From: Mesostigma viride
Lineage: Eukaryota; Streptophyta; Mesostigmatophyceae; Mesostigmatales; Mesostigmataceae
Assembly (NCBI GenBank): GCA_009746045.1
Contig: RPFO01000127.1
Coordinates: 1,749,011-1,813,010 of the forward strand
Direction of reading: 5' to 3'
Length of the DNA stretch: 64,000 nt
Shown: piece by piece, positions 1-64,000 of the stretch
How the letters are laid out: each line of letters opens with the position of its first letter
How positions within the stretch are numbered: position 1 is the first letter of the stretch
Position numbers and translations under genes: made by a program
The notes under the pieces: generated by a model
Databases searched by the model: none
The model's input: the letters and a program-made list of their open reading frames with translations, nothing else
What the model was told of the DNA's origin: nothing

Positions 1-2758
1 CTCACTCACTCACTCACTCACTCACTCACTCACTCACTCACTCACTCACTCACTCACTCACTCACTCACTCACTCACTCACTCACTCACTCACTCACTCA
101 CTCACTCACTCACTCACTCACTCACTCACTCACTCACTCACTCACTCACTCACTCACTCACTCACTCACTCACTCACTCACTCACTCACTCACTCACTCA
201 CTCACTCACTCACTCACTCACTCACTCACTCACTCACTCACTCACTCACTCACTCACTCACTCACTCACTCACTCACTCACTCACTCACTCACTCACTCA
301 CTCACTCACTCACTCACTCACTCACTCACTCACTCACTCACTCACTCACTCACTCACTCACTCACTCACTCACTCACTCACTCACTCACTCACTCACTCA
401 CTCACTCACTCACTCACTCACTCACTCACTCACTCACTCACTCACTCACTCACTCACTCACTCACTCACTCACTCACTCACTCACTCACTCACTCACTCA
501 CTCACTCACTCACTCACTCACTCACTCACTCACTCACTCACTCACTCACTCACTCACTCACTCACTCACTCACTCACTCACTCACTCACTCACTCACTCA
601 CTCACTCACTCACTCACTCACTCACTCACTCACTCACTCACTCACTCACTCACTCACTCACTCACTCACTCACTCACTCACTCACTCACTCACTCACTCA
701 CTCACTCACTCACTCACTCACTCACTCACTCACTCACTCACTCACTCACTCACTCACTCACTCACTCACTCACTCACTCACTCACTCACTCACTCACTCA
801 CTCACTCACTCACTCACTCACTCACTCACTCACTCACTCACTCACTCACTCACTCACTCACTCACTCACTCACTCACTCACTCACTCACTCACTCACTCA
901 CTCACTCACTCACTCACTCACTCACTCACTCACTCACTCACTCACTCACTCACTCACTCACTCACTCACTCACTCACTCACTCACTCACTCACTCACTCA
1001 CTCACTCACTCACTCACTCACTCACTCACTCACTCACTCACTCACTCACTCACTCACTCACTCACTCACTCACTCACTCACTCACTCACTCACTCACTCA
1101 CTCACTCACTCACTCACTCACTCACTCACTCACTCACTCACTCACTCACTCACTCACTCACTCACTCACTCACTCACTCACTCACTCACTCACTCACTCA
1201 CTCACTCACTCACTCACTCACTCACTCACTCACTCACTCACTCACTCACTCACTCACTCACTCACTCACTCACTCACTCACTCACTCACTCACTCACTCA
1301 CTCACTCACTCACTCACTCACTCACTCACTCACTCACTCACTCACTCACTCACTCACTCACTCACTCACTCACTCACTCACTCACTCACTCACTCACTCA
1401 CTCACTCACTCACTCACTCACTCACTCACTCACTCACTCACTCACTCACTCACTCACTCACTCACTCACTCACTCACTCACTCACTCACTCACTCACTCA
1501 CTCACTCACTCACTCACTCACTCACTCACTCACTCACTCACTCACTCACTCACTCACTCACTCACTCACTCACTCACTCACTCACTCACTCACTCACTCA
1601 CTCACTCACTCACTCACTCACTCACTCACTCACTCACTCACTCACTCACTCACTCACTCACTCACTCACTCACTCACTCACTCACTCACTCACTCACTCA
1701 CTCACTCACTCACTCACTCACTCACTCACTCACTCACTCACTCACTCACTCACTCACTCACTCACTCACTCACTCACTCACTCACTCACTCACTCACTCA
1801 CTCACTCACTCACTCACTCACTCACTCACTCACTCACTCACTCACTCACTCACTCACTCACTCACTCACTCACTCACTCACTCACTCACTCACTCACTCA
1901 CTCACTCACTCACTCACTCACTCACTCACTCACTCACTCACTCACTCACTCACTCACTCACTCACTCACTCACTCACTCACTCACTCACTCACTCACTCA
2001 CTCACTCACTCACTCACTCACTCACTCACTCACTCACTCACTCACTCACTCACTCACTCACTCACTCACTCACTCACTCACTCACTCACTCACTCACTCA
2101 CTCACTCACTCACTCACTCACTCACTCACTCACTCACTCACTCACTCACTCACTCACTCACTCACTCACTCACTCACTCACTCACTCACTCACTCACTCA
2201 CTCACTCACTCACTCACTCACTCACTCACTCACTCACTCACTCACTCACTCACTCACTCACTCACTCACTCACTCACTCACTCACTCACTCACTCACTCA
2301 CTCACTCACTCACTCACTCACTCACTCACTCACTCACTCACTCACTCACTCACTCACTCACTCACTCACTCACTCACTCACTCACTCACTCACTCACTCA
2401 CTCACTCACTCACTCACTCACTCACTCACTCACTCACTCACTCACTCACTCACTCACTCACTCACTCACTCACTCACTCACTCACTCACTCACTCACTCA
2501 CTCACTCACTCACTCACTCACTCACTCACTCACTCACTCACTCACTCACTCACTCACTCACTCACTCACTCACTCACTCACTCACTCACTCACTCACTCA
2601 CTCACTCACTCACTCACTCACTCACTCACTCACTCACTCACTCACTCACTCACTCACTCACTCACTCACTCACTCACTCACTCACTCACTCACTCACTCA
2701 CTCACTCACTCACTCACTCACTCACTCACTCACTCACTCACTCACTCACTCACTCACT
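1..2758. repeat. (CTCA)n tetranucleotide microsatellite, about 690 copies
   Basis: Perfect period-4 array from the first base to about 2758 with no interruption that I can see. It reaches the window edge, so its true length is unknown. The absence of any substitution over 2.7 kb implies recent expansion, active homogenisation, or assembly or consensus polishing of a longer array. No gene is inside it. Confidence 0.99.
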
Positions 2759-2819
2759 TGCACATGCACCACATGCGCAAGGAGGACACCAAGCGCTGCA
2801 CCAACCACTGTTCAATTAG

Positions 2820-2984
2820 CTGGGCTGTGATGCCAATGGCAAGGGTACGGGGGTGTCCATGTTGGTGCAGGACATGAAGGCTGACAAGTTCAGGCAGAAA
2901 TTGTGCAGGGAGGTGCCACTACCTCCTCGCGATACCGAGATGAGGGCGCGCAAACGCATCAACGCCGTGCCGCCTGTGGAGTAA
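2820..2984 (+). pseudogene. possible 3' coding remnant, unrecognised
   Basis: Directly after the CTCA array a codon-like stretch is open from 2820 to a TAA at 2982-2984. It reads with a charged, protein-like composition (for example QDMKADKFRQ) and ends PPVE. Just upstream another frame, about 2764-2815, also reads like protein (RKEDTKRC). The two are not in the same frame, and TAG at 2817-2819 closes the second frame. This fits either a last exon after an acceptor ending in TAG, or a frameshifted remnant. I do not recognise the family. Confidence 0.25.
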
Positions 2985-3350
2985 TTGTCAGCTACAATAC
3001 TTGGCATGCTGTGGGTGTACATGTAAAATGACCTTTCTAGCCCATTCGACAGCTGCCAATATGATTTTCAGCAAGCCCCTCCGTATTATGGAGATTGCGT
3101 GAGCATCCACATGGCCACATGTGCATATTGTCAGCTGTGCCCAGCCAGTGTTTATATCGATGAACTTTTGTGTGTGGCTCCTGGAGGTTGTGTTTTATCA
3201 CTTGTGAATGGTTTTCATGCTTTAATGAGTAATATAATTTGGAGCTGACCATGTATTCCACAATGGCAGTTTCGCATCCATGGGTATATAGTAAGCATTT
3301 GCAGTGGAAACTGGCAGGTATGGCGTTGATAACTCTACCAAATAGAATAT

Positions 3351-3869
3351 GATGGGCCTGAGTTTTTGTGGAATGTCTAAAATAATGATGGCAAAGGTGC
3401 ATGCAAGTTTCCAGCCTCAACAGAGCACATCTTGTATGGAAACTGCAATGAAATGTGTTGAAAATTCCGAAATAGGTGCATTTTTGGTAACATTTGTGAC
3501 CAAACGGACATCAAACAAACCATGATGGGCCAGAATTTTTGTTGAATGTCTAAAATAATGATGGCAAAGGTGCATGCAAGTTTCCAGCCTCAACAGAGCA
3601 CATCTTCTATGGAAACTGCCATGAAATGTGATGAAAAATACGAAAAACGTGCATTTTTTGTAACATTTGTGAGCAAACTGACATCAAATACCATATGATG
3701 GACCTGAATTTTTGTGGGATGTCTAGAATAATGATGTTTGAGATGCCTGCAAGTTTCCAGCCTCAACGGAGCACATCTTGTATGGAAACTGCCATGAAAT
3801 GTGATGAAAAATACGAAAAACGCACATTTTTGCTAGCATTTGGTGGCATTTTGTCACCAAATGCGGTTG
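3351..3869. repeat. 173-bp tandem repeat, three copies
   Basis: Copies begin at 3351, 3524 and 3697, exactly 173 bp apart, each opening with GATGG(G/A)CC and containing the same GCAAGTTTCCAGCCTCAAC core. Point differences between copies show moderate age. There is no long open frame. Flanking DNA (3000-3350, 3870-4190) is AT-richer than the rest of the window and shows nothing recognisable. Confidence 0.9.
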
Positions 3870-4194
3870 GATGACCATCAGATCTTGTGTACAGTCATTA
3901 GTCATGAGTATCAACTTACTTGCAAACAGCCAGGTCAAGAACTCTTCATTTGCATATTAGAAGGTATTTGTTTATATTAAAATCCTGAAAAATGCTAAAA
4001 ATAGACATGCCAAAAATAGGTCAGCTGAGGTCCGGTAGGTCCGGAAAGTTGCAATCCTTCTACTAGTGTCCTGAAGATGCTACCTACCAAGATCTAGCAT
4101 GTTTCGACTATAATTGCGTCGTGCAGGAGTAATAAGGCTATTTTTTGGCACTTTCAGACCGTTGTGGTGTCCTACAAATGCTATCCTACGCTGC

Positions 4195-4895
4195 CTAATC
4201 TCGTCCGAAATACGAGGCATGCCATGATACAAAGATTCTGATGACGGACGCTCGGAAAAACCTACGGACCTGTCGGAGCATCCTGTAAACCGTGCCGTCT
4301 AGCCTAGCTGCCAGTTTGGGTGGGACGGTCCACGCCTCGGCGCCATACGTGAGCACCGTGAGGACGAGGACCTTGAAGAGCATGCGCTTGCGGTGCTCGC
4401 CCACTGCCCAGGCCCTTCGAGCGCCAGTAGGGTTTGAGCGAACGGAGCTTGGCCCAGGCAAGGCCGATGCGGGTGTCCACATCGTCGGCAGTGTCAGGAA
4501 TTAGCCAACTCCCCAACAGCTTGAAGCGGTCGCGGAACGGGACCTCCGTCCCGTCGAGCAGGCGCGGCAGCGGTGGTGTATTGGAGGCCCCAATCACCAT
4601 CGCCTCAGTTTTGACACTAATCTCCAACCCCACCGCCCGCGCCTCCACCTGGGCCCAGACAGTCCAGCCAGGTCTGAATGTGCTCGGGGCTCTCGATGAG
4701 GGTGGTGTCATCCGCATAAATCAGGTCAGCAAGGCGGTAACCAGGTCTAACCCCGCCGTGCTCTTTCACGTTAAGGATGTCCAAGCCTGGCTCGAACCCC
4801 TTAAGAGCAGTAAAGCGCGCACGTGCCCGGCGCATGACGTGATCCACGACAATAATGAACAGGTATGGGGACAAGACACAACCTCTCTGGGCGAT
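4195..4895 (-). pseudogene. L1-type ORF2 reverse transcriptase fragment (inverted, broken)
   Basis: Read on the minus strand this encodes the palm of a non-LTR retrotransposon reverse transcriptase: QRGCVLSPYLF near 4880, then LIYADDTTLIE with the YADD catalytic box near 4720, then FKLLGSWL and VLTYGAEAW toward 4330. The pieces lie in three overlapping frames (4617-4874, 4304-4717, 4195-4482), so at least two frameshifts break it. It matches the plus-strand fragment at 7092-8006 (LIYADDxTLIE, WLDCL, FKLLGSWL, LTYGAE), so both come from one LINE family. It is truncated at its 5' end, exactly where a plus-strand LINE 3' tail starts. Confidence 0.85.
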
Positions 4896-4978
4896 GTGCT
4901 ACATATACTCCCAACGGAGTTATGTTCCTAATTAATTATTTAATTAATGCCCGCGTTCACGTGTCTATTAATTAATTA
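4892..4978 (+). mobile_element. LINE 3' termini (hairpin plus TTAA tails), heavily 5'-truncated
   Basis: GTGCTACATATACTCC-CAAC-GGAGT (hairpin stem 4907-4911 with 4916-4920) is followed by AATTAATTATTTAATTAAT. A second short terminus, CACGTGTCTATTAATTAATTAAT, follows at about 4955. The same hairpin end recurs at 5944, 7014, 42297 and 46506 behind L1 ORF1 copies. These are therefore very short insertions of that LINE, or fossil tails. Confidence 0.7.
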
Positions 4979-5937
4979 ATGACCGCGTTTACGTGTGTGG
5001 CTTACGCGCGCGCAAACAGCCTACTATGCCATATCATACAATGAGGCAATATTATTGACCACAATTGACTGCATGCCAAACATGCTGGAATACAAATATG
5101 ACGCCACCTTGCACTCACTCACCGGTATCCCGCCAAGAAATGCCACAAAATGTGCAATATAATGGCTAAAACACCTCCTTGAGCAGGCATGGAAAGCTGT
5201 TCCGATTACCACTAATGTATCCACCATGAGACATGAATAAATGTACGAGTTTCCATGCAAATAACACGGAAACGAATTGCCGTACCTGCCTCGATCATGA
5301 CCTGGCCGGGTTCCGCTGGCCGATATCCTCATATGTCACGGATACTAATGCTAGTGGCAGAGGCGGCCTTAGCCGCTGTATCGATGCATCCATCATCATT
5401 ACCATGTTGATTATCTATGCAAAGATGACGTCTAACGCGTCGACATTCCCAGCAGATGCTGCAGCGGGTCACTTCCGTAAAACAATGGAAGGCCCAGGCA
5501 AATGAACTTACCACGGCCGGCTTTATTTCCTACCCAGGCGCGCGAGACAGCCAGCCAGCCATGGATGGCTTGACTGCGGATTGCGCCGGCCTGAACGATA
5601 TCATTTCAGAAATGACGGGAAATGGCCGCAGATCGAAGCCGCTTAGGATGTTTTCACGGTTTCCTTGTTTGAACACAACATTTCCTCCCTCTCTTTTGCT
5701 TGGACTGCTATGCAGAACAAGCAGAGCTAGCTAGGTGGAAGACCATTGTCCAGGCTAGCACATGCCAGCCCCTGTACGTGGGCATGCAAGCCCCCCCCCA
5801 GGAGGAAGGGGCGCTTTGCCGAGTAGTTAGGATTTCGATCTAGCTAGAGTAGTTAGGATTTTCTAGATTAGCTTAGAGTTAGCTTAGCTAGGTTCCGCGG
5901 CTTCGCTCACCTCCATTCATCAGCAGAGGAATGTACG
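4979..5937. other. no gene recognised
   Basis: Unique-looking sequence with only short open frames in all directions. I see no domain, RNA gene or clear repeat. A weak direct repeat (TAGTTAGGATTT, about 5825-5860) is present. Confidence 0.5.
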
Positions 5938-6215
5938 TGCTACATGATCTCCCAACGGGGTCATGTTATAATTTAATTTAATTTTTAATGACTGTAGTGC
6001 ATGGCTAACACTCTGCTGCGAAGCCATGCCCTAGCCTTTGTATAGCCATGATGATCTTCCCCCCTATGTGTGCGCCTTTAGGTAGGTGCTAGAATACATA
6101 CATGTGCGCAGGTGCACTTTGTGCACCCAGAGCAGGTGTAGTTTACACCCTACCCTTGTGCACAGGAAGTTATAGCCCAGAGTTTATTAAAAGCCATATG
6201 CCCCTTTTTTTTCCG
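5938..6215 (+). mobile_element. LINE 3'UTR fragments
   Basis: 5938-5990 is a degenerate hairpin end (CTCCCAACGGGGT followed by AATTTAATTTAATTTTT). From about 6000 the sequence matches the 3'UTR that follows ORF1 at 6600-7000 and 41900-42290 (TTTGTATAGCCATGATGATCTTCC, then the GTGCACCxAGAGCAG block, then GCCATATGCCCC). It stops short of the terminal hairpin at a run of T and runs into the next truncated copy at 6216. Confidence 0.75.
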
Positions 6216-7045
6216 AGAAGCTTATGCGTGCGTTTGAGAGAGAAATCCTTGGTCGCATGGGCCTTACTGGTGAGATCGACCTGGTCGCCCACCGCCTTCC
6301 CCGCGCGCGGGGTAAGGCAGGGGCGCCCCCGCTCCTTCTCACCTTTAAGACCCCGGCGGACAAGATTTCTTTTCTCAGACGCCGCAAGCGGCTCGAGAAG
6401 ACTCTCTTCACCATTGACGACGACTTGACCCTGGCGCAGCAACAACGGCGACGGGAGCTATGGCCGACCTACCTCCAGCTCCGGTAGACCAAGGCGGGGC
6501 AGCCGGTGTACTGGAAGGGGGCGGCCATCTACGTCGGCCACAAGCCCTGGCAGGCGACCCCCGCGGCCCCCGCGACTCCAGACGCCCCAGCTTAGGGGAA
6601 TACAGCAGTAGTAGTGTAGAATAGATAGACCGTGGCCATGTACATGTACGCCTCCTACAGGCACTATACCAGCTGAGCCCCGAGCATTATTTAAACATGT
6701 ACATGATCAGAATGTACATGTGTGCCTATGATGAGCCACACTCCAGATGATGCCTAGTTATGCTGTGCCCATGCAGAGAGCTGCTCTCTGCTGAGATGCC
6801 ACGCTCTAGTTTTTGTATAGCCATGATGATCTTCCCCGGCCCTCACAGGCATGCTCCCCCCTTACCCGGGGCATAGCGTGATAGACCATGATGGTGCAGG
6901 TGCCCTGGTGCACCTAGAGCAGCTAGGGGTAGCTTACATTCCCACCCTTGCGTGAAGTAGCCTAGAATGTATTAAAAGCCATATGCCCCTTCTCAGGGCT
7001 ATGTGCTACATCTACTCCCAACGGAGTGATGTACTGATAATTAAT
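6216..7045 (+). mobile_element. 5'-truncated L1-type element: ORF1 3' third plus 3'UTR
   Basis: Starts inside ORF1 at the sequence matching 41507 (CCGAGAAGCTT). The frame 6224-6487 encodes the RRM/C-terminal part of an L1 ORF1 protein (FEREILGRMGL, AHRLPRARGKAG, LLTFKTPADK, RRKRLEKTLFT). TAG at 6485-6487 replaces a CAG present at the matching place in the 40518 copy, so the copy is nonsense-mutated about 35 codons early; the frame otherwise continues to a TAG at about 6594. The 3'UTR then runs to the hairpin ACTCC-CAAC-GGAGT (7014-7027) and a short TGATAATTAA tail. It is a dead copy. Confidence 0.85.
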
Positions 7046-7091
7046 ATGCCCCTTCTCAGGGATATTCTGATTTGGCACGCCGCAAAGGTGA

Positions 7092-8112
7092 AAATCCCTC
7101 ATTTATGCCGACGACATCACGCTCATCGAGAAGCCGGAGTCTGCCCAACTTTGGCTGGACTGCCTGGCGCTCGAGGCTCGGGCGGTTGGTCTAGAAATCA
7201 GCCCCAAAACGGAGGCCCTGGCCCTCGGCATGGCAGGGCCCCCACCCACACTCCGCCTCTTAGACGATGCGGAGGTCAACTACCCTCCTTCAGGCCGCTT
7301 CAAGCTGCTCGGCAGTTGGCTTCCCGACTGCGAGGACGACATGACGACACGGATCGGCATGGCGTGGGCGCACCTCCATGACCACCGCCGCTGGTGGAGC
7401 AACCCCGCCCTACCCCGGATCGTCAAGCGTGACCTCTTCAAGGTCGTCATTCTGACGATCCTGACCTACGGCGCCGAGACGTGGGCACTGACGCAGGAGC
7501 TGGAGCAACGACTCGACGGCGCCGTCACCAAGATGCTGCGCCAGGCCCTTAACATCCCCTTCGGTTTGCACATTAGTAATGAGGATTTGTACGCTGATTT
7601 GCCCTATGTTTCCCACATTATTAGGCACAGGCGCCTGGGCCTAGCCGGGCACCTGGCCCGCACAGATCAGGTAGATACATCAGATAGACTAGCTGGCACC
7701 AAGCCCGCCCAGCCTGGGCGATATGTCCTCACCTGGCGTGCCCCCGGCCGCGCGCGGCAGGGCCGCCACCCGTGGACTTTTCGTGATAGACTCGGCATGG
7801 ACATGTGCTACACTAGACGCGACGGGCTCACCCCCGGGCAGCCTCCTGGTTTGTCTGTAATACGGAGGCAGATGGTGCGCAAGGATAGATGGCAAGTAGT
7901 GATGAAGGAGACCACCCCCAAGCCTGTGGGGGCTCCGCGTGTGACCAAGTATGGCATTCATAGCGATTCGGGCCGCGGTGCCCACACCCCTGTAACTAGG
8001 ACCTAGATAGCTTATACCATCCATTCCATCCCATGTTCCCCTCCCACTGAGGACTTATGCTCACGTGACGCAGTCACGTGTCTATTGATTAATTTATTGT
8101 GTTAATTAATTA
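7092..8112 (+). pseudogene. L1-type ORF2 fragment: reverse transcriptase C-terminal half, 3'UTR and tail
   Basis: One open frame from 7092 to the TAG at 8004-8006 starts inside the reverse transcriptase at LIYADD (7098) and runs through WLDCL, EISPKTEA, FKLLGSWL, LTYGAETW, then RHRRLGLAGHLART and a basic C-terminal tail. The endonuclease and most of the RT are missing, so it cannot act alone. TGA at 7089-7091 closes the frame upstream. The 3'UTR ends in a perfect palindrome, CACGTGAC-GCA-GTCACGTG (8062-8080), then TTGATTAATTTATTGTGTTAATTAATTAA. This hairpin differs from that of the ORF1-only copies. Confidence 0.88.
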
Positions 8113-8164
8113 AAGGTGAAAACCATTTGCGTTCAGTGCCGGTCCGCGGAAAACGCGGAAAACG

Positions 8165-8335
8165 CGATCTGCAAATGAATCCGACCGGAATCGAACTGGC
8201 GACCTCTCGCACCAACTTTCGCTGACTATAGGACGGACGTCTCCGGATCCTAGGGCATCGTTAACTTACACCTATAGTCATCCGCAAAAGTTCTCCTTTC
8301 CGGGGAGTGATGCAAGCCTTTCGGTTTTGGTACTA
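8165..8335 (-). mobile_element. tRNA-derived SINE-like element, copy 1
   Basis: On the minus strand a Pol III B-box-like T-arm (GTTCGATTCC, plus coordinates 8187-8196) sits downstream of a tRNA-like body. The body aligns with two other copies in this window (about 15942-16080 minus, 35605-35755 plus): a CTCCCCGG/CTCTCCGG block, GATGACTATAGG, CCCTAGGATCCGGAG, GCGAGAGGTC. No intact cloverleaf can be drawn with confidence, so a functional tRNA gene is unlikely. Confidence 0.65.
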
Positions 8336-9085
8336 GATAAATCATTCGAGATCTGTGTGTGTAGGAGTACAGGGATATGTACATATACTCCAAACAGAGT
8401 TATGTTCCAATTCAATTCGATTCAACTCAATGGCTAACATGCACGTACAGGTGTACAGCACCTCTAGGTCAGCTAGACACTCAAGACCGATCAACTGACT
8501 AGTGCACGTAATTGCACGTAATTGCACAACACGTGAGAAATAATATTATAAATAATACAGTGGGTGGCGCTCTGTTATTTCCCTACCGCAAATATGGCCG
8601 TGATGGATCACCGGTGAGCACAGGCCTGACGCAACTGCAAAACTCTTGTCAATGACAATTTCGGCAAACGAAACAGTTGCGTACTCTACATTCGGGATGG
8701 CAATCAAGGTTTATACAGGGGCGTGACACCTGAAACTAGTGGAGTCTACTAAGACAATAAGCGCACATGGCCGTTATTCTGTACCAGACCTAGGTGGACT
8801 TGGGTGCATGCGGCAGCAACAGAACCTTCAGGCTTTGGAGGAAACATCAGAGGAACAGATGCCATGGATGAGTTGCCGCAGAACGTGTGCACACCCTGCG
8901 GCACCCTGCTTCAACCCAGTTGTCTCACTCAACAAGTCTGCGCCATTGTAGGTGCAGAAAGGGATAGCTACTATTAAACATGGAAAAGCAACATAAAAGC
9001 GGGACCAGAAATGCTACACATAAATAGTGTACACTATATGCCCTTAAAAGCACGTGTCATCGAAGTCCAGAGCCACCCGACTGCT
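8336..9085. other. intergenic, no gene recognised; one degenerate LINE tail
   Basis: 8380-8430 contains TACATATACTCCAAACAGAGTTATGTTCC followed by ATTCAATTCGATTCAA, a worn copy of the LINE hairpin terminus. The rest, up to the stop codon of the minus-strand glycosyltransferase gene at 9086, includes that gene's 3'UTR. No clear poly(A) signal was recognised. Confidence 0.5.
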
Positions 9086-12000
9086 TCAAGGAGGGTGGCT
9101 GACAGACCTAGTTTGCCGCCCGAGCTGCTGCAACAGCGCCAGCTGGGACCGGCTCAGGTGCCCACCATTCTCCATCCGTCGAGCGACCGACGTGCTGACT
9201 TGGCTAAACGCCGTGGGGGCCATGCCCCCCGCTACTTCCCCACTGGCCTTGTCCAACCGCCCGCTGACATGCGCGGGGCTCGCCGCCGCCCTCTTCACCC
9301 AAGGGACCTCCGAAATGCCTGTATGCATCTGGTGCGGGGCGTTGCTGGGTGTGGGCGTCGGCGCAAGGGCCGGAGCGGGCACCGGCGCAGCAGCATGACC
9401 CGCCGCAGCAAGCCCCCGAAAAGCCTCACTCACGCGAGCTAGCGCGCTCGCTTGCTTCTCCGTGAAAACACGCGCGTTGTCCATGGCGGCCGCAAAGCTG
9501 TCCAGCGACCGCTCCCCGTTCCCGTACAGCACCTGCCGCACCTGCAGCATGCGCAGCTGCTCCGCGTTATGACCACTGGCGGCCGGCGTGTGCAGAGCAC
9601 TGGCCGGCACGATCCCTCCGTCGTGACCCCGTGGCCACCGGGGGGCATAAAGTGCGCTCATCGCGGCAGACATGTGTGTGGGGATCGGTCTCTGGGGGGG
9701 TTTGGGTGGTGGCGGCGGCGGCGGCGGTGGCGGGTGCTGGCTGCTAGGCTGCAGGAGACCCAGCAGCGCATTGATCTGCTCCTGTGGAGGGTGCTCCGCT
9801 TCATCTGAGGAGGAATCTGGCGACGATGCTGCGTCGCTGGCGTCCATCACCACGGCCTCCTCCTGAGCCCTCGCGGCCTCCTTGTGGGACCGCAGGCCGA
9901 GCTCGTCGATGAACGCCCACTCCCGCTCAAACGAGTGCTCCAGGTGGCCCGTCATGTTCTGCACTTTCTTGAGGTAGTAGTGCGTGTAATGCGCGCGCGA
10001 GATGTGGGGGGACGAGAAACCGTACACGGTCACCCTCTCGCACAGCATCATGCCGAGCATGATGGCGATCATCCCCGTTGACGGCCACTGCTGGTGCCTC
10101 TCCTGCATCCATGAGTTCCGCACCGCCCGCACGATGTACGGGTGGATGAGCACAAAGGGGCCGCCCTCGATGGGAACCATGGGCACCGCTTGGAAGAATC
10201 GATCCTTGAAGCCGTTAGGAGGTTTGTACAGATCCCCCCGTTTCTCCTTGACCATCGCGGTGGCTAGCCAGTTCACGTCGAGCGGCTTGAAAGCAACCAT
10301 TGCGTATAAATCCGCTTTAACGGGCAATGACTGCGAGGAAGCCGACGCCCTCGACTCTCCCGCCCAATCACTAGAACTGGATTGCGACTCCCCATTCCCA
10401 TCACCCCCACCATTGCTGGGCTCATGACCCCCGTCATCACCATCGCCTGTGCTGTGACTGCCGGCATCCTGGACCGCGCCACGTGGCAGCGGCTGGCTTG
10501 CCCGGTCGGCTCCCGGCGCGTATGCCTCTGGGTAGAATACCCGGATCGTTGTGCGGGTGCCCACGTCCTCCTCGTACCCTGCAACAGGGGCCACATTGAG
10601 CCGTATCACGAGATCGTGATCGTCGATTTCGGCACCCTGGCGGAGACCCAGGATCGTGCCCCCGCTACCCACCACCGCGCATGACCGCCTGCACGGGGCG
10701 GGGAAGGTGCGGCGGAAACGATCCGGCACGCCCCCCTGCTGCGCGACTTTGGTCAGGTCGCTCGAGTGCACGTTGACCGTCCCTGTGGGAAGAGCTTCAC
10801 GGAAGTCAGCGCCACGGTTGACAGAGTCAAGAAACGGGTACCGGCACTGTGAGTAGCGCTTTAAATAGGACGGGAAGAGGCGGTGGGAGAGTCCCGTGGG
10901 GGGGTCATGCAGCGAGGGTGGGGGCGGGGATGGCGCACCCCTACCGTTCGCGCCAATTGCGTTCGCCACCTCTCCATCACCAGCGGCATTGGTCGCTGCC
11001 GCGGCGAAGGATGTGCCAGCGGTTTGGACCACGTTGGCGCTGCTGGTTGCTGGCTCTTTGAGGCAGATGCAGTTTTGATAGTCCCATTCCGGCTCGCGCA
11101 GGTAGTTTGAGATGGACCCTGGAAGGGTCTGCCCGATGGGTGGGTGGTGCTTGATGGTCCCACGCAGGTTGGTGGCGTCGCGAGTGGGCAGGGGGTTCTT
11201 GAGCGTGGGATGGTTGTCGTACTGCAGCGTGGCAGAAAAGAATTCATCCAATACACGCACGGAGCAGGCAAGTGGCTCGTTAAGTAATGTCCTAAGTAGG
11301 TCTTGGTGCATTGTGATGTATGCACGGTTGAGCGAGTCTACGGCTAGCTGCCGTTGAATCCGCGACCTTACACAGCAATAACAAGAGTCATAGAAAGAAA
11401 TGGGCTATTTATTGTTGCGCCCCTTGCTGAACGTCACAGAGCAAACTGCTTCCAAACCAGTCAGGTGAGGTCACTGAAAAACACTCCTGATCCGGCGCAG
11501 CCGTAACAATGAAGAGCTCACTAGACACTGTGTATAGTGCTACTCTTATACTCTTGTTATACTCTTGAGGGTGGAGGCGGCCACCTGCTGGCAGGTGACC
11601 CGATGGTGCACGGAAAACCACGGGAGTGTGCCGGCAATGGTGGCTGATCCGATCTAATACTGGTGTGTTACACTTGCACGTGCCGGTGTGCCGTACCGAC
11701 TCCCCCCCCACTCACCACCCGCTTCCCCTGCTTCGCTTGGAGTGCCTTGTAGCGGGACTGGAGCTCAGAGCGCTTACTGGCACCCGCGGTTTGCTGCAAA
11801 GGCAAGGTCCAGGGGTGCTAGAAATAGATTAGTACAGAGTAGTTCAGGGCGCACGTTGGGGGGGTTGGGGAACTTCCCCACAGCAGCAGTGCAAGGGAGG
11901 GCGGAAAATGGGGGAATGGGAGGGGGGGGGAGGGGAGGAGGGGGGGGAGGAGCGGGTAAAAGGTAGTGCGGTTGGAAATGATGGACCGAAGCTGACCATA

Positions 12001-12626
12001 ACTTCCTGATATGTTGTGAGCTGACTCGATGCATTACGGGATAGGCCATGCAAATGCGAGGGTGCCAGTGGACACATTGGGCAATCTCACCCATCGCACG
12101 AGTAGCTCAAACATGCGATAAGCGTACCCAAATCCGGGGGCCATCCATTCGGAAATGGCAAGTTACCTTTCGAAAACGACGATGTTGCGCACTACAAAGA
12201 AGATATTAGGCATGAAACGACAAAACCGGATGCCCATCGAGCCGAGTTCCGTTCAACACGAACGGCATATAATGATAAGGAATAATGTAGCTGGCAAGCC
12301 ACGGACGTAATGGGTGCAAAGGTTCCTCCCGCAAAATGCCATTCGTCCATCAAGCTGACACTGGCTGGAAAATACCCATTACCCAAGGTGAATAAAGCCC
12401 GAAAACGGCCATCCTAGTGCACATCTCAGGGAGGAACCACGGGTTTCATGTCTAGTCCCTCGCCTGGTTAGCATCGGCAGCGAGAGGGTGGAACCTATGG
12501 GCGTGAAGATCAATACAAACAGGTAGGCAGACTCACCACTACTCTTGTCGCTGGGTTCCCCTGAATGTCTTGAAGGAAAGAGGGAAGGCAAAGCAGGAGC
12601 ACCCATGCGAGATGTCGCAGCTTCAT
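9086..12626 (-). CDS. GT29 family (sialyltransferase-like) glycosyltransferase
   Basis: Exon 2 (11347-9086) carries the GT29 sialylmotifs. L motif: CAVVGSGGTILG...IDDHDLVIRLN...GYEEDVGTRTT (about 10680-10520). S motif: PSTGMIAIMLGMMLCERVTVYGF (about 10075-10010). Then comes an HYTHYY box with a downstream His-Glu pair (HSFERE). These bind the CMP-sugar donor in known family members. Exon 1 (12626-12537) is proposed from MKLRHLAWVLLLCLPSFLQD, a signal-anchor-like start, ending at a GTGAGT donor. Joining it to the CAG acceptor at 11350-11348 keeps phase 0 and gives about 783 residues, fitting a Golgi type II protein. The last roughly 250 residues are low-complexity and polyproline, unusual for the family. 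Donor and acceptor sugars are unknown; plant and algal GT29 proteins often lack proven sialyltransferase activity. The start in exon 1 is inference; a downstream ATG at 11311 is the alternative. Confidence 0.85.
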
Positions 12627-13560
12627 GGCAACATAACGAAGTGCGTAACGCCAGCGGCAGAATCTGCTGCCTTCCGCATTCGTGTGTGCCTTGAAATGTA
12701 TCGAAAACGCTAGCCGGCGAGAGCTGACCAGCCATTGTGGGAGGTCCCGTGTACACGCGACCTGTAAATGATAGCCGGGCTTAAGTAAAATTAGTGTACG
12801 CGCTTGTTGCGAAGTGGTCGGTAGAGGGATGATGACCTGACACTAGGAGTCCTGCAGAAAATGGCGTGCGAGACGCCCATTCTCCGCTATGACTGATACC
12901 ACAACTAACCGAAGTTGACCTAGGGCTGAGTATGGCAGCCAAGGGCTCGGTCAAAGATGGCTCTAGTCGCCGGTCAAAGATTCGGTCAGGATTCCGTGGG
13001 AGGATGCTTCCTTGACTACAGGGCAGGCAGCATTAGCTCATGTGCTGCTGTTTTGGCCGAGTATTTTCCTGCGTAAGCAGTTAGAAGTTGAATATTCTAT
13101 AGGTAGGAACTTCGAAACGGTATTCTACTACAATTTCCTCATCGTGCCGTCTCCATTGTGTTTCCGACTTTCCGTAATATAACCGAGCAAACCGCTTTAG
13201 CCACTGACATCTTGATACCCTAGGCTTAGCAGGGATTAACACCGGTTTTATTTGGAATAAACGTACACCTATTTACCTGGAATATAACCGAGCAAACAAA
13301 AGCGTGGAAGATCTGGCGAGTGGCGACTTGATCATTGGTCATGATCATGAAAGTGCTCGAGAGTCGAGACTTGAGAGTTGAGACTACCTATTGGGGCTAT
13401 GTACCCTATTCGGTACTCGGTACTCTGCGCGCTTCGCGCTCATCTCTCGAGTCTCTCAAGACGTCTCAAATCCCTCGCGAGCATGCGGAGCAGCGCTTCT
13501 CTGCAGGATCTGGACAGGACAACGTGACTGCAAGATTTCGTACATCTCAGTGATCTCACT
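12627..13560. other. upstream region of the GT29 gene; repeated 17-mer
   Basis: No gene recognised. The 17-mer AATATAACCGAGCAAAC occurs at 13176-13192 and again at 13281-13297, 105 bp apart, about 550-650 bp upstream of the proposed GT29 start codon. It could be a regulatory repeat or a remnant of a small dispersed element. Confidence 0.4.
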
Positions 13561-13571
13561 TATGCATCGTC

Positions 13572-13572
13572 C

Positions 13573-13611
<39 letters not shown>
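13572..13611. repeat. (CAA)n microsatellite
   Basis: Thirteen perfect CAA units. Confidence 0.97.
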
Positions 13612-13763
13612 CTTTACATAGCATAGTATTCTCCTGTATGCATACAGTACAGTAGCGTTATTCTAGAGTATACTGGAGGCTGGAGGCCGGAGGGACAGGA
13701 CTCACAGGAGGGTATTCGAACTACCTATTCTAGGTTGGTCGCCTATCGGCGGCTGTAGGGTTA

Positions 13764-13791
13764 CCTAAACCCTAAACCCTAAACCCTAAAC
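13764..13791. repeat. interstitial telomere-like repeat (CCTAAAC)x4
   Basis: Four perfect units of the CCCTAAA heptamer, the plant/algal-type telomere sequence. It is short and isolated, so it is either an interstitial telomeric insertion from break repair or a telo-box-like site; in plants telo boxes lie in promoters. Confidence 0.9.
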
Positions 13792-15941
13792 AGGCCGTAA
13801 TTCGTGAGGGCCTGTGTGAGCCCGTGAGGGCATGCTCTGTGTTGCCAAATTGCATATAGTGACGCTGACGGTTATGGACTTGGATTTCCTACTACCGATT
13901 GGGCAAACTGCAAGACTCGATACCTAGTCTGCAACCGCAGGCGTCAGCTCAAAGGAGTACGCCATCGAATACAAAAACCAAGTACATACAGGGTACATAC
14001 GACAATAAATTACTTGGACACGATAAGCAATATATTCCGTAGTGCGCAATTACCAAATTTCACGGTTGGAGTTATTAGCCTGCGCTGGACACTGCAGGCC
14101 GGGATGGCATTTGCTGGCCTCTTGCCACCATTAACCAGCCGGTAAAGACAGTTGTAAGGTATCGCTGTTCTATATAGAAGTCCATATCCTAGACATGGGA
14201 AAGATACAGACTGTCGTACGTGTTGTGTCACAACAGGCTGCCAGGCGGCCGAAAGGACGGGAGGCGGCAGATCACGATGTCGACGTGGCGTGGAAGGTAA
14301 TCTGCTCCATCTGCCTGGAGTTAGTTACAGTCCGTGCGTTTTTCGAGCTGTGATATATACCAGGAGTTCTTTTATTATTACCTAGTGACCCTCGACCTTC
14401 ATTTATCCTTGCTGGACTACCAGGCATAGCTGCAAGCCGCTTAGACTGCACGCTACGTGCACGCGGAACAAGATTATCGTGTTTGACTAGCCTGGGGTAT
14501 GGAGTGGCTTGGGGGGCTATGTTCCCAGCCGTGTGCTCGGCATTGCAACTCGTGCCATGTTCCGTGACGCCTTTCGCCACTCACCGGCCTTCTCTCATGT
14601 TACAGTGTTCGCCACGCGTCCACATGCTATAGATTCCTCGCTACAATTCCCACTTCGACCATGCATACAGGTCCTATCGGAATCATCCGTTACTAATTCT
14701 GGCATAACCGCCACAGTGCCTGGCCCTTCGCTGATGCATCATTGACAGCTGGCAATCGCGATTCCAAACACTGCTGATTGACTGGATTTAAACTAACGTG
14801 CGTTAGAACCTTCACGTTAAAACTTTCGTCAGCGGAGCCCATTTTCGAAAGAACATGTACCAATTGGCAAATCAACACCCCAACCCACCCACACCGCCGC
14901 TACCTCGTGTGCATTGACAGCGAGTTTGTCACATACTAGCCGTTTGCAACAAATTCATCTAGCCGTTTGTCCCTATTTCAGTGGATGGTCTGCGCGCAGG
15001 TTGAAGTTTGCCCATACACCTGACCCTTTTTTTATTGCAGTACCGTAACAGCCGCAGATGCAAAAACTTGAAACGAATATCCACCGTCGGATTAGTTTCT
15101 GCCAATGGTAATGCTAATTGCGCATCCCCCGTTCGCACACCTCTCCAACTTTATTGGCTTCTCCCATTCGGCGAACCTTGGGGTTCTTCAGAAATTGGGC
15201 TCCACCAGATAAGACATAATCCAGAAATCTCTTGTCTGCCTCCCAGAAAATGGCTATCCCTTCTTTCAGCCACCCCCCGGCACAATCACCGGTGCACCAT
15301 GGCATCCTCTCCCCTCAATAGATATTATAATGATCCAAAACCGGGCCCCTGTCCACAACGTGGCCCCGTCTACACGGGGCCCTGTCTACCTAACAAATAC
15401 CGCCTGCCTGAAAGCTAGATACTAGTGGCTGTAGTGAAGTATGGGGCCCTTGGGAGGGACATTCCACGATGGTGGCTAGGTTGGCCAAGGTCAGAAGTCA
15501 AACGAGCTCATCTCAGTGGTTCTTGAGCTTTGATAGGTAATGTCCTCTCCAGGTCGTTACCTCCCAAGTGTGTACAAGGCATGCCTGCTTTGAGGTCTTG
15601 CTGCGATGTGGCTCCCTTGCCTCGTGCACGCCATGCAGCGGGCCCTTCCCAGCAGTGCCACACAAGCACCGAATTCGGACAATTGGTTATGCCGAGAGAG
15701 GCTATAGACCACAGGGCAGGCTATAGACCACAGGGCCCAGCATGCAGGGGCACCCATGAAAACACAGGGTTGGGAAGGTAGACGCGTGGGGGGAAAAGGA
15801 ACGTTGTTGCGACCAGAAAAACTTCGTGAAGCCCTGGCCTCAGGCTGTGGCATGGAAGGGTTGTGCCTTGTGACTTGGAAATATGTGTACAGATGTAGGA
15901 GTTGACTGCTCATACCTATTTTGATAGTGTAAAGTTTCTTT
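13792..15941. other. no gene recognised; may hold 5' exon(s) of the kinesin-like gene
   Basis: Only short open frames. One stretch, about 14600-14700 (plus), reads VTVFATRP...CIQVLSESS, loosely like the first strand of a kinesin motor (V-V-x-x-R-P), and has a usable donor in phase 0. I do not assert it as an exon. Everything else here is unassigned. Confidence 0.35.
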
Positions 15942-16080
15942 TTGGTACCATACTGGATTCAAACACAGGACCTCTCGCGCGATTTCGTGACTATAGGCAT
16001 CCCCTGATTCTAAGGCATCCCAAACTATAGCCCAACTGCGAAAAAAGCTCTTGACCGGAGAGCGATGTCATTGCGTCTGA
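15942..16080 (-). mobile_element. tRNA-derived SINE-like element, copy 2
   Basis: Minus strand: B-box-like GTTTGAATCC (plus 15955-15964) follows GCGAGAGGTCCTGT. Upstream are an A-box-like GCAGTTGGGCTATAG and the CTCTCCGGTCAAGAGC block. It aligns almost base for base with the copy at about 35605-35755 and more distantly with 8165-8335. Confidence 0.7.
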
Positions 16081-16642
16081 AATTCTCCACATGCCCGTGG
16101 ATCGAATCTAACTGCTCGCCCTGCGGGGGCAAAGGTGAGCAGGAGTAGAACTCATCGGGTCATGCAACGGTGGATAGTGTGTGGACATCTCGGCTAACCC
16201 TATCTAGCTATTTAGCTATATAGCCCTGGCTAGTTTTCTTCACAGCCCCAGCTTCCCTGCCCTTGTTTTTTGTATGAGGGGCCCGTATTTCCCTCCCACG
16301 TGTTCTCCCCATTATGAACCTTGTTGATCTCCCCGCCCATGCTTTGTTTTTTAGTGCGGTTGCCCTACCTTTGCTGTCAATACGCTCGACCTCCCCCCCC
16401 CCCCCCCAAAAAAAGAAAGCTTTTTCGCTATGAACCGCCTTGCGTCCTCCCCCGCCTTTGTTGCGACAGCCACCCTTGCTGCTTCAAAGTTCTTGCGTTT
16501 CCTATCCGCAACCCCTCTCCCTCCCACCGGTGTCACTATCAACCCCCACTCATTCCCCCAAGTTCCTCCCCCCTCGCTCTCCTCCACTGATGTATCTGTC
16601 CACCCTCGCTCCTCCCCCCCCCCCCCCCCCCCCCGCCCCCAG

Positions 16643-19600
16643 ATCGAGGGCTCCGTCCTCAAGCGCGTGGGTGCTGAGTCTGACCGCGGCAACGAGGACT
16701 GCGGCAACCTGTACAGCTGCGGTGCGTGAGTGCACGGTTGAATGTAGGGTACCTGTGGGTTCCGGGCTATTGTGCGTGACGTTGCCGTGCGTAGGGGCAC
16801 GGTTGAAATAGGGTGCGGTTAGGTTTTGGGCTAGGGTGCGTGGGGGCGCTGTGCGTGTGTCCGCTTTTTGCGGGTCATTTTGCGTACAGTCACCATGTGT
16901 GTGTATGTGTATGTGTGTGTATGTGTGTGTGTGTTTGTGCGTGTGTGTGCGCCCTGTGTGTATGGCCAGTGTTATGTGTGTGTGTGGTAACCCTTGAAAC
17001 ATGCCACTATTATTGGAACTAGCACACCATTGGCCATTGCCTCACGTACGGACGAAATGAATAGCTCGGGAGACAGTAACATGTGCGTTGTCACTATAGT
17101 ATACATCGCCTTCACTATAGTATACATCGGGAAACCAGTACCATTTGAAGAACGGCCTCATGCAGTTTTACCTAGACATGCATGGCTACCTGCCCCAGCC
17201 ACTCTGGCAATGCCCCTGCGGTAAGCTGGCGTGGCTAGCTGAGTCTGGTGCTGACAGCATGCATTCAACACAAATCGTGCAGCAGGTGGTCTGTATTATC
17301 TGTATAGTTTTATTGGTACCGCAAGCACTGTGCCGTGACCTGGAAAAGCGCCAGCACTTCCATTCCTACAGACAGCTGACAGATAGATTGTCTACATGCT
17401 CCGGTGAGTTTATTCTTTTTTGTTCAATTGTAACTATCGCTCCTTTCTTAGCATGTTAGGCAGCTGCCAGGGACGGTTTTCGCCCACCAGAGCTGACGAA
17501 TCGGACCCCCCAGTGATGTCAGTCACATGCACAGAGCCGCCCCCATAAGGGGGGCACCTGCGGGGAGTTCAGCAGCCTCTGCACTGCCCGCCTGCCTTGG
17601 CTCATGACATTGACAGGGCTCGTGACATCCAGCACTCATGGCGTTGGCAGCTGCCATCTGTACACCTGCCTGCCGGTCACCGGGCCACCGTGGCAAGCAG
17701 GCATTGTCTTGTCGTCGGAATGGAGCGCCGGGGCTGTGGGGTTGTCTAGGCGTGGGATCCTTGAATGGTATTGAGACTTTTTCCCCACGACCTGGCAAGC
17801 CGCTGCCCTCCCTTGGCTCCCGTGCCATCCTGTGACCCCCCCTGCTTCGTTCGTGTTTCCCCTTCCCTTTCCATCGCTTCCCATTTGTGCTTCCCCTACC
17901 TTCTCCCCCTTCGTGTTTCCCCTTCTCTCGCTTCCCATTTGTGCTTCCCCTAGCTTCCTCCCCCTTCGTGTTCCCCCTTCTCTCGCTTCCCATTGTCCTC
18001 CCCCTTCCGCACCCGTCTCCTCGCGTACGTTCGTGCGCGCCCTCCCCTATGGCTGCCCCCCAGCCCGATGGTACCCACCTGCCTGCCATGGTGACCGTCT
18101 TGTCGGATCGACGGATGGACCTGCCTTGTCCGCTCCTGCCTGTCTTTATGGACTGACGGACAGATGGATTGATTGCTGTATGGTCGTGTCTCTGCCTCCC
18201 CCTTGTACCCCACCAGGGCGCGTGTACGGTCCCTCGGTCGACACAGTGGAGGTATACCGCAACAGCATCCGCGAGGTCGTGCAGCGGCTCACGGAGGGGC
18301 AGCCAGGTAGGTGGGCCGCGCATGATGTGCCGCGCGACCTTGCTGGGCTCTGTCTTCAATCTAATTATTTAAATTGAATCTGTTGGGAAACACAGGAATT
18401 GACGTTGCAACCGTTGGCGTGACAGGTGTCGAGATACCACGGCTTCTTGTCTAGGGAACCTTGTGGCCAGAGCGACATGCGCTAGCAGAGACTGTTCAAG
18501 TTTTTTGGTTTGCCATGTTTGACCCCGCTTTCTGCCTGAGTTTTCTTTAGATAACCTTTCCCCTAGTCCCCTAGTCCCCTAGTCCCCTAGTCCCCTAGTC
18601 CCCTAGTCCCCTAGTCCCCTAGTCCCCTAGTCCCCCAGTCCCCCAGTCCCCTAGTCCCCTAGTCCCCTAGTCCCCTAGTCCCCTAGTCCCCTAGTCCCCT
18701 AGTCCCCTAGTCCCCTAGTCCCCTAGTCCCCTAGTCCCCTAGTCCCCTAGTCCCCTAGTCCCCTAGTCCCCTAGTCCCCTAGTCCCCTAGTCCCCTAGTC
18801 CCCTAGTCCCCTAGTCCCCTAGTCCCCTAGTCCCCTAGTCCCCTAGTCCCCTAGTCCCCTAGTCCCCCCCCCCCAGCCTCTGCCTTTATCCCCCCTGCCC
18901 CCGCTCTCACGCGGTGCTTGTTCCCTCACCCTGTTGCCATGTGCTGTGCTGCGTGTGCGAATGGCACGTAAGTACTTACTACTTGTATGCTGCTTGTTGT
19001 ATGCTGCTTGTTGTATGCTGCTTGTTGTATGCTGCTTGTTGTATGCTGCTTGTTGTATGCTGCTTGTTGTATGCTGCTTGTATGCTGCTTGTGTGCTACT
19101 TGTGTGCTGCTTGTTGTGTGTCTCTCGCCCCTTAACCTTGCGTACATCACCAGGCATGGTCATCACGTGGGGGTGCGGCGGGGCAGGCACTGCACTTGCC
19201 ATGCAGGGGAGGTGTGTGCGCGGCACTTAGCACCGCGTGGGTGTGGTGTGGCTCCATGCAGGGCCATGGGTGTATGTGCCCTGTGGTATCCTTGGTTCGG
19301 GTAGGTCCCGTCATAGCACCTCATCCTGCACATGCCATGTATGAATATTGGTCAGTGGCTGAAGATCTCGCTTCCAAGGCAGAGCCGCGTCTCTAGCATG
19401 CGTTCAGTTCGACATTGTTTACTTCGAGATTGTTCAATGTGACAATGTTTACTTCGACATTGTTCAGTGCGACATTTTACAGTTGGACATTGTTCATTGC
19501 GCCATTGTGCAGCTCGACATTGTTCAGTGCGACATCGTTTAGTTCGACATTGTTCAGTGCAACTTTGTGTAGTTCGACATTGTTCAGTTCGACATTGTTT

Positions 19601-21174
19601 AGTTCAATGTTGTTTAGCTCGACATTGTTCAGTTCAACAACGGTCTATGGCTTCGCAAGGCTAAGGCAAAGTCGGTGCTCCTGCGTTGCAAGGGGTCAGT
19701 TTCCAATCCTCTCGTTCAGTCCTCGGCGCCAGGCTTGCTCAGGATGGTTATCGCAAGCATGACATAGGGGGTGCCTTGCGAAGCCATAGGATCGGGTAGC
19801 ACGCGTGCCCGGGTGGAATAGGTTGGCTGCCGCGTTCGTTCATCGCGCAGGTTTGGCTTGATACACAGCCATCATGCGCAGATGCTGGTGTTTGTGACCG
19901 CATGCAGTGGGTGGGTTGCTTGTTCTTGGTGCGCATTTGGTGCTGCTGGTTTGTGATGGTGGCGGCTGATGGACGCGCACTTGTCAAGGCGCTTAGCGTG
20001 CCCCCATGAAAACCATTGAGGTGGGCCCGTCAAGGCGTTTCACAAGCATGGAGCGACAGCCGATTGTACTGCCCTCCCAGACGCCAGCTGCCCGACTAAC
20101 ACCCACGGAAGTTACTAACATATGTAAATTCATCCAAGAGCATAGCGCGTGATGCTGTTATCAATCCGAGCTGCTGGGTGTATCCCTTACTGGGGCAACG
20201 TGGAACGGTCTGCCATGAGCCAAACGCCTCGCTGTTTCATAATGGCATGTATGTGTGTCATATTCTCCTGAAGCACTGGAGGACCGGTTGTTGCTCTTTA
20301 AGTTTTTCTTTTGCACGCTCCTTCCCACCTGCTCAACCCATGCGTGTCCGTCGACCCGCCTCTGCTGGTACTGCGTATGTTCTTTCTCGTAGGGATGAGC
20401 GGTTGACCTTGCCCTCCTTGCTGGGTGCTGCACCCCTTTGACAGTGACCAAACACACTTGAACACGGTCCCTCCCCTTGTCCTTCCCTCGCCTGGCGCCC
20501 GCAGGAATGGCTACCCGGGTCCGGTTCCGTTCGCAATTACAGACATCTACACGGCCATCCAGCAGCAGGTTTGTTTGTAAATATATTATATTTATGTTTG
20601 TAAATATAAACTACTATCATGTATGCTAGTATAACATGTTTGCACATCTAGATCTTTGCGGCTAATATTCTGCGCAAATATATATCCATGTCATGTGCAG
20701 GCTCATATCGATTCTTGGACGTGTGCTTGTTGATGTAGGAGGCAAGCTCATCGGTATGTGGGTGGCTGTTTGTGCCAAAGGGCGGCCTGCTGCCTGCCTG
20801 CCTGCCCGCCTGCCTGCCTGCCTGCCTGCCTGCCTGCCCGCCCGCCCGCCCGCCCGCCCGCCCGCCCGCCCGCCCGCCCGCCCGCCGCCCGCCCGCCCGC
20901 CCGCCCGCCCGCCCGCCCGCCCGCCCGCCCGCCCGCCCGCCCGCCGCCCGCCCGCCCGCCCGCCCGCCCGCCCGCCCGCCCGCCCGCCCGCGCCGCCCGC
21001 CCGGACTGACTGACTGACTGACCGACCGACCGACCGACCGACCGACCGACCGACCGACCGACCGACCGACCGACCGACCGACCGACCGACCGACCGACCG
21101 ACCGACCGACCGACCGACCGAAGCACGCACGCACGCACGCACGCACGCATGCCAGCACGCACGCATGCCAGCAC

Positions 21175-21208
<34 letters not shown>

Positions 21209-24200
21209 ACGCCAGCCAGCACGCCAGCCAGCCAGCCAGCCAGCCAGCCAAGGGGCGCACATTGCCTTACTGACTCTTCTCCTGGGAACCAGCTGCCTTT
21301 GTGACTACTTTTTCCTTCTGGCAAAGGCTTTCAAAGGCAGTTTCTTGTTGGCTGGTGTTTCTTGTCTTGCGGCAAAGATGCTGCCTGCCAAGCAAGTGCT
21401 TGCGGTCCTCACTTTCTTCCGCTAGTTTTCCATTCTTTATGTGTCCAACGTCCATTCTGGCAACATCTCACATTGAGTTTTTTTCCGCACAAGCATGCCA
21501 GGACGTGCCACAAACCGCTTTGTGCCTTTCGAATAATTATTTAGAAGGATCGATTAAGAAGATAGATAGGCTGTCCTCTGTTTATGGCCATCCCTTAAGT
21601 TTACGACCGCTTGTTCACCAATGTCCACCAACATTCACGGCCATTGTCATTATTGACGCCGTGCTGGGTCTCCTCTCGCCCCTTGCTGCCCCATGCGACA
21701 GACACACCGCAGCTTCCTCGTGCGCTTGTCGTTTGGGGAGCTCCGAGAGCTGGCCGACGGCACTGAGGTACGCGGTTGTGTGTCCTACGTTTCGATGGAT
21801 GACGGCTACATGAGGTGCTCAGGCCCGTTGTTCTTTGATGGCGCCGACAAGGTCCATGACGGTGTTTCAGTGTGCCGAAGTATGTCCTGTCGGCATGTGT
21901 TTGTCCTGTCGTACCTGATGGCGCGTGTTTGGCCCTGGCATCTTTTTGTGCTGGCAATGTCCAAGGCAATAGTCACAGTGGGACATTGATTTGCACTGTT
22001 GCCTACCCCCTGTTTGACCTCTAGCAGCCGCCAGGCGGGCTAGCAAGCAGGAGATCAGGCGGCTAGGCAGGCAGGAAGGCACAGGGCATACCGGTCCCTC
22101 TCAAACAAGTCCTGGATCCACCCGATCGCTCTAAATTTGACATGTCTTGCAGCAGCCACCTTTGCGCGCGAGCCGGCCGTGCAGACACATACACGCCGTG
22201 CAGAGACATACCCGCTGTGCAGAGACATACCCGCCGCGCAGATATCCCGGTCATCTTACACCTGGCCGTCTGCTTGGTCTGGCCGGTTCATTTGGGTACT
22301 TTTGCTGCGCCCTGCCCACGCCATACGCGGGTGTTGTGATGCCTTGCTGCCGCATGCGTTGTTGCTGCATTGTGTGATCGAATGCGCTGGCACCGTAGGA
22401 CGTGCGTGACCTGCTGGAGGGCATGATCATGCGCAAGCGCGCAGCCTCGGGCAACGGGACGCACGCGGAGCGCCAACTGTTGGACAAGCTCGCACCCGTG
22501 CGGCCAAAGGTGGGCTACGAGGAGGGGGAGGGGCATGCGGCCCAAGGGGGCATCAGGGGCAAGCGGATCCTGGTGAGGGGAGGGAGCAGCAGACCAAGGT
22601 GTGGGGGGGTGGGCGGTGGCAAGCGGAGCCTGGTGAGGGGAGGGAGCAGCAGACCAAGGTGTGGGGGGGCGGTGGCAAGCGGAGCCTGGTGAGGGGAGGG
22701 AGCAGCAGACCAAGGTGTGTTTGGGGGGGCGGTGGCAAGCGGAGCCTGGTGAGGGGAGGGAGCAGCAGACCAAGGTGTGTGTGGGGGGGCGGTGGCAAGC
22801 GGAGCCTGGTGAGGGGAGGGAGCAGCAGACCAAGGTGTGGGGGGGGCGGTGGCAAGCGGAGCCTGGTGAGGGGAGGGAGCAGCAGACCAAGGTGTGGGGG
22901 GGTGGGCGGTGGCAAGCGGATCCTGGTGAGGGGAGGGAGCAGCAGACCAAGGTGGGGGTGGGGGGGGCGGTGGCAAGCGGAGCCTGGTGAGGGGAGGGAG
23001 CAGCAGACCAAGGTGTGGGGTGGGTGGGCGGTGGCAAGCGGAGCCTGGTGAGGGGAGGGAGCAGCAGACCAAAGTGTGTGGGGTGGGCGGTGGCAAGCGG
23101 AGCCTGGTGAGGGGAGGGAGCAGCAGACCAAGGTGTGGGGGGGGTGGGCGGTGGCAAGCGGAGCCTGGTGAGGGGAGGGAGCAGCAGACCAAGGTGTGGG
23201 GGGGGTGGGCGGTGGCAAGCGGAGCCTGGTGGGGGGAGGGAGCAGCAGACCAAGGTGTGGGGGGGGTGGGCGGTGGCAAGCGGAGCCTGGTGAGGGGAGG
23301 GAGCAGCAGACCAAGGTGTGTGTGTGGGGGGCGGTGTATGCGGCCAAAGGTGGGAGGTGTGTGTGCTGGGGCGACCCAAGTCTGGCTGTGGGGGGAAGGC
23401 AGGCGAGGAGGCGGGGGGGCGCGGGGTGAAGGGGGGGGTGCAGGTAAAAGGAGTGAGGTGGGGCAGCGCAACGAAAGTCTTCCGAAGCAGATAGAGGGAG
23501 ATGCAGGGGTGGGATGGGGTCAGGGTTAAGAAGGGAGACACACATGCTGTGGGTCTGACAAGAGTAAGCAGGAGGTTGGGGGAGTCCTTTTTGCCTCCCA
23601 GCTCGGTTGAACTTTTGGTGCCCACACAACGACCCCCTGCCTTTCTTAAGCCCTGTCTCACCCTACTTGGTTGGGTCAGTCATGTAGTTTTAATTTACCC
23701 CACTTGGTTGGATGGTCGTTCCACCATGTGTCGGCCGCATCGGTGGCCATCCTTCTTGCTGCGTTCCGCCGCAATCTTGGCGCTGCAGGGCCACCCGCTG
23801 CGCCACCTGTCGGAGCACGTGGTCTGCTCCGCCTCGCAAGCGCTGCTGCTGCTCTCGGTACGTGCAGCTGGTGCCAGTATATGCTGCCTCCTGCAGCACC
23901 CATGCGTGCTGCCCCCTGCACTACCATTAGGTGCTGCCCCCTGCACTGCCTTTAGGTGCTGCCCCCTGCACTACCATTAGCTGTTGCCCCCTGCACTCCC
24001 CATACATGCTGCCTCCCCGTGCTCAGTGGATTGGGTGGTGGCTGTTTGTGGGTGGTGGTGTTTTCGCTGCTTGTGCTCAGCTGTTTGTGGTCCGATGGTT
24101 GTGGCCAGCCGGTTGTGGTTCCTGGCTGGTGCCCTCCACAAACCGATACTCTGCCCTTCCATGTTCCATGCACACAAGGCCGGATGGACGGTGCAGGTTG

Positions 24201-27200
24201 GCCTTCCCACCTCCCCTCACGGTGGGTCCTGCTGGCTGCGCATGGAGTGCACAAGGCACTGTACAAGGCCCTGGATTCCCTGTACCAGCGTCACCACGTG
24301 CATGCGTGCCATGCTTTTATTTTCCCCGTCTCTTTCTCTGTCGTCATCTTTCATGTTTGTCCCTGGCACATTGGTTACATGCGTTGCATGAATCGGTGGC
24401 TTGGTCTTTCTCCCTGGCTGCCTCCTCTCGTCACACAAGCCACTGCCAGAAGCCATGGCCGGTATGTGCACTTGGGTTGGTTTATAGTGCTCGTCATGAG
24501 ACAGCGCTGCACATGCTCTGCACAACTCAAAGCGGCAGCACATTTATATTATCGACAAACATCGCCTCGGAGGCAAGGTACCACCATCCACCTTGTCAGC
24601 TTGTAATCTTTGACCCGATGCTTTAGGTTCAGCTTGCAGTCAGCGCATGGCGGTTGCTAATGCTGTCATGTGCTCTCCACCCCGTATTCATCACCTCGTT
24701 GCGACAGGCCGGATGGGAACGCCACAGCGGGAAGGACGCTGATGCTGGCACAAAAGCCAAGGCATCGGCCGGCACTCCGGTGGCTGCCACACAGCCCGCG
24801 CCCGTGGCTCATCCGGTGTTGCGCTTGGTAAGGCCGCACACAAGCGCGCCTAACTGAATGGCTTGATGGTGATACCATGCCATTAAGCGCTAGCGTGCCA
24901 CGGGCATTCCTGGACATTACAAGCAGCACCACAGATGGTAGCATCACAGATTGCGAGGGACATGGCACCAGCATGACATCACCAGTGGAAGGAACGGTGC
25001 CTGCCAGCTTCCCTGCCACGGATGCCATGCCGGGCCACATGAATATGTTCTGCTACACCATGCTACTAAGTGGAAGTGGTCCAGCCATTATAGTTGTGAT
25101 GTCACACTAACCGTCATTATGCTGGCTGCTGTGTTCGCCTTCGCACAGACCACTCCGTATGCAGCTTGCTTTGTATTCTTGCTATGAACGCAGCAAGGGG
25201 AGTCAAAGTGTTGCCACCCAAGTTACCCTGTTTTATTGTGTTTCTTTTTTAATCGCGAATGACGGGAATGGATGGGATGGGATGGTGGGTTCAGGTAGGG
25301 TATCCGTTCTGCCACATTGCCATCGAATCATCATCATATGTCATCATGGTCACTATGCCGACATCGGGGTCGCTATACCCGCCAGGTGGTGGAGAGCGTG
25401 TCGCATGATGAGGCGCGCCCATCGCCCGGCAACCGGGGCTCACCGGCCCCCGATTGGATGCCCGAGAAGCACACCTTCCACGGCAGCGCCGCACTGGTGA
25501 GGCCACGCACGAACGCTCGCGGCTCGCGCCCATGTCTGATGCTCGACCCTCTCTCATCCGGTTGCATCGACCGCTGTACCTTGCATCCGTTGTTTGCCCT
25601 TTCTTGGGCGCGTTCGCCGCCCCGGCAGTGACCAGTTAAGTGGTGATGATTGGCAAGTTTACGGCCAATCATGGGCTGATGCGGGTCACGGACGGAACGA
25701 TAACTTGCCAATGACCAGCTTTATCCCTATGGGTCATTCTCTCATGCGTCGTCTCAGCTCATCGTGGGTCGGATGGGCCAAGGATGGGACAAGGTTTGGC
25801 GGATCACTGGTTGCTGACCCACTCATTCCTTGCTGCGTGGACGACGTCGCAGGTCATCGTGGGTGTGACAAGCTCCACCCCTGTCACTGCGGGCGATGAC
25901 ATCAGCAAGGCGCCAGCACAGCGGGTGCAAAGCAAGGCACGCACTTGTGATGGGCCAGTAGAGGGCGTATATGCTTCCCTTGCATAGTCATCCTAGGATG
26001 CACGGCCCTTTCACACACTAGCATACTGGTGTACGGCCCTTTCAAACTGCGTGCCCTTGCAAACTGCCTGCCCTTGCAAACTGCCCTGTTCTAGCTGCTA
26101 CCTGGTGTCTACTAGTATACTCCAAAGCTCGGCTGCTCCCTGGGTGTCGCCTGTCAGGTACACCGCACACTCCATGCCGCGCTACCCACTGGTCCTATTC
26201 CGATGCATTGTTGCTAATTGTATGGAGTTATCATTAAGCACTGATCCTATTCCGATGCATTGTTGCTAATTGTGTGGAGTTATCATTAAGCACCGGTCCT
26301 ATTCCGATGCATTGTTGCTAATTGTGTGGAGTTATCATTAAGCACTGGTCCTATTCCGATGCATTGTTGCTAATTGTGTGGAGTTATCATTAAGCATACT
26401 GATTACCTGCGGAGGGATCGACTAAGCATTACCTTAGTTATGTAAAGGGTGTGCATCGCCCTACCGTGGTTGCCACTCAAATGCATGGTGTACCTGTATG
26501 CCTGTAGTGCCAGGCAGCCGGACCAGCCCCTCATCACCTCCTATGGCAGCTCCTAATTCTGCTGTGTGCTCCTGTGATCTTTGTGTGCAGTGCGTTGCGC
26601 GAACCAAAAACGTATTCATGCCGCCATGCTAGAGCGCTCCCTCTTCTCTGATGTCGTCATGACCCTGCATGCCCGCACCACATTTTCACATTCCAACCCC
26701 CAAGGGAAGCCGGAGTAGTGTTGCTCACAGGGCGCTTGTCCCCTGTCCCTCTTCATGACTGCTCGTACTGCATGCTCCGGGGCATGCCCCATCCCGCCCG
26801 CTCCAGGCGGTAGATGCGCTGCTGGAGGTGATGGAGGACCGCGTCGCCAAGGCCAGCAGCAAGTGAGTGAAGCCAAGGCAGGGGATGGACGGATGGCATG
26901 TGAGGATGGGGGGTGGGTGAACGGGGATGGGTGCTTGGCACATGGGCACGGAGAGGGCACGGGGGGGGATTGGGAGGGAGCACGGAGGGGGAGGGATGAA
27001 TATAGGCGGACGGTTGGCCGATATTGGCGTGGATGGGTGGGTGGACGGTTGGCCGATATTGGCGTGGATGGGTGGGTGGACGGTTGGCCGGTATTGGCGT
27101 GGATGGGTGCCCTGCGAAGGCGCGTGAGGACGCAGAGGGAGCCCAGGAGGTTGGGATCCACATCGGACGGCAGGGCACCGTCGAATGGCCATACAGTCAA

Positions 27201-30200
27201 AAGTACGTTTGAGTTGTACCTGCGATGGTGCCCTGTGGTGGGATCCCCCAGTAGGCCCCCTCCACATACCCAGTGCCTACGCTCGGCTTTGTGCTCTGTA
27301 GCTCCGGTGGTACCTAGCGGGGATGCCGCCATGTTCAGTAATTGCCGTCTCGTCACACCACCGTTGCCCCATGTCATGGACCAGGCGTAATGATGATGGT
27401 GGCCCAAGCAGCCACCATGCATTCTAAAGGGGCTCAGTTTTCCTGCTGGGACTTAACCCAACTTGCTTCTGCCATCCGACCGATGCATAACCATTTGCTC
27501 CCCGGCCAGCTAGAGCACGCAGAGCCTCTTCCCATCGCCTACCACCCATCACGCTTGTTAACTCATCCCTTATGTGACTTTTCTCCCCACTTTTCTCCTC
27601 AGAAGACTCCTCACTCTCGAGTCCTCTCGTCCCCTCTCCCCTGCCCTCTGCCCTCTGCGCGCCGGCCAGGCCCACCAAGGGAACCGGGAAGGAACACCCT
27701 GGCCTGCTGCAGCAGCTGCTTCAGCCAGCGCTGGACGGCACCGTCAAGGTGGATGGTCCCCACCCCACATTTATCTTTTCATGTCAATCATGGGATGTAT
27801 GCTAGTTGGCATTAGACGACATCGTCAATATACGTCGTTCCCACGTATCTCCTTTTTTCAACACAGTCGTATATATTCATGGTGTAGAGTTGGCACCGTA
27901 TATATGCATGGTGTAGAGTTGGCACCGTATATATGCATGGTGTAGAGTTGGCACCGTATATATGCATGGTGTAGAGTTGGCACCGTATATATGCATGGTG
28001 TAGAGTTGGCACCGTATATATGCATGGTGTAGAGTTGGCACCGTATATATGCATGGTGTAGAGTTGGCACCGTATATATGCATGGTGTAGAGTTGGCACC
28101 GTATATATGCATGGTGTAGAGTTGGCACCGTATATATGCATGGTGTAGAGTTGGCACCGTATATATGCATGGTGTAGAGTTGGCACCGTATATATGCATG
28201 GTGTAGAGTTGGCACCGTATATATGCATGGTGTAGAGTTGGCACCGTATATATGCATGGTGTAGAGTTGGCACCGTATATGTGCATGGTGTAGAGTTGGC
28301 ACCGTATATGTGCATGGTGTAGAGTTGGCACCGTATATATGCATGGTGTAGAGTTGGCACCGTGTATATGCATGGTGTAGAGTTGGCACCGTATATATGC
28401 ATGGTGTAGAGTTGGCACCGTATATATGCATGGTGTAGAGTTGGCACCGTATATATGCATGGTGTAGAGTTGGCACCGTATATATGCATGGTGTAGAGTT
28501 GGCACCGTATATATGCATGGTGTAGAGTTGGCACCGTATATATGCATGGTGTAGAGTTGGCACCGTATATATGCATGGTGTAGAGTTGGCACCGTCAAGG
28601 AACAATGTCCCGCGAAGCTATTCATTTCACAACGCAGCCGTCTGCCCACTCGTGGGGTGCTATATCTGCCGTACACAACGCAGCCGTTTGCCCACCCGTG
28701 GGGTGCTATATCTGCCGTACACAACGCACAGCCGTTTGCCCACTCGTGGGGTGCTATATCTGCCGTACACAACGCAGCCGTCTGCCCACTTGTGGGGTGC
28801 TATATCTGCCGTACACAACGCAGCCGTCTGCCCACTCGTGGGGTGCTATATCTGCCGTACACAACGCAGCCGTTTGCCCACTCGTGGGGTGCTATATCTG
28901 CCGTACACAACGCAGCCGTTTGCCCACTCGTGGGGTGCTATATCTGCCGTACACAACGCAGCCATTTGCCCACTCGTGGGGTGCTATATCTGCCGTACAC
29001 AACGCAGCCGTTTGCCCACTCGTGGGGTGCTATATCTGCCGTACACAACGCAGCCGTTTGCCCACTCGTGGGGTGCTGTATCTGCCGTACACAACGCAGC
29101 TGTTTGCCCACTCGTGGGGTGCTATATCTGCAGTACCAGTGGGCATTGGACAACACCAACAAGGCACCCACTCCCTTGCTCCGCGCGGCTTCCCTTGCAG
29201 GTCACAAGGCTTGCGTTTTTTTTCATCATGGCTTTCTTTCCATGGTCATTCCCCCAGTTGCCCCGCACCTGCCCCTGACATGGCTATAATGCTGCTGTCT
29301 TCTCTGCCGTTGCCATCGTTTGCTCTTTACTTTGATCTTATCCTGCTCTTATGTCTCGCTCATGTGTTGGCTTGTTTTGGGTGTTATTTGTCGCTCATAC
29401 GTCGTTCTTGTTTCGCTTTTCTTTTCCTCTCGTCATCTGCCTCTCCCATGCCCCAGACGGTTGCCCTCCTCCACGCGGACCTGGGCCCTGCCCACGTGGC
29501 GGAGACCCAGGCCACGCTGCGGTTTGGCAGCACGCTCAACAAGCTGGGCGGGATCCCCAAGCGGAGCCGGCAAAGCGAGAGCACGCTGGTAGGTCCACGA
29601 GGGGGCACCAATGCAGTCACTGCACGAGCGGATGCCAGTCCGGTAGGTGCACGAGGAGATATGGCAAGTGCGATGCACAGGATGGGTGCTGTTCCGTACG
29701 TGAGAGAGGATGCCTGTGCAGTTGGTGCGAGGGGATGTCAGTCTGGGGGCTGCCAGGATGCGGTCAAGAGTATGCATTGACGGTGGAGTGGGTGCCGAAA
29801 GAAAAGGAAAAGTCTGCACATTGATGCCCTAGTGGCTAAAACCAACTTGGGAATAATTTTTTTTCAAAAAAAACAAATCAAACTCGGATTGGGCATTTAA
29901 CGAGGAGCAAACGGCCCGGGTTTGCTGGTTTTTCGAGGTAGCACACGCTGCGCCTCTAGCACACGTTTAGAGGCAACACGTAGCGCACTTTGAACGCACC
30001 CAGTAATGCATAGATTTTCGGCCGAAAAAGAAGGGTTCTTCAGCATCCAATGGGGGGTCCGTCAAAAAGAGTTGTTCGCAATCAGTTTGAAGCCACTGGG
30101 GTATCCACTTACACGGTAACTTGATCTGGTGTTTGCTGGCAACGAGTCAGCTGCCACTGGTCGGACAGCATGCCCCAAATGATAGGGATGCTGGCTGTGA

Positions 30201-33200
30201 GATAGTCCATGACAGATTGGGATGCTGGCCTTGAGATGTCAGATAGTATGTGCCAGGCATTGTCCTCGAAGGTTTGCATCGCTCTGTTTGCCTCTTGGTT
30301 GTGTCCCTCTTTTAGGGTTTAGGGTGTGTTGCCACCCCTTGCGAGCCGGCCAGCAGGTGCGTGGGCAGACGGTCCCACTCACAGTCACTGGCCGCACCAT
30401 AATCCGGCGCAGAGACTCCTATATGCCAAACCTTGCCATGTCCCAGACCCGGTTTGGCGCTTGTGTCTGTGTGTGTGTGTGCCTCTGTGGGTGTGGGTGT
30501 GTGGGTGTATGTGTGGCGTGCGCGTGGGCGCATCTTTGTGTGCATCTTAGCATGCCTAGTGCGCGCCTTGCCACCACCTAAAGTGCCTCGCTGTCTCACC
30601 GTGTGCACCCTATGCTAATGCTACGCTCTGCTCGGACGTCGATACCTGCCCTACCCTGGGGTTTGGTGTGCAGGGGCATGGGGACGTTGGCGCGGGGGCG
30701 CACCCGCTGGGCGGCGCGGCGCCGGCCATTGAGGCGTTTTGGGAGGAGATTACACGCATGCGGCAGGTGCTGCAGCGGCAGCATGACCGAGGGGTCTGTG
30801 AGGGAACGGGGTGTGGTTGCCTTGCTAGGCGTTTGTGTGGGTGTGCCACGCGCGTACAGCTAGAAAGCTGAGGTATGAAAGTCCGGGCACTCAAGTTAGC
30901 CTAGGTAGGCATCTGCATGATAAGACCCAGATATTCAATGGTAGCTTTCTGAACTTTGTCCCGAAAATCGCCACTCGAGCCTTGTACTCGTTGGAGTTCG
31001 GAGTTGCTAAAGTCGTAGGTCAGGGCGCGATGCTCCTCATTGGGGCCGAAACGAGGTGAGGGATCGGCGGAGACGTTCAGAATAATGACGCATACGAAGG
31101 AAGCGGGAAGGGGAAACCGACAAAGGGGGATGGAAGTTTTCCGGGAAATGACTCAAGCTGACGGACGAGGAATCTGGCTGGGAGTGCACTGAACACCCAT
31201 TCTTGCAGCTTGACAAGATTGAATTAATTGCCGACTTGATTGACTTGATTGATTGCCAGTTGTCGGGTTCAATGGACGGGATCCTGCTGGATGGGAACTG
31301 CTTGAGGGGGGTTACTTGGCATGATGGAATCGGGGAACGGAGATGCACTGAACCTGACTGGCTGAGCGGGATCCGTTGACTGGATCGTGCGTGGCGGGAT
31401 CCGTGTAGCCGGAAGCGATGGGAAAGTTTGTCAGAGTGTGGAACGCGATGTGGGAAGTGTGGGAAGTGTTGGTACTTAATACTGGATACTGACATGAGTA
31501 GGTCGCAGGTGCAAAATTTAGTCAGGACCTGCATAATGTCGATAGGACTGGCAACATAAAGGGACCTTGCATCTCATGCCAGCCGACGGGTTGGTAGGCA
31601 AATGGGTGGGAATAGGGGCATAATTTACCTAGGACCTGCAAATAAAGGACTCGGATTTCGGTAGGAGGCGGAACCCTTTGGGACGCCCTTGTGTGGCCAA
31701 AAGCGGTTGATGGAGATGTATTGGATCAGTCGTCGTGAATGCCGATGTGTTACGTACGTATTGATATTTTTTACGGACCAAAGCACTCGGCAGTTGTACA
31801 GGCTTGTGGGACGTCAGCATCCCTGAATGTGTTGCGGTAGCAAGCGGTTCTGCCTTCCTTGCCAAGAACATTTGGTGCACGCTGACGTCTGCAGGAGCAT
31901 GAGACCGCGAAAGGAACCGCCGCCATTGCACACCACTGTGTGCGCGGCCACCAGGTCATTGTGCCCCTTGTCCTGCCGTGGTATCGATGCGCAGGGCATC
32001 GCTACTGTGTTCGCTTGGGTGGGTTTGCATGGATTCCTTGGTGTACCCTTCTCACGTAGCCTCTCGCCTATCATCTGTTCTGTCTGCATTTACCTGTGCA
32101 TGATTTGTCTTCACTAGCTAACTCATCCACGGGTCGCCCTTTTCCTTCTTCAGGACACCCTGGGTGGCGCGCCTGCGATCCAAGGGCAACTATCCGACCT
32201 CCAGCAATGCATCATTGGAGGTATGCATGTGCATTAACTATGCGTGCATGCATTTCACAGCTCACTACAATACACTACAATACACTGCGATGAACCACAA
32301 TACGCTACGCATGTTCATAAAGGATGCATGCCTGCAATTCACAACACACTACAATACACTACAATACTCTACAATAGACTACAATACACTACAATACTCT
32401 ACAATACACTGCAATACATTATAACACACTACAACGCACTACAATACACCACAATTCACTACAATACACTACAATACACTACAATACACTACAATACACT
32501 ACAATACACTACAATACTCTACAATGCACTGCAATACACTACAACACACTACAACACACTACAACACACCACAATACACTCCAATATACTGCGCGTGTGC
32601 ATAGGTATCCGAGGTACAGGTGGTCGGACAGGATGTTTGTGAACAGCCTCGGTGTCAACACCCGCTTTATGCAAAGAATGTCTTGTTTCGTTCAGGCACA
32701 GCTTCCGCACATGCTGCCTTGTTTTATCACATCCGGGGTCCCTGTGGCGCACCCTGCCCAATCCGTTAACCATGAGTCACAGTTTACGAGGGCAACACTA
32801 GGACTTGGACGTGTTGCCGCACTGGAGGATTCATCGCTGCTCTGGTTCCTGTCACGACGCGAGGCAGCACGATTGGCCCATCTGTTAGATGTCATGAGAG
32901 CAGCTGTTGCGCTGGGCACAATGTGCTGGGCAGTTGTCCCGTAGGGATGTCTGGCATCCGGTGGTGGTTTGACAGCAGATGGTAGTTGAGAACTGCTCGC
33001 AATGTACCCCGACCACCACACGGCATGGCATGGTCAGACATGGCAAGTAGGCAGCCTGACGCCGTCTGGCCTCTTATGTCTCTTTTTCCGCCGTGCCTCT
33101 GTCGCTGCGCCAACACCGCAGGGCCCCCCTCGGTGCTGGAGCAACATGGCGAGATCGCACGGGAGAGCGACGGCCCACGCCCTGCTGGCTCAGCGCCTGA

Positions 33201-36200
33201 GGATGCCACCGAGGTGGCCAACGCGGCTCCCGCCACTCATGCTACTGCCTCACACCCTGGTGCAGCGACCACACCTGGCCCGGTGGCGACACCTGGCGAT
33301 AAGGGGGCCGGCAGCGCCATGTACGGTGGCGAAGGCTACCGCAGGGCGACCGCTGTCACTCGGCAGAGGGAGAGGGAGAGGAGTGGGGTCTCCCCCGCGA
33401 ATGGGGCCAGAGCACAGGGTGACGGCGGGCAGGGCGCGGGTGCTGGTTCCTTCCGCATCGGCGCCATGCGGCTCCGCATTGCCAGTACGTCGGGGCGCGT
33501 GGCGGGCTGTCGGGAGTGCATGGGAAGGGGAAGGGGGGACAGGGGCTTGGAATGGGGACATCAGCTCTCCACTTGTTTGTGTCGTATAACGGTTGGGGAG
33601 GAGGAGAGGCTAAGGTGTGCTTATGCTAGGCACTTTTAACTAATTCATTCATTAATGGTAGGCACGTTTAACTAATTCATTCATTAATGGTAGGCATGTT
33701 TAACTAATTCATTCATCAATGCTAGCCACAGCACCCGGGCTTTGCATCGGCCACGTGTCTTCATGCCGGCCTGGTGTCCACCGACACTCGAGTGGCCAAG
33801 TCGCATGTGCCCTTTGGTCCCCACTGGATTATGTGTCATCATCGTGCCAGGACACATGCGTCCGCCCCCCACATCATGCACAAAATTGCCCCCGCTACCT
33901 TCGTAGTGGCACCCCATGGCATGCGTAGAAATACACTGGCGGAAAAGCATCGCGCCAACTTCGCTTTCCACATCACCCCGATGTCCCAAGATACCTCGAG
34001 CAGCAAGGAACAGGTTCACAGAACACACACGCACCATGCACCTACCCCTGCACCCTGCACCCTGCACCCTGCACCCTGCACCCTTCACCCTGCACCCTGC
34101 ACCCTGCACCCTGCACCCTGCACCCTGCACCCTGCAGCCTGCAGCCTGACAGTAGGAGCATTCTACTCACATCCTCCCTACTCCGCTCCCATCCGCCTTG
34201 GTGTGGACTCACATTCCACCTGGGGTTGTTCTCCTCCCCACCCACGGGGTTCCCTGCCCCCCCACGGGCCCCTATTTCCCCAGGCCTTCTCGGCTTGGTC
34301 CGCCAGCATGAGCGCTGCGCACAGTGCCTTGCTTGGCACGTGTGGAGGGCGCGTGTCCGGTGAGCGCAAGCAGTACTAATTATACAATGATAACACTGGC
34401 ATGGTAGTGTAACAATGATAAAATAAGCCAGCGTAGTGGCCGCCGGACACTGTAGTATGATGGTCTGGTCACTGTAGCATGATGGTCTGGACACTGTATT
34501 ATGATGGTCTGGACACTGTATTATGATGGTCTGGATACTGTATTATGATGGTCTGGACACTGTATTATGATGGTCTGGTCACTGTAGCATGATGGTCTGG
34601 ACACTGTATTATGATGGTCTGGTCACTGTAGTATGATGGTCTGGACACTGTATTATGATGGTCTGGTCACTGTAGTATGATGGTCTGGACACTGTAGTAT
34701 GATGGTCTGGACACTGTAGTATGATGGTCTGGTCACTGTAGTATGATGGTCTGGCTAGCATGCCAGCTGCCCTGTGACAGCAACATCTTCGCAACGTGCT
34801 TGTGTCGTTCGCGCTTCAGATCCATGCCCAGAGCAGCCCGTCACGCAGGTGCTTGTGCTCCTCTTCAGCGCTCCTCTCTGCCAAGGCTTGCGCACTCTGA
34901 GAGGCGCCTTTTCTGCTGTGGTTGGGTGGCAGCACTTTGTATCCTGATCGCAATCCTGATTGTTACCACATGCTGGGGCTTTGCACTTGTGAAAACTGAA
35001 AGAAAGCATACCCAAATGGCCTTATGTCGTGTTCATTCTACAAGTTTTGGCAGCATCCCCATGAATGCATTCCTGGAGTGCATCCTCGAGCTCATGCGGC
35101 AGTGAGGGTGGTGGGTTGCTGCTGTCACATGCGCATGCTTCTGCCACATGCCTCCGCCACCCACAGGGAGGCGAGGTTGGAGCGTGGGGCAGGGAAGGAG
35201 CTGGGGGCGGCCGAGGGGGCCAGCGCGGCCACCCCCAGCAAGGACACCATGGAGTTGACGCGGCAGCTGCGTGCGCGGCTCAACGCGAAGGACCACGACG
35301 TGGCGCAGCTACAGGGGGTGGGTTCAGGCTAGAAATTGCTGCAATGGATCAGTGTTGACTATGGAGCGAAGGGTCACCTTCGCGGAGCTTGGGGAGGCCT
35401 GCCTTGTAGCCTGTGATTGGACCTGTTTCTGGGTCCCACAGCAGCAGCGTGTGCCCCGCTCTATCAGGCATGGTCTGATCTACTGGCATCGGCACTGTGT
35501 GGGTGGGGTGGGTGGGGTTGGGGTTGGGGGGGAGGGCGAGATGTCAACATGGTCTCAATTCGCAAACAATGGGGCTAGCAGCTAGATCCGATCCACTGGT
35601 TCATGTTGGAGAATTTCGAACGCACTCGCACCGCTCTCGGGTAAATAGCTTTTTCCCAGTTGGGCTATCGCTTGGGCTGCCTCCGGATCAGGAGACCCCT
35701 ACAGCCGCGAAATCATGCAAGAGGTCCTGTGTTCGAATCCGGTATGGTACCAAACTATTTGAATGTTTTTGCAAGATCCCATCTGGCCCTCTTCCTTCAT
35801 CCTCTACCCTCTATCCCTCTCTCATTTTATCCTCTGTCTCATGTTCATTCTCACACAGAACCTTCCTGCCGCCCCCCCCCCCCCCCCCCCCCCCCCGCTC
35901 GTGTACTTCATCCGTGCTTTACTTTATGTTTTCCCCTCTCTTGGCCCCCACGTCCCGTTCCCTCCCCGCTCGCCCCTTGTCCACCGCCCTCCCCGCTCCC
36001 GTTCCCGTTCCCATGGTACGACCTTCTCTTCTCCTTGTCTTTGCATGCCCCCCCCCCCCCCCCTTCCCCCAGGAGCTGGAGGATGTGCGCGCGCAGCTGG
36101 CTGACGCGCTCCACGAGAATCAGGAGGCTGCGATGGTGGTGCGTCTGTATTAACCAATAGCATGAGAGAAGAATGTAGGGGTGGATGGAGGGAAAGCAAG

Positions 36201-39200
36201 AGAGGGCTACTGGGAGTGGCAAGTGGCTACCAGGGTTATGTGTGGGCGTAGCATGGGGGGCAAAAGAGCATCATTTTTAGTTTCATTACGACATAGCCGT
36301 GTCTGTTTCAACTCTTTTTCGTTCCCCTTCCCCCCCCATCTGAATACATGGGGGAAGGGAAGGAAATATCACCCAAAGAAGAATAGGAGTATGACAACTT
36401 TGTTAATGTGTCCATAGATGCCTATCCCGGCTTTGCTCGTAAACCCAGGAAGCTGCCACCACTAAACACCTTGCCATCACCCTGTTTAGTTGGACCCTCA
36501 ACTACCATCGGAATCCCCACATCCACGCTCTATGGTTGCACCCTGTGCATGCATGCATCAATGTTCCTCGGTGTGCCCTTGGATGGTACTTGCCTTGACT
36601 GCCCGGCTGCTGTATGGTGCGCCTGAGCTAAATACTTGCGTCTGCGGCCCTTCCAACTAACGTGCATGCTGCCTTTCCCAATACGTGCGTGCGGCGCCCT
36701 TTCAATACTGTGTCAGCTGCCCCGCTGCCCTAGGCTGCCGCTCCTAATACTTGTATCTGGTGCCTCCCCCCATTCTGCCCTCCTGCCCGTTGCTGTGCGT
36801 CAGGCCCAAGAGCTGGGCCAAGAGGTGGCGCGGCTGTCAGCACAGGCGGCCGAGGAACAAGGAAACGCCTACACCCTGAGGTCCGTGTGTCAGTGATGAG
36901 CACTTCTGCAGCAGGCGGTGGTCCCGCTTCAGCATGGCATGTGCATGAATAGTGGGCCTACTACCTCTCCTTGTACGCGTGCCTATCCTTAAACTTCGGT
37001 ATCGAAACTGTGTCTCCATCGATAAAGTAATCTCATATGACGCGCTCCCTTTGATGGCATGATTAATGGGCGAGTGTCGTAAGCATTTCTTTTCACTATG
37101 TATTGCAGTAAGGATCTTTTGCCTGACTTTGGTTTGTTGGCCCTGCCGCCCTGGTCTTAACTTTATATCCCTACTATGACTGCCGGATGTAACGATGACA
37201 ACATGGGCTTTCTGTTGCCATGGCTGACAGCATGTTTCGCCATTGCTCGTGCCGTGTGAGCGTTGCTGCTGACATCATGTGAGCGTTGCTGCTGACATCA
37301 TGATGGTGGGGCCACACTTCCCCGCCTATCACATTTGCGTTCGCGTTTGGTGATATGCGTGGCCGCCATATACAAATAGCAATCTTTCGATGTTCCATTG
37401 ATGCACTACTGCTGGTACGACGTGCACGCATCTCACTTGTTGGAGAGCTGCCCATGCGGCGTTCATGCACGGAGGAAGGCCCGTGAGCGGAACATGGCAG
37501 CAACCGCGAGTATTATATCGAAAGTCCTTCTCCCAGTATGCTGCCGATGCTCAAGCCCTTCCTCCTGTGCTGCTTTTTCGTCTTATTCTGGCGGCTCGCG
37601 GCTCCCTCAGGCAAAAGGCGGAGCTCTTGCTGACGATGATCCACGCGGAAAGTGACAAGGAGCGATGCATACAGCTCCTAACGGTGAGCTGAAACCGCCT
37701 TCACATTAGACAAGGTGCATTCTGCCTCATCCTTCCCCTGTATCTGACGGGGAGAAGTGAATGGCGCATCCGGCCGCGGATGGTGAGATGGGAGCAGCGG
37801 GTACCGCAGCGGATGGTAGGGAGTATGACGCGCCCAGTGTTCGCGACGAGTATGCATGGGAGGCAACAAGGGTGTGGATGCCAGGGGCATAGTGTGACTT
37901 GTGGCCATAATGACACCAAGCACTTCGCAGCTGGCTTTAAACATCCTATAGACTCCTCTTCGTTAAAGATACCTAAGATCAAAACTGTACTGCACGGTAG
38001 TATATGAAGGATCAATTGATTGTGGTATATAGTATATAGTATATGAATTGTAGAATATAGTATATGAAGGATCAAATGATTGTGGTATGGCTGTTTAGTA
38101 TGAGTATTCGGCTAGATTTCCCCTTTCCAACCCAAAGTATTAGTGTACAGTCATTCACGCCTTAAGTTGGGTTGGCCTAAGGTGTGTTCACGCCTGAAGT
38201 TGGGCCGCATAGGATTTTGGCATTCTAAGTTCAAAGTAGTTCATAGTATTATGTTTTAGTATCATTAGTTCACATTAGTACAATGTAGTAGAGGCATTAA
38301 CGCCTTAAGCTGGGTTCACGCCTTAGTTAGGTTGACCCCTCGAAAACCTCGAACCCAACTTAAGGTGTGAATGACTGTACATCTTTGCACACCTCTGCAC
38401 ATCTCTGAGTGCGTGCCTGTGCAGCCTTTGCCATTGCCGGTTTCACCCACTCTCGGGTTGTTGCACACTCCTGATTGCCTGCCCAGTGTGTGAGTGCGTG
38501 TTTGGCGATGCGCGGCGTTCGACAGAAAGCCATCAACAATGGGCATGTGGACAAGGCCAGGTCTCGAATCAGCCGTGACGGCGCGGACGACAGCAGCAAT
38601 CCGCACGGCTGTGACCACGAAGCCCGCGCCCACGCCCACCCGTACAACAGGAGCACGCATGCGGGCCGCCAATCTCTTCTGCACAGCAATAATGGTGCCA
38701 TGGCCAACAGTGGTGCCAACAATAACAAGGATGGGAATCGTCATCAGCAGCGGCAGCAGCAGCAGCGGCAGCAGCGGCAGCATCCTGCCACCCCAGAGCC
38801 AGCCGTGACCGCCTCCAGGGACTACCGGCCGCACAGTGCCACCAAGCAGACCCCCCCTCCATCTGCCAGTCCCGCGAGCAAGACCACGACCAACCTTACG
38901 CCCGGCGCGGTGCGTAGCGGCGGCAAGTACAAGATGCCCTGGGACCCGAGCGTGGGGATGGGCATCACCTCGGCGTGGCCGATGTCAGGGTCCCTGGCCA
39001 GCCGGATGCCCGCGGCCACGCCAGGTGTTGCCGCCGCGGCGGAGGAGGGCCACTTCGTCGGGTCGACAGGGAGCCCCCACGTGTCGTTTGCGCCGGATGG
39101 ACGCTCGCCATTGGTCGGATCCAAAGGCACACCGGGCCGCACGCCCCAACGTAGCAGCCGCAGAGTGCAGGGCAGGGCGGTGGATGGCGGGTGGATGGGT

Positions 39201-39935
39201 GGGGGGCAGACGCCGGCATCACCGCGGGAGATCGCGTCGTCGCCATTCCTGGACGCGGAAGAAGGAGATGACTTGCAGATTCTGCTGGAGGGGGAGCTGT
39301 CGGAGGAGCAGGTGGCCAGCATGGTCCCGCCCGAATTCTTCAAGTCCAAGTGGGTGGTGCGGGAGGGGCGTGCAGGAGGGCGTGTGTTGAAATAGTATTA
39401 CCGGTAATTCTTTCTTGTGTGGGTTGCAGGTTCTTAAAGTCCAAGTGGGTGGCTGCCGCACAATGGAAGGGGATATACTGGCTTTCTGGCAATGGGAGGG
39501 ATTTGTAGTTGGACTAGTTTCTCGCTCATTCTTTTTTGTGTCGATTGTGAACTTACACTTGGAAAGTTCTAGCCAGGAGCTTGCTTAACAACTCTGCAGG
39601 ATGCTGTTGTGGATGGCTCGCTTGTTGTGGTTCTCACAATAATGCTGGCTGTCTGGCCGTGGTTGTGAGAGTTTCTGGTGTTGCTGCCTTGCTGGCATGT
39701 CATGCCAACCATTCTACGTTGAAGGCTATTCCAAGGTCCGGGGCGGAAAGTTTACATTTAGTTTTTATGGCTGGTGTGCCTTGCATGCAGGTGGGATTCC
39801 AGCTCACCGAACATGGCCCGGGATGCCACCAGGACCAAGCTGATGGTGGACTTTGCAGCGGCACCAAAGCTTCCTTCCCCGGTCAAAACTCCAGAAGCCT
39901 TGTCAAATACGGCCAGGCAGCTTGTGCTTTCTTGA
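16643..39935 (+). CDS. kinesin-like protein with degenerate (nucleotide-site-less) motor domain
   Basis: Exons supported by agreeing phases: 16643-16721, 18217-18306, 19154-19211, 20505-20568, 21702-21767, 22399-22509, 23789-23857, 24708-24827, 25386-25496, 25853-25924, 26591-26611, 26807-26862, 27670-27748, 29457-29588, 30674-30766, 32154-32220, 33122-33484, 34284-34359, 35167-35317, 36073-36138, 36804-36880, 37611-37683, 38526-39349, 39791-39935. An optional microexon is 39430-39444. The total is about 1020 residues from the first exon I can place; the true start codon is missing, upstream of 16643. The first 376 codons follow the kinesin motor order: RVYGPSVDTVEVY, PFAITDIY, SFLVRLSFGEL, DVRDLL, LLQQLLQPAL, AETQATLRFGS. 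All nucleotide-contact motifs are lost. Residues after the motor are charged helical (ELEDVRAQLADALHENQEAA, AELLLTMIHAESDKE), so coiled-coil, then a disordered Gln/Ser/Pro tail. The agreeing phases of about 24 exons argue against a pseudogene. The 21-nt exon at 26591 and the end of the 35167 exon are the weakest calls. Confidence 0.85.
18559..18867. repeat. (CCCCTAGT)n octanucleotide array, about 38 copies
   Basis: Near-perfect period 8; two neighbouring units read CCCCCAGT. It lies in the intron between the exons ending 18306 and starting 19154 and ends in a C run. Confidence 0.97.
18985..19095. repeat. 14-bp minisatellite (TTGTTGTATGCTGC)
   Basis: About seven copies in the same intron as the octanucleotide array. 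Confidence 0.9.
19403..19640. repeat. 15-bp degenerate minisatellite (TTCGACATTGTTCAG)
   Basis: About 15 degenerate units with period near 15 in the intron following the P-loop-equivalent exon. Confidence 0.9.
20786..21250. repeat. composite tetranucleotide microsatellite
   Basis: A run of successive tetranucleotide blocks: CCTG (about 20787-20838), CCCG (to about 21003), GACT x4, GACC (to about 21120), ACGC, then CAGC (to 21250). Neighbouring blocks mostly differ by one or two bases. Long open frames across it are artefacts of the periodicity. It lies in the intron between the exons ending 20568 and starting 21702. Confidence 0.95.
22555..23349. repeat. 56-62-bp minisatellite, about 13 copies
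   Basis: Units contain GCAAGCGGAGCCTGGTGAGG...GCAGCAGACCAAGG followed by a variable G run. It begins 45 bp after the exon end at 22509. At 23341-23349 it finishes with a copy of that exon end (CGGCCAAAG-GTGGG), exactly 840 bp downstream of the original at 22501-22509. Confidence 0.93.
23906..24015. repeat. 25-bp degenerate tandem repeat (GTGCTGCCCCCTGCACTACC)
   Basis: About four to five units just after the exon ending 23857. Confidence 0.85.
26191..26398. repeat. 52-bp tandem repeat, four copies
   Basis: GGTCCTATTCCGATGCATTG...TTATCATTAAGCAC; units start about 52 bp apart (26193, 26245 and so on) and are almost identical. Intronic. Confidence 0.93.
27008..27110. repeat. about 35-bp tandem repeat, three copies
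   Basis: GGACGGTTGGCC(G)ATATTGGCGTGGATGGGTGGGT in the intron after 26862. Confidence 0.88.
27870..28600. repeat. 29-bp minisatellite, about 25 copies
   Basis: Unit GTATATATGCATGGTGTAGAGTTGGCACC, nearly invariant. The last unit runs into GGCACCGTCAAGG (28588-28600), the same 13 bases found across the upstream exon end and donor at 27738-27750. Confidence 0.95.
28623..29135. repeat. 46-bp minisatellite, about 11 copies
   Basis: Unit GTACACAACGCAGCCGTTTG...GTGGGGTGCTATATCTGCC. It lies about 25 bp after the 29-bp array in the same intron. Long open frames over both arrays on either strand are period artefacts. Confidence 0.95.
30311..30324. repeat. telomere-like (TTTAGGG)x2
   Basis: Two units in the orientation opposite to 13764-13791, inside a kinesin-gene intron. 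Confidence 0.7.
32263..32588. repeat. 10-bp repeat (ACAATACACT)n
   Basis: About 30 degenerate units, starting about 40 bp after the exon ending 32220. Confidence 0.93.
33624..33720. repeat. 32-bp tandem repeat, three copies
   Basis: TAGGCACGTTTAACTAATTCATTCATTAATGG units with period 32 in the intron after 33484. Confidence 0.9.
34056..34139. repeat. (ACCCTGC)n heptanucleotide, about 12 copies
   Basis: Perfect period 7 except one ACCCTTC unit. Confidence 0.93.
34446..34752. repeat. 22-bp minisatellite, about 14 copies
   Basis: TGATGGTCTGGACACTGTAGTA units alternating between GGACAC and GGTCAC forms, in the intron after 34359. Confidence 0.93.
35605..35755 (+). mobile_element. tRNA-derived SINE-like element, copy 3
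   Basis: Best-preserved copy. It shows CGCTCTCGGGTAAATAGC, an A-box-like CCCAGTTGGGCTAT, an anticodon-arm-like CTCCGGATCAGGAG, GCAAGAGGTCCTGT, a perfect B box GTTCGAATCC (35732-35741), and GGTATGGTACCA. It lies sense-oriented in the kinesin intron 35318-36072. Confidence 0.75.
38148..38377. mobile_element. Tc1/mariner-type MITE (230 bp) with TA target duplication
   Basis: Ends are inverted repeats of about 26 bp with one mismatch, starting CAGTCATTCAC and finishing GTGAATGACTG. They are flanked by TA at 38146-38147 and 38378-38379. The inside has further CGCCTTAAG/TTAGG copies but no coding capacity. CAGT termini with TA duplication are the hallmark of Tc1/mariner derivatives. It sits in the kinesin intron 37684-38525. 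Confidence 0.85.
39430..39444 (+). other. candidate in-frame 15-nt microexon duplicated from the preceding exon end
   Basis: TTGCAG precedes and GTGGGT follows 15 bases that repeat, with two changes, the last bases of the exon ending at 39349 (which encode FFKSK). Inclusion would insert FLKSK without shifting the frame before the last exon at 39791. It may be alternatively spliced or simply ignored. Confidence 0.5.
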
Positions 39936-40517
39936 TGATGGGAAAGGGTGTGCCACTTATGTATTAGCAACAGCCTACTGGAGACTGGCATGGGTCAACA
40001 CTTTATAGTTGTCTGAGTAAGTCATAGCCTGGTTTATATCACTGGATTAAGTACGTGACACAGTCACGTGCTCACCAATAAGGGAACCTTCGACTCCTCA
40101 CTCCTGATGTACAAAACGAATCAGAGCGCCAAGCTTCTCTGGATATGCTGGCAGATTATTGCTTTTGCTTGCTGGGCAACAGAACAATCTAAAGGATTAC
40201 TGATGGTCAGTTGCCCAGATACACGTCCAGTATTACCTAGGTGGACCGTAGGTAACCTTCGGTACCCGGCACCAGAATTTATCGTGAACTGGCGCGCCCT
40301 GTCAAAAAGTGCACCCGGCCCAGCCAAATTAAAGGCCACACATGTAGTTGTCTCCCGAGCCACGAGCCACGAGCCACGAGCCACGAGGTAGCCATGGCTG
40401 TCGGAGCTCATAACTTTCACGTTTGAGCGCCGAATTCAGCTGTGAATATCACAATCGCTTCGTCTTTCTAAGACGCACATGCTGATATAATTTTCCGACG
40501 CTATTACGCAATATACG
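39936..40517. other. 3' region of the kinesin-like gene and 5' flank of an ORF1 element
   Basis: Contains a palindrome ACGTGAC-ACA-GTCACGT (40053-40069) like the 3' hairpin of the ORF2 fragment at 8062-8080, possibly a LINE 3'-end relic. A (GAGCCAC)x4 heptanucleotide lies at 40358-40388. No gene in 40070-40517. Confidence 0.5.
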
Positions 40518-41896
40518 ATGAGCAAACGCCTCTCGACGCAACGCAGCCTGGCGGCTGCGCTCGGCAATGAAAATACGCCTGCAGCTTCGGCTGCAGCTTC
40601 GCCCACCGGCCCAGATGGCAACGGTGACACTAGTCGTGCACTGGTGCTCGCCCAGCCTCCCGGGCTCGCCTCGCCATCAGCATCGCCTGAACCTAAGCGC
40701 AGTCGCTCTGCTGAGCCGCCCTGGGAAGAGCGCTCCTTTGACGTCAACAGCCCCGGCTTCTGGCAGCGCAGCCCCACTTGGATTATGGAAGACTTTTATT
40801 ACGGTAATCACGCCTCGCTTCTAGCCATGTGCGTGTACCTCACGACCCACAACCGTGGCCGCTGGCCTGGTGGCGGCGAGCTTGTCGACCCCGCCGAGGC
40901 TCTCCCAATCATTCACCGCATGCCTCGCCCCAAGCTTCAACGCTTCGCCCTCTGCTCCCTTGTTGGACGCTCCGAATCCGAGATCTGGGCTCCCAAACCG
41001 CCCCCCTTCCCCTCCGAAGCCTCCATCCGCACCCTCCTCAAGGAAGCTTTCGAGCAGCACGTGACCCCTCTTGCCGCAGATGTGGCGGCACTTGGCGGCA
41101 CGCTGGCTGCTGAGCTCCCCACCATCCCCACCGCCACCGCCACCCTCCTCGCCTCCACCTCCCCCCCCCCTCCGTCTCCACCGACTCCATCACCGCCCAG
41201 CTCCGCGACATCGACCAGCGCCTCAAGGATAATGCAATCGCTATCGAGGTCTTGCAGAACACAGCAGGCCTCACCGCCCAGGCAGTGAAGGACATTGCCG
41301 CCAAGCCAGCCCCGGCTGGCCTGGCCGGCGATGCTCCTCCCATCACGACCTGGGCGGACATGCTTAAGCAACATACCACCTCCACCACCTCCGCCGTCGC
41401 AGCCCAGCTCCAGCGGCAGACGCTTGACCTCCGCGAGGAGGCCGAGCTCGCCAAGCGCAGCCTCAACGTCATTGTCAAGAATCTCAAGATGGAGGAAGGT
41501 GAGAATTCCGAGAAGCTTGCGCGTGCTTTTGAGAGAGAAATCCTTGATCGCATGGGCCTTACTGGTGAGATCGAGCTGGCCGCCCACCGCCTTCCCCGCG
41601 CGCGGGGTAAGGCCGGGCCGCCCCCGCTCCTTCTCACCTTTAAGACCCCGGCGGACAAGATTTCTTTTCTCAGACGCCGCAAGCGGCTCGAGAAGACTCT
41701 CTTCACCCTTGATGACGACTTGACCCTGGCGCAGCAACAACGGCGACGGGAGCTATGGCCGACCTACCTCCAGCTCCGGCAGACCAAGGCGGGACAGCCG
41801 GTGTACTGGAAGGGGGCGGCCATCTACGTCGGCCATAAGCCCTGGCAGGCGACCCCCTCGACCACCGCGGCCCCAGCAACTCCAGCCCCAGCCTAG
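40518..41896 (+). pseudogene. L1-type retrotransposon ORF1 protein (single frameshift)
   Basis: Starts at ATG 40518. An N-terminal Ala/Pro-rich segment and a unique segment are followed, from about 41171, by a helical coiled-coil-like stretch (ITAQLRDIDQRLKDNAIAIE, DLREEAELAKRS). The RRM-like and C-terminal domain of L1 ORF1 (Transposase_22 type) comes next: VIVKNLK, AHRLPRARGKAG, LLTFKTPADKISFLRR, TLDDDLTLAQQQRRRELWP, VYWKGAAIYV. The stop is TAG at 41894-41896. The two halves are in different frames; the switch is at a run of ten C (41161-41170), consistent with one missing C, so a recent mutation or a homopolymer sequencing error. ORF1p coats element RNA as a trimer in L1. No ORF2 follows. 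Confidence 0.85.
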
Positions 41897-42340
41897 GGGA
41901 ATACAGCAGTAGTGTAGAATAGTTAGACAGTGGCCTTGTACATGCCCGCCTACTACAGGCACTATACCAGCTGAGGCCTAGCCTTTTTAGTCATGTACAT
42001 GTGTGCCTATGATGTGCCACACTCCAGACGATGCATAGCCTTATTTAGTAATGTTGTGCCCATGCAGGGAGTCACTCTCTGCTGAGAAGCCATGCCATAG
42101 CTCTTGTATAGCCATGATGATCTTCCCCCTCACAGGCATGCTCCCCCCTTACCCGGGCATAGCGTGATAGACCATGAGGGTGCGGGTGCCCTGGTGCACC
42201 TAGAGCAAGTGTTGTTTACATTCCCACCCTTGCAGGAAGTAGCTTAGAATGTATTATAGGCTCATATGCCCCTTCTCAGGGCTATGTGCTACATATACTC
42301 CCAACGGAGTTATGTTCCTAATTAATTAATTAATTAATCA
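41897..42340 (+). mobile_element. 3'UTR, terminal hairpin and (TTAA)n tail of the ORF1-only element
   Basis: Closely matches 6600-7045: TTTGTATAGCC/CTTGTATAGCC-ATGATGATCTTCC, GTGATAGACCATGA, TGCCCTGGTGCACCTAGAGC, CATATGCCCCTTCTCAGGGC, then ACTCC-CAAC-GGAGT (42297-42310) and TAATTAATTAATTAATTAAT. The element thus has a normal LINE 3' end directly behind ORF1. Confidence 0.85.
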
Positions 42341-42910
42341 GGCCCGATGGGGGGTGGGCATCCCACCAGCCTAGGCATGGCCACGAATCAAAGCTTCTGA
42401 AGCTGAATTTTTGCAGCCCATTGGAGACGACCACGGCAAGTTAGCCTGTTCAGTCAGGGTGGCTAGCTCAAGTTATGAATTTTGAGGCTAAACTTTGCAT
42501 GGAAACAACAACATACAAACAAGACGACCTTATAAGAATAGCAATTGCAAACAGGTCTTTTCTGTTTGATCTGGGGCTTAATTTGAAAACAGCTAATTAC
42601 CCACGCGCGTAACATCCCTTGCATGTCATACAGTGTGGGAGAAAGTCAAGCCAGGTGCCTCCTGGGAGCGATGACCTATTTTTAGCTGCTGCAACTTGCC
42701 ACTTGCTAACTTCCAGAGGAAGATTCCAGATTGGGTGTCGTACACGCGCGCGATTCTAGATCCTCTTGTTGAGACTTTTCAGCTGAACTATCGCAAGCTT
42801 ATTTGAAAAAGACCTGTGGACCGTAGGTCAATGCCACCCCCCCCGGCCTGCCAGGGAGGGTACGTGATGGGTATAGAAGCCGGTTTACTAGCTTGCGGGC
42901 TTGCGACCAC
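42341..42910. other. no gene recognised
   Basis: AT-richer spacer between ORF1-element copies; nothing identifiable. Confidence 0.5.
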
Positions 42911-43090
42911 TGATCTACGTCGACCACAACCCATGACAAGCGACCCCCGCCCCAGCAACTCCCGCCTATAGGGGAATATATTATATAGTATACGTATAGC
43001 GTAGCATAGACAGGCTAAGATAATGTGCATATGGCCGTGCAGTACATTTATGCCTATGATGGCATCCTGCACACCAGATGATGCATTAGC
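42911..43090 (+). mobile_element. ORF1-element fragment (end of ORF1 plus start of 3'UTR)
   Basis: CTACGTCGACCACAACCCATGACAAGCGACCCCCGCC matches the end of ORF1 at 41825-41890. It is followed by GGGGAATAxA, ATGCCTATGATG and CACACCAGATGATGCAT of the 3'UTR. Strongly mutated. Confidence 0.7.
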
Positions 43091-43495
43091 GTTTGAGTAA
43101 AACAGTTAAGCCAGCAAGTAAAATAAGAAAGTAAGTAGGTAAGCGGCGTGAACATGCACTGAAGGCATGCCACAGAGTACCCGATGAGGTACTTTTCTAC
43201 GCGGATACTAATTCACCCGCGAAGGCAAGTGGCGCGTCTCAGTTGCCCACACCTGGAGTCGCAGACAGCAACTCGACGCGCCATCCGGGGACTAAATATC
43301 CAAGACAACTGTACGTACGCCTGGCCATGATGACGGACTGTGTGCATGGGGGCGGGTAGGTACTTGCATGCTAACCCCCGATAGCCCAGGTGAATACAAA
43401 GGCTTCTCTCGGAGCCTGAGGGGTTTTAGGGGCATACCCAGGGTTCGATCACCCACAAACCCAGCGTTTAGGTTCTGAGTTAGCCACACTCTGCC

Positions 43496-44300
43496 CATGA
43501 TGCAGAGAGTTACTCTCTGCTGATCTCGATGCCCATGATGCCCTAGCTATTCAGTGCCTAGCCTAGCTATCTTCCACCCCTGCCATGCCACTGAGGCCTT
43601 TTAGGTATGATACATCATGGTGGTTCAGACCTGCATCAGTGCATGGGCGGCCGACATGCTGAAGCACCACACCACCTCCACTGCCTCCACCATCGCGGTA
43701 CATGAGCTCAAGCACCAGACGCTAGCTCAACCTCCGCGCGAGGAGGCCGACATCACCAAGCGCAGCCATAACGTCATGCATCGTCAATTAGCACTTCGAC
43801 CAGCCCGGGCAGGTCAAGTCCTGACTCCGGATCGACCTGTCTCTTGCCATGCATGCATAGCGTGTAAGGCTGTAAGCGCGACATCCTTAATTAATTACCG
43901 CCCTTGCGCATGGAACTCACTGCCAGCCAGCTCAGCCGGACGGATGCTGTCCGCCTTCCCCGCGCGCGGGCCGCGGGCTAAGGCGGGACCGGCGCTCCCC
44001 TGCGTCCTCACCTTTTGCGTATATACATGGCGGATAAGCTGTTGTGTGTACACGCCGCAAGAAGCTCGCGGGGACTTCCTACACGCTGGACGACAACTTG
44101 ACCCTGCATGGCGCTGCAACAAGGGCGACGGGAGATATCGCCGACCTACCTCCAGCTCGATCCGGCAGACCACAGGGGAGAAACCGGTATACTGGAGGGC
44201 CGGGGCCGGCGGTCATCCATATGCACGTCGACCACTTGAGCCGGCCCTGGCAGGCGCCCCCCGCCACCCCAGCTAGCTAGCAACCCCCGCCTAGGAAATA
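43496..44300 (+). pseudogene. degenerate L1-type ORF1 copy
   Basis: 43496-43600 resembles the 3'UTR (GCAGAGAGTTACTCTCTGCTGA, itself a hairpin). 43617-43790 matches ORF1 (TGGGCGGCCGACATGCTGAAGC, CGCGAGGAGGCCGACATCACCAAGCG). 43950-44270 holds scattered pieces of the RRM/C-terminal domain in shifting frames. Many indels; not translatable. Confidence 0.75.
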
Positions 44301-44627
44301 ATTTATATAGCCATGGGCGCTGAAACATCGAACTCGGGCCTGACCCATTCTCCAACATCCCATGTGCCTCACCACATCCCAGCAATGACCTCTTTCTTTA
44401 TTCAATCAATTTTTGTTTTTGAACATTATTATTAGTACTCTTTTGCTTTGTCTTTATTTATTTTTGTTCGTATTAGTTCCTATTTACATTTTCTATCCAT
44501 TTTCTTTCATTTTCTTTTCCTTGTTCCCTTTGTAATGTGTCAGGTCCTTCCTTTTTCTTTTAGCCCCTTCGTGTATGTGTGACGGGTGTATGCGTTCCCT
44601 CTTTTCCTTCTTAATTGTTGTACTACT

Positions 44628-44898
44628 GGTGGTGGTGGTGGTGGTGGTGGTGGTGGAGGTGGTGGTGGTGGTGGTGGTGGTGGTGGTGGTGGTGGTGGTG
44701 GTGGTGGTGGTGGTGGTGGTGGTGGTGGTGGTGGTGGTGGTGGTGGTGGTGGTGGTGGTGGTGGTGGTGGTGGTGGTGGTGGTGGTGGTGGTGGTGGTGG
44801 TGGTGGTGGTGGTGGTGGTGGTGGTGGTGGTGGTGGTGGTGGTGGTGGTGGTGGTGGTGGTGGTGGTGGTGGTGGTGGTGGTGGTGGTGGTGGTGGTG
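44628..44898. repeat. (GGT)n trinucleotide array, about 90 copies, followed by (TG)n
   Basis: Nearly perfect; one unit near 44656 reads GGA. Open in all frames, so poly-Trp, poly-Gly, poly-Val and, in antisense, poly-Pro or poly-His readings are artefacts. It continues into TGTGTGTGAATG repeats to about 44980 and abuts the 5' end of the next ORF1 copy. Confidence 0.97.
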
Positions 44899-45012
44899 TG
44901 TGTGTGAATGTGTGTGTGAATGTGTGCATGTGTGTGTGTGTGTGTGTGTGTACACGTGGGTGTGTATGTGTGGGTGTGTTTTCCCCATCAACTTTCTTGT
45001 TACCCTCTGTCT

Positions 45013-46138
45013 CCAGTTCCTCACGCAGGAGCGGAAGCTCTTTGTGGCCTGGAGAGGGGGGACGGCTATCGACTACCGCGACACGTCCTGGCTCTACACC
45101 TGTGACGAATCCCGCCAACGCACGGTTATCTTGACCAGCTACTACCAGCGCAGCTTCGGCGACATCCACAGAGCACTTTGGGACGAACTCAAAGCCCCAG
45201 CCCCCGCACAGCCGGCAGCCCCATCGGCTTCCTCCCTCTGCAAGGATGACATCCGCGCAGTGCTGGAGGAGCACGTGACCTGGCCGCTGGCCGAGAAGAT
45301 GACCTCGCTGAACACCACGCTCAACACGGTCGAGGCCCGGGTCTCCAACGTGGAAACCAAGGTCGTCCACAAGCTACAACCACAGTTCACGGCGCTACAC
45401 ACCGCGGCGCAGGCTTCGGAAACGCATGCTGCACTTGTCTCTCGCCTTAACCAGGTGGAGGGCAAGTGTGGCGTGCTCCTGAAGAAGCTTGAGGCCATCA
45501 CCGCCCACACCGAGGCCCTGGCCACACAGGTCCCCAAGATAGCGGAGCAGACGGCCACCATTGCATCCCAGCCACCCCGGCAGGATGCTGGCGACCTCCC
45601 GCCGCTCTCCTACGCGGACCTGCTGCGGTCAGCGACCGCCTCCACCACCGACGCCATCGCCACAAAGCTCCAGGAGCTGGAGGACCACCGCCAGGCCCAG
45701 CAACGGGAGGTCACCGACCGCGCTCGCCGCGAGTGCCGAGTGGTGCTACGTCGCTTCCCCCAGAAGCCAGGTGAGACGTCAACCTCTCTTGCTGACGAGC
45801 TCAAGAACCAGCTTCTTACCCTCATGGGCCTGGTAGGTGAGGTAGAACTGCGTGGGTGCCACCGCCTTCCCCACTCACGGGACAAGGCGGCTCCCCCACC
45901 AGCCCTACTCACCTTCCCCTCCCCTGAGGATAAGCAGCGGTTCCTCTCTCGTCGCAAGCGGTTGCACGACCTCACCTGGACGCTGGATGACGACCTCACC
46001 CCCGCTCAGCAACAGCAGCGACGCGACCTGTGGCCGGAATACCTCCGCCATAAGCAGGACCCCCAGAAGCCCAAGGTGTACTGGAGGGGCGGGGACCTGA
46101 TGATCAACCACAAGATGTGGACGCCCCCAGCGGGCTAG
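45013..46138 (+). CDS. L1-type retrotransposon ORF1 protein, second subfamily (5'-truncated)
   Basis: One uninterrupted frame of about 375 codons ending TAG 46136-46138. A long helical region (KMTSLNTTLNTVEARVSNVE, HAALVSRLNQVEGKCGVLL) fits the ORF1p coiled coil. Then come VVLRRFPQKPGE, LMGLVGEVELRGCHRLPHSR, LLTFPSPEDKQRFLSRRKRL, TLDDDLTPAQQQQRRDLWPE and VYWRGGDLMI, the same fold as the copy at 40518 but clearly diverged. No start codon is evident: the frame enters from the GGT/TG microsatellite, so the element was probably truncated on insertion. No ORF2 follows. Confidence 0.8.
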
Positions 46139-46556
46139 AATAGCAATAGCCCTAGCTTGTAACCATTGGCGTCACTGCCGCTAAGGCAGCCATGCCTAGC
46201 TGTGCCAACACACCTAGTCACGTGCCGCCAACGCACGGTACACAACCAGCCATAGCCTTAGCCTAGTCCTAGTACAGCCATGCTACGCCCTGGCTATGTT
46301 CAGATTACTTGCCCACGCTCCTTGCTATGATATGCTCACATGGGTCTTATTGCACCCACAGTTTGCCGGATCGTTAGCCTGTCCTTTTAGCTAGCCGCGC
46401 CCGATTGCAGCTGTGGCATGCCTTTGGCATGAAGGAGACTGGGGGTCTCTGCCCTTTCTCCTGTAGTGCACACACAGGGATTAAAAGCACTTCGGTGCTC
46501 CGTGACTCCCCAACGGGAGCACGAGTTTAATTAATTAATTAATTAATTAATTAATT
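46139..46556 (+). mobile_element. 3'UTR, hairpin and (TTAA)n tail of the second ORF1 subfamily
   Basis: Ends with CTCCC-CAAC-GGGAG (46506-46519) and a TTAATTAAT tail of about 30 bp. The UTR body differs from the first subfamily, but the hairpin loop CAAC and the tail type are kept. Confidence 0.8.
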
Positions 46557-46566
46557 CATACATCCA

Positions 46567-46687
46567 CCTCCATTCATTTCCATCATCCTGAACGACTCGA
46601 CAAACGCCCGGATAAGATAACAGCAGGCTCGAGCTACCATGGTCCGGATTCTTCAATATTTCTGGCCTGCGCTGGTTGTCTCTTCGA
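46567..46687 (+). repeat. 215-bp dispersed element, partial copy
   Basis: CATCATCCTGAACGACTCGAC ... GAGCTACCATGGTCCGGATTC ... CTGGCCTGCGCTGGTTGTCTC: the 3' half of the element seen complete at 47404-47618 and 53349-53562. It starts just behind the LINE tail at 46556. Confidence 0.85.
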
Positions 46688-47250
46688 TACTTACTTACCA
46701 ACTTGCGGCGCATGAACCATGTGCACAAGTCAACACGAGCAAATGCATTGTATCCCACGGTGAGTCATACTCTAGCTCCAATGTACATGCTGTCGCCATG
46801 CATGTTAATTTTTAGCCACCCGGCCTTGTATTAGCCTCATGGGCGCCTGCCAACGTCGAATATCCGGATGTAAATCACATAACTATAAACTGGGAAGAAT
46901 GCGGTCGCAGCCGGCCCGTGATGGTCCATACTTCACATGGCCGGATCGATAGATACTCGCGCGTTGTTACTATATTCTTGGGGCCCCCATCATCGATCAT
47001 TACATAGTATCTTTATCTATATTAAATTAGATATTATCTACCCCATAGTTTAGGACAGCCTCTACACGAGATGTAGACTCAACGCAATCCTTGGGGAACT
47101 GCATTGTTGTAGCAAGTAACCAACCAGATTTCTAAGTGTTTGAATTAAAGGCCCATATTGCTATCGCGACGGTAAATTATAACAACGTAATTTCGATTTG
47201 GGAGTCATTAATCACAAGGAGTTCAGTCCATCAGCATATTCTCTCGGCCG
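46688..47250. other. no gene recognised
   Basis: AT-rich spacer between repeat copies; nothing identified. Confidence 0.5.
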
Positions 47251-47309
47251 GAGCTACCATGGTCCGGATTCTCCCGATTTCTGGCCTGCGCTGGTTGTCT
47301 CCTTGATAT
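47251..47309 (+). repeat. 215-bp dispersed element, 3' end only
   Basis: About 59 bp (GAGCTACCATGG ... CTCCTTGAT) in plus orientation. It pairs with the beginning of the inverted copy at 47404, giving a fold-back of about 58-bp arms around a 94-bp spacer. Confidence 0.85.
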
Positions 47310-47403
47310 TCTCTCGGCCGTAATTTGCGAGGTACTTGTGGGTCCTTCACAAAAACTCGCGCATTAAGGCCGTATATTTGGCCCCCTCATCAATACCCCG
47401 TAT

Positions 47404-47618
47404 TATCAAGGAGACAACCAGCGCAGGCCAGAAATCGGGAGAATCCGGACCATGGTAGCTCGAGCCTGCCGTTATCTTGTCCGCGTGTTCGAGTCGTTCA
47501 GGATGATGAAGATGAATGGTGATGGAAATGTGTATCCTTGTGCATTGAAATTATGGCTGGCTTACGTGTAGAGCGACTATATGACCTAGACGGTGGGGCC
47601 GGAAACAGCATGCTTGAT
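47404..47618 (-). mobile_element. 215-bp dispersed element, full copy (inverted)
   Basis: Begins ATCAAGGAGACAACC and ends GCTTGAT, so its termini are short inverted repeats (ATCAAG/CTTGAT). Same length (215 versus 214 bp) and sequence as 53349-53562. No coding capacity. A non-autonomous DNA transposon is likely; no clear target-site duplication was seen. Confidence 0.75.
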
Positions 47619-47827
47619 CAGGGCGTGTGTTTCGAGCCTAACTGGCCGGGAGTGTCTAGTGGTGAGCACCATTGCTGCGATCGCTCTCCCACCATTTACG
47701 AGGAAATACCCGCAAATGGAAAACCACTGAAAAGGTCTAGCTAGTCAGTCATACCCCGTATTATGACAGTATGGGCCAACACGGGTCCCGGCTTCAACTT
47801 TCATCGCGCGCGCATCTCTCCTTCCAG

Positions 47828-47980
47828 CAGCCTACCGTCACGCATGGCACGCCTGCAGTCCTATTCCATCGAGGGTTGGCACCCCGAAGCCGCCCGTACG
47901 TAGTGATAAACGCCCATGGCGTGGACTGCGGCCATTCCTGCAAACGCTTGTTAAAACGCGCACTGGCGCCTGCGGAAGAA
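47828..47980 (+). other. candidate condensation-domain exon with variant HHxxxDG motif
   Basis: After a good acceptor (CTCCTTCCAG) the frame reads [10 protein letters not shown], then [20 protein letters not shown]. This has the spacing of the catalytic region of condensation domains, but HHxxxDG would be AHGVDCG: the second His is kept, the first His and the Asp are changed. The donor is not certain, and an exon of about 20 codons may be missing before 49227. Confidence 0.5.
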
Positions 47981-50295
47981 TGTGCTTTCACGATATCTCT
48001 GGACTCTGAATAGATTCCAGGGCGGAGTAATGCACCTTGCAGCTATACCTTTGGCGTTGCAGACATGCTTCCTTCCGTCCCAAACTAGGAAACTGGCAGA
48101 CAGCGACCGCGATGTCGCAACTGGCATTCATGATTCTGGGCTTCGCATGCAATCTCACGCAATAATGCTTCCGCGCAGGCATTTCCCTGCGTTCCTTACT
48201 CGTAAAATTATTTTTCTGACGTCTCCAGCACAACAATTTTCCCGCGCTTTTTTCTCCTTACATTTTCGGCCTTTTCAGCTTTATGAACGCCGCCTTTTTG
48301 ACCAGCCAAGCTCTGATAAACGGCTCATAACGCCCTCATAACGTGTCGGATACCTACACAACTGAACTGTATTGGAAGCAATTCGAATCTCCTAATGTGC
48401 CGCAGGCTGAAAGTACTGTACAGTAGTAGTAGTAGTTATTGTTGGGTCCCACGCCGCAAAAAGCAGCTTGGCCCTGTATTGGCCCTTGTTGTTGTTGACT
48501 TGTTGTTGCCCACGCCGCATTGGGCAGCAGAGATTTGGAAACGGCCAGGACAGTGAGGATACTGAACAGCATGCCATCACAAACATACAACGCCGGATAG
48601 ATGTAGTATCGGTGCTACTGGGTTGTTGATACTTGTAATGATTCCAAGATATTCCATGGGCTCACTAGGAGACGGTATTCGTACCTGTCCACCCACAGAG
48701 TACTGAGATTGCCCAAGTGCCGAGCCCGTAACCTCCTGCAACCACGTCGCAATATTACTTGGCAAGGCTGCCAGAGTGGCCTCTCCATGACGTTGGCTAC
48801 ATCATGTATTCCGTCAGGCCTCGCATATGCTTGTGGTGGTGCGCTGAGCGCGGCGCCTGTCACTAAGTTGTGGAAGAATCCGGATGGGCTCAGCATGGCG
48901 GAAGGACGCAGCTGGCCGCAGTGTCCGGCCTAGGTGCCTCCGACAGGCTGCGAGCGCGACTTTCTGTAATGTGTCCGAGAGCATAGACGACGGGAATGCC
49001 ATGCCGATAGCGTGTACTTCCAGAAATTGGGCGTCATGGGTAGCCATTATTGGTAGAAAATTTCTTATCTCGCCGCATTGGGGGGTTACGTCGGCAGGCA
49101 TTATGCAGTGGCAGCCGTAACGTTGACATTGTGGGTGGGGATGTCTTTATGAGCTGGTACTTGGTTAATTTCTCCCACCCAACGTCGGAGTGGTGGTAGA
49201 GGTGATTTAATTTGCATAAAACGCAGATGGGGTTGGAAGTGGTGGGGAATGGGACGAGCCAGCTCGTCCCGCTCGATCCTGCAGTGGAGGAGTATTGGAA
49301 TGTGCTGCTGTACGCGAACAAGGCTCCCCCACCGTTGCTGCTACCCCAGGGCGCTACTGTGGCGACGGATGCAGAAAAGTCCCCGTCCAGGTCCGCCATC
49401 GTCGAGCATGATTCCCTGTCCATTCCCGCCAAAACGGTTTCGGGTCTTGAGGTAAGGGGCATTGCGACGACCCTGTAATAGCCTCTGCTGCATGGCGTGG
49501 CCATTATAAGCTTTCCCAGGTGAAGAGATCTCCGTTTTTTCCGTCCGGTGAACATTTGTCAAATGCCGTAATCACGTTGGATGCGTAGACACGCTTTCGT
49601 GTTTCCGGCTTCCCGTCGACATTACAGTAAGATCCCAGTTTCCATAATGATCAGAGCTTGATGTTATGCAGCCCCTTATTCGCAATAGTAAGCAAGTGTC
49701 GTGCCCTGGAACGGCAGCTGGCAGCCTCCTATCCATGTTGTGGCAACATGAGACATGCCAGTGTGTTGTAGTGCATTTAGCATCTCAGGGATGGTGGTGC
49801 AGCCACGCATGCTTTTGCCGGTGCCTGCAATTGTCAGGCCTCGAATGGAGTGGACAGGCTTACATGCCACAACCATGCAGCACTCACCATTCTAAAACAA
49901 GTGGCATTTGCACTAGGTAGGCTTGTGCCACATGTGCTGTTCTCCTGTACTTCGTGTTTGATCAGGCTAGCTGTATTAATGTCCATTGCCTTGACTACAG
50001 GATGTCCGTTAGGGGAATCCGCCAGTTCGCATTAGGTACAGATTCGTTTGAACTTTCGTGCCTTTAGGGTTGCGGTTATAACAGTCGTGCCTTTAGGGTT
50101 GCAGTTATGACAGTATGATATGCCATCTGTGTGAAGGTTGCGAAAGCCCTGCTTTGAGCCCTAGGCCCGTCACCTTCCCCCTCCCATTTCACGCATCCCA
50201 TTTAATTTTTTTCACTAGTTGCCTATATCACCCACCCATCAATACACCCGCCCACCCACCCATCCACCAACCCGCCAGCCCGCCCGCCCGCCCCG

Positions 50296-50368
<73 letters not shown>

Positions 50369-53300
50369 ACCCACGCACGCACACACGTTGTCCATCCTGC
50401 TTAGAGTGGAGTTGAGTGCGTGCAGCATCTATTAAGCTGGAATTACCGTATTCAGATTACCTGCATTACTAGCTTTGAGCATCTGCTGCTGTCAACAATA
50501 TGTCGCAGCCATCGCTGCCGTTGCCTCCATGAGTTGAAGGGTATGCACCACCAGATCAGAATGCTGGCTCTTGCGGATTGCAGCAGCCCAGGTGCATGTG
50601 CCTTATTTCCCTAAGCACCCTATCAGCCCAGGTGCATGTGCCTTATTTCCCTAAGCACCCTATCAGCCCAGGTGCATGTGCCTTATTTCCCTATGCACCC
50701 TATCAGCCCCAACCAAGTCTTAGGTATGCCTGACGAGTCTAGGCATGATGGTGATGCTGGGTCTAGCAACGTAGTAACAGCTGGCAACTGTGCTGTCCTC
50801 CCTGGTCAGACTATGTACTTTGGCTGCTATTTTCCATTCTAGCCTTTAAGAATGTCTCACTTTCTTCCCAGGGATGAGGCGGGCTCGACTTGATGGGGAA
50901 TACATGCTCTGGACATTGATGTATTCCCTGACATGGCGATGACGTAGAGTAATGGATGCGTTCTTCCCTTACATGGCCGTGCCGTAGAGCCATCACCCCT
51001 GCATGCCTTTCTAGGGCCGCCAACGATCACCGGGCTTGGCCGCCGCGGCTAAAATAGAGCTCTCTTTGTATCATGGCTCACCAGAGCATGGACAGTTGCA
51101 CAATCTGCGTTCCTGTTTGAACATCGGTCATCCCCCTCCCCCCCGCTCCCCCCAAACGCCCCCACCCCTGCAGGGCGTGTGCTCCCAGCACAGCTCTTTC
51201 CTCGCGGCCTCCCTCCTCACCGCACTCGTGGCGCTGCTGCACAAGTACTGCAACGAGCAGACCAGCCTGACCGTCGGAGTCATGCTGCCGGGCAGGGTGC
51301 ACAAATTCCCGCCGCCGCCGCGCGTCACTGTCAACGGCATGCGGCAGGTGGGTGGTGTCTGCCGGGACATGGAGAAACATACTTCGGGTCCCTTCTCACA
51401 AAGTAATATGCCTCGGGTGCCTGTCCTCAGAAATTCACACGTCTGGCGCCATGCCAGGTGCACGACCGCTAGAAACCATGTGGCCCACCCTGGCTAGAAA
51501 CCAGCCAGCTAGCTGTGGCCAGAAACCACATGGCCAACCCTGGTCGCTCTAAGAACGCCTCCGCCCTGCGCCCTAAACAGAAGGAGAGCCGGCAAGGGCA
51601 ATGTCGCAGCATTTTTTACATAAAATCGTGTCAGGTGAAGAAAGTCGTGGGGGGATGCCATGCCCACAAGCATGCTCTTCCCTTTTTTCCTCTCTCTCCA
51701 GTGCATATCTGTCTCTCCTCCACCATGGCTGGTGGGCGTGCAACAGCGTGGTGGGTGTGCACCATTCCCTGGCCCGTTTGTAGATGCCACGTTAAAAGTA
51801 ACCGCACGTTCAGACTCCCCAGCACCTTCGCGTCAGCTTGGCGCTATGAATGAGCCCTGCGCGTAAGGCCTGCTTTTGGAAGGATAATGCCGTTGTCTGG
51901 TGCACTTTTTCCCTCTGTCGGATACCATCGTTTCCCGTATTATGCGAAGTGCCTAATTTCTTGTATCTTTATTTCCGGTTTCCTTATTCCCGAAATCCTT
52001 TTGTCCCTAACCTTGTTCCTCATCCTTGTTCCTTATCCTCATTCCCGACATCCGCGTGTCCCTCTGGCTGCCCCCGCTGCCCCCATCGCGCCCCAGGTGC
52101 CCAACTTAGTACCCGTCAATGTTACCACCACCAACGCGGCCTCCGTGGCGGATCTGCTTGCGTCGGTCACGGCGCGACTACAGGGCGCGCTGGCCCACGC
52201 GTCCGCTCCCTTCCCCCTGCTGGTGGAGAAACTGGTGGCGGCCACCTCTGGCAGCAAGGGGGGCAGCATCACCAGTGTCAAGGTGAGCTCAACAGCATGA
52301 GTAGGGCTAGGAGCATCAGCATCACCAGGGCAAGGAAGGCCATAACTAGAGTGTTAGCTATATCACCAGCACCAGGGTGAGTTTGACACCATAGCCACTG
52401 TTGGCAGTGTCACCCGTTGAGATGAGTTTACCTCATAACCAGCACAGTTATGGATACCTGTTTGCGTAATGATTTCCGCTGCAAAGGCCATATCGGATGC
52501 CACGCGGGTGATGCTGCCATCCGCACTCCCCCACCCCCGCCAAAATATCTGCTGCAAGGGACCATGTCAGGTGCGACGACATGCTAGTGTTTGCTTGCGC
52601 AAACGAGGCACACAGGTTAGGTGACGCTCATTTCAACATGCAATTAGGAAAATAATAATAATAAATTTTTTTTTCAGTGTCCTTGGACTGCTTGGCCCAT
52701 CGATGTCTACCTGACCCGAGAACTCTGGCGGCCGTACCACTTGAACTTATGCAAAACATGGACATCACTCATGCCTTCTGTGTGCCTGCAGGCGCGCGAC
52801 AAGAATGAAGGCACCCTCCTCCCCAGCGTGGTGTTGGACTTTTCCGAAGACGTCGATCCATCCACCACGCCCTCCAACGGCCACTCCGACACGGTTGCTC
52901 TTCTGGGCTACACGCCGGCCGTGTATGTGCATGTAAGGCCTGGGGCCGGTGCCCAGGTGGCGGATGATGGCAGCCAACACCGCTCACTGGACGCCCACTT
53001 CTATCTGAACGTGTCAGAGATCGACCCGGTGGTCGCGCGTGCAATGCCGCGCCACCTGGCGGGCATGATGGCCGCGTTTGTCGGGCCAGAAGGCTCGGCC
53101 GTTCCCTTGCACTCGCTCGACTACCTGGACCCCAAGGAGAAGGAGCGGCTATTTTTGGACTTCAACCGCACCGCGCGCGAGTTCCCAAACTGCTGCGTGC
53201 ACCAGCTGGTCGAGCGCGCGGCGGCGCGGCACCCAGACAAAGTGGCGGTCGTCTTTGGGCCCCTGGAGGTGGGTCTAAAGACCTTATGACGCTCTAGGTG

Positions 53301-56300
53301 GCTGCAGTTGCTCACATTTCCACGGAAACCTGTCTGTAAAAGTATATGATCAAGCAAGCTGTTTCCGGCCCCACCGTCTAGGTCATCTTGTCGCTCTACA
53401 CGTAAGCCAGCCATAATTTCAATGCACAAGGCTACACATTTCCATCTCCATTCATATTCATCATCCTGAACGACTCGACAACGCGGACAAGATAACGGCA
53501 GGCTCGAGCTACCATGGTCCGGATTCTCCCGATTTCTGGCCTGCGCTGGTTGTCTCCTTGATGTAGTCTAACCAATACCTCTACAAATTGGTTGCCTTGC
53601 CAAGCTGTGGGTGGCTACAGGCGCCGCCCCCTGGGGATGGCATGTGCGGTGCACGCTCCGATGCTTGCAGGTGTGCAGGGGGATGATGTCCCTTGCGGGG
53701 GTGTCTAGTGGAAGATGTGCGCATCTGCTTCCAGCCTCCATCTCCACCTCTGGAAGATGTGCGCAGCTGCTTCCAGCCTCCATCTCCACCTCTGGAAGAT
53801 GTGCGCAGCTGCTTCCAGCCTCCATCTCCACCTCTGGAAGATGTGCGCAGCTGCTTCCAGCCTCCATCTCCACCTCTTGAGCGAGCGCATGTAGCGTGCA
53901 GGACACCGATGGCTGCTTGGCCAGCATGTGGAGGTTTAGACCGCCAGTCATGCAGAGGGTACCGGGCCAGCGGTGTGCGCTTGTTTGGGTGGTCAGGCTA
54001 AACTGCCTGCATGGCTAGCCAGCCTGCATCCTGCATGCATGCCATGTGGCGGTACCCCAAGCAATGCTGGGGGCAATGCTGTTAAGGGGCATAGGGGTCC
54101 AGTACTACGCAGACAAGTGGTTCCTTACCAGCCGCCTTGTGTCGTAGGAGGAACACACTGACAAGTTTTCATTCTCTATGTGCCCCTCCCCCCCCCGTGC
54201 AGGTGACCTACCGCCGTCTCAACGAGATGTCGAACCAGCTGGCGCACTACCTGCGCACCAAGGGGGCGGGCCACGGCAAGTTTGTGGGCTTGTTCCTGGA
54301 GCGCGGTGTGGAGATGATCGTCGGGCTGCTGGCCATCCTCAAGGCGGGCTCGCCGTACATACCCATGGACCCGGTACGGACACACAACAACACGTCAATA
54401 TGTGCCATGGACCTGCTTGGCTTGACATGATCATACTGTTGTGTATCCTTCGTGCTTGGGGCTCGCTGCTTGGCTTGACATGATAATACCTTGTGGCTTG
54501 CTGGGTCCATTCCCTCCCATGCGTCCGTCTCCTCGCGTTCTCATGCGTCCCTCTTACTCCCTCCCATCTGCCCCTTCCCCCCTCTTGTCTTTTCTCCCTC
54601 CTACTCCCCCCCCCCCCCCCCCCTTCTCTTTCCTGGTTGTCCTCCGCCCCCCCCCCAGGTGTACCCGCGTGACCGCATCGCAATGATGATGGAGGACGCT
54701 GCGTGCACTCTGGTGGTGACGTCGTCCGACCTCAAGGCACGGCTGCCCACCAACACAGCCGAGGGGGGAGCCACCAGCGGATCTGCGCCCAATGTGAGCT
54801 GCCGAGCGCCATCTGTGTGTTGGTTGTCTTATGTTTGCGTGCGGGTGTGGCTGGGGCTGGGGCTGGGGCTGGGGCTGGGGCTGGGGCTGGGGCTGGGGCT
54901 GGGGCTGGGGCTGGGGCTGGGGCTGGGGCTGGGGCTGGGGCTGCGGCTGGGTCTGGGGCTGCGGCTGCGGCTGCGGCTGCGGCTGCGGCTGCGGCTGCGG
55001 CTGCGGCTGCGGCTGGGGCTGGGGCTGGGGCTGGGACTGGGGCTGGGGCTGGGGCTGTGGGTGTGGCTGTGGGTGTGGCTGTGGGTGCGAGCATTGATTG
55101 TTTGGTTGGTTGGCCTTGTGTGTGCGTCTGTGTTTTTTATACACGTTGGTTTTTCTCTGTGAGAGCTGCTGGCTGCTGGGTTTCTCTGGGCGCTTGCGCA
55201 CACTGTTTCACTCGCTCGTCTGCATGTGTGCTCTCTCATCGTCCTTCCATGCAATGGTCTATGTGTGTGTGCTGCATTTTTTACGGTTGTCTGTGTGCGT
55301 ACGCGAGCTTGTTCATGCGCTTGACATTATGTATCTCTCTGTCTCAGCTCATTCTTATTTGTCTCATTTTATGCATTCCCCCCGTGGGCCCCCAAACGCC
55401 AGGGCACCTCCCACTCGGACGGCGCGGTCACGCTCATCTGTCTTGACGAGGAGGCAACACTCATCGGCGACAACTGGAAGGAGGACCTGGTCCCAGATGC
55501 CGAGTTTGGCGCCTGCACGCCCGAGGACCTCGCGTACGCAATATTCACGTCCGGGTCGACCGGCCGGCCCAAGGGCGTGCAGATCAAGCACGTGAGCGTG
55601 GTCAATCTGCTGGCGTCGGAGGCGAGGCTCGCCGAGTTGAGCGAGAGCGATGTCCTGGTCGCAGTGTCGACGATTTGTTTCGACATTGCCGGGCTGGAGC
55701 TGTTCATGCCGCTCATGGTGCGCGTGTGGCGATAAGTGTAGGGGAGGATGGCTGGAAATAGCGATAGGAGGTTGGATCAGTTCATGTTGCTCATGGGGGG
55801 TGATAGCGAGTGTTGGTGGTTAGGGCTAAAGTTATCGATGAGCTGTCCTTGCCGCTCGTGGTGGATGATGATAGCTATAGGCGGCTATGACTGAAAATAG
55901 CGTTAGTTTGAAGCAGGCTATGATGCGCGGTTATACATGTACATTGCTGTATATTCGTAGCTATACATGACTATGCAACAGCTACAGGCTTTAGCTGTAT
56001 GTGCCACCCGTGGTGCATGGCCTTAGCTAAAGGCTGAGACCAGGAAGTTGTCCATCATGATTGATGGAGTGCTGGTAGCCATTTCCTGCAGCGGTCCATT
56101 CTGCTCATGGTGCGTGACCGGAGGTAAGCATGGCTGTAAATAGACTCAGGCTAGAGCTGTTCACGCCGGTCAGGGTGGAGTATGACGATATGTGTGGTTT
56201 TCTGACGTTCCTGCCTGTTTCGCATACGTCCATGCCTGTTGGGTGCCCTGCGGTCCCCAGGCCGGCGCCCGCCTGGTTATCGCCAGCCGAGAGGTGGCGG

Positions 56301-59300
56301 GTGACGGTGACAAACTGCGGCAGCTGATGCGCACGTCAGGCGTCACCGTCATGCAGGTGAGGGGTGGCAGCATTCATTATGGCTACAGGGCTGGGCTCAT
56401 GCGTGCGTGAGGGTGGGCTCCTGCATTAGCTGCATGGATATGCTTCCAAACAAGAAAAGAAAAGGGCTGTTCTTTGCGCAGAGTATGGTGATGGTAGGGG
56501 CCAGCATGATGGTGGCCGTGTTGGGCAGTGTCTGCACACACATGTAGGGTCAGGGGGCAAATGTTTTAGACATGTAGGGTCAGGGGGGTAAGTGTCCTGG
56601 GTGGGGTATTGTGGAAATGGGCCTCTGCACGCACACGTGCTGTGGACGATGATGTTGTTGCAGGGGGGTACACAGTCCCATTCATTACCTCATCTTTAAA
56701 GAGGACACATCCCCGGCTTGCCTTCCCCACCCACCCCACGCCTACCACGCAGGCCACCCCCGCCACCTGGCGCATGCTCCTGCAAGCCGGGTGGACCGGC
56801 TCCCCCTCCCTCACGGTCCTGTGCGGAGGCGAGGCCCTGCCCCGCGACCTGGCACTTCACCTGGTGCCCATCATCAAACGACTCCTGAACGTGTACGGTC
56901 CCACAGAGACGTGCATTTGGTCCACGACTTCGGTCGTTGACTTGACCCTCCCGCTGTCGATCGGCTTCCCTCTCGACAACACGTCAATTTACATCCTGGA
57001 TGAGCGGCTGCGCCCGGTGCCGGTGGGCATGCCAGGTGCGTGTATGGTGCCCTGTGGGCAAGCCAGGTGCATGTTTAGTGCCCTGTGGGCAAGCCAGGTG
57101 CAAGCAACAGGTCTGTAAGGCATCCACTACTCATCCCGTGGCAGCGTTGAATCCCCACCACATTTCGGCCAAAATGTGGACATGAGCGGGCGGTAAGTGG
57201 CAGCAATGCATAGCCGTGGTGTGTAGCAGGCATGCATGTGCAGGATGCTGAATCGCGCCGCTGCGCACAGATGTGGCGATGTGGTCACCTGATTGTGGCG
57301 GTTTGGTCCCAATGGGATGCAAGCAAGTAATTTCTTGCTTTACCCAGCCCAGCTTCCCCCTGCTATGGCTGTGCAACGCAAGCACCTGCCCTAACTGGTT
57401 GGATTCCCATTAAACAGTGCCCTTTCCTGCGTAGCTGTGTATGTACACCCTTCTCCCTTCTTGGTGGCCACTTGTTGCATTCGTTGTCTCTTTCGAATTT
57501 TCCCAGCTGCGTTGCTCACCCCATATCCGTCCTGCGGCTACTGCCATCCCGCCTGCTGCGTTTGCGACCTGCCGCTTCCTGCCTGCTGCTTGTCCTACCC
57601 CGCATCTCGCCCTCTGTCCTGCTTGTTTGCGCTACTACGCTGCCCACGCACATTCCCTACCCCGCAGGAGAGCTCCACATCGGCGGTGTGGGCCTCTCCC
57701 CAGGATATCTCGGTCGTCCGGACCTGACGGCCGACAAGTTCATCCCAAATCCTTACGCGACCTGGGGGGCTGAGCATGGCAAGGGGGGCCGCCCGCTCGG
57801 GTATGCCAACGACAAGATCTACAAGACGGGGGACTTGGCCGCGTGGAATGCGGATGGGTCCATCCGCTGCCTGGGTCGCATCGATCACCAAGTTAAGGTG
57901 AGCGGACCGGTGGCGTGCCATGACAGTTGATGCACGATCTCTGGGTGGCCATGTTGAGAGGACAGGTGGCATTAACCACCCAGGTCAAGGTGGTGGGGTT
58001 TAGGGTCTAGGTCTTAGGTGGGGGCAGATGACATCAATCACCAGGTCAAGGTGATGTGGATGGGAGGCGTGCAATAGATTAATCATGCACCACTATGTGA
58101 AGGTGATGTGGAAATATAGCAGCCACCGCATGGTTGAGGGGGGGTGAGATGTGGACGGATCAGGCTCGCAATGGAGGTAGGTCTTCTGAGAACATGATGG
58201 GAGCCGTGCATCAACAAGGGATGGTGAGAGGAAGGAGGCGGCCGGCCCAGGTGGGACACCTGGGTGGCAACAGGCATGGTGCGTGAGACAAAGGCAGGCG
58301 CCATCAGGGAGTGTGAGCCCTCTGAAGGGATCGCTGGGATAGACGATGGTTTTTTTAGAGATCATCTCCTTGTCCTCACTTTGACATATGGAGCGTGCTT
58401 GTAGCTGCTGACATCCCCCCCTGATCCCCACCCACCACCACCCCACCCCGCACTACCAACCACCACCACCGCCACAATCACCACCACCACCACCACCACC
58501 ACCACCACCACCACCACCACCACCACCACCACCACCACCACCACCACCACCACCACCACCACCACCACCACCACCACCACCACCACCACCACCACCACCA
58601 CCACCACCACCACCACCACCTCCGCCATTCCCCATCACCACCGCCCCACCATCACCCCCTTCCATAATGTGTCATGGGTCAGGTGCGTGGCTACCGCGTC
58701 GAACTGGAGGAGATCGAGGCGGCGCTTTCCCTCTCGTCAATGGTGGAGCACGCGGTGGTGGACGCGCGGCCAGATGCGTCGGGGACGATGCGCCTGGTGA
58801 GGGGGGGGGGGGGGGGGGGGGAATAGATAGATGGCATGCGCCGTATGCCGATGATGGGTCTGGATGATGGGTAGCTGAGTATTCCGCGTCCGATATGATG
58901 AGGGAGGGGGGAATAGTTGGCTTATGAAGTGTGGATGATGATGCAGTGTGGGGATGGTGGGTGGGGAATAATGTGCCCAGCACCATGTGGCTGGTGAGGG
59001 AGGGAGAAATGGCACGCGCCGTGCGAGCCAGGAGATGGTGATTTGGCTGGTGAGACAAAGGTGAGCAGGGGGGCAATGGATACGCAAGGGTTGAGGCAGC
59101 TTTTATAGAGACGACGAGCAGGGACGGACACGCCGCTCATGGATTGGAACTAGGGACAAGAAGAATGGACTTTTAGTTTAGGATGTTTATTTTAAAGTGA
59201 GCAGATGTTTAGTGGGGATGTTCAAAGGTGGATGTGGGTTTGAGCCAGCTGGAGACAGGGGGGAGGGAATACAGGGCGAGGGCATGCGGATGATGATAGA

Positions 59301-62300
59301 CCTTGGACGATGGTGTGGTTGGTCAGGAAGGAGTTATCCAGTCAGGTAATTAATATACCACATTCTGCTGGATGTAAGTAATTTATTATCTGGTCGAAGA
59401 GCAAGGTCAATTGCTCTTCTAGATCCACACAATGTGGGATGGCTGCTGCATGAACCTCTCTAGCATCTACTTTCCGATGTTCCTTGGAAGCATTAGCCGC
59501 GGGCCATCTCACATTCCTGGTCGCACACCGGCTGTCTTTTCCTTCTTGTCCCTTTGTCATTCCTTTTTCTTCTTCTCCCCTTTGTCATTTTCTTCTTTGC
59601 CCCTTGCTGGCCAGGTGGGCTACCTGCTCCTCTCGGAGGCCTATCTCCAAGCCAAGGAGGACGCCAAGGCCTTTGCCGACGCGGAGCGTGCCCACTCTGA
59701 GGACGATGCTTCGGAGAGTTTAGAGAACGGGTCGGTCGACCGGCCCGGTTCCGTGGACGCCAGCAATGCCAACGGTAGCAGCAACCACATGGGCGGTGGC
59801 GGTGGCGGTGGCCACAGCAAGGATAAGGACAAGCCAGGGGTCACTGTGGCGGAGCAAGATTTAGAGGAGGTGGGCAACTGGGGCGCGATCTACGACGAGG
59901 CGTATGCCAGCAGGAACGCGGTCACGGATGACCCCACACTCAACTTCTCGGGATACGACAACAGCTACACGCCACGCGTGCCGCACAAGGTGGGTGGGCG
60001 GGCCAAAGTAAGGCGTTTCTTAGACGCACCAATACTGGGTAGACGGTGTTTGCTGGCAGCCAGTCATGAAGAGAGTTGTGAAAGAGAATGCTTTGATGTT
60101 TTGATGGCACGTCGTCTTTATTGTGTTTATCCCCCGCACCCCCCACCCTTCTCACATTCACTTCCCTGCCCCCACCCCACCCCCCACCCCCTATCCCCTT
60201 CCCTTGTGCTGCCACCCTTCTCAATTAGAAGCACCCTCTCCTGCCCCCTTAGCTGTTCCTTTCCATTGACTTTTGCCTCCGTTTCCCGTTGGCCCCGTCC
60301 GAATTTCTTTGCCCCCCCCCCCCCCCCCTGCCCCCTCTTCCCCCCATTCCCTTTGGCCCCCCTCGCCCATATTTCCTTTTCCCCCCTCATCGCTCGCGGT
60401 CTAACCCCCGGCCCCCCCGGTCCACCAGGCGGAGACCGTGCGGGAGTGGGTGGAGTTCACTGTCGAACGCATCCTTGAGCTCAAGCCCAGCAGCGTGCTC
60501 GAGCTGGGGTGCGGGAACGGGATGATCCTGCTGCGCACCGCGCCCCGCTGCGCGCGTTACATCGGCACCGACCTGTCGGGCGAGGCCATAGCCTACGTTG
60601 GGCAGGTGCTGCGGCAGCCGCGGTTCCACCTGCCGCACGTCACGCTGGACGAGTGCGGCGCACACGAGAGCCTGCGTTTCCGGGTACGTGGTTTGGGCCG
60701 GCACACGGTAGAGTCGCCGGCATGCGTCGCCATGGGGTTTCCGTGCACGTGGTTTGGGCTGCAGAAAAGTCGAATGCGCGTGGTAGCAGATAATGTACGA
60801 TGTCTGTTGGCACTGGCATCTGTAACGGTGTGGGGAAAACCTGGGGCGTTGCATCCCTGCCGTTTGCTGGTAGGGGTAGGGAACATCGCCCAGTTGCGGT
60901 GTCCCTCGTCTATGCTCCTGCAGGCGGCAATTCCTTGAGTGTGGATATCCCGCCGTCCTGGATGACCTGGATGGCCTTTTTGTCAACCCTCTCATCAACC
61001 CTTAATTCAACCTCAACCCTTGTTAACATCCATGCCCACGACTTGATCCTGTCCCCCCGTCCCCCCTACATATCCCTCTCATCTGCCCTCCTGCGGACCG
61101 GCCCACGCACCCTCAACCTGCCCTCCAATAGAACCCATCTTTACACCACAACACCGCCACCTACTCCAACGCACTAGTACACACGACCACCTTCTCCGTG
61201 CCCCCTTGCCCCTCCGCTCATTAACCTTTCTTTGCCAATACCATCCTTTACCCCCTTCTCTCTTCCCTCTTTCCCCCTCACCTCCCCCCCACACCCACCC
61301 CTGCAGGAGCCCGGCCTGGACACCATCGTCTGCAACGGCGTGTCCATGTACTTCCCCTCGCTCGACTACCTCATGTCCGTGACCGAGAATGCGCTCGACG
61401 CGCTGCAGCCGGGGGGGGTCTTCTTCCTTGGGGATGTCCGCAACGCGCGGCTGTTGCGCCAGTTCCACGCGTCGGTGCAGCTCAGCCAGTTGGAGACGAT
61501 GGTCAGCAGTAGTGCGGGGGGGGCGGATGCCAGCGGCCCCGTGGACCCGTTGACCATGTCGACCGCGGATTTGTCGTTGAAGGCGCACCGAGCGGCGCGC
61601 TATGAGAAGGTGCGATGGGGGACGCGGATACCTTGGGACGAATCCCTTGATGACAAAATCAACTGGATGATCAGTAATGGTAATCAACCGCATGATATAC
61701 AACAACTAATTACCGTATGAAAGATAATTGTTAGTTTGATAAGAGGCAGCGTTGTGTGGGGACGCGGATGTGCTTGACAAGTGATGTAGTAGGGTACATG
61801 CGGATGCAATGTGGAAGGGATGATATGGTTCGGTGCGACAGGTGTCAGCGTGCTGTTTTGTTCCCTCACGCACGCCCTTGCAGCATCGGCTGGTGGACCC
61901 CACCCTCCCAGCGCCTCTATTTCTCACCATCCAACCCAGTTTTCCGCACGTGGGTGTCGCTAACCATCCATTGTTTCCCTGTACTTGCTTTTCCTCCCGT
62001 CCCCCTCCCCCGCAGGAGCTGCTGGTCGATCCGGTTTTCTTCGCGCACGTCATCCGCCACCTGCCGCAGTGCTCGCGCGTCGTCGTCCAGCTGAAGCGCG
62101 GCCGCGTGCACTCAGAGTTCACTATGTACCGATACGACGTTTATTTCTACAAGGCGGGCGCCCCCTCGCGCGACGGCACCGCCTCTGCGGGCGATGTGGT
62201 CGAGGTAAGTGCTGTCACATGCGGATGAATGTGGTGCTGGCGCACGCACATAATTGTGGTGGGTGGAGATGGGTGTGTTGTTTAACTGCTCTTTAGAACT

Positions 62301-63094
62301 GCTTGGATTTTAGGTTATGGGTGCGGCGCATTCATGTGGTTCTGGTGGGTGCTGGCCCAGACGGGTCTGTCGCTGCGCAAGTCAAGTTGACTTTTCTCTG
62401 TGTGTGTAATCGTATCCAAATACCAGCATCGTGCCCGTAGTTGCGAACTGTCATTCACCCCTTTTGTGGGTATGAACGGGAAGGAGCTCGGGAAAAGAAA
62501 CTGACAACCCGATCACAGGCGCGTTCCTCGGGACCTTGTCAACGCAGTGCTGGGACGTGTGCACACTTTAGGGGGGTTGCTGAGCAATGCATGCTTATTC
62601 TCACACATGTTTTTAGTTGATGCTGTTACACAAAACCCACCCACCTTCGCCATATGTCACCACAACTAACCTCCGCCCCTGTCCTGACTCACCAATCCCC
62701 TGTTTCTTCGGCCGACAACGCCATGACCGTGCAGGTGGACTATCGGTTTGAGGTGTTCAAACCAGAGTCCCACAACCTGGCCGCGCTGGAGGAGCGCCTG
62801 ACCAGCCCCGCGCCCAAGCACAAGCAGCCACCGGCCATCCTCGCAATCACGGGCATCTCGGACGCGCGGCTGCAGCGGGAGGAGGTGCGTGGGGCAAGGG
62901 GCCGCGGTGTTTTGATTGGTTGGTTTGGTAGTGGACGAGCGGAGGGGTGTTTGGTTGAGTGGAACAGGGGAAGGGGGGAGGGGGGAGGGGGGAGGGGGGA
63001 GGGGGGGAGGGGGAGGGGGGAGGGGGGAGGGGGGGAGGGGGAGGGGGGAGGGGGGAGGGGGGAGGGGGGGGGGGGAGGGGGGAGGGGGGAGGGG

Positions 63095-63129
<35 letters not shown>

Positions 63130-63869
63130 GGGGGGGGGGGAGGGGGAGGGGGGGAGGGGGAGGGGGGGGGGGGGAGGGAGGGAGGGAGGGAGGGAGGGAG
63201 GGAGGGAGGGAGGGAGGAGGGAGGGAGGGAGGGAGGGAGGGAGGGAGGTTGAGGGGTGGGATGGAGGGATGGTGGGGGGGCGGCTGGAGGGCTGAAGGGC
63301 AGGATGTTACCCTGGTGCAATCGGGCAAGCATGCCCGGGTGCTGCGTACGATTCGCCTCGGTATCCGCAGGTGTATCAGGCAATGCCGGGCAAACTCGAC
63401 TTGGGCAGGGTGCTCCTTCAGCAGCGTAGGCCGGTTTTTGTACAGGTTGATCTCACCAAGAGGGCGCCCCCTCAATTCCCCCGTAACCTCTCTCACCGTG
63501 GCTCACTGAGATTGTGTGTCCCTTTGGCATGCTGTGGTAACTTGGTGACACTCTTTTGCATATTTTGCTCTGTGTTTGCCCTCTGCCACGCCCCCTGTCG
63601 GCTGCCCACCCACCATCCATCCTGTTGGCTGCCCACCACCAGATCCTGGTCGAGTACCTCTACGGAAAGCGCCGCTCGTCGATGCCATCAACGGTGCGCG
63701 AACTGTTGGCCGCGCTTGATGCGGAGGTGGCAGCCAACATGGCGGCGGGCGTGTACATCGACCCGGAGGAGCTGTACCTGCTGGGCGACAAGTGCGGCTA
63801 CCGCGTGGAGATGGTGTGGTCGCCTGTGGACGGCAAGGCCACCAAGTTTGACGTGCTCTTCGTGCGCAA
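47828..63869 (+). CDS. nonribosomal peptide synthetase: condensation, adenylation (Gly-type) and N-methyltransferase domains
   Basis: Exons with agreeing phases: 49227-49451, 51174-51347, 52097-52282, 52792-53268, 54203-54373, 54659-54793, 55403-55717, 56261-56356, 56753-57035, 57668-57897, 58683-58796, 59615-59989, 60429-60683, 61307-61609, 62016-62204, 62735-62884, 63643-63869. An earlier exon starting at 47828 (end near 47980) is likely. That is over 1300 codons, and both ends are missing. The order condensation, adenylation, methyltransferase-in-adenylation is that of N-methylating elongation modules. Such a module activates an amino acid as its adenylate, methylates the amine with S-adenosylmethionine and joins it to an upstream peptide. 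Motifs A9/A10 and the carrier protein must lie beyond 64000. At 63868-63873 CGCAA-GTGAGT can be read as a stop (AAG TGA) or a consensus donor; the missing domains favour the donor. Such proteins are common in bacteria and fungi; an intron-dense copy implies long residence in this nuclear genome. Confidence 0.9.
47981..49226. other. intron or unassigned region in the synthetase gene
   Basis: No exon recognised on either strand; a short (TAG)n run lies near 48424-48437. A small condensation-domain exon could be hidden here. Confidence 0.4.
50297..50352. repeat. poly-C tract of 56 bases, followed by (CA)n
   Basis: Homopolymer in the intron 49452-51173; its length is unreliable in most sequencing. 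Confidence 0.95.
50584..50703. repeat. 40-bp tandem repeat, three copies
   Basis: CAGCCCAGGTGCATGTGCCTTATTTCCC...; copies at 50584, 50624 and 50664, nearly identical. Intronic. Confidence 0.93.
53349..53562 (+). mobile_element. 215-bp dispersed element, full copy in NRPS intron
   Basis: ATCAAG ... CTTGAT ends, 214 bp, matching the inverted copy at 47404-47618 along its length. It lies in the intron 53269-54202 of the synthetase gene. Confidence 0.8.
53705..53878. repeat. 42-bp tandem repeat, four copies
   Basis: GGAAGATGTGCGCAGCTGCTTCCAGCCTCCATCTCCACCTCT units, almost identical. Intronic. Confidence 0.93.
54851..55085. repeat. (GGGGCT)n/(GCGGCT)n hexanucleotide array
   Basis: About 38 hexamers with blocks of GGGGCT, then GCGGCT, then GGGGCT, then GTGGCT variants, in the intron after 54793. 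The C-rich strand is of the type known from other genomes to form i-motif or G-quadruplex structures. Confidence 0.95.
55718..56177. repeat. degenerate tandem copies of the upstream exon end and donor
   Basis: The exon ends GAGCTGTTCATGCCGCTCATG, donor GTGCG. The same block recurs at about 55778-55796, 55838-55863, 56091-56115 and 56153-56177. TGGCTGGAAATAGCGATAG-like sequence also recurs at 55750, 55888 and 56131. Confidence 0.75.
57022..57097. repeat. 31-bp tandem triplication across a 5' splice site
   Basis: GTGGGCA(T/A)GCCAG-GTGC occurs with the CAG/GT junction at 57035, 57066 and 57097, exactly 31 bp apart. The first is the donor used in the exon model. Confidence 0.9.
57885..58108. repeat. 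degenerate copies of exon end and donor in intron
   Basis: Exon end ATCGATCACCAAGTTAAG-GTGAG is echoed at 57969-57993, 58032-58056 and 58084-58108 (CATCAATCACCAGGTCAAGGTGATG and similar). Confidence 0.75.
58479..58620. repeat. (CCA)n array, about 47 copies
   Basis: Perfect trinucleotide array in the intron before the exon at 58683, complementary in sequence to the (GGT)n array at 44628. Confidence 0.97.
59836..63869 (+). other. N-methyltransferase domain inserted in the adenylation domain
   Basis: After a Ser/Asn/Gly-rich linker, [10 protein letters not shown] and [11 protein letters not shown] lead to [11 protein letters not shown], then [13 protein letters not shown] (SAM-binding motif I), [59 protein letters not shown], and [12 protein letters not shown] near 63800. 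This is the standard N-methyltransferase of methylating modules, placed between A8 and A9. It argues for N-methylation of the loaded residue. Confidence 0.88.
62968..63247. repeat. (GGGGGA)n then (GGGA)n purine array
   Basis: Purine-only stretch of about 280 bp on the plus strand in the intron 62885-63642. Long open frames on both strands across it are artefacts. Confidence 0.95.
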
Positions 63870-64000
63870 GTGAGTCCACGCGTGGGTTGCATTCAATTTT
63901 TCAAAACTTTTCATATAATTTAGAGTCCCCATATGTGGAGGATAACTCCGCAAAGGATTGGAGTTATAGGAGAAGACATGATGCTGTGAATGGTCTGCTC

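Follow-up and report, generated by a model that had tools for sequence, protein, structure and literature searches.

A gene that begins in the window (the whole 64,000-nucleotide stretch of Mesostigma viride DNA analysed here) at position 49227 and runs past its end may encode a single-module, NRPS-like green-algal enzyme that would make one N-methylated glycine unit and no peptide. We put the probability of this reading at about 0.5. An order of adenylation (A), N-methyltransferase (N-MT), carrier (T) and CocE/PepX-type (S15) alpha/beta-hydrolase domains was common to 20 proteins, including P0001, the public JGI gene model of this gene (1751 aa; eukprot: jgi/Mesvir1/3260/Mv16397-RA.2), whose tag 'Mesvir1' most probably stands for Mesostigma viride, a streptophyte alga. 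An earlier note, made from the DNA sequence alone, had described the product as a nonribosomal peptide synthetase that incorporates sarcosine. The name peptide synthetase does not hold when judged by domain content, which points to an NRPS-like protein: one module, the second lobe of a condensation (C) domain only, no HHxxxDG motif, and a T domain followed by a CocE-type end.

On the + strand, 17 exons and 16 complete GT-AG introns were placed between 49227 and 63869. The spliced product of 1301 residues is a 100% match to residues 1–1301 of P0001, and the ATG at 49227 is the start codon of that model. The second lobe of the C domain begins in exon 1 (49227–49451, donor GTAAGG), continues through exons 2 (51174–51347) and 3 (52097–52282), both of which are matched by C-domain segments of other proteins, and ends in exon 4 (52792–53268), where the A domain starts. 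Exons 5 (54203–54373) and 6 (54659–54793) carry more of the A domain and, like exons 2 to 4, were placed by tblastn and by identity to P0001. For exons 7 to 11 the evidence was the family alignment together with identity to P0001. Exon 7 (55403–55717) includes A3 and pocket residues D235, I236 and L239 (in FDIAGL), the last codon of exon 8 (56261–56356) is pocket residue Q278, and exon 9 (56753–57035) includes L299, G301, V322, I330 and W331. A7 and the start of A8 are in exon 10 (57668–57897) and the end of A8 is in exon 11 (58683–58796). The junction between exons 9 and 10 can also be written as 57036/57669, the same splice with a one-base shift.

The linker that follows and the start of the inserted N-MT (from about 59858) are in exon 12 (59615–59989; Pfam, family alignment and identity to P0001). 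The SAM motif is in exon 13 (60429–60683), assigned by the Pfam match to Methyltransf_12 and the family alignment, and the N-MT continues in exon 14 (61307–61609) and ends in exon 15 (62016–62204), both supported by the family alignment and P0001. Exons 16 (62735–62884) and 17 (63643–63869) form a cassette between the N-MT and A9/A10 and were placed by identity to P0001. Exon 17 ends at the donor of a 17th intron at 63869/63870 (CAA/GTGAGT), in agreement with the end coordinate and the count of at least 17 introns in the earlier note.

The start given in that note, 47828, was not upheld. An upstream first exon there is missing from the public model and the local matches are at noise level: a tblastn search with 20 family proteins, with the output inspected for six, found nothing upstream of 49227, and when 330 C-domain segments taken from other hits were compared with the DNA, the match closest in quality near 47828 (47798–48112, E 0.11) did not stand out from those scattered over both strands. 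A 25-aa exon at 63371–63445 that was part of our first 1327-aa protein was dropped because it is missing from P0001. Introns average 671 nt, coding sequence makes up about 27% of the span, and long simple repeats are present in several introns. All but one of the 16 complete introns are in phase 0, the sole exception following exon 9. We considered this excess as an oddity and rejected it, since 54 of the 66 AG/G sites in the coding sequence are in phase 0 and no special explanation is needed.

Pfam matched three regions of the protein encoded in the window, namely Condensation (profile positions 195–343 of 456 only), AMP-binding (residues 336–702, E 2.7e-84) and a methyltransferase (Methyltransf_12, residues 951–1051, E 6.7e-12), and the full P0001 model adds AMP-binding_C, PP-binding and Peptidase_S15. 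The SAM methyltransferase is inserted between A8 and A9, as the earlier note had proposed, with A10 (NGKVDRKALP) downstream of it in P0001. That note had proposed to look for A9/A10, a carrier and a release domain beyond the window. A10, a carrier (PF00550, 1432–1491 of P0001) and a CocE/S15 hydrolase were read there in P0001, but a PF00975 thioesterase was not. Lys517, whose loss in transcripts the note would have taken as a refutation, also lies outside the window and is present in the 1751-aa model. The end of P0001 was matched by TIGR00976 (CocE_NonD, NCBIfam) with 130.2 bits against a cut-off of 66.3. The carrier motif GG(H/Q)S was found in all 20 family members, including P0206, which is without a precomputed PF00550.

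Domain annotation gave one module per protein in P0001 and its relatives. The HHxxxDG motif was absent from the N-terminal part of all 20 family members, some of which are possibly cut at the start. Where tested, the second lobe of the C domain alone was recognisable, and of four members scanned with Pfam two gave no Condensation match; the C lobe is predicted to be folded. Because only the second lobe is left, this protein is not expected to carry out condensation. A PF00975 thioesterase domain was absent both from the four members scanned and from the precomputed annotation of all 20, and no reductase domain was among the Pfam matches of the members scanned.

After splicing, the pocket residues D-I-L-Q-L-G-V-I-W reported in the earlier note were recovered (DILQLGVIW-K with the A10 Lys from P0001), one residue, V at position 322, away from the glycine code DILQLGLIW. 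When A3, A5, A7, A8 and A10 were compared across the 20 members, the A10 Lys was found in all of them and DILQLGV(I/V)W-K in 19, while P0212 aligned as DILQMGVVW. In a sample of 225 glycine-like A segments from outside the family, residue 322 was M in 108, L in 81 and V in 35. A glycine-like code was combined with a methyltransferase in all 20 family members versus at least four of the 225. The A domain also matches, with 355 bits, the solved structure 5u89, a DhbF fragment from a module that presumably accepts glycine. In the available part of PMC12283262, 93 Gly-activating domains vary at positions 299, 322 and 330, and the code DILQLGMIWK is named; no paper containing the string DILQLGLIW was found in the open-access literature. 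Loading of glycine and its N-methylation by this module, as the earlier note expected, are thus supported at the level of sequence, with the code kept in the family.

The family was taken as all 20 proteins carrying PF02129 among the best 120 of 1020 matches, and all 20 were aligned. Their identity to P0001 is about 40–46%, their lengths are 1804–2350 aa against 1751 aa for P0001, and P0180 is a 90%-identity cluster that stands for 350 sequences. The four with organism names are all green algae: P0001 (Mesostigma), P0055 (Tetraselmis sp. GSL018), P0057 (tag Tetstr1, which we read as Tetraselmis striata) and P0073 (Pyramimonas). For the remaining 16, presumably metagenomic, the sources are jgi, ena and lgn, and a 21st member (P0232) from a further search was checked for motifs only. 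No whole fusion with a bacterial name was seen among the PF02129-carrying proteins, which were 20 of the best 120 of 1020 matches, six of the best 120 of 3548 and eight of the best 120 of 7610. A tblastn search of plasmids with the 1327-aa protein found ordinary NRPS, with identities of 31–39% for the 15 best listed and Nostoc first. Viral contigs searched with P0180 included no confirmed relative. None was confirmed in genome contigs scanned with the hydrolase segment of P0073, a weak test in which the patterns were exact words of one protein.

Phylogenies of the A domain (516 segments) and of the MT domain (38 segments) were built from limited samples whose tips were selected by similarity to the queries. 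For the A tree, segments were drawn from the proteins listed in the searches with 7610 and 1020 matches, no more than three from each protein, and had to pass a coverage filter of 85%. The 20 members formed one clade with support 1.0 in each tree. The sister of the A clade was P0043 (support 0.92), a module with the code DILQLGLIW and an MT domain. In the midpoint-rooted MT tree P0001 fell outside the other 19; the midpoint of a tree of the full-length family falls elsewhere. Mesostigma belongs to the Streptophyta and Tetraselmis and Pyramimonas to the Chlorophyta. The family may have arisen long ago in green algae. Whether the fusion happened once is less certain, because the P0001 segment, which is short, grouped in the S15 tree with six bacterial sequences and not with the algal ones (support 0.43). 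The S15 part of P0001 is 46–52% identical to the six bacterial proteins (MAFFT, 219–226 positions).

In the hydrolase domain the S15 fold was recognisable and the catalytic Ser and His are kept in the relatives; the Mesostigma model has the Ser and stops before the His. In a profile alignment, the D of the CocE sequence AGWYDGF lined up with the triad Asp site. This column is D in all six bacterial relatives and G in all 19 members that cover it, P0001 not being among them. As no triad acid is present in any of these 19, ordinary hydrolysis appears doubtful. A residue invariant in the bacterial proteins was uniformly replaced at two columns only, that of the triad Asp (D to G) and one jelly-roll column (D to A). 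A further seven charged columns invariant in bacteria were also largely lost, to varied residues, and drift is therefore possible. Alpha-amino acid ester hydrolase (AEH) has a carboxylate cluster of Asp209, Glu310 and Asp311. Column 166 (Ser+33 in P0073) is D in all 19 members, roughly where Asp209 would be expected. In the motif in which AEH has Asp308, Glu310 and Asp311 (PMC3890990, in the part available), the family has no acid. Recognition of an alpha-amine as in AEH was not borne out.

From these features a scheme can be proposed in which the A domain would adenylate glycine and load it onto the T domain, and the N-MT would convert glycyl-S-T and SAM to sarcosyl-S-T. With the C domain reduced to its second lobe, condensation would be absent, and the Ser of the CocE/PepX-type domain may take the sarcosyl group off the T domain and release it, by default to water, giving free sarcosine, or possibly to an acceptor, giving a sarcosyl conjugate. 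The substrate, the number of methyl groups added, the product and the way it leaves are all inferred here. For the release step, hydrolysis would be the leading candidate at a little under even odds, transfer to an acceptor would rank second as a serious contender, and an inactive domain would be the least probable of the three. Against the scheme, sarcosine can be made more simply by soluble glycine N-methyltransferases. The open-access literature yielded no sarcosine measurement for Mesostigma, Tetraselmis or Pyramimonas; a link between Tetraselmis and sarcosine considered from PMC9695272 was rejected, as the measurements in the available part of that paper are from a bacterium.

A transferase role for the CocE-like domain, in which Ser and His without the Asp would join the sarcosyl group and an amine or alcohol into an N-methylglycyl conjugate, is possible though rather less than an even bet. 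The opposition of D in the bacterial and G in the algal-type proteins at the triad column, the retention of Ser and His, and the confinement of uniform loss to that column and the jelly-roll one are in its favour; the varied losses at the seven other charged columns weaken it, as does the chance that a different acid takes the role of the Asp. The AF2 model is of moderate quality (pLDDT 68.6). Extending it, one may tentatively picture an ancient carrier-bound route to N-methylglycine in green algae, in which the CocE-type domain traded its Asp for transferase activity and the product, methylated once or more, would be an N-methylglycyl or betaine-like compound perhaps common in phytoplankton; we consider this somewhat doubtful. 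It seems improbable that the protein belongs to a multi-protein assembly line in which a C domain acting in trans uses sarcosyl-S-T and sarcosine ends in a peptide. The A, N-MT and T domains do resemble an elongation module, the C lobe is predicted to fold and the available part of PMC10794256 lists other Mesostigma NRPS loci, but the missing HHxxxDG, the lack of a second module in these proteins and the fused terminal hydrolase speak against it.

Loading of a substrate other than glycine, such as sarcosine or betaine, is unlikely. V322 is not among the commonest glycine codes and such codes are predictions, but it does occur in glycine-like segments outside the family, and PMC12283262, in the part available, reports variation among glycine codes at the site of the difference. 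Least likely, by a small step, is that the gene is an inactive relic of a horizontally acquired NRPS in Mesostigma. The half C domain, the triad acid missing in the relatives, the long repeats in the introns and the early end of the public model would suit a relic; against this, 1301 residues are open across 17 exons with the A and MT motifs intact, the A10 and T motifs are present in P0001, and the domain order has been kept at the 40–46% identity seen across the family. The single-module enzyme releasing one N-methylated glycine unit remains our preferred reading. If it is correct, the product of the architecture found in Mesostigma, Tetraselmis, Pyramimonas and 16 relatives is a small N-methylated amino acid or its conjugate, and algae would have a source of methylated nitrogen compounds that had not been described. 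An assembly-line module of bacterial type would then have become an enzyme for one residue, in fusion with a peptidase-type hydrolase. It also raises a directly testable question, the chemistry of a CocE fold without its Asp.

The earlier note had regarded such intron-rich algal NRPS genes as rarely described. No description of the A, N-MT, T, CocE/S15 architecture was found in the open-access literature, but JGI already has a public model of the gene, and the available part of PMC10794256 lists six NRPS candidates from Mesostigma viride NIES-296, among eight called multimodular and without a thioesterase. This gene could be matched to none of the six, and the architecture with one module and a CocE-type domain does not appear in that part of the paper. 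A close parallel in a monomodular NRPS is the IndC type, in which, in the part of PMC8949500 available, an oxidase is nested between A8 and A9 and Gln is handled; the likeness lies in the one module, the modifying domain nested at A8/A9 and the single amino acid, and the contrast in the oxidase and Gln there, where the algal enzyme has a nested N-MT, a Gly code and a CocE-type domain. CocE/NonD (S15) hydrolases such as bacterial cocaine esterase, AEH and X-Pro dipeptidyl peptidase have a domain of the same type, which in the algal enzyme is fused to an NRPS module and, in all members that could be assessed, is without the triad acid. NRPS-like A-T-R enzymes, for example glycine betaine reductase, have no condensation step and release their product reductively. 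They resemble the algal enzymes in being NRPS-like without condensation and in a one-residue, glycine-derived substrate, and differ in their reductive release, the algal enzymes having no reductase domain among their Pfam matches. In the synthetases for cyclosporin and actinomycin, N-methylating sarcosine modules are part of multimodular assembly lines whose C domains are complete. Those modules, like the algal enzyme, have a Gly-type A domain interrupted by an N-MT between A8 and A9 and followed by T, and the algal enzyme is set apart from them by its one module, its half C domain and its CocE-type domain.

Of the 16 complete introns in the NRPS-like gene (49227-63869), 15 lie in phase 0. The AG|G sites in its coding sequence are biased in the same way, with 54 of 66 also falling in phase 0, and insertion of introns at AG|G sites would therefore explain the phase-0 excess.

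An inverted pair of 216 nt sequences, the arms of which are 96% complementary, was found with one arm upstream of the NRPS-like gene (47405-47620) and the other within the intron that follows exon 4 (53347-53562). Partial direct copies of the same sequence are present near 46627 and 47246, and the repeat is perhaps a short interspersed element.

Outside the window, seven proteins of the family (P0155, P0157, P0178-P0181 and P0183) formed a tight group with many member sequences. A single 90% identity cluster, represented by P0180, comprises 350 sequences, and the organism from which this group derives is apparently common.

The window opens with a perfect array of approximately 690 copies of CTCA (1-2758). 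In an open frame on the reverse strand (9089-11404), Pfam identifies a glycosyltransferase domain of family 29 (sialyltransferase; E-value 6.2e-45). A Pfam search returned no matches for three further open frames, all on the forward strand. One of these (7092-8003) carries the motif YADDITLIEK close to its start, and we read it as resembling the tail of a reverse transcriptase. The other two (40491-41893 and 44975-46135) have similar tails (TLDDDLTxAQQQ..RR.LWP.YL) and, in our reading, look like ORF1 of a LINE.
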